Shown here one piece after another: positions 1 to 28,786 of a stretch of 28,786 nucleotides of DNA (positions are counted from its first letter, which is position 1; every line of letters begins with the position of its first letter). The notes beneath the pieces were generated by a model. That model was not told the DNA's origin, made no database searches, and saw only the letters and a program-made list of their open reading frames with translations. The position numbers and the translations under genes were made by a program. Location: IMG/VR virus record IMGVR_UViG_3300017527_000112, positions 1 to 28,786 of that record. One strand, 5' to 3'. This stretch comes from a virus.

Positions 1-23
1 ATGATTTTAGCATTAGTAGCCAT
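1..23 (-). CDS. 5' end of a further late gene, truncated by the window edge
   Basis: Only the first seven codons are visible (MATNAKI). The start is supported by a good ribosome binding site (AAGGA about 8 bases upstream of the ATG) and by a T4-type late promoter octamer 47 bases further upstream. Product unknown; from its place after the tail-fibre gene it is probably another late virion gene, but nothing in seven residues shows this. Confidence 0.5.
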
Positions 24-51
24 GCGTATGTCCTTAAAAAAGGGTTATAGA

Positions 52-67
52 GAAAGTAAAAACTTTC
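52..67 (-). other. 6-bp inverted repeat with 4-base loop (5' leader hairpin or weak terminator)
   Basis: GAAAGT at 52-57 and ACTTTC at 62-67 are perfect inverted repeats around AAAA. It lies after the stop of the 678-aa fibre gene and just inside the expected start of the transcript from the octamer at 71-78. It is AT-rich and lacks a clean U tract, so a leader hairpin is as likely as a terminator. Confidence 0.3.
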
Positions 68-70
68 AAT

Positions 71-78
71 TATTTATA
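71..78 (-). promoter_or_regulatory. T4-type late promoter octamer
   Basis: Minus-strand TATAAATA, an exact match to the T4 late promoter element read by gp55/gp33/gp45-modified polymerase. It lies between the 678-aa fibre stop and the truncated gene starting at 23, in the right orientation, with 47 bases to the ATG. Confidence 0.6.
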
Positions 79-85
79 TCAGTTA

Positions 86-2122
86 TCAGTAGGTTCCACC
101 GTCTAGATTATAAATGGTTACAAATCCTGAAGTTACTGTCATTTGATCTGAGTCAAAGTTTGCAACACCCGGATTGGTTACAGTTGCAAGTTCAGCAGCA
201 ACGGTCAAAGAGTTAGCACCATCATTATATGTTAAATCAATACCTTCTCCAGCAAGGAGCAAGTTATTAAGACGATCATCAACACGTTCATCTGTGAAGT
301 AAAGGTTTGTACCTTCACTTAGGTTTGTGGTACTGAAGTTAGAAAGGTCAGAAACTTGACCAGTAACGTTACCAGTAAGATTACCTACAAAGGTAGAGGC
401 TTGTACATTCTTATTGAATACCCAACGATCTGTAGATGATGCATAAAGGATTGTTGCATTAGCCCCGTTAAGAGTAAGCCCCCCACCATCAGCCGCCCCG
501 GCAGAAGCAGCAGAATCTGCAAGTACAAGGTTTTTATCATTAAGAGATACTTCAGTTGAATTTACAGTTGTGGTTGTACCCTCCACATGCAAGTTACCAT
601 AGATGTAAACATCTCCTGAATCACCAACCGGTGTTGGGTCAAGGTAAAGGGCACCAGTTGAAGAGATTGTATTACCATCAAGGGTAAGATTATCAACATC
701 AAGAGAGGTTAGGCCATTAATATCTGTACGTGAACCACCAAGGGAAATAGCATCTGTACCGATTGTGATTGTGCTATTTGCAAGTTGAGTATTTGATACC
801 CCGCCTGATTTGATTGTTACTGCACCAGAAGATACCCCAAAATCAGCAGTAGCAAAAGATGCAATACCTTTATTTGATGTGGTAGCATTTTCCCCAGCGA
901 CTGTAATGGTCGTACCAGAGTGGGTAACATTCATGCCTTCTCCACCAAGAATAGACACACCATGCCCTGCCATGGTCACGGCCCCGGTATCGGTTGTGAT
1001 ATCTTTTAGTACATCATCACCAAGAGAAACGACGCCCGAGGATACCCCGAAATCAGCAGCGGTAAAGGATGCAACACCTTTATTGGTTGTGGAGGCATTC
1101 TCGCCAGCAAATGTAATGGTTGTACCGGAATGGGTAACATCCATACCTTCGCCGCCCGACATTGTTACACCATGAGAAGCGATTGTGAGTGCGCCTGTGT
1201 CAGTGGTGATTGCTTTCAGAACTGTATCTTTTAACGATACGGCACCAGAAGATACCCCAAAATCAGCAGTAGCAAAAGAGGCAATACCCTTATTTGATGT
1301 AGAAGCGTTTTCACCAGAAATTGTAACTGTGTTGTTTGTGATAGCTGCATCAATACCTTCTCCCCCTGTGAAGGTTAGAGTATCAGTACCAAGTGCAACT
1401 GCATCTGTTCCAGTATCACCAGCAATATTAAGAGAGGTTGAAATTGATGCAGTGCTTGCAGCAGTTAATCTACCCTGTTGATCTACCGTAAATGTAGGGA
1501 TAGCAGAAGCAGAACCATAAGAGCCGGGGGTTACGGCTGTATTATCAAGATCAATTGATACTACATTATTTGTAACAACAGTTGTAATCCCGGTATCACC
1601 ATTAAAGTCTAGGGCAGAGTCAGCAAGATTTACGGTATCAGAACCAGTATCACCTGTGATTGAAATAACCCCAGCCCCAGCAACTGTATCCACATAATTC
1701 TTGGTAGCAGCATCTTGTGCGCCAGACGGATCAGTAACGTTTGAAATTCGAGATGTGCTAACACTAACAGCCCCTGATCCATGAGGACTTAAAATTAAAT
1801 TACCATTAGTATCAGTTGTAGAAATCGTATTGCCGTTGATATCAATATTATCAACCTTAAGATTATCAACCTTTGATGAAGCATCCACAAGTAATGCACT
1901 TGAAGCTGTTAAGGTACCGGCAGTATGATCCAGCATATTGGTGAATACTTCACCACCAATTACAACGTGATTTGCTGCATCGCCTGCTGTTTCGGTGCCC
2001 ATACCTACATAAAGACGTTGACCCCCTGCTCCAGCAAGAGATGAATAAGCTAGTTCGCCTTGTGCCAGCGTTGTGGGATTACCAGATACCGCTGATCTTT
2101 TTATTCTTATTATTGATGCCAT
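86..2122 (-). CDS. Tail fibre / virion structural protein with 70-residue tandem repeats (678 aa)
   Basis: Probably a receptor-side tail fibre or baseplate-attached fibre. The first 40 residues (IRIKRSAVSGNP, GELAYS, LYVGMG) resemble the small N-terminal domain of fibre proteins of the Mtd-N type. The middle has two full 70-residue repeats (about 253-322 and 323-392) and a partial third (393-435), each beginning GGEG and holding NKGxASF and DFGVSSG. The C-terminal part carries motifs common in marine phage fibres: VEGTTTTVNSTEVSLNDKN near 513 and NLYFTDERVDDR near 606-617. The composition is Ser/Thr/Gly/Asn-rich, low in Cys, as expected of beta-structured fibres. Its start overlaps the stop of the 85-aa gene (TAATG), so the two are translationally coupled. 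The repeats suggest recombination; the exact receptor role is inference. Confidence 0.75.
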   Translation of the reverse strand: MASIIRIKRSAVSGNPTTLAQGELAYSSLAGAGGQRLYVGMGTETAGDAANHVVIGGEVFTNMLDHTAGTLTASSALLVDASSKVDNLKVDNIDINGNTISTTDTNGNLILSPHGSGAVSVSTSRISNVTDPSGAQDAATKNYVDTVAGAGVISITGDTGSDTVNLADSALDFNGDTGITTVVTNNVVSIDLDNTAVTPGSYGSASAIPTFTVDQQGRLTAASTASISTSLNIAGDTGTDAVALGTDTLTFTGGEGIDAAITNNTVTISGENASTSNKGIASFATADFGVSSGAVSLKDTVLKAITTDTGALTIASHGVTMSGGEGMDVTHSGTTITFAGENASTTNKGVASFTAADFGVSSGVVSLGDDVLKDITTDTGAVTMAGHGVSILGGEGMNVTHSGTTITVAGENATTSNKGIASFATADFGVSSGAVTIKSGGVSNTQLANSTITIGTDAISLGGSRTDINGLTSLDVDNLTLDGNTISSTGALYLDPTPVGDSGDVYIYGNLHVEGTTTTVNSTEVSLNDKNLVLADSAASAGAADGGGLTLNGANATILYASSTDRWVFNKNVQASTFVGNLTGNVTGQVSDLSNFSTTNLSEGTNLYFTDERVDDRLNNLLLAGEGIDLTYNDGANSLTVAAELATVTNPGVANFDSDQMTVTSGFVTIYNLDGGTY
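818..1366 (-). repeat. Direct repeats of exactly 210 bp inside the fibre gene (2 full + 1 partial unit)
   Basis: The landmark GATACCCC recurs at 831, 1041 and 1251, an exact 210-base period equal to 70 codons. Units are about 1157-1366, 947-1156 and 818-946 (partial). By eye, 60 bases of the first and third units (1241-1300 versus 821-880) differ at about 3 positions, while the middle unit differs from the third at about 13, so the outer units have been homogenised or duplicated more recently. Confidence 0.85.
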
Positions 2123-2379
2123 TAGTATTGGCCCCCTGTTATATCTTGTTTATCTAACGTCAAAGTATTCTTCCACTTAGATGACGATTGTTCATATACT
2201 AAAACGTCCCCATCATTCAAAGATGAGATTTCTACATCAGTCAATGCATCTAAATTGTGCGCTGCTTCTGTTACCTGTCTGACCGGTCTACCAACAACAA
2301 TCTTTTTGATGGTAGGACCCTGCTTAACCACACGAATGGTCTTGACTTTAGTAACGTTTGCTCCAATTATAACCGCCAT
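2122..2379 (-). CDS. Small fibre-associated structural protein (85 aa)
   Basis: Not assignable to a T4 gene. The N-terminal half is basic and Val/Ile-rich (KVKTIRVVKQGPTIKKIVVG). The C-terminal half (LDALTDVEISSLNDGDVLVY, then SSKWKN) has the pattern LxxLxDVxISxxxxGxVLxYxxxxxKWxN, often seen in tail fibre and collar-fibre proteins of marine phages. A ribosome site (AAGG) lies upstream, 8 bases separate it from the 117-aa gene, and its stop overlaps the start of the 678-aa fibre. The context suggests an adaptor or short fibre that binds its larger neighbour; this is inference. Confidence 0.65.
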   Translation of the reverse strand: MAVIIGANVTKVKTIRVVKQGPTIKKIVVGRPVRQVTEAAHNLDALTDVEISSLNDGDVLVYEQSSSKWKNTLTLDKQDITGGQY

Positions 2380-2387
2380 AGTAAACC

Positions 2388-2741
2388 TTATTTTGTAACT
2401 GAAGGGGTCACTTCAATCTGACCTTCTAGAATTCTTTCAATAATAGTATTACTTTCCGAATCTAAATGTGAAATTTCAACATCATATACGTATCTTCCGG
2501 CCTTTAGTAAGCCGGTTTGAGTGTTGGTAAGAGACATAGCTATGATACCATCAGTTGCCGGGGAAGTTATAATCGAAGCGAAATCAGTAGTATCATCCGA
2601 ATCGCTGTTATACGTTTTTTTCAATTTAGCAGCAGCGGAATAGTTGGTAAGGTCCTTGACTAATGAGTTTGCATCTTGAAGATGAATCTCAATAGCCACG
2701 TCACTTCCCTGATCAATTGTAATGTCTTCGTAATGTGCCAT
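2388..2741 (-). CDS. Conserved structural protein, BppU-N-like beta domain suspected (117 aa)
   Basis: A small acidic protein that opens DITIDQGSDVAIEIHLQDAN and continues as alternating beta strands with NYSAAAKLKK, GIIAMSLT and GRYVYDVEI. This resembles the Ig-like N-terminal domain of phage upper baseplate proteins: ligand-free beta sandwich, polar strand edges and a C-terminal VYDVEI strand. It is the first gene after the late promoter octamer at 2766-2773, has a GAGAG ribosome site, and leads the 117/85/678-aa group. A role in attaching the fibre to the baseplate is plausible. Function not demonstrated; family assignment rests on pattern only. Confidence 0.6.
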   Translation of the reverse strand: MAHYEDITIDQGSDVAIEIHLQDANSLVKDLTNYSAAAKLKKTYNSDSDDTTDFASIITSPATDGIIAMSLTNTQTGLLKAGRYVYDVEISHLDSESNTIIERILEGQIEVTPSVTK

Positions 2742-2765
2742 ATTTTCTCTCTGTACATTTTAGAC

Positions 2766-2773
2766 TATTTATA
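2766..2773 (-). promoter_or_regulatory. T4-type late promoter octamer
   Basis: Minus-strand TATAAATA in the short gap before the 117-aa gene, 24 bases from its ATG. It overlaps the TAA stop of the upstream glycosyltransferase gene, so promoter and stop share bases. It would give the three fibre genes their own late transcript, separate from the accessory block. Confidence 0.7.
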
Positions 2774-3482
2774 CAAATTCTGAATAGTATTTCCAGTTAT
2801 GTGGCTTATTCATAGAATGAGTAAAATGTACCATTTTTATATCAGGATGGAATTCATCTCCGAGAAACAGGTATGGATTGCCAGTTTTTGCTTTGTATTT
2901 TCTGGTTAGATTTCGATGAAAATTGAAAATCAAATCTTCATCTGGTTGTGAATGTTTCATATTAATTACATAATCAGTTGCCCATCGGGTGAACCATTTG
3001 ACGGGCAAATGGGTTAGACGTAACCCAAATTTCTTGACATGATCTTCTACAAAATGTTGTTCTCCATTCACTGGGCCGGTAGTGGTGCCATTTAAGATAT
3101 AGTATTGTTGCCACATTTTAGGATCAGACATAAATTCATCATAGATAGGCTTGCAATCTCTTGGATAGTATTTAAAGAAACCGCCATTGATACCTTTACC
3201 TTCTCCTTGCCACCAATCAGGCATGGCCGCAAATTCCCCTCGCTTTATTGGAAAGTCAAATATTTTCTTGTAATCATTCATCAAGATAACATCAATATCC
3301 ATAACGACTACGGCTTCATCAAGGTCAAGGTTCATGACTGCCATCTTGTTCCATTGTAAAGCTACCCGTGGATCAAAGGGTTCTCGAATCCAATGAATAT
3401 CATAATCAAAAAGCTTCATTTCTATATAAGCTTCATACTCAGGGCCATATTTGTCCCCTATTCTTACGCAAAATATCTTCAT
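2769..3482 (-). CDS. Glycosyltransferase-like protein, DxD type (237 aa)
   Basis: Likely transfers a sugar from a nucleotide-sugar donor. It shows the pattern of GT-A enzymes: a start MKIFCVRIGDKYG, a helix ending LQWNKMAVMN, then a hydrophobic strand running into D62-I-D64 (VVVMDIDVIL) for metal/donor binding, and GINGGFFKY where GT8-like enzymes have a donor-loop Asn-Gly/Gly-Gly motif. Near the C-terminus the segment MVHFTHSMNKPHNW has the His/Lys pattern of a C-terminal donor-binding site. There is no signal peptide or membrane segment, so it acts in the cytoplasm. Its ATG overlaps the stop of the next upstream glycosyltransferase (ATGA). Sugar and acceptor cannot be read from the sequence. 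Confidence 0.7.
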   Translation of the reverse strand: MKIFCVRIGDKYGPEYEAYIEMKLFDYDIHWIREPFDPRVALQWNKMAVMNLDLDEAVVVMDIDVILMNDYKKIFDFPIKRGEFAAMPDWWQGEGKGINGGFFKYYPRDCKPIYDEFMSDPKMWQQYYILNGTTTGPVNGEQHFVEDHVKKFGLRLTHLPVKWFTRWATDYVINMKHSQPDEDLIFNFHRNLTRKYKAKTGNPYLFLGDEFHPDIKMVHFTHSMNKPHNWKYYSEFV

Positions 3483-4339
3483 ATAAATAGGTCAAACCTC
3501 TTGTTGATTACGTGATACATGTAAGCCGGATCAAAGGTTTCTTCCCGAACTGGATAGTGCCATTTTTTACTCAGAAATTGGATTGGGACTTTGTTCATTA
3601 CTTGTTTGAAGGCAAACACCGTTTCATTATCATAATTGAAAACACGTTGTATGTTGGGGGGGTACATCGAATAAGGATCAGTCTTGAGTTGGGTCATGAG
3701 TTTGATAGTGTCTCCAAAATAACCAAAGTAATTAAGCTTGTTTATAAGTTTGGTAGACGCTATCATGATCCCGGTGTTGAACACGTCTGTATGGCCATCA
3801 TATCCACTCTCAGATAGCATTGCGTGAGTGTTCCAGTACTTAGAAGCTGGGTTGCGGATACAGGTATTGAAATCTTTGGAATTAATCTCCTTACCCCATT
3901 CCGCTTCTGCATTGGATTCCGCCAGCACAAAATGGTTCTCAACATCATGTTCATCAAAGATGTTTTTTGTTGAACACGGCACCACATCAAAATCCAAATA
4001 ACATACCTGATCATATCCAGCAGCAGTTGATGCAAGTCGAGACATAAGCTCATGTTTGTAGAAATTGATTATGTCATATTCCGATATCATTGGATATGAT
4101 TTACGAATATCTTTAGCATAGATTTCATACTCAAGTCCAAACAGCCGATATTCAACTCCAATTGATTTGGCATAGGCTTCTTGTTTTGCTTTCAAAAAGG
4201 AATAGTAAAGCTTAAAGGCGTTACGGGTTTCTCTACTCTTGGTGGTTGTATTTTGCACACCAGTTTCTGTAAAGTCCCCCGGATTATCTAACTTGGAAGT
4301 TGGAATGTCTACAAAAATGCTAAAGATTATTCGTTTCAT
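3479..4339 (-). CDS. Glycosyltransferase-like protein, DxD type (286 aa)
   Basis: A second cytoplasmic GT-A-like enzyme. A beta strand (QVCYLDFDVV) places D116-F-D118 at the end of the donor-binding half, followed by an acceptor/donor region with FNTGIMIAS, comparable to the FNSG/FNTG step of GT8 and related families. The segment YAKSIGVEYRLFG upstream is typical of enzymes that start with a helix and a second Rossmann strand. The C-terminus holds KKWHYPV and YHVINK. It overlaps both neighbours by 4 bases (ATGA), so it is translated as part of a tight chain. It is clearly different in sequence from the 237-aa and 252-aa enzymes, so this is not a recent duplication. Substrate unknown. Confidence 0.7.
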   Translation of the reverse strand: MKRIIFSIFVDIPTSKLDNPGDFTETGVQNTTTKSRETRNAFKLYYSFLKAKQEAYAKSIGVEYRLFGLEYEIYAKDIRKSYPMISEYDIINFYKHELMSRLASTAAGYDQVCYLDFDVVPCSTKNIFDEHDVENHFVLAESNAEAEWGKEINSKDFNTCIRNPASKYWNTHAMLSESGYDGHTDVFNTGIMIASTKLINKLNYFGYFGDTIKLMTQLKTDPYSMYPPNIQRVFNYDNETVFAFKQVMNKVPIQFLSKKWHYPVREETFDPAYMYHVINKRFDLFI

Positions 4340-4935
4340 TTGCCTATCACCATGAATCGTTTGTACCCATCTTCTATCTCTATTTCTCCTTCAAACAATA
4401 TCACATCAAGTCCGGTTGAGAGAATGAAAGCGTCTAAATTTTTACTCAAGTTGATATTGCCTTTCTTGGGAAGATTGGTGCCCTGAAGAATGAATAGAGT
4501 GTTTGGTCTGTAACCCTGCTTTAGATCATAGAAGTGATATAGGTCTTCACAATTGGTGCATAACACCGTATCAACATCTTTTGAAATGGGGTCAAAGTTT
4601 ACATCAAGAGTTGATTGCACAAACTCTATATCGCCCTTCATGGAATGGGCTAGTCTCCAATTTATTTCTGTTACTTCTTCATCGTAATCAAGCATGTTTA
4701 TAGAGATTGCCCCGTGGGATTTTAACAAAGTTAACGAATATATCCCTATACCTGAAGCATAGACATTCACCTTTTGAATATCAGCAAGCAACTCTCTATC
4801 CCACCACAAGTGTTGTTCCATGGAAGAGGGTTTTATAGCATCATAAAAATCGGTTTTACGATAAGGTATTTCATTATCAATATAATACAGAGCATCTATC
4901 CACCCCTGCATATCTTTTGGGTCATTTACAAACAT
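4336..4935 (-). CDS. Rossmann-fold, methyltransferase-like protein (199 aa)
   Basis: Not recognised with certainty. Residues about 56-69 (VNVYASGIGIYSLTLL) look like motif I of a class I SAM-binding fold (S61-G-I-G64), followed by a strand ending in acidic residues (MLDYDEE, D83/D85) where such enzymes hold the ribose hydroxyls. Later strands VDTVLCTNCEDL and NTLFILQGTN fit the remaining central sheet. The glycine motif is shorter than the usual GxGxG, so SAM binding is uncertain; it could be a degenerate methyltransferase or another nucleotide-binding protein. It sits between two glycosyltransferases, overlapping both (10 bases upstream, 4 bases downstream), which suggests work on the same substrate. 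Confidence 0.55.
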   Translation of the reverse strand: MFVNDPKDMQGWIDALYYIDNEIPYRKTDFYDAIKPSSMEQHLWWDRELLADIQKVNVYASGIGIYSLTLLKSHGAISINMLDYDEEVTEINWRLAHSMKGDIEFVQSTLDVNFDPISKDVDTVLCTNCEDLYHFYDLKQGYRPNTLFILQGTNLPKKGNINLSKNLDAFILSTGLDVILFEGEIEIEDGYKRFMVIGK

Positions 4936-5684
4936 AGGGCGTTCTTTTCATCTATGGATAATCCATTCAGCATGTGAACCAATCCTCTACCATATCTAGG
5001 ATATTCTTCGGATGTTATAATGCCCATTGGAAACATGTTAAAATGTTCCCGTCTTTCTTGCTCGTATGCATAAGGACCAAAAGCATGAAACATGAAATTG
5101 TCATTTGCTCCATAGGTGAAAAAGACCTTATCCAAATTCTCATTTACGAAATCAAAAATTCTTCGGTTTTGACCGGGCTTCCATACCATGACAGAAGAAT
5201 TGAAATATGGACAACGTCTCAAATGAAATTGACGCTTCCATTCCTCGCCTTCATTCTCATCAAACCAATAACTCTTGACCAGCCAAGGTTTCTCATTATC
5301 CAAGTCAAAGAAATACGAAAGGTCGCCAAGGATAAGACTATCAAGGTCTAAATATAAGATGGTATCATCAGGATCAAAAACGGGTTTGTTGTCTACCTTT
5401 AGGTCTAGGTCTTCCTTAAACATAAGCAGTTTTCTATAATGGGTTAATCCCCCACAATCATCTCTTTCAAAATCATCCCACTTACCTTCTGCTCTTTGAT
5501 CTGGATCGTCTTGTCCTCTAAAATGAATCTTCTGGGCAGCATTCCATTTTGGTATATCCACATCTATTAGAGGCACAAAATCAAATGGTACAGAGCAATT
5601 GGCATTGACCTGATCGAACATCTTATCAATGTGTTCTTGGGTATAAACCTCTCCCCATTTCATCACTACTATTTTGTTAGACAT
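4926..5684 (-). CDS. Glycosyltransferase-like protein, DxD type (252 aa)
   Basis: Third GT-A-like enzyme of the block. It begins with IVVMKWGEVYTQEHIDKM, a pattern in which a first strand and helix carry the nucleotide-sugar binding start. The metal-binding motif is D113-L-D115 (LYLDLDSLIL), followed by a strand and FNSSVMVWKPG, equivalent to the acceptor-side FNSG step. Cys30, Cys77, Cys178 and Cys251 are scattered, not a zinc set. A strong ribosome site (GGAAGGG) precedes the ATG, which lies inside the end of the sulfotransferase-like gene (16-base overlap). No secretion signal. Comparable proteins are frequent in marine T4-like phages, but their acceptors are unknown. Confidence 0.7.
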   Translation of the reverse strand: MSNKIVVMKWGEVYTQEHIDKMFDQVNANCSVPFDFVPLIDVDIPKWNAAQKIHFRGQDDPDQRAEGKWDDFERDDCGGLTHYRKLLMFKEDLDLKVDNKPVFDPDDTILYLDLDSLILGDLSYFFDLDNEKPWLVKSYWFDENEGEEWKRQFHLRRCPYFNSSVMVWKPGQNRRIFDFVNENLDKVFFTYGANDNFMFHAFGPYAYEQERREHFNMFPMGIITSEEYPRYGRGLVHMLNGLSIDEKNALCL

Positions 5685-6409
5685 TCATTAATCCCTTCCC
5701 AAATAGGCTTGGCTTGATATTCTATCTCTCCTATTAAACGTTCCCAATCTTCTATATGGTCCAGTTTATCAAAAACATCACCCCAAATTTTGGTACTTTG
5801 ATCATTACTTTTCCATTTCGTCATTTCTCTGGGCGTTATAATATGTAGATCGTCAAACCCATCTAAGAAGGTTGGAAGATGATCTAAGAATTGTTGAGTT
5901 ATTTTTGAGAAACTGGTTATTATTTCCAATGAAATGTCTAAAGGTATTTGTATATTATTATAAAGCTTTCTTAAGTCTTGCGTAGTATGACATGTATTGA
6001 TAGCATTTTTATTAGGCTTCACCACCGCAAATGTTAATCTTGCTACATTCCAATATTGTCCCCAAGTTGAGTTTGTATTCATTGCCTGTTTGGTCATATA
6101 CATAGGCAACAGGAAAGAAGTGTAGGTTTCAAAATATCCTCTAGGCTTCAATATAATCCCAGATTTATTGTCAAATGTATTCCTTCCCATTATCAAATCT
6201 TTAAAATTGTGGAATTGCTCCCCTTGTATTTTACACAAGGTTCGTTTAGAATGATAATAGTCTTCTACTTCTCCTAACGTTCTCCATTGACCAAAAACCT
6301 CTGCAAAATTTATCATTCCTTTTTCTTCTGCTAAAGTCGAACAGAAGAAAGTAGAAGCTGAACGGGGATTCATATAAACAATTGCAGAATCATATTTTAG
6401 ATTGATCAT
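5669..6409 (-). CDS. Sulfotransferase-like P-loop protein (246 aa from the preferred start)
   Basis: The N-terminus reads a hydrophobic strand then MNPRSASTFFCSTL, which matches the PAPS 5'-phosphosulfate loop of sulfotransferases (PRSGTT/PRTGST type) with the Arg-Ser and Ser-Thr pairs kept. NFAEVFGQW follows at the position where Stf0-like enzymes have an acidic substrate motif. The C-terminal half is helical, rich in Trp/Asp, with no other familiar motif. Reading can begin as far up as 6451 (MMKQRIMTGG...), but that start has no ribosome site and overlaps the preceding gene by 62 bases; the ATG at 6409 has GGA with 6-base spacing and overlaps by 20, so I prefer it. If active it would sulfate a sugar or other hydroxyl acceptor. 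Family assignment is moderate. Confidence 0.55.
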   Translation of the reverse strand: MINLKYDSAIVYMNPRSASTFFCSTLAEEKGMINFAEVFGQWRTLGEVEDYYHSKRTLCKIQGEQFHNFKDLIMGRNTFDNKSGIILKPRGYFETYTSFLLPMYMTKQAMNTNSTWGQYWNVARLTFAVVKPNKNAINTCHTTQDLRKLYNNIQIPLDISLEIITSFSKITQQFLDHLPTFLDGFDDLHIITPREMTKWKSNDQSTKIWGDVFDKLDHIEDWERLIGEIEYQAKPIWEGINECLTK

Positions 6410-7124
6410 CTTTGTTCCAATACCACCTGTCATGATCCTTTGTTTCATCATGTGTCAAATCGTATTTAGCCTGTTCTACCAGATCGTCTAATGAAGTGCC
6501 TTCTTCATTATCTAGTTGCTCATACCCCCATTTCATCTCTTTACACCCCATACATTCTCCACAATGCCAGAGTTCATGTCTGTTGCAACTGATTGTGGTC
6601 TTGAATATCTTATCAAAATAGCGGCGTCGGGCTAGATCGATGATATGATATTTCTCAAGATGTTCCATTGGATTTTTGAGAAATGGGTCATTGGTTCTCC
6701 ATGGGCGTTTTGGAAACTCAGGAGAATTAGGATCGTATTTATGAAAGAATTCGTTTCGGGGGGATTGTATGTTTCCACAATACAATTCTTCTACTTCATT
6801 ACTTTGTCGTATCTCATCCATTGCCAACCAAATTCTGGCATGATGATTGTACATAGGAATACTCCAGTTATCCTGACCCACAATATTGAGTTTGAGATGA
6901 GATAATCCCATCTGCTTGAGAAGTTCTATGATGACAGGCTTTTCTTTGTTGGGACCTGTCTGGATATTGTAAAGCTTTATCTCTGGGGGTTTGAAGAGGC
7001 TCTTGGCCAATAGATACAATAAGACTGTGGAATCCATTCCAGATGAAACCAGAACCCCCACCTTCTTTTTTGGTTTAAGGCTTAGGACTCTTTCATCCCA
7101 GTCTGGTCCACAATGAAATTTCAT
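6390..7124 (-). CDS. QueC-like PP-loop ATPase with Cys4 zinc site (244 aa)
   Basis: An adenylating enzyme of the N-type PP-loop family. The ATP-pyrophosphatase loop is at 23-36 (VGVLVSSGMDSTVL), with Ser-Ser-Gly-Met-Asp-Ser in place of the usual SGGxDS. Near the C-terminus C180, C188, C191 and C194 (SCNRHELWHCGECMGCK) form the Cx7CxxCxxC zinc set typical of QueC, the enzyme that makes 7-cyano-7-deazaguanine (preQ0). About 50 extra acidic residues follow the zinc set. QueC in phages usually goes with other deazaguanine genes; none is visible here. In this glycosyltransferase setting it might instead activate a carboxylate for sugar or peptide modification. Ribosome site AGGA present; 2-base gap to the methyltransferase gene. 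Confidence 0.7.
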   Translation of the reverse strand: MKFHCGPDWDERVLSLKPKKKVGVLVSSGMDSTVLLYLLAKSLFKPPEIKLYNIQTGPNKEKPVIIELLKQMGLSHLKLNIVGQDNWSIPMYNHHARIWLAMDEIRQSNEVEELYCGNIQSPRNEFFHKYDPNSPEFPKRPWRTNDPFLKNPMEHLEKYHIIDLARRRYFDKIFKTTISCNRHELWHCGECMGCKEMKWGYEQLDNEEGTSLDDLVEQAKYDLTHDETKDHDRWYWNKDDQSKI

Positions 7125-7126
7125 TA

Positions 7127-7696
7127 CTAAATCCTATTTGTAATTACCCAATAATCTTCTTTCCATTCTTTATATAGCGGTCTAAAATCAATTGAAAGAG
7201 CATGACCTTCTGCCAAGGCTTCTACCTGATCCCGTGTATAATGAGTTACATATTCTGATCCCAATGGGGGATTATAATTAGGAGAAAACATCACACCACA
7301 AAAAGTGGTAGAACCAGATGATATGATTTGTTCAAAGAAAGATGATAGACTGACATAATTGATAGTTCCAAACAAAGACAAGATGGTATCTGCCCGTTGG
7401 GGAAATACCTCTTTGCAATTCCACTTACGAAAGTTGTGATTTGGATATTTCTTTTTGGCTTCGTCTATCATCTTTTGAGATATGTCAAGTCCAAGAAACA
7501 TGTCTTTTGGCTGTTGTTCAAGACCCGCTATCTCAATATCCTGACCAGTGCCAATGCCCTGAGATATTACAGAACCCAAAGGACCAAGGCGTTTGATATG
7601 TTGTGTTGTTTGTTTTTCATCATTACGATATTGTTCTTGTTGATAATCGGTATCATAATGATCTGCTTCTTCATCATATAGTTTTTCAATGCTCAT
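7127..7696 (-). CDS. Class I SAM-dependent methyltransferase (189 aa)
   Basis: The start LYDEEADHYD is the N-terminal helix common in small-molecule methyltransferases. Motif I is at about 43-52 (VISQGIGTGQD, glycines 47, 49, 51), motif post-I is LGLDIS with D71 for the SAM ribose, and MIDEAKKKYPNHNF continues the typical helix to motif II. ADTILSLFGTINYV is motif IV-like. There is no target-recognition domain and no DNA-methylase DPPY/NPPF motif, so a DNA substrate is unlikely; O- or N-methylation of a sugar or small molecule fits the neighbours. Length is short but complete. A good ribosome site (AAGGA) precedes it, 12 bases after the 180-aa gene. Confidence 0.75.
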   Translation of the reverse strand: MSIEKLYDEEADHYDTDYQQEQYRNDEKQTTQHIKRLGPLGSVISQGIGTGQDIEIAGLEQQPKDMFLGLDISQKMIDEAKKKYPNHNFRKWNCKEVFPQRADTILSLFGTINYVSLSSFFEQIISSGSTTFCGVMFSPNYNPPLGSEYVTHYTRDQVEALAEGHALSIDFRPLYKEWKEDYWVITNRI

Positions 7697-7708
7697 GATA
7701 TAGGTTCC

Positions 7709-8251
7709 TTATTTTAAGGTTTTGTGTAGTATAGTAAACAACTCCAATAATGTTTCTGAAGTTCTAATCTTTTGTTTCTTATCACGTCCCGCCTTGGTTT
7801 TCAAGGCTTTTATTTCAGGTATTTCAAACACTGCCAGTTTAGCTCTAAAAAGGATATCCTCATCTTCATTTTTATCCAACACTTCATTCACAACACTATT
7901 AGAAACATCTCTATCAAGCTGTTCTTCTTCAACCAATGTTTTGTATTTGGTTTCGAATTTGTGCTTGATACGCTTTACTTCATTTTGAGCAAAGAACCTA
8001 TAAATATCTCGAAATGCCTGACCTTGTTCTTTGTTATAGGTTACGGTTTCTAATTGAATACGTTCATAATCCCAACCTTCATCAAAGAGGTCTTTGAGTT
8101 CAGAATAATCTGGATCAAGGGCTGGAATATGTACAGAAATGATTTCTGGTTCTTCGCCTTCATCTTTATGATTGTATTGAACTTCGATAGTATCATGTTC
8201 TTCATTTGAGAATACTGCTCTAACGATTTCTTTATCAGTAAATACTGCCAT
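7709..8251 (-). CDS. Hypothetical acidic helical protein (180 aa)
   Basis: Not recognised. The N-terminal 60 residues are beta-like and acidic (TIEVQYNHKDEGEEPEIISV) with a repeated DxDYSELKDLFDEG element; the remaining part is strongly helical and charged (RIKHKFETKYKTLVEEEQLD, and KAKAGRDKKQK-like basic stretch near 150-160). No signal or membrane segment. It lies between the last structural protein (309 aa) and the modification block, with 3 bases to the former and an AGAAGG ribosome site. Possible roles are a fibre chaperone or assembly factor, by position only. Confidence 0.5.
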   Translation of the reverse strand: MAVFTDKEIVRAVFSNEEHDTIEVQYNHKDEGEEPEIISVHIPALDPDYSELKDLFDEGWDYERIQLETVTYNKEQGQAFRDIYRFFAQNEVKRIKHKFETKYKTLVEEEQLDRDVSNSVVNEVLDKNEDEDILFRAKLAVFEIPEIKALKTKAGRDKKQKIRTSETLLELFTILHKTLK

Positions 8252-8254
8252 TTG

Positions 8255-9184
8255 TTACACCTTCTGACATGTCAAATATGTGGTAGTTATAGTTGTTTGG
8301 GTACCGTCTGGAAATTCTTGGGCACGGTAATCATTTTTAGAAACCCAACGAGTTTGCCAATTACCAGAACCATTAAGTTTAGTATCCACCATTCCTGACC
8401 CTCTAGCCCAAGTACCAGACGTTGATTTATCATAATCGATTTTATACCCTGCTACTTGAGCAGCATAATACCTAACACAATTTTGTAGTATGGTTTGAAA
8501 ATTGGCTCTTGTATATTTCTGTAGATGATTTGCAGCCGTGATTTGTACCGGTGTTGGAATAGCCCCTTCAGAAGCACCATCAATAGAATGAAGATAATAG
8601 TTCTGGATAGTGATAGGTTGATCAAGAGTTTCGTAAATGCCCCCAGCCGTATACAGCGTTGTATCAGCCCGTGTATCAACGAACACTGGAGTTGCTGATA
8701 TAAGGGTATGTCCAGCCAGACTTGACGCTGTATGGACCCTGTACGTGCCTGCTTGGGCTGTTGTAGTAGCAGCAGTAGTTAGGGTATCTATTACATCATC
8801 TACAAATGTATCTCTCATATCTGTAAGGGTCATTGCATGAATATTACCCCCAGATTGATACACCGGAAATGCTTTATTGTTTGTATCTGTTGGGGCAGAA
8901 AGAGAGGCAAAGGCTTCAGCAAACTTATCATAGTTTACAGTTACGGTAGTCGGTTCTGGGGTTTCACCTTCAGTATCAAAATTGTGTGTGTCAGTTGTTC
9001 CAGCCCCAGCTTGTAAACGGGTATCAGCAATATTACCAAAAGAACCAGTTCCAACCGTTAAAGTTACTGAAGGGTTTAATCCATATTGGCGGATCATTTC
9101 AGTTTTGATATTTGCAATATCTGTATCTGACATTTCTTGTAGGTTATTAGAACCATCAAGTTTTAGAGGTCTTCTTACCGTCAT
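8255..9184 (-). CDS. Virion structural protein of marine T4-like phage type (309 aa)
   Basis: The opening VRRPLKLDGSNNLQEMSDTD, then IRQYGLNPSVTLTVG, is a pattern I associate with a conserved structural protein found near the baseplate/fibre genes of T4-like cyanophages. The rest is Thr/Ala/Ser-rich with beta repeats, then an aromatic C-terminal portion (YYAAQVAGYKIDYD, WQTRWVSKNDYRAQEFPDGT) that could be a lectin-like or attachment domain. Upstream ribosome site is weak. It follows the 168-aa fibre-like gene by 2 bases. A fibre or baseplate-edge role is likely; the exact one is unknown. Confidence 0.6.
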   Translation of the reverse strand: MTVRRPLKLDGSNNLQEMSDTDIANIKTEMIRQYGLNPSVTLTVGTGSFGNIADTRLQAGAGTTDTHNFDTEGETPEPTTVTVNYDKFAEAFASLSAPTDTNNKAFPVYQSGGNIHAMTLTDMRDTFVDDVIDTLTTAATTTAQAGTYRVHTASSLAGHTLISATPVFVDTRADTTLYTAGGIYETLDQPITIQNYYLHSIDGASEGAIPTPVQITAANHLQKYTRANFQTILQNCVRYYAAQVAGYKIDYDKSTSGTWARGSGMVDTKLNGSGNWQTRWVSKNDYRAQEFPDGTQTTITTTYLTCQKV

Positions 9185-9186
9185 AA

Positions 9187-9693
9187 TTAACTACCAGTAC
9201 CATATAAGGTTTTCAAAGTTGATCCAGAGGAATCGTATAAGATGATTGATGTGGCGGATGAAAAATTAGCACTTGTGATAGTAGCAGATGCAATATCAGC
9301 ACCTGTAATTGTTGCGTCTGCTATAAGGGTGGACGTAACACCCGAGTCCTGAATAGCAACTACCCCCCCAGTAATGGATATACCAGCACCAGCAGAAAAA
9401 TGTGCCCTAACTTCAGAGGAAGATGGTCCAAGAAAATTAAAGACGCCTGAAGAACTGTCATATGCAAGACTGCCATCTCCCCCAGAGTCAATCACAGAAA
9501 AGGCGGATAAATCAACCCCTCCACTTGTATAGTTCGAATCCACTTCAGACTTTAGACTATTAATAGCCCCAACCACATCAGAGTCTTCGATGGTGGTTAA
9601 AAGAGCAATATCACCTATCGCAGAACTTATAACATTGGTTCCCAAGACATGATCTGAAAGAGTGTCTGTTAATGAAATTTTAGTTTTTACCAT
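9187..9693 (-). CDS. Fibre-like structural protein (168 aa)
   Basis: Low-complexity Ser/Thr/Gly/Ala-rich protein of fibre type. The N-terminus (ISLTDTLSDHVLGTNVI) resembles a head domain that docks to the baseplate; VRAHFSAGAGISITGGVVAI in the centre is a shaft motif found in many marine phage fibres. The end consists of short repeats of ATITGADIASATITSANFSS type, each about 10 residues, likely a triple-stranded beta shaft. It has an AGAGAAA ribosome site and lies one base past the stop of the 74-aa gene. It is short for a complete fibre, so it may be a proximal segment or adaptor. Confidence 0.65.
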   Translation of the reverse strand: MVKTKISLTDTLSDHVLGTNVISSAIGDIALLTTIEDSDVVGAINSLKSEVDSNYTSGGVDLSAFSVIDSGGDGSLAYDSSSGVFNFLGPSSSEVRAHFSAGAGISITGGVVAIQDSGVTSTLIADATITGADIASATITSANFSSATSIILYDSSGSTLKTLYGTGS

Positions 9694-9694
9694 A

Positions 9695-9919
9695 TCATTT
9701 CTCTATTAATTGGTGAAGCAACATTTTGATATCAGATATATCACCTTTTAGGTTACGAATATCTCGTTTCATTTGGTTGTATTCGTTATCTTTAATCTTG
9801 CGTTTCTCTTTTGCATTTCGGGCGGCTTGCATACTACCCTTATTTATATTGATGATAGCCCCGGAATTTGTATCTCGTACAAACCCCGGAAGACCTTCAA
9901 CCTGTAATCTATTACCCAT
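9695..9919 (-). CDS. Small conserved coiled-coil protein after the giant wedge gene (74 aa)
   Basis: The protein has a short conserved-looking front (NRLQVEGLPGFVRDTNSGAI) and then a charged helix from about residue 30 to the end with hydrophobic positions spaced as heptads (MKRDIRNLKGDISDIKMLLH). Short proteins with this front and a coiled-coil end accompany the large structural gene in related phages as I recall them. Start codon overlaps the stop of the 1663-aa gene (TAATG), giving translational coupling and probably fixed stoichiometry. Likely a small wedge component or chaperone; function not known. Confidence 0.65.
   Translation of the reverse strand: MGNRLQVEGLPGFVRDTNSGAIININKGSMQAARNAKEKRKIKDNEYNQMKRDIRNLKGDISDIKMLLHQLIEK
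9841..9848 (-). promoter_or_regulatory. Exact late-promoter octamer inside the 74-aa gene (doubtful)
   Basis: Minus-strand TATAAATA matches the late element, but it lies within coding sequence, 147 bases before the next ATG (9693). It might add a transcript for the fibre genes; chance occurrence is as likely. Confidence 0.25.
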
Positions 9920-12900
9920 TATACCCCCAGAGCTATTACCCGTAGGTCTTGAATGGTAGGAATTTTAGATGAATTGGTAGATGTAAACACCATTTTCAAT
10001 TGGAATTGGGTAAATGGATCAATTGAGCCGCCTCTACCCCCAATCAAATATTCATAATCTCTAAACTTAGTGGTATCTTCATCAGAAGGCATTGAAGTTT
10101 CTACTGTTGAAGCCACCCATGCCACGTCTGTAAGATTTGTTTCATCTGTACCAATTCTATAGTACAATTCGATATCAGCAACAGAAGGTCTGTTAATGCC
10201 CATGATAACCTTAATGCCAACAGCATCTTCTTCTAGTGTTACCGCTTTGGTAATATGCTTGGAAGCGTGTGAACCATCGGAAGGATCGGTTTCGGCCACA
10301 TAATTCAAAGGAACATTATATCCGGTTGCTGGCGCAGCAGCTTGATTATCAATATCATTTGACCATGTGATCATATTCAAGGTTGAACCATCAACAACAG
10401 GAGATACTTTAGAGCTTGTAGTAGTCATACTACTCTTAAGCGTACTTGATCTTACCCCAGCCCCAAGTTCAGCAGTTTCCAGAGTAGGACTTGCCACCAA
10501 ACGTGGAGCAAGAGTGTTATTGTCCTGATTTATATAAACAGAAGAATATGAAGTGTCCTTTTGGTATGCAGTTTCAGTCCCAGCATAAGATTTACCGGTA
10601 GTTAGTTTAATTTCATGACTAAGGGCTGTACTTTTTGGTAAAATTTTATCAACATATGGAACATAAGTATCAAACATTACGTTTTTAGTAACGATAACCT
10701 CTGATCCACCGCCAAAGGTAGTACTAGTAGCAGCAGAATCAGCTTCTACTGTATATCCTGTGTTGTCCAAGGCTGTAATAGCTCTTGTACCAAGAATAGA
10801 AGTACCAGCTATACCCCCAACAGTTCCCCCAGAATCAATACCATAGATTGTAACATCATCAGATACCGTAAATCCATGATTTGGATGTGCGAATGTTATT
10901 GTAGCATCCCCGGAATCGGTTGAAATAGGATCGGCTTCTAACATTGTTCTAGGCAAATCAACGTTTTCTGATATAAGATATCCACCAGCAGTATCAAAAT
11001 CTGCACGGTAAAGTTTGAACGCAATATCTGAAGTCTGATCAGCAGTCCATGTAGAAGAGTTCTGAGATTTGAACATTGAACCAGAGGCTGGTTGTTTGTT
11101 TACTCGTTTTTCGGTAGAGCCTAAGATGAAATCATAAATTTTAGCAATGTAGATATTGTATTCTGTGGTATTTGCCAAAACAACGAATGAATATTCTGTA
11201 TTAGGACTAAGGAATACCGGAGCATCAAATTCAAATGAAGTCGCTGTTGTACCATCAGCAGAAGTGTTAACCGAGGCAGGAGCCAAAAGCTTGGTACTGT
11301 TTTCTAAGACATTGGAGGATGGATATCCATTAACCATTTCTCGAATTTCCACCCATACTGGATCGGTGGTTGCTTTTGTCGCAAAATACAAGTCGAGTTT
11401 GGTTAAGAAAATGCCTTCGTCTTCAATCACAAAGAATGATTGAGCCAACGGATCAGGGGGCACTCTTGGTTCTTCACGTTCTTCACGTTCACGTACAATG
11501 ACATTCACTATACTCAAACCATTAGCTTCGAATGGAGCTTTGGCTACTGTTAGTGCATCTGCTTCCACGTCAGCACTAATATCCAGAAGTTTAAATTCTC
11601 GTACCCCAGTTCTAAATTGAATATTTTCATTATTGGGCACTATGAAAGAACCTTCAATAGTACCTTCTGCGTCTGTGGTTAAAGTTGAAGAGCCTTCAGG
11701 ATTTGAAGGAGTTGTTGCAACCCTTCTAAGGCGATTGCCAAAACGCTCAGTTGAAGGCATCGCATCAGTGATTCGTTGGAAGGATTCTTCTCTACACCAG
11801 TCTGATACATTCACACCATCAAAGAATGGGAATACCCGTGTATTAGGTCTCATTCCTTCTGCTCTGAAGAATATTTTGATTGAACGCATGAATGGAATTA
11901 CGGTAGAATTATCATCCGCAATGATATTACCATCACGGGTAATACGTCTTCTAGCTTCACCCCTAAATCTGTTACGGCCATTTTGATTAAATCCGTCAAC
12001 CTCACCTCTACCCCAAGAAGTAACACCTGTTGCCAACCATGTTGTATTCATGGCACGACTTCTAGTGTTACGGTTTCTTTGTCCTGCTCTAACGGTAATA
12101 GTGGTAATTTCTCTCCACTCATCACGATTAGGAGACAGAGTCATTTCCCCGAAATGTAGAAATACTGCAAATGGGTTAACGTTTTCAGTTCTGGACACAA
12201 GAGGTTGATCAATGTATGTTACTTCATCATATTTCAGATAAATTCTATCAGCCTTCTTAATGGTGTTAGAAGATAAATCAGAATCGTATGACATTTTAAC
12301 TTCATCATTTGAGAAAGATGGTCTCAGATGATTATAGCGAAAATCAATAGAAGATTTATATTCAGGATTTGCAGTGTCCCCCATGGAAGTGTTTTTAAAA
12401 TTATCCACCATGAAACCAGATTTTGTTCTATTCAACCCAGCAGAATCCAATACTTCAAATGATGAAGTTTCCAATTCAAGAAGGGATAGGGCAGTAACTT
12501 CCTTAAGATTTTCAACCTTTGTATTCAAATCATCAATATCTGCCATTGTGTAACGGCGGGTATCGATTTTAGATAGGGTTACATCTGAATCGTTTAAAGT
12601 GTAAGCGTTTAGTTTGATATCATATAGATTTAAAGCCGTATCATGCACTTCAGGAAAAATTGGTGTTAATGAACTTGGTCCATTAAGAACTTCCAGAGTA
12701 CCATCGGTATTAACAACCAATCTGGCATAGCGTGGCATATAATACACAACATCAGAAGTAATCAAATCTGTGGGTTCTGGAAGTTCATTAACCCGTGCAG
12801 CACCCCCAGAATATGTTGTAGATGAGTTTTGCACTGGACGGAAATCTAAAGTATCCCTTAAAGGAACTTCGTTCCCATTATTTTGAGTGTATGTTGGGAT

Positions 12901-14910
12901 TTTATCATAATCTACCTGTCCAGTATAAGAAGAAACAGAGAAAAAATCACCGCTAGTACCGTGGGTGAAGTATTCAAATCTTGCAAATACATTACCAGCC
13001 GGGGCGGTCTGACCACCTTTAAGAACCAATCTACCCAAGCCATATAAGTTATCACGTTGACCGGTATCAACAGTAAATTTAGAAGTTATGTCTGTACCAT
13101 CCGAGTCAGTATCACGAATGCGAGATACATTGTAAATATCAGCAAGAGCTAGATCAATATACTGTACCCCATTACCATCCGAATCAATGGTAGTTGTTAC
13201 TGTAGTTTCTGTAAGAGTTTTTGTTCGTGACGCCCCAGCAGATTTATTCACATATCCCACAACCTCAAGATTAGAGGATGAAATAGGACCAGATGAAATT
13301 GTAGCAGCCGCTGTACCAGCCCCCGCAACAGAAGCTGTAGTGTGTAGATCAGAGTCAGCATTAGCCATCATCCAATCAGAAGTATTTGAAAATGTTTCAC
13401 CGGGCGCTGTAAGATTTATAGACCCTGCCCCGGCCCCATCTGTGGTTGTTGAGAACCTACGCTGCACTGTCAAAGAAATATCTGACATTGATTGTGGTCT
13501 GTCATTAGGCAATGGAAATAGTAGAGAATTTTCCCCAGTATTTTTGAGAACCGCCTTTGCATTTTCTAACAATATATTTGAATAATCAGTAACACCCGAA
13601 CCAAACGATTTAACATTACGGAAGGATGATCCTGAATTCATTTTAACATCAAATATATATTGACGTAGATCACCAGAACCCGCTTCAAGTTCCATTGCTC
13701 TTACACGGGCAGTACCAATAGTAGACCCAAGATAGCTTGCAGAATCTCTAAGATTAACCAATTCAAATTCGTTTATATCATGAAGACCTAAACCACCTGA
13801 AGTAATGATATAATTGCCATAATTGGCAGCAACTACTTCATTATTAAGAGTTGTGGTATCCTGTGCTTTTGACACATCAATTTTGGTTGGATATGCAATA
13901 GAAGCACGATATCCATTAACGTATGAGATACCATCGGACACATCAAGAATTAAAGCGGTAGTATCAGAATCATTTTCATCAAATTTAGCAAGAAAATCTT
14001 TTACATTGTAGTTGCCGGATTCTTCTTTGGTTCTCAGAGCCAAAAGATCATTGATGACATTATAATCATCGGTGGCTTTAACTATGTCTACTAATACACC
14101 ATCAATAAGTTTACCGACATAAACAAAATTTTCATCTGAATCGATATCATCTCGTGTAGAAATGGTGAGGGAAATTCTATAACGATCAGCACCGGGGGCG
14201 GATAGGTTTGGAAGATCACCTGCATTATCAAATAAGGCTGTTGTATCACTTGAAGTAACAATGTCTTGTACTACTTTAAACCCAATATCCAAAGATGGGG
14301 TGGACGTATATTTTGAAACTATAGAGGATTGTGCTACAGCAAATACAAAACGGCCCTGAGTGAAGAAATCACCAGAGGACATTGAAACTCTGGTACCTAC
14401 TCCAATAGCTGGATTACCTGTTGTATTTGTGGTTTGTACAACCAAAGGCCATGCACCATTTGTTATACTTTCACCAGCAGACATTCTAATAGCAGTAGAC
14501 CCGGATGTACCAGAAGCCGTATCTGTATATTGAACATATAGAGTGTCTGGATCAGCCCCAGTTGCCGCCACTACCTCAACAACCTTCACCTTAACACCCG
14601 AGCTTGCCCCGGTGTAAATAGTACCAACAAGGGTAGAAGTATCAGACGGAAGAGCTAAAGCCGTACCAAGTTTGATAAACTCGTAACGATTATTTACAGT
14701 CATACCCCCCGGATTAACAGCAGCACCTTCTTTAAAGATGTTACGGCCAAAACGAGAAATCTCTTCGTGAATAATTGTTTGAGATTGCGTTAATTCTCTC
14801 GCCTGCACCAAACGGCCAGAATTGAACAGAATTCTATGATAACCATCGGACTCTGTCCAGTCATCATTATATGTGGTTGAAAACGTAGCGTTTGTGTAAG
14901 TATTTGGCAT
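9919..14910 (-). CDS. Giant baseplate/tail structural protein, DUF4815 type (1663 aa)
   Basis: The largest gene here. The N-terminus (ILFNSGRLVQARELTQSQTI, then SRFGRNIFKEGAAVNPGG) and the central TVIPFMRSIKIFF, PNTRVFPFFDGVNVSDWC and DPLAQSFFVIEDEGIFLTKL match the DUF4815-type protein of marine T4-like phages. Later regions are beta-sandwich domains with many Ser/Thr/Asp residues. It stands where T4 has genes 9-11, after gp8 and before fibre genes, so it may replace the gp10 pin or build the outer wedge and fibre docking site. Its role is inferred from position. AAGG ribosome site upstream; 8-base gap to gp8; TAATG coupling to the 74-aa gene. There is no frameshift along its 5 kb. Confidence 0.8.
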   Translation of the reverse strand: MPNTYTNATFSTTYNDDWTESDGYHRILFNSGRLVQARELTQSQTIIHEEISRFGRNIFKEGAAVNPGGMTVNNRYEFIKLGTALALPSDTSTLVGTIYTGASSGVKVKVVEVVAATGADPDTLYVQYTDTASGTSGSTAIRMSAGESITNGAWPLVVQTTNTTGNPAIGVGTRVSMSSGDFFTQGRFVFAVAQSSIVSKYTSTPSLDIGFKVVQDIVTSSDTTALFDNAGDLPNLSAPGADRYRISLTISTRDDIDSDENFVYVGKLIDGVLVDIVKATDDYNVINDLLALRTKEESGNYNVKDFLAKFDENDSDTTALILDVSDGISYVNGYRASIAYPTKIDVSKAQDTTTLNNEVVAANYGNYIITSGGLGLHDINEFELVNLRDSASYLGSTIGTARVRAMELEAGSGDLRQYIFDVKMNSGSSFRNVKSFGSGVTDYSNILLENAKAVLKNTGENSLLFPLPNDRPQSMSDISLTVQRRFSTTTDGAGAGSINLTAPGETFSNTSDWMMANADSDLHTTASVAGAGTAAATISSGPISSSNLEVVGYVNKSAGASRTKTLTETTVTTTIDSDGNGVQYIDLALADIYNVSRIRDTDSDGTDITSKFTVDTGQRDNLYGLGRLVLKGGQTAPAGNVFARFEYFTHGTSGDFFSVSSYTGQVDYDKIPTYTQNNGNEVPLRDTLDFRPVQNSSTTYSGGAARVNELPEPTDLITSDVVYYMPRYARLVVNTDGTLEVLNGPSSLTPIFPEVHDTALNLYDIKLNAYTLNDSDVTLSKIDTRRYTMADIDDLNTKVENLKEVTALSLLELETSSFEVLDSAGLNRTKSGFMVDNFKNTSMGDTANPEYKSSIDFRYNHLRPSFSNDEVKMSYDSDLSSNTIKKADRIYLKYDEVTYIDQPLVSRTENVNPFAVFLHFGEMTLSPNRDEWREITTITVRAGQRNRNTRSRAMNTTWLATGVTSWGRGEVDGFNQNGRNRFRGEARRRITRDGNIIADDNSTVIPFMRSIKIFFRAEGMRPNTRVFPFFDGVNVSDWCREESFQRITDAMPSTERFGNRLRRVATTPSNPEGSSTLTTDAEGTIEGSFIVPNNENIQFRTGVREFKLLDISADVEADALTVAKAPFEANGLSIVNVIVREREEREEPRVPPDPLAQSFFVIEDEGIFLTKLDLYFATKATTDPVWVEIREMVNGYPSSNVLENSTKLLAPASVNTSADGTTATSFEFDAPVFLSPNTEYSFVVLANTTEYNIYIAKIYDFILGSTEKRVNKQPASGSMFKSQNSSTWTADQTSDIAFKLYRADFDTAGGYLISENVDLPRTMLEADPISTDSGDATITFAHPNHGFTVSDDVTIYGIDSGGTVGGIAGTSILGTRAITALDNTGYTVEADSAATSTTFGGGSEVIVTKNVMFDTYVPYVDKILPKSTALSHEIKLTTGKSYAGTETAYQKDTSYSSVYINQDNNTLAPRLVASPTLETAELGAGVRSSTLKSSMTTTSSKVSPVVDGSTLNMITWSNDIDNQAAAPATGYNVPLNYVAETDPSDGSHASKHITKAVTLEEDAVGIKVIMGINRPSVADIELYYRIGTDETNLTDVAWVASTVETSMPSDEDTTKFRDYEYLIGGRGGSIDPFTQFQLKMVFTSTNSSKIPTIQDLRVIALGV

Positions 14911-14918
14911 GATTTACC

Positions 14919-16289
14919 TTAAATTTGTATAATGATTTTTAGGTCTTCGGTCTGTTCTGTTGAACGATCAACCGCTGCACGATTATCAATATATAGCACA
15001 TCACCAGAAAGGGAATTTACTTCCCCATAGTTGAATGCTCTTGAATCAGAATCTACTCCAGCAGAATCCAATATACCATCTCCAGACCCATTGTTTTCAG
15101 TAAGAGCTTCCCCTTCCGTAAACGCTGTAAATCCAGTGTCTTCTGATTGGTGGTAATAGACTTTAGAGTTAGAAGCATCATATTTATCAACAATGGCAGT
15201 AGCCCCAGAAGAACCTCCAACAATTGTCTTGTCGGGTGTAAATGCTGTATTGATCGTACCTAAAGTCAAGGAACGTAATACTAACCCGGTGGAAGCGGAA
15301 AAAGCAGAATCTGTGCTAGGCACGGTAGGGTTTTTCATGAGAACAATTTGCCTAAAGTCTTGTCCAATAATGAAATCCCCAGATTCTTCCCCATCAGGTT
15401 TTGTGTTAAACATAAGACCAGTTGATTTTAGATCATCTCGTGGGTCTGCTCCAAATCCGGTGCCCGGTGATAGAACTGCCCGTGCGGTAGCAGTAGTAGT
15501 AAAGCCACCCCCCGAAAGAACAACATCAGCATAATCATATGCGGTTCCCATGGCAGCAGAATCGTTATCAATTTCAATCTTAACAACAGCCCCTGATGAA
15601 ATGGTAGCAGTAGCTTGGGCAGAATCTCCATTACCTACAATAGAAACAGATGGGACAGATGTATATCCAGCCCCTCCAGTCATTATAGCGATAGAAGAAA
15701 TTTGACCTGCAACGGCGGCATTCTGGATAGTCTTTTGTTCTATATCAATTGTCGAAGAGTTAGAGTCGGTTGTACCCATAAGTCTAACTGGCATATAGTT
15801 TGAAGAAAGATATTTACTTGCATTTGCGGCTGGAATAGTGTATAGGAACTTCCAAGTGTAACCATCTGAGGTTGTAAATGCATTTGTGGTTACCCCAGTA
15901 GGCTTGACTGTAGAAGTTACTGTTGCCCCTGTGCCATCAACTGATCTTTGCAAACATACGTAAACCTGATTATCTTCAGTGATTACATAATATTTTGCAG
16001 ATGGATATCCCGTTTGATTATCATCCCATGCAGAGTAGATTGTACCAGAGGTCCAACTATTTCGTGGGATTACAAATGATACATCTTCGGCAGATTTTAT
16101 CGATTGTAGGGTAAGACGTGCATTACGAACGTCTCTTTCATTATTGATTGGTGTTGGGGCAATATCAGAATCGTCCCAAACTTCGCTTCTACCAATACCA
16201 ATATAATATCTCTGAGATGAATCAGAAACATCATCAAAAAGGTCTTGCATAATCTGTTTTTTGAAAACGTCTGTAATTGTTGCAGTCAT
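14919..16289 (-). CDS. gp8: Baseplate wedge subunit gp8 (456 aa)
   Basis: Homologue of T4 gp8, a wedge protein. The T4 landmarks are kept in order: YYIGIGRSEVW (28-38; T4 has a similar FGRSEPW), FVIPRNSW (72-79; T4 VIPRRDW), DGYTWKFLYTIP (142-153; T4 DGYVWEYLFEIP), DFRQIVLMKNP (311-321; T4 GFRQISIITNP), and a C-terminus YIDNRAAVDRSTEQTEDLKI (T4 YMENR...QTEEINI). It is about 120 residues longer than T4 gp8; extra sequence includes GGAGYTSVPSVSIVGNG (205-221) and a second Gly-rich element (about 259-285). Ribosome site AGGATAAG precedes the ATG. It binds gp7-, gp6- and gp10-type partners in T4; the same is expected here. Confidence 0.88.
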   Translation of the reverse strand: MTATITDVFKKQIMQDLFDDVSDSSQRYYIGIGRSEVWDDSDIAPTPINNERDVRNARLTLQSIKSAEDVSFVIPRNSWTSGTIYSAWDDNQTGYPSAKYYVITEDNQVYVCLQRSVDGTGATVTSTVKPTGVTTNAFTTSDGYTWKFLYTIPAANASKYLSSNYMPVRLMGTTDSNSSTIDIEQKTIQNAAVAGQISSIAIMTGGAGYTSVPSVSIVGNGDSAQATATISSGAVVKIEIDNDSAAMGTAYDYADVVLSGGGFTTTATARAVLSPGTGFGADPRDDLKSTGLMFNTKPDGEESGDFIIGQDFRQIVLMKNPTVPSTDSAFSASTGLVLRSLTLGTINTAFTPDKTIVGGSSGATAIVDKYDASNSKVYYHQSEDTGFTAFTEGEALTENNGSGDGILDSAGVDSDSRAFNYGEVNSLSGDVLYIDNRAAVDRSTEQTEDLKIIIQI

Positions 16290-16294
16290 TTATC

Positions 16295-17284
16295 TTATCC
16301 TATCGTTAGAACTGATTGGTTGCCTATCACATACCAATTGCTACCATCCCAAACTATTTCACAGGATTCATATTGTGACATAACAAAATATGATCCTTGG
16401 GCAAAATTAGATGGGGTAACTGTAGCAGCACCAGCCCCTTTATTTGTGAATATTTTATTTTCTCCTGCAACCGTACCATCTGCAAGTGTTAGAGCTAGGG
16501 CGGTGCCCTTGTTGCATATATGATATGTATAGTTGAGAGAAATAGCCCCATTGCCGGTAATAGTATCAGGCTCGTATGCAGTTTTTCTGGAACGAATAGC
16601 TCCAGTACCCTTATTGATTAAATTAATTCCAATATCCGAATCTGCACCAGATGCAGTCATGACAGGGTTGTTACCTGTTGCAGCATTTGCTAAAGTAATT
16701 TCATTTACAGCCGAACCCGTTGCTGTAAGTTTAAAAAGTTCTGCCCCGTTAGTATCATTGATAGCAGTTGAAACATTGGGACTAGAAATATTAGGAGCCG
16801 TGAGGGTTTTATTTAAAAGTGTTTGAGTAACATCCGTAAAGGCAAAGGTATCAGAATCTGATAACACCGGAAGATTTACATTACGATCAGCTACAAGTTC
16901 CCCAGCCACAAAAACATATTGATGATCTAGAGAAGCATCATTGATTTGAGGGGTAGTCAGGACCGGGGAAGTCAGAATTTTATTTACAAGGGTCTGGCTT
17001 GATGAATCAAGAAGAACAGTACCAGAAGCGTTTGGAAAGTTAATATTACGATCCGCTGTTGGATCAATAACCCCAATTGACGTTTCATATGAATCTGCAC
17101 TAGCTCCTTCATACACCATTGTGGTGTTTGTAAAGGATATAGCATTCATAAGAACATCGGAGTCACCTCCAAGCTTTAGCCAAATCTTGACTAAATCATT
17201 ATTGATTTTTTGTCCAGCAGACTTTAATGTATCGCCAGTGCCATCCCATGATGTGGTACCTAAGCTAATATTTTCTCTAGTCAT
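16295..17284 (-). CDS. Structural protein with gp9/gp10-type N-terminus and fibre repeats (329 aa)
   Basis: The first 40 residues (ISLGTTSWDGTGDTLKSAGQ, then KINNDLVKIWLKLGGDSD) match the N-terminal pattern shared by T4 gp9 and gp10, in which a GTGD...GGxKIN helix anchors trimers to the wedge. The body has two related repeats (SQTLVNKILTSPVLTTPQIN near 96-115 and TQTLLNKTLTAPNISSPNVS near 153-172), of the kind found in fibre proteins, and ends in a compact domain (KNKGAGAATVTPSNF-like, QYESCEIVWDGSNWYVIG). Gene lies between gp7-like and gp8 genes, led by a late promoter octamer. It probably is a trimeric fibre or pin attached to the wedge through its N-terminus. T4 has no gene at this place. 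Confidence 0.65.
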   Translation of the reverse strand: MTRENISLGTTSWDGTGDTLKSAGQKINNDLVKIWLKLGGDSDVLMNAISFTNTTMVYEGASADSYETSIGVIDPTADRNINFPNASGTVLLDSSSQTLVNKILTSPVLTTPQINDASLDHQYVFVAGELVADRNVNLPVLSDSDTFAFTDVTQTLLNKTLTAPNISSPNVSTAINDTNGAELFKLTATGSAVNEITLANAATGNNPVMTASGADSDIGINLINKGTGAIRSRKTAYEPDTITGNGAISLNYTYHICNKGTALALTLADGTVAGENKIFTNKGAGAATVTPSNFAQGSYFVMSQYESCEIVWDGSNWYVIGNQSVLTIG

Positions 17285-17305
17285 TTTATTACCTGTTGTT
17301 TAGTC

Positions 17306-17313
17306 TATTTATA
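17306..17313 (-). promoter_or_regulatory. T4-type late promoter octamer
   Basis: Minus-strand TATAAATA in the 29-base gap between the gp7-like gene (stop at 17314) and the 329-aa gene, 21 bases before its ATG. Probably starts the long unit 329-aa/gp8/1663-aa/fibre/modification genes. Confidence 0.7.
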
Positions 17314-18225
17314 TCAATTCTTATCAAAAGTTTCATTTTCATTGCTAAAGTCTATTGGATTGTTTGTTCCATCAGAATCGATATCAAATGTTGGTGGTGT
17401 GTCTGTAGCCATACCTGCTATATCATTGTATTGTTGATCTAGGAGAGTAGGAGTAGCAAGGGCGGATTGGGAGATAAAGGTTTCAAGTGATACGCTAACA
17501 TTCCCAGATGAATCTGCAATAACAGCAGTAAGTGGTTCTAGGGATGCAGTGAATATCGAAGTTGCGGTTTCGGCCAGAACAAGATTGTTTGCATTCGAGT
17601 CTTCAATTGATGTAGGAGTAATTGGAAGTATGGTAGCGGTTTCCACCAACAACACTTCCCCTCCAAGATAAAATCCTGCCGGGTGAACCAATTCTTTATA
17701 AAGTGTTCTCCAAGTTGAAATTGGAATAGAAGACTTTACTAGAACAGACAGGGTCTGATATAATGCCCCGTTTTGAATGTACTTGAGACTTTCAGCCCCA
17801 CATTTGGATTCACCAACAATGAACAGAAAATCCTTGGGATAAACTATTTCTGGTTCCTCTCCATACAATGCTCTAAAGAAATGCTGTACAGATAGTAAAG
17901 AACCTTTGGTTCTGAAGAAGTTAGGAAAGTTCTTTAGGGCTTCTCGTGGGTCGCTAAAATTATCAGCAGATAATCCACCCCCGGTTTCTTTCATTAGATA
18001 ATCAAGGAATCTAATAGAGACCCCGTCAATATCCTTACTTCTGAGCAAGCCCCGCAGATCGTCATTAAAGGTTCCATCAGAATCTAAATAATCATAATAG
18101 GTCTCAAGAAGAGTTATTAGGGTTGGATAATCTGCCTGAAAATATTCAGGTAGAACTTCTGCAACCTTTGGGCTTCTGAAGTCCAATTCTCTACGGTTAA
18201 AATCTATTTCGGATTGGTTTCTCAT
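17314..18225 (-). CDS. gp7: Baseplate wedge gp7-like protein, C-terminal part only (303 aa)
   Basis: In T4, gp7 (1032 aa) is the core wedge protein. This 303-aa protein resembles only its C-terminal domain: DYPTLITLLETYYDYLDSDG (about 32-51) fits the T4 segment FEAFCEAYIQYLSDGYG; FFRTKGSLLSVQHFFRALYG (103-122) fits YSTKGIEASYKFLFKVLYNE; and STWRTLYKELVHPAGFYLGG (170-189) fits SRWKSDVIRFVHPVGFGF. The remaining 110 residues are acidic, beta-like and without match. It sits directly after gp6 and near gp8, the T4 order. Start overlaps the gp6 stop (ATGA). The T4 N-terminal propeller-like part is missing, with no trace nearby, so another protein must fill its role. Alignment is from memory. Confidence 0.7.
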   Translation of the reverse strand: MRNQSEIDFNRRELDFRSPKVAEVLPEYFQADYPTLITLLETYYDYLDSDGTFNDDLRGLLRSKDIDGVSIRFLDYLMKETGGGLSADNFSDPREALKNFPNFFRTKGSLLSVQHFFRALYGEEPEIVYPKDFLFIVGESKCGAESLKYIQNGALYQTLSVLVKSSIPISTWRTLYKELVHPAGFYLGGEVLLVETATILPITPTSIEDSNANNLVLAETATSIFTASLEPLTAVIADSSGNVSVSLETFISQSALATPTLLDQQYNDIAGMATDTPPTFDIDSDGTNNPIDFSNENETFDKN

Positions 18226-20078
18226 GAGAGAGTTACCTGTGTGGTTTGACGGTCAACATTAGACGTTGCATAAGATACTGAAGTATCAATATCCAAATAA
18301 TAGTTACGCAATGGTTTTATTACATTATCTGTTAATGGGACTGCCTTGATCTTAATGAATGCATCCCCCGAAAGGATAACGCCCGGAGCAAAACCAACCA
18401 ATTGGATATGGGCAGTAGTGGGAGTGTATGAACCAATATTATCAACTACCACATTACCAGCACCGTCAATAATCTGTAGTTTGGTAGAAGATAGTTGATT
18501 TTTGATAGAACATATTTTACTATCATAATAAAACTTTGAACTAGTTATACGATAATTTACATCATCGGCAGCGGCCAAGGCATCTGGAAAATATATGTCG
18601 TATGTAGCAGAAGCTGAAGAGGTATCGGTAGTGGCAGTTGTAATTGGTGTTAATCGTTGTTGTAGTTTTACCTCAATTTCAGATGATAGAATAGCATTAG
18701 AAATTTCATCAATTTCTGTTTGTAGATTTGATTTACGGAAGGTGCCCGTGAAGGTTTTAAGGTTTGTGTCCACATAGGATTGTATGGTAGAAAATACAGT
18801 AGTTTCAACTGAGGATTGGGTCAACCCGGTCAAATTTGGGTTGAAATCAAATTCGGTTTCTATTTCAAGATATGTAATTACTGGATCGACATATTCTATA
18901 TCAATAGAAAGAACTGCTCTATTTTCATTTAAAACAGAAGTGATATCATCTTTAATAGCAGTCTGGCTGGCAGTAGTCACCCCATCATCAAATAGAAGAC
19001 CCACATACACAACTCCATAGTTTGCTGGAATGTTATCTTCTCCCCCCCACGCTACAACATCAGATACAGAAGCATGTCTGGTTTGAATTGTAGTTTGATA
19101 GTCTTCAGCAGTCACAAGTCGTTTTTGAGCAGCAAATCCTAAAGGAGCGTTTTGCCTGATTGATTCTATTGTTTGTTTGGCATCACCACCATAAGACGCA
19201 GATACTGTAACCACTCCTAGGGTATAATCTTCACTATTCACTGTTACTTGAGAGGTAGGAATGAAGGTTGTTGCGGCATTGGCATCTGATCCCACATTAG
19301 ACAAATATTCTATGGTTACTTTGTTACCTACAGTTGGTTTAATGCCAATTGAAGCCCCGTCTCCAAACCCAAGCTCATAATAACCATTTGGAGTTTCTAC
19401 CAAACGATAATGAGTTGAAGTTGAAGAAATCGATACTGCATCATCAATATCAGTATAGGAAGTGTACGAAGATGAATTGTAAGTATCGTATACCCGAACG
19501 TCTACCTGAGATGTGTCTATAGTTTTATCTGGGATAACGAATATTTGACGTTCATCATTCTCATTTACAATAAATGTTTTGGTTCTGGACGTACCTTCAT
19601 AAATGGAAATATCATTTGACCCTAAACTATTTACAAAGGTGTAATATCCATTATCATTAGAGGCAGTCAAAGCTTCTCGTGTTTGGAAGGAATAACTAAT
19701 ATCATCTACCGAAGCTGTAAATTTCGTACCGGTAGGTAAAGTGATTGAAGTTGGCTTAATAGCAGCCCCGGATAGATTTAAGGTCAGAGTTACAATACCA
19801 ATAGAAGCGGTTCTGGAACGTATGTTATACCCAAGAGTATTAGCCAAAGACACAACCGAACTTCTTAGTTGGGCAGTATCCAGATAAGCTTCATTCAATC
19901 CAAAATTTGCAAAAAGGGCATTATAATGAGAGTTATAAGCCAGCACATCTAAAATATTACTAAGACCAGAACCTTCAAAATCATAATCCGCAAATTCTGA
20001 TTGCTGTTCAAAATACGTTTTGAGCTTACCTTTGATCGAAGCAAAGTCTAGTTGTGTTGTTTGTATGGTTGTTGTCAT
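18222..20078 (-). CDS. gp6: Baseplate wedge subunit gp6 (618 aa)
   Basis: T4 gp6 (660 aa) forms the inner ring of the baseplate as a dimer with gp7 in the heterotrimer gp6-gp6-gp7; it belongs to the same family as P2 gpJ. Signature N-terminus: LDFASIKGKLKTYFEQQSEF, then YDFEGSGLSNILDVLAYNSHYN and YLDTAQLRSSVVSLANTLGY. A central LGFAAQKRLVTAEDYQTTIQ is the gpJ-type core segment, and the later half (ITYLEIETEFDFNPN) contains the second beta domain. Length is near that of the family. The gene starts on the stop of gp25 (TAATG) and ends in the gp7-like gene (ATGA), so the three wedge proteins are translated as one chain. Confidence 0.92.
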   Translation of the reverse strand: MTTTIQTTQLDFASIKGKLKTYFEQQSEFADYDFEGSGLSNILDVLAYNSHYNALFANFGLNEAYLDTAQLRSSVVSLANTLGYNIRSRTASIGIVTLTLNLSGAAIKPTSITLPTGTKFTASVDDISYSFQTREALTASNDNGYYTFVNSLGSNDISIYEGTSRTKTFIVNENDERQIFVIPDKTIDTSQVDVRVYDTYNSSSYTSYTDIDDAVSISSTSTHYRLVETPNGYYELGFGDGASIGIKPTVGNKVTIEYLSNVGSDANAATTFIPTSQVTVNSEDYTLGVVTVSASYGGDAKQTIESIRQNAPLGFAAQKRLVTAEDYQTTIQTRHASVSDVVAWGGEDNIPANYGVVYVGLLFDDGVTTASQTAIKDDITSVLNENRAVLSIDIEYVDPVITYLEIETEFDFNPNLTGLTQSSVETTVFSTIQSYVDTNLKTFTGTFRKSNLQTEIDEISNAILSSEIEVKLQQRLTPITTATTDTSSASATYDIYFPDALAAADDVNYRITSSKFYYDSKICSIKNQLSSTKLQIIDGAGNVVVDNIGSYTPTTAHIQLVGFAPGVILSGDAFIKIKAVPLTDNVIKPLRNYYLDIDTSVSYATSNVDRQTTQVTLS

Positions 20079-20518
20079 TATCGTAATCTCGTAATATCAG
20101 TTCTTAGGGTTACAATTTCTTCGGTGTTCACAATCTGGAAGACCAGCCTAACACCTATTGCATTATAATCAGGGGCAGCATTTGCTACTACTTCAAGCAC
20201 CTTTGCCCTAGGTTCATAACTTTCCACCGCATTCTGCACCAATCTCTCTAGTTCTTCTTCTGCATCGGCATCTATCAAATCAAATAACAATCGGTTCAAA
20301 CCGGCCCCAAACCTATGATCAAAGGGCTTTTCTCCTTTGGCGGTTAGGACTATGTTCTTCACCGATTGCTTCACGGCAGCAGCATCAGTTTTCTTGTAAA
20401 CATCCCCAGAAGGTTTGTTTGCAAACGTTAAGTCTATATCGACATAATTTACTCTACGACCAGTAAGAATACTGGGGGTACCTAAATTTTTGTCTTCTAT
20501 TGATAATGCTCTTGCCAT
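20078..20518 (-). CDS. gp25: Baseplate wedge subunit gp25 (146 aa)
   Basis: Homologue of T4 gp25 and of T6SS TssE. It has the family core VKNIVLTAKGEKPFDHRFGA (53-72), GLNRLLFD, then SYEPRAKV with the conserved Glu-Pro-Arg at 102-104, which contacts the sheath and wedge core in T4. It helps join the inner baseplate to the sheath. Slightly longer than T4 gp25 (132 aa), from an N-terminal tail. The ribosome site AAGGAAAAG sits directly after a late promoter octamer (13 bases from the octamer to the ATG), and the stop is coupled to gp6 by TAATG. Confidence 0.93.
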   Translation of the reverse strand: MARALSIEDKNLGTPSILTGRRVNYVDIDLTFANKPSGDVYKKTDAAAVKQSVKNIVLTAKGEKPFDHRFGAGLNRLLFDLIDADAEEELERLVQNAVESYEPRAKVLEVVANAAPDYNAIGVRLVFQIVNTEEIVTLRTDITRLR

Positions 20519-20531
20519 GGTCTTTTCCTTT

Positions 20532-20539
20532 TATTTATA
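20532..20539 (-). promoter_or_regulatory. T4-type late promoter octamer
   Basis: Minus-strand TATAAATA in the 22-base gap between the spike gene stop (20541) and gp25. Only 13 bases separate it from the ATG, so a transcript from here would start within or next to the ribosome site; its message would be nearly leaderless. Confidence 0.55.
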
Positions 20540-20540
20540 A

Positions 20541-23030
20541 TCATTGCATGATGGTAATTAGCCAATCTGGGGCAGGAACGTGTTTTGATCTAGTCCCAGA
20601 ACCACCCCAGTATCGACCACGACCAGAACCAATTGAATTTCCAACAGCAATATCATAGTGGAAAGTGTTACCGGACATATACAATACGTCATAATCTCTA
20701 TTTGCAACACCAGCAGATGGAGTATGACCCATTGATCTGGCATTATCAGCAAACTTGGCAGTGAAGCGTTGTATGATCACAAGATCATCATCACGAGTAA
20801 CCGTTAATCTACGACCATCTTTATACAATGCCACATCAGAAGCGTCACCATTGTGTCTACCAGAACCACCAGCCCCACGATAACCAGAAGTAGTTACAAC
20901 ACTAACCCCAACCTCATTACCAGTTTTTTCTAATAGATAAACCAAGTCTGGATTCACCCCGTTAGTTGCAACCTTGTGGGTTTGTTCTACCGGTTTAGGA
21001 TTGCCAGAAGCATCAAGAGTAAGCTCGACTAGTTCATTACCAGATTGTACATTGTTATTGAAATATGTAGAAATTTCATTTGCATATTTACCAGATACGA
21101 TTTGCCAGCGTTGATCAACTTCCGGCATAACGAGTATGAGTTGAACATTTAAACTTCCATCAGGAGCATAAGTGTCATAATCCAAAATAAGTTTATCATA
21201 CAGCACAAAATCTTTCCAATATAAAGCAAGGTCATATGATTTGTCAAGATCAATTTTTCCATCAGGACCATGCAATTCATACACAACCACCCGACCTTTT
21301 GTAGCCAGATCATTAAGTCCATCAGGAGTAACGGTTTCTGATTCACCGGGTTTGTAAAATCCTTCGACTACTACCAAGCGGTGATCCACAAATTCATTTC
21401 TGTCATTATGAATAGTTTTCATGGCAGCAGCTTGCATTTGTAATTGTCTTGCAATAACCAATTTCTCTGCTCTTGATTCCAAATGATCTAGAGTTGTTCT
21501 TTCTCCTGTACCACCAAGGAATTTACCCAGTTGAATACCATCTTCCAGATTTAGACCGGGACCAATCGGTACCTCTTCATATAATTTCATTACATCATAT
21601 GCAGGATTTGGAGTGAATGAGGTTGCTTCAAGATTTTTATTAGGAATGAAACGCCTTGCCCCGGTATCACCAGCGCCATTAGGAGAAATAGGATATGTTG
21701 GGGTTCTTACTGAACCACCAGCCCCGGATGTTCTTCTAACGCCCCCCGGTACAGGATTAGCATAAGAACCACCCAATACACCGTTTGCAAGCTGATTACC
21801 AACAAATTCTTCGTTAGCTCTATTGGCCTCATCCCTCATTCTAGAACGAACTTCTTCTGTGGACAAAATACGATCAGCCACCCCACCATTATTGACAGTT
21901 TGATCTATCATATTTTTAATGAAGTCTCCTTCATCCACTACAACTTTTCCTACTCCACCTTGGGCTTGCCCCAAATATATTTCAATAAGATCGGCTGTTG
22001 GCCACGCAGTTGCAGTCGAATTGGTTGGGGTATCGGGTGAAATAACCGTAACAGGATCAGCACCGGTTCCAGCAGATAGAGTGGCAAAATCAGACTTACA
22101 GGCATCTTTGGCCTTACCATCAAGTTCTCCATGGAACGTAGGGCTTGTCACGCCTTCTGTAAACGTCCCTGAAGTGCCAAACACGTTCTGGGCATACATA
22201 GTGATACCAGAACCACCTATCGTGCCTGTAGCCCCGAATATAGACATAGATTGGGCAGACATATTCATGTTTGGGGTTGAGACCGACATATCCCCTTCGG
22301 CACTCATTTTAGTAGAACCAGAAGAAGCTACCTTCATATCCCCGGCGACGGTTTGTCGATAATCCCCTTTGGTAATATCATTCTTACCCCCAAGAGAAGA
22401 ATTTGTAACAGTCCCCACAGTTGTAACTGATCTTGAACCAGATACGATAGAACCTGATTGACCATAAACCAATTCACGAGAAGACCCATTAACAGTTTCA
22501 GATTTAGAACCTCCAACTGTTGTGTTGATGTTACCGCCAACATTTAAATTCAAATCACCTTGTACGTTTAGATTAAGGTTACCATTCGATTGTATGGTTG
22601 CTTCCCCTTCAACAATAGAGATATTGTTACCAGAGACTACAGTAGCCATATCACCCTGAGAATTGACTATAACCGAACCATCAGGTCTAATATCAATACC
22701 AGCCCCGGATTTGTGCATAATAAGAATTCGTTCTCCCCCCGGAGTATCATTAACTTCTATGATATGACCAGAGGTAGTTTCATTTACATCCGCATGTGGA
22801 TATTCAGATGGGGGCGGTCCTGTGTTTTCAACAGGAATATCATTGAAACCCCCTCCAATTTCTAGGGCATTCCAATCTCTGCCTCTGCTACTTTTATTGG
22901 TAGACACATCACTAATGTATCCAGTTCTAGGAAAGGCACCAGACGGGTCAGCAAAACCAAATACTGGAGTACCCGAAGCATTAACTTCGTCTGTTCTTTG
23001 ATCTGCTATATCTTTTGGGTTAATTGACAT
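20541..23030 (-). CDS. gp5: Central spike needle (gp5 C-terminal beta-helix type) with M15-like peptidase (829 aa)
   Basis: Residues 118-246 hold a glycine at exactly every eighth position (17 in a row: 118, 126, 134 ... 246), with V two before it in many units, the VxGxxxxx repeat of the T4 gp5 three-stranded beta-helix. The first 100 residues (HIIEVNDTPGGERILIMHKS) match the entry to gp5C/VgrG needles. A middle part (DKLILDYDTYAPDGSLNVQL) is found in related phage spikes. The C-terminal 116 residues start TSGYRGAGGSGRHNGDASDV and include FHYD: H726, D732 and H791 are likely zinc ligands of an M15-type D-Ala-D-Ala or endopeptidase. The T4 gp5 lysozyme is absent here and is encoded separately upstream. 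It lies 8 bases after the amidase gene. Confidence 0.82.
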   Translation of the reverse strand: MSINPKDIADQRTDEVNASGTPVFGFADPSGAFPRTGYISDVSTNKSSRGRDWNALEIGGGFNDIPVENTGPPPSEYPHADVNETTSGHIIEVNDTPGGERILIMHKSGAGIDIRPDGSVIVNSQGDMATVVSGNNISIVEGEATIQSNGNLNLNVQGDLNLNVGGNINTTVGGSKSETVNGSSRELVYGQSGSIVSGSRSVTTVGTVTNSSLGGKNDITKGDYRQTVAGDMKVASSGSTKMSAEGDMSVSTPNMNMSAQSMSIFGATGTIGGSGITMYAQNVFGTSGTFTEGVTSPTFHGELDGKAKDACKSDFATLSAGTGADPVTVISPDTPTNSTATAWPTADLIEIYLGQAQGGVGKVVVDEGDFIKNMIDQTVNNGGVADRILSTEEVRSRMRDEANRANEEFVGNQLANGVLGGSYANPVPGGVRRTSGAGGSVRTPTYPISPNGAGDTGARRFIPNKNLEATSFTPNPAYDVMKLYEEVPIGPGLNLEDGIQLGKFLGGTGERTTLDHLESRAEKLVIARQLQMQAAAMKTIHNDRNEFVDHRLVVVEGFYKPGESETVTPDGLNDLATKGRVVVYELHGPDGKIDLDKSYDLALYWKDFVLYDKLILDYDTYAPDGSLNVQLILVMPEVDQRWQIVSGKYANEISTYFNNNVQSGNELVELTLDASGNPKPVEQTHKVATNGVNPDLVYLLEKTGNEVGVSVVTTSGYRGAGGSGRHNGDASDVALYKDGRRLTVTRDDDLVIIQRFTAKFADNARSMGHTPSAGVANRDYDVLYMSGNTFHYDIAVGNSIGSGRGRYWGGSGTRSKHVPAPDWLITIMQ
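22293..22679 (-). repeat. Octapeptide (24-bp codon-period) glycine repeat encoding the spike needle
   Basis: Seventeen consecutive 8-residue units, each with Gly at the same position, span residues 118-246 of the spike gene. The DNA units are diverged (no near-identical tandem copies), so the repeat is maintained by protein structure, not by recent duplication. Confidence 0.85.
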
Positions 23031-23038
23031 TGTAATCT

Positions 23039-24691
23039 CTAAAAGTTTCGGGGGTCAAGGTAATCTCTAATCACTTCTATTGTAATACCATCTTGGGTTT
23101 TCCATTCAGGTTCCCCCTCTGGTATTACATTATTATGATTAAATTTGTTTTTAGAATATCCTACAACATCAAATGCTGGGTCTGTATCACCGTCATCTGA
23201 GGTCATATAATGTCCTGCTACCAAGGCTTGAGGGAATACTCTATGGAAGCTGGCCATAATACCATGATACGCTGTCCATTGGGCGGCTGTTATGGATTTG
23301 GAAGAACGGTATTGAGTATAAGGTTTAACAGCAGCATCAGATGTTTCATTAAGACCACCAACAAATGCGAACCCCAAGAAATGTTTATTGTGATTTTTAT
23401 CGTGGGCACCAGCTTCAGCCATGGGTCTACCTGCTTCAATAACACCATCTCTTCTGATAACCAAATGATATCCAATACCAGCAGCCCCGGCTTCTTTATG
23501 TTGAGCATCAATCCAAACCGAATCTACATCCTGATCTGAGAAAGTTTCTGTCCAATGAATGGTACATCCCGCAATTTCATTACCAGATGTGCGTGTAACA
23601 TTTCTGAATGTTGCTTCAAGCTCATCAAACGTTTTAATTTCTTCAAACGCCCATGTTTCTTCTACCCCAATACCAGATTCTGGACCAACCGAATTACCGG
23701 CAGGGGCTGGGGCTGTTGTTGCTGAATTTTGAGAGTTTAATCCTTGAGGTAACTTTCCAATCTCGTTTATAACCAAAGAAGTAAAGCTACTGGCAGTAGT
23801 ATTTGAATTTGTTCTATCTGTATAAGATGAAAGATCGGTGTTAATCTCCAGATATGATTCTTCTATAGCATTAACTCTTTCGTATGTGGTTAGGGTAACG
23901 ATAGTCCATTCTGATTGTGGTTTTAAAATATCTGTCCAATATGTATCTGGCACCGTGATATATTTTTTGATTATATCGAATGCCTCAGTATAATTTTTGT
24001 CCACAAATAAGATAAATGAAGCCGTTATGTCTGCATCAGATACTGTTCTATCTACCAGAAGCTGCACTTGACTTTCATAATTCTTTTCAATCTTCTCCCC
24101 CATGTCAACTAGATACTGATCACTCTTGACGTTCAATTTTGATTTAATAAGATTTACATATTTCATTACTTCGTTGATTGCATCGGATGAAATGTTATCG
24201 GTAACGGCAGGCATTACAAAACTTTCTAAATTAGACGTGGTCAATCCCTTGAGAACATCTTCAAATTCAGATGGGTCTTTACCTGTTATTTTTTCAAGGG
24301 CAGCAGATACAGCTTCTGCACTAGTCAAAGAATGAACATTTTCAAGAAATCCATTTTCTACGTTGGCAGCAGTTTCTGTTATAGCCAAAAGATCAGCAGC
24401 GTCGGCAGAAGGGACGGTTCCAATTAAATCTTCGGCCATGCCCGGAATATCTTTTGTAAATTCTCCAATGTTTGGAATCATGTTAGGTAAATTTTTAAGT
24501 TCTCCAAAATCTATGGTATTGGTCAAGGATTCAATACCTGATCTAATTTCTCCAGTATCATTCATCAAAGACATTAAGCCAGCAGATTGACGATTACCAG
24601 CTTCTGACACTGCATCTTGAGCAGCAGAAAAATCTGTATTACGAGTGATGCTTAATAGTTGTGTTGATAGATCAGATATGTTTAAAGACAT
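23039..24691 (-). CDS. Hub-region protein with C-terminal N-acetylmuramoyl-L-alanine amidase (550 aa)
   Basis: Residues 1-340 are mostly helical (ITRNTDFSAAQDAVSEAGNR, TNTIDFGELKNLPNMIPNIG) with no enzyme motif. Residues about 355-515 are an Amidase_2/PGRP-type domain that cuts the lactyl-Ala bond of peptidoglycan: CTIHWTET gives zinc ligand H379, GIGYHLVIRRDGVIEAGRP gives Y408, GAHDKNHNKHFLGFAFVGG fits the core, and GHYMTSDDGDTDPAF gives H494 and D504 (spacing 10, as in AmpD H154/D164). The Lys at AmpD 162 is Asp502 here. Located between the gp5 N-terminal and spike-needle genes and joined by TAATG to the first, it likely rides on the spike. T4 has no such protein. Confidence 0.78.
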   Translation of the reverse strand: MSLNISDLSTQLLSITRNTDFSAAQDAVSEAGNRQSAGLMSLMNDTGEIRSGIESLTNTIDFGELKNLPNMIPNIGEFTKDIPGMAEDLIGTVPSADAADLLAITETAANVENGFLENVHSLTSAEAVSAALEKITGKDPSEFEDVLKGLTTSNLESFVMPAVTDNISSDAINEVMKYVNLIKSKLNVKSDQYLVDMGEKIEKNYESQVQLLVDRTVSDADITASFILFVDKNYTEAFDIIKKYITVPDTYWTDILKPQSEWTIVTLTTYERVNAIEESYLEINTDLSSYTDRTNSNTTASSFTSLVINEIGKLPQGLNSQNSATTAPAPAGNSVGPESGIGVEETWAFEEIKTFDELEATFRNVTRTSGNEIAGCTIHWTETFSDQDVDSVWIDAQHKEAGAAGIGYHLVIRRDGVIEAGRPMAEAGAHDKNHNKHFLGFAFVGGLNETSDAAVKPYTQYRSSKSITAAQWTAYHGIMASFHRVFPQALVAGHYMTSDDGDTDPAFDVVGYSKNKFNHNNVIPEGEPEWKTQDGITIEVIRDYLDPRNF

Positions 24692-25578
24692 TAGTTATAC
24701 CTCGCATAAATTGCTCTAGCATTTTGAAGCCTAACATTATAAGAACCGGCTTCGGGTCTTTCATATTTAGTCTCGAAAACTCGTACCGCACATTCCAAAT
24801 TCGTACATGCTTGAAATTCTCGCAATCCCAAATATGGTTGTGTTTCAAGCTCCCATAAGATAAATTTTAATTGTATTTCTAGGTCTGTCCAAGGTCTGCC
24901 ACGTTCATCTGCAAAGGCTTTGAGTTGTTGTAGTCTTCCTCCGCCTTCATACCATTGGGCAATACCATATGAAGCTTCACCTTCATAATTCCCAACAGAG
25001 GTATCTAGATTGACTGTAGATTCGGCTTGAAGATTACCAATTATGGCAGCGGAATGCATTGGTGAAAATCCAGCTTCGATAAAGAAGTTATATGATTGCT
25101 CAACATTATTGTTACCAAGCTCTGACATATTTACATTTGCCATTGGCTCTATTCCAGCCCTTGTGCCTGTTATACCATGGCCCGGTCCTGTCACAAGTCT
25201 GGTTCTATCAATCCTAGGATCAGACGCTCTTGAATTTTGCTGGGCAGAAGAAGTTTCTACTTTTGGTATCACGGCAATAATCATAGGAAGCTGAGAAGCT
25301 TTGCCATCCAAGAAGAACCCCATTACCAACGCATTGGGTTTTAATCCCGTGCTTCTACCTATGCCTGAGACGCCCCCTTCTGTTGTAGGAAGCCCCACCT
25401 GTGCCCAAGGTAGGTCACCAGTACCTATATCAGACTGTAGGTATGAGTGGACGCCTTTAACCCTCACACGCACCCTTCCGAGTTTCATAGGATCATTTAT
25501 ATCTTCGACCACTCCAAAAAACCAACGGAATTGATCACCATAATAATCCATTGCAAAATTACGTTCATTTGAAATCAT
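24691..25578 (-). CDS. gp5: gp5 N-terminal OB domain plus tail lysozyme (295 aa)
   Basis: First part of a split gp5. Residues about 10-105 (RWFFGVVEDINDPMKLGRVR, LPWAQVGLP, GFFLDGKASQLPMIIAVIP) form the OB-fold that sits on gp27 in T4. Residues about 155-295 are a Phage_lysozyme2-type muramidase: VEQSYNFFIEAGFSPMHSAA, then IIGNLQAES with candidate catalytic E186, then YGIAQW and GRLQQLKAFA. T4 gp5 has the same order, OB then lysozyme, but continues into the beta-helix; here the needle is on a separate gene. Strong ribosome site GGAGGA; start overlaps the stop of the gp27-like gene (TAATG). A second Met at residue 10 could also be a start. Confidence 0.85.
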   Translation of the reverse strand: MISNERNFAMDYYGDQFRWFFGVVEDINDPMKLGRVRVRVKGVHSYLQSDIGTGDLPWAQVGLPTTEGGVSGIGRSTGLKPNALVMGFFLDGKASQLPMIIAVIPKVETSSAQQNSRASDPRIDRTRLVTGPGHGITGTRAGIEPMANVNMSELGNNNVEQSYNFFIEAGFSPMHSAAIIGNLQAESTVNLDTSVGNYEGEASYGIAQWYEGGGRLQQLKAFADERGRPWTDLEIQLKFILWELETQPYLGLREFQACTNLECAVRVFETKYERPEAGSYNVRLQNARAIYARYN

Positions 25579-26963
25579 TACGTTTCCTCCAAGTTGGCTA
25601 ATTTAGCACATGTCATAGAAACGTCATATCTTTCGGGTCTGATAACATGACGGGCAGCATAAATTAGATAAACGCCAGAACGTTTTTTATCTTTTGCTTC
25701 ATCCCCCGGTTTACCAGCATCTGCAAGCCTTTGATCATTTTTCAAAAATACCAATCTGATTTTACGACCAATAGAAGTGTTTTCTCCCCTGCCAAGAAAG
25801 TTGTAACCCGGCACCACAATATCAATAGGGCTTTTAAGTAGGTAATGTCTTAAGGCACGGGCGGTAGCCTTGGCTCTATGTTCTGACAATTGAGGGGATT
25901 CGTAATAGTTAGCATGCTCTGGGAAGGTGTTAGAAGTTACCAGTTGACTAAGAACAGAAGGTCTGTGACCAGCCAAAGTTTTTTCGTTTAGTTTGAAATC
26001 TTTATCATAAATTGGACCAGTTCCATCAGTTATGATATTCCTTGATACCATATCTTCCAAAATTTGTTCCATATTAATATTCACGTCAAGATGGGTGGGG
26101 TCCTGTTCTATGGTGGTATCTATAAAGTTGTATTCAGAACTTACCGTACCATTATTGATTAACCCCATCATATCTTCTGATTTGGTTAAACTATATGCCT
26201 GAATAATATATGATTGTTCCAGAACAGTTTTTTCGATAGAATAACGGGTATACGCCTGTGAAAATGTATAATCTCTATCTGGATTATTTATTGGGGGGGT
26301 TGAAAGCATTTCTGCCAAATTTGTCATGATTAGTTTGTCATCATTCAAGGTTGAATATAAAAAGAACGGCATAGAATTTGCGGTACAGGTTCTGTCCTTT
26401 ACCCAACGAACTGTATCCAAGGTAGACCAGTTTGGTACAATTATTTTAATAGGGGGTTGGGAAGATTCTTCAAATGTAGACTTTTGGTTTTCCTTGGTTT
26501 TGAGATTTGTAATTTCCTTTTTCAAATTGTCCATGAGAAGATTTTCAATGATCTTTTCTGGTTTGCCTGAGTATGCCTTAGACACTACATTCAAACGATC
26601 CAAATAGGCATGATCTTCTAAAAGGTTTAAGGATAGTCCTTCTGTTGTATCTCCCCCCGGAGCTACTGCCTGAATGTCAGTTACAATGAAATTCTTTTCC
26701 ACCTCAAGGGCTGTTGGATCACCAAACAACTTTACTCTAATTCTCACCTTTTCAGTACCCTGAAAATTTACCAAGTTGAGAATATCCGCTGTATCAATAA
26801 TCAAAGCGGTAGCTGTTAGGAACGGTATATCTACATGTTCATATATGTTAATCTCTGCTACAGTTGCTGCAAGTTCGTATGATTTTTGTTCAAATCTTTC
26901 AGATGTGACCAGAAAACTTAAGATACTAACGTCATGGGCTGAAGCTGTTGTAAGTTCTACCAT
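25578..26963 (-). CDS. gp27: Baseplate hub subunit gp27-like (461 aa)
   Basis: Likely the trimeric hub that joins tube to spike. It precedes the gp5 OB gene, to which it is coupled by TAATG. The pattern NIYEHVDIPFLTATALIIDT (about 40-60), then FQGTEKVRIRVK, is that of gp27/gpD-type tube-like domains, followed by KNFIVTDIQAV, SLNLLEDHAYLDRLN and a second such domain with KIIENLLMDNLKK, NWSTLDTVRWV. The C-terminus (SGVYLIYAARHVI, YDVSMTCAKLAN) is a closing strand pair found in these proteins. Longer than T4 gp27 (391 aa). Ribosome site AAAGG. I cannot exclude another hub protein. Confidence 0.75.
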   Translation of the reverse strand: MVELTTASAHDVSILSFLVTSERFEQKSYELAATVAEINIYEHVDIPFLTATALIIDTADILNLVNFQGTEKVRIRVKLFGDPTALEVEKNFIVTDIQAVAPGGDTTEGLSLNLLEDHAYLDRLNVVSKAYSGKPEKIIENLLMDNLKKEITNLKTKENQKSTFEESSQPPIKIIVPNWSTLDTVRWVKDRTCTANSMPFFLYSTLNDDKLIMTNLAEMLSTPPINNPDRDYTFSQAYTRYSIEKTVLEQSYIIQAYSLTKSEDMMGLINNGTVSSEYNFIDTTIEQDPTHLDVNINMEQILEDMVSRNIITDGTGPIYDKDFKLNEKTLAGHRPSVLSQLVTSNTFPEHANYYESPQLSEHRAKATARALRHYLLKSPIDIVVPGYNFLGRGENTSIGRKIRLVFLKNDQRLADAGKPGDEAKDKKRSGVYLIYAARHVIRPERYDVSMTCAKLANLEET

Positions 26964-27691
26964 TACAAACCTTTTCTCATAGAGGATTGAAATTCAGAAA
27001 ATACTGTGTCTATCACGTCTGGTTTGATTATGAGAATTTCTTTAAGATCATCATTTTGAGCAATGTATCTATCATGAAAAGTTACAGGAAGATTTAATGC
27101 GCCGGGGGTTGAATATGGGCTAACATCTATCCAAGCACCATCAGAATCTTCGTAATGATGAATAGCATTATATTCATAAGTAGCCCCCACCAATGTAGCA
27201 GAATTTACTACTGCATCTTCTGTTGCCTGAATATCTTCTGTTGACAAAAATCCCAAAAGACCTTCAACAAATATTTGTCCCAAGTCTAGGTTGCGTTTAA
27301 TCACAGTGCCTGTAGCACCAGACGTTACCCCAGAAACCGTTGCCCCAACCTTAAAAATACTGGTTAGATCATCCCGTGAAGTTAGGACTGTATTATTCTT
27401 TTCCTTTTGAACCGCAGAAAGTAAACGTTGGGATGTTAGAGGCCACCCGCCCTTTCTCAACTCATCATTCATTAGGAAAAAGGTCCAGTAATAATCTGTG
27501 GTTTCGTACAATTTGAAAGATAAATTATCCGGGCGATCCCCATCCAAAATATGATACTTGCTGTAGAACGCAGAATTGTCTTTGACCCTATCAATCAAAT
27601 CTACATACGATCCTAGGTGTTGGTGATATGCATATTCATCTAATCCCCCAAACCTATAAGCCACAAATGGAACATTCTTGAAATAACTCAT
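26963..27691 (-). CDS. gp53: Baseplate wedge subunit gp53 (242 aa)
   Basis: T4 gp53 (196 aa) is a LysM-bearing wedge protein that clamps neighbouring wedges. The family pattern appears early: YVDLIDRVKDNSAFYSKYHI, RPDNLSFKLYETTDYYWTFF, LMNDELRKGGWPLTSQ. The middle contains an insert with VSGVTSGATGTVIKRNL and a Tyr-rich segment. Start at 27691 has the strong ribosome site GGGAGG and overlaps the gp48/54-like stop (TAATG). The C-terminus (LKEILIIKPDVIDTVFSEFQ) agrees with a LysM-like strand-helix end. It is about 45 residues longer than the T4 protein. Confidence 0.88.
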   Translation of the reverse strand: MSYFKNVPFVAYRFGGLDEYAYHQHLGSYVDLIDRVKDNSAFYSKYHILDGDRPDNLSFKLYETTDYYWTFFLMNDELRKGGWPLTSQRLLSAVQKEKNNTVLTSRDDLTSIFKVGATVSGVTSGATGTVIKRNLDLGQIFVEGLLGFLSTEDIQATEDAVVNSATLVGATYEYNAIHHYEDSDGAWIDVSPYSTPGALNLPVTFHDRYIAQNDDLKEILIIKPDVIDTVFSEFQSSMRKGL

Positions 27692-28599
27692 TAATAACCT
27701 CCCGAGATAATATCTTTTTTGGATAGTGTTCTGCTTTCTCTAAACGACATTGTTATGTCTACTTCAGAAAAATTACCATCTTCAAAGAAACCCATTCCTG
27801 TTGAGTTATAAGTGGTTTCCATATTTTCCAAATATGATGGTAGAATTTTATGTGCGATTTGTTTACCTGCATGAGTAAATGAAATTTCAAATTTGTTGGG
27901 GAATTCATAACCGATTGGTACTCCCCCACTCATCACAGAATCCTTGGGATATAATTCTGTTCTAAAAAATTTGATAATGTTGGTAATAGCTTGGGCTTCT
28001 TCTTTTGATACTGGGATCAATTTAAAACTAAAAGAAAACTTTCTCATTGAAACTTCTTTGAACAAAGTACGTTTGTTTGGATTAACTGTTGTCTGGGCAA
28101 CCGAACCTGCTATGGCTCCAGCCCCCTCACCAGCCATTTTAGCTAGACGTACAGCCCCCAATCTTACCGCTTCAGGGGATTTACTAACATTAAATGCATC
28201 TACCAAAGCTTCAATAGCATGTTTACCCATAGCGCCCCCAGCGCCTGCAAACCCACCTCCAGCTTTTAAAGCATGCTCTATCCCTGCCCCTATGGGACCA
28301 AGATTAAAATCTTCAAATTCTACTCCATCAGCAAACGCAATACCAGTTGGGATATACAGGGTAGTTCTTCCCATAGGTTCCATTCTGGTTTCTCCAACCG
28401 AAAGAACTCTTTCGTCTACCACCGGGGCACCGGGGATACCTGCATCTATTGCTGGAGAATCAGGTTCAGGTTCAGACGCAAACCAATCGGCAGGGCTTGG
28501 AAGGCTCATGGAAGGTGGTATCTCTTTAACCACCTGAAAATGAATCTTAGCTTCATAGTAATCCAGATCGTTTAGGGGGAATCTCAGGAATTCTAGCAT
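27691..28599 (-). CDS. gp48: Baseplate tail-tube cap, gp48/gp54-like (302 aa)
   Basis: gp48 and gp54 in T4 form the rings joining the baseplate to the tail tube. The match is at TLYIPTGIAFADGVEFEDFN, then NKRTLFKEVSMRKFSFSFKL and AQAITNIIKFFRTELYP, and at the end MGFFEDGNFSEVDITMSFRE with SRTLSKKD, as in T4 gp48 where NRTKVFTWDLTPRS...AIINIYQYF and TFTLEITMREIITLNRASL occur. A Gly/Ala-rich helix (about 100-165) between these parts is longer than needed for the fold. I cannot tell gp48 from gp54 by eye. First gene of the hub unit, after a late octamer, with an AGAGAAA ribosome site. Confidence 0.8.
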   Translation of the reverse strand: MLEFLRFPLNDLDYYEAKIHFQVVKEIPPSMSLPSPADWFASEPEPDSPAIDAGIPGAPVVDERVLSVGETRMEPMGRTTLYIPTGIAFADGVEFEDFNLGPIGAGIEHALKAGGGFAGAGGAMGKHAIEALVDAFNVSKSPEAVRLGAVRLAKMAGEGAGAIAGSVAQTTVNPNKRTLFKEVSMRKFSFSFKLIPVSKEEAQAITNIIKFFRTELYPKDSVMSGGVPIGYEFPNKFEISFTHAGKQIAHKILPSYLENMETTYNSTGMGFFEDGNFSEVDITMSFRESRTLSKKDIISGGY

Positions 28600-28634
28600 G
28601 TTTGTTTTCTCTAAATATTCAATAAAGTTTATAC

Positions 28635-28642
28635 TATTTATA
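28635..28642 (-). promoter_or_regulatory. T4-type late promoter octamer
   Basis: Minus-strand TATAAATA, 35 bases from the gp48/54-like ATG, in the 50-base divergent gap with the rightward gp4 gene. It likely drives the hub/spike unit down to 20541. No TATAAATA is seen on the plus strand of this gap for gp4. Confidence 0.75.
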
Positions 28643-28649
28643 CAGGTTT

Positions 28650-28786
28650 ATGGCGTATTCAGGAAAATATAGGGTTCAGAACCCCAGCAAGTATCAAGGT
28701 GACTATAGAGAAGTAGTTTACCGTTCATTGTGGGAAAAATCATGCTTTAAGTGGTGTGATTCCAATTCGAAGGTCAAAAAATGGTC
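28650..28786 (+). CDS. gp4: Head completion protein gp4 (N-terminal part, cut by the window edge)
   Basis: The visible 45 residues (MAYSGKYRVQNPSKYQGDYR, then VVYRSLWEKSCFKWCDSN) match the start of T4 gp4/gp50, which finishes packaged heads and has a nuclease-like fold. Landmarks are SGKY, NPxKYxGD and YRSLWE at the expected positions. It is the only plus-strand gene and runs away from the baseplate genes. Weak ribosome site (AGG five bases upstream). The 3' end lies outside the window. Confidence 0.88.
   Translation, partial: MAYSGKYRVQNPSKYQGDYREVVYRSLWEKSCFKWCDSNSKVKKW

Follow-up and report, generated by a model that had tools for sequence, protein, structure and literature searches.

The reading that we prefer, though tentatively, is that a block of seven genes in a T4-like marine phage forms a late-expressed and exchangeable cassette, which would build and decorate a glycan from within the host recognition cluster of the genome. 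A QueC-like enzyme would place an amide on a carboxylate, methylation and sulfation would be further decorations, and the acceptor would most likely be a virion protein of the tail or the fibres. The island is of a known kind; its new parts are the pair formed by the QueC-like protein and a methyltransferase (QueC-MT1), which is spread over three genomic settings, and a conserved unit of a glycosyltransferase (GT) with a second methyltransferase-like protein (MT2), and neither has been described as far as the literature search reached. These genes were studied in a window of 28,786 nucleotides, the whole stretch of DNA that was analysed.

Layout of the block

Seven open reading frames occur on the minus strand exactly at positions 2769-7696, all of them between baseplate genes and fibre genes (Table 1), and the modification block that the initial annotation placed in the late fibre region is thus real. 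Along the minus strand, from 7696 to 2769, the order is MT1, QueC-like protein, sulfotransferase, GTc, MT2, GTb and GTa. MT1 and the QueC-like gene are separated by a gap of 2 nt; the latter overlaps the sulfotransferase gene by 62 nt as listed, or by about 20 nt if the sulfotransferase begins at an internal Met near 6409, and the remaining junctions after the sulfotransferase start are overlaps of 16, 10, 4 and 4 nt. Clear homologues in other phages exist for six of the seven genes; therefore, the block is not due to chance.

Table 1. Features of the block and of its surroundings in the window
Feature	Position	Strand	Basis or remark
MT1, class I SAM methyltransferase	7127..7696	-	Pfam, alignment, adjacency, reciprocal scan
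QueC-like PP-loop ATPase	6390..7124	-	SSGxDS and C(x)7CxxCxxC; lacks the 7-deazaguanine signature
Probable sulfotransferase	5669..6451, likely start near 6409	-	PRSAST and R(x7)S motifs, one homologue
GTc, GT8-like DxD glycosyltransferase	4926..5684	-	Pfam, profile, DxD
MT2, Rossmann-fold methyltransferase/aminopropyltransferase-like protein	4336..4935	-	Profile; partner of the preceding glycosyltransferase
GTb, GT8-like DxD glycosyltransferase	3479..4339	-	Pfam, DxD
GTa, DxD glycosyltransferase	2769..3482	-	DxD; distant relative of GTc
p180, acidic protein, unknown function	7709..8251	-	Precedes the cassette in most slots
p309, predicted late protein, probably structural; candidate acceptor	8255..9184	-	Presence tracks the cassette
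PHROG 1084 / L-shaped tail-fibre assembly-like protein	2388..2741	-	Downstream border of the slot
1663-aa homologue of VrlC baseplate protein	9919..14910	-	Upstream border of the host recognition cluster
Late octamer	17306..17312	-	Nearest upstream promoter candidate for the operon ending with the block
Late octamer	2766..2772	-	Before the fibre genes, after the block

Transcription runs through the window from the baseplate genes at 28.6 kb to the fibres at position 1. The nearest sequenced gp6 is that of phage C48C1 (42%), which has no such cassette, and megablast found no DNA-level match for the window in phage records. The baseplate hub gp5 seems to be split (20541-25578), with an N-terminal part at 24691-25578, an 829-aa part at 20541-23030 and, between the two, a gene for a 550-aa amidase-like protein.

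The block was said to have no late promoter octamer of its own, and the search of the window bears this out: none stands directly before the seven genes, and among gene starts octamers occur only 21-43 nt ahead of those at 28599, 20518, 17284 and 2741, so that they bracket the operon holding the block. Of the nine minus-strand matches, four fall inside 60-nt upstream zones, which cover 5% of the window. As for the proposed late expression with the fibres, the block does sit in a late tail operon here; however, this arrangement is not fixed, because cassettes in the same slot are inverted onto the opposite strand in several related phages, although phage Mosig keeps late octamers in both directions there.

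The slot and its relatives

What do other phages carry at this place? In a scan of IMG/VR with the neighbouring baseplate protein, phages differed in the cassette that they carry between p309/p180 and the PHROG 1084 gene, and some of these cassettes are inverted. Single-protein scans of IMG/VR with the 1663-aa protein and with the QueC-like protein returned no relatives, whereas alignment-based scans did find them; tblastn of the QueC-like protein against phage records gave nothing. Four distinct complete slots contain all six of QueC, MT1, GTc, MT2, GTb and GTa, with GTc-MT2-GTb-GTa in one order, and two truncated slots agree with these as far as they reach. Six of the families are thus inherited together as a cassette, yet the cassette is divisible: QueC-MT1 is also found without these glycosyltransferases in a DNA-modification cluster, and GT-MT2-GTa without QueC or MT1 is very widespread. 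The cultured Pelagibacter phage Mosig has, in the same slot between VrlC and the fibre genes, p74, p168, p309 and p180, followed by glycosyltransferases of the GTc, GTa and GTb families and by MT2. Sister cassettes also carry NDP-sugar genes and enzymes of the kind that decorate sugars or proteins: a carbamoyltransferase, an aminotransferase, a radical SAM/SPASM protein, an Asp/Asn hydroxylase, an APS-kinase-like protein and a second sulfotransferase-like protein.

The slot is a hypervariable island after VrlC with tail fibres, and this is what defines the host recognition cluster of pelagimyophages, as outlined earlier (Zaragoza-Solas 2020, PMC7029224). The likeness extends, in that outline, to radical SAM cassettes and glycosyltransferases of the GT8 type that lie amid the fibre genes; the QueC-MT1 pair, the sulfotransferase and the conserved GT-MT2 unit of the block were not found described there. 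The initial annotation named no described system with this combination; the type of locus was already known, and the QueC-MT1 and GT-MT2 parts are undescribed within the reach of the literature search.

The QueC-like protein and its partner

The calls of a QueC-like PP-loop ATPase, a SAM methyltransferase and a second methyltransferase-like protein were borne out by Pfam and profile matches. The QueC-like protein matches Pfam QueC (PF06508, 2.4e-8) and Asn_synthase (3.7e-5), the first match of its family profile is the solved QueC 3bl5 (1.1e-8), and its predicted model (pLDDT 84) also retrieves 3bl5 first, with Cap9 among the top matches, so that 3bl5 is the best match by both sequence profile and structure. 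It has the PP-loop fold of the QueC family, which includes Cap9 and QatC (PMC13329287, PMC13279940), and a phosphate loop and C-terminal zinc cysteines that resemble those of the family. The loop is SSGxDS in 11 of 11 close members (SGGxDS in canonical QueC), and the zinc motif is C(x)7CxxCxxC, all four cysteines being invariant (C(x)8CxxCxxC in canonical QueC).

The motifs YxQxHxxE, VPxRN and YPDC define canonical QueC (PMC13329287), and they are absent from all 16 sequences checked, and from each of the 11 close members; the protein differs further from the family in being paired with a methyltransferase and in occurring almost only in phages. No queD or queE was recognised in the mapped neighbourhoods, where part of the neighbours were typed against a family library. 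No TGT/DpdA-like transglycosylase was found in 12 records, some of them fragments, while positive controls were found in 14 of 14. With no TGT gene in these records and no substrate motifs, 7-deazaguanine modification of DNA was rejected. The YxDC motif of Cap9 is in no member of the family, no nucleotidyltransferase (CD-NTase) was recognised beside the QueC-like gene among partly typed neighbours, and members of 226-244 aa with C(x)7CxxCxxC differ from QatC, with its about 400 aa and C(x)19CGxCxxRR. In other phages the same slot holds proteins of another PP-loop family, more distant and with SGGxDS, that have no MT1 beside them (L016:15897-16646, L079:16526-17281, L081:6358-7146 and L038:19044-19583).

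MT1 (Pfam Methyltransf_25, 3.4e-5) is adjacent to the QueC-like gene on every examined contig reaching both genes (L104 ends inside QueC), and an independent scan with MT1 gave 19 loci, all 19 on QueC contigs. Weak QueC or MT1 assignments among L145-L224, with E values of about 1e-3 to 4e-6, were left out of the counts. In the window the order of the two genes is reversed with respect to the relatives, and MT1 forms a very long branch in its tree; the resolution of the QueC and MT1 trees is too poor to order the moves between settings. The settings are three: the fibre slot; a place next to DNA polymerase, where a PhyH oxygenase, GTc and MT2 accompany the pair (L086, with an identical cassette arrangement in L092 and L126); and a place flanked by dCMP hydroxymethylase and dCMP deaminase, with a DNA alpha-glucosyltransferase nearby (AGT; L096, L098 and relatives). 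A nearby glycosyltransferase is common to all three, and no partner protein common to all was found. The third setting is seen at L096:9284-11672 and in its relatives L098-L103, while in G001 the hydroxymethylase and deaminase genes are directly adjacent, the pair missing between them. A bacterial origin of the pair was not found: among 84,980 bacterial and archaeal species there was one QueC-MT1 match, on a phage-like contig (L126, CAJXMP010000108.1) binned into a Lewinella MAG. In L092 (124-1833) and L126 (1940-3649), GTb is a 569-aa protein, roughly double its normal length, and immediately precedes QueC.

Glycosyltransferases, MT2 and a probable sulfotransferase

The initial annotation counted three unrelated DxD glycosyltransferases. 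There are indeed three such enzymes, with the DxD motif invariant in all three alignments, but "unrelated" is too strong, since a profile-profile comparison shows GTa to be distantly related to GTc (96%, E 1.4e-9). GTb and GTc match Pfam Glyco_transf_8 (2.4e-4 and 7.9e-4, both below the curated cut-off), and the profile of GTc matches the GT8 structure 5gvv. GTa has no Glyco_transf_8 match in Pfam; its DxD is D-I-D, invariant in 11 homologues, and it has at least 513 relatives in IMG/VR. The MT2 profile points to spermidine synthase and methyltransferases (1.9e-6) and has no similarity to that of MT1, though both are of the Rossmann methyltransferase type. In 64 of 80 occurrences of MT2 a glycosyltransferase lies directly upstream on the same strand, and 4 of the others are at contig ends.

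The sulfotransferase is a probable one, judged from its motifs. It has a PRSAST P-loop, a candidate 5'-phosphosulfate loop, and R(x7)S (R104-S112), a candidate 3'-phosphate motif, together with one homologue (E=0.001, L090:9258-10004) beside QueC; the earlier label "sulfotransferase-like" keeps this much, and is weakly supported, with no family match in Pfam or PDB. Neither a single-protein scan of IMG/VR nor tblastn against phage records returned relatives, a scan with the L090 homologue reached two contigs only, and the predicted model failed (pLDDT 29). APS-kinase-like proteins in QueC-bearing regions (L072:6606-6989 and L096:5445-5867) are a possible source of PAPS.

Proposed mechanism and acceptor

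PP-loop enzymes of the QueC family adenylate a carboxylate and then amidate it. From this chemistry we infer what the cassette may do, in its substrates, reaction order, amide product and acceptor alike: GTc, GTb and GTa would transfer sugars from nucleotide-sugars in the cytoplasm, and MT2 would act together with the glycosyltransferase whose gene precedes its own; the QueC-like enzyme would adenylate a carboxylate, that of a sugar acid or glycan being the most likely, to give an amide; MT1 would methylate this product; and the sulfotransferase would add sulfate. A more doubtful extension is that QueC-MT1 is a phage-specific pair making a methylated amide, or a nitrile-derived group, on a sugar, with acceptors that differ by phage: virion glycans in the fibre slot and a DNA-linked sugar in the hydroxymethylase cluster. 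The occurrence of QueC-MT1 outside the fibre region counts against the main reading, as do the cassettes on the opposite strand; linkage to fibres is thus not essential to the pair.

A virion acceptor, with host glycan as the other possibility, was the initial proposal, and a virion protein of the tail or fibre remains the most likely acceptor, with moderate confidence, in view of the late tail operon, the scarcity of membrane proteins, the association with p309 and the slot phages that have no hydroxymethylase. The 309-aa protein p309, a predicted late protein and putative virion component, is the first candidate. All five large genomes that carry MT2 also have p309, and all five that lack MT2 are without it; among the loci of the backbone set, both are present in 15, both are missing from 22 and 3 disagree (Fisher p 5e-8), and with control for phylogeny about 4 of 5 independent pairs agree (p 0.125), which is suggestive only. 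Phage-encoded glycosyltransferases that put glycans on virion proteins have been described for mycobacteriophages (Freeman 2023, cited by PMC12619734 and PMC11256854); those are phages of Mycobacterium with capsid and tail-tube acceptors, unlike the marine T4-like phage here.

The published authors favour host LPS instead. The cassette would then remodel LPS or another surface glycan late in infection, blocking the adsorption of competing phages or the re-adsorption of progeny, and host O-chain modification is what the outline of the pelagimyophage cluster proposes for it and its GT8 genes (PMC7029224); a role on the host surface has also been proposed for the glycosyltransferase clusters of cyanophages and jumbo phages (PMC7824862). 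The GT8-like families and the NDP-sugar, aminotransferase and carbamoyltransferase genes of sister cassettes fit this account, which is nevertheless the less likely of the two: in 56 cassettes only 8 of 663 ORFs have three or more predicted membrane segments, with almost no flippase-, polymerase- or ligase-like proteins, a misfit with O-antigen assembly that still allows addition to the LPS core, and the block lies in the late tail operon and shows linkage to p309 and, in its sister cassettes, to Asp/Asn hydroxylases. For the glycosyltransferase islands next to the fibre genes of abundant marine phages, modification of host LPS has been an untested assignment; with Mosig in culture, carrying the conserved GT-MT2 core, and with the tracking protein p309, the question of virion versus host becomes directly testable.

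Could the acceptor be DNA, with decorated sugars on 5-hydroxymethylcytosine? T4-type DNA glucosylation uses a dCMP hydroxymethylase and AGT, and it is into such a cluster that QueC-MT1 is inserted in one group of related phages; moreover, G001 and G010 carry slot cassettes plus both enzymes, and virus glycosyltransferases adding diverse glycans to DNA have been reported (Pyle 2024, in the citation of PMC13216743). However, the window block has neither enzyme, the slot core is found without both in the complete genome of Mosig and in the 115-kb G021, and the 12 records mentioned above have no TGT/DpdA-like gene, so that hypermodification of DNA is improbable as a general account, and the idea that the slot core must act on hydroxymethylated DNA was rejected. 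Just as improbable is that QueC-MT1 is an independent module, for instance a protein-conjugating pair like Cap9/QatC in counter-defence, that merely shares the island with the glycosyltransferases. Relatives of QueC act on the N-termini of proteins in CBASS and probably in Qat (PMC11996544, PMC13279940), the pair moves as a unit among its settings, and Cap9 is a structural match; yet the canonical motifs, partly kept in Cap9, are absent here, and the settings share glycosyltransferases rather than a partner protein. The pair would widen the range of the QueC scaffold past deazaguanine and defence, and through its place in a DNA-modification cluster it connects two forms of decoration in phages.

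Asp/Asn hydroxylases usually act on peptides. One such beta-hydroxylase gene lies directly after MT2 in L157 (7173-7862), with genes of similar size at that place in several other slots, and hints at a peptide acceptor. The p309 gene is duplicated, with one copy on each side of the cassette, in L087 (8594-9532 and 15585-16529) and in L105 (6545-7471 and 16015-16929).
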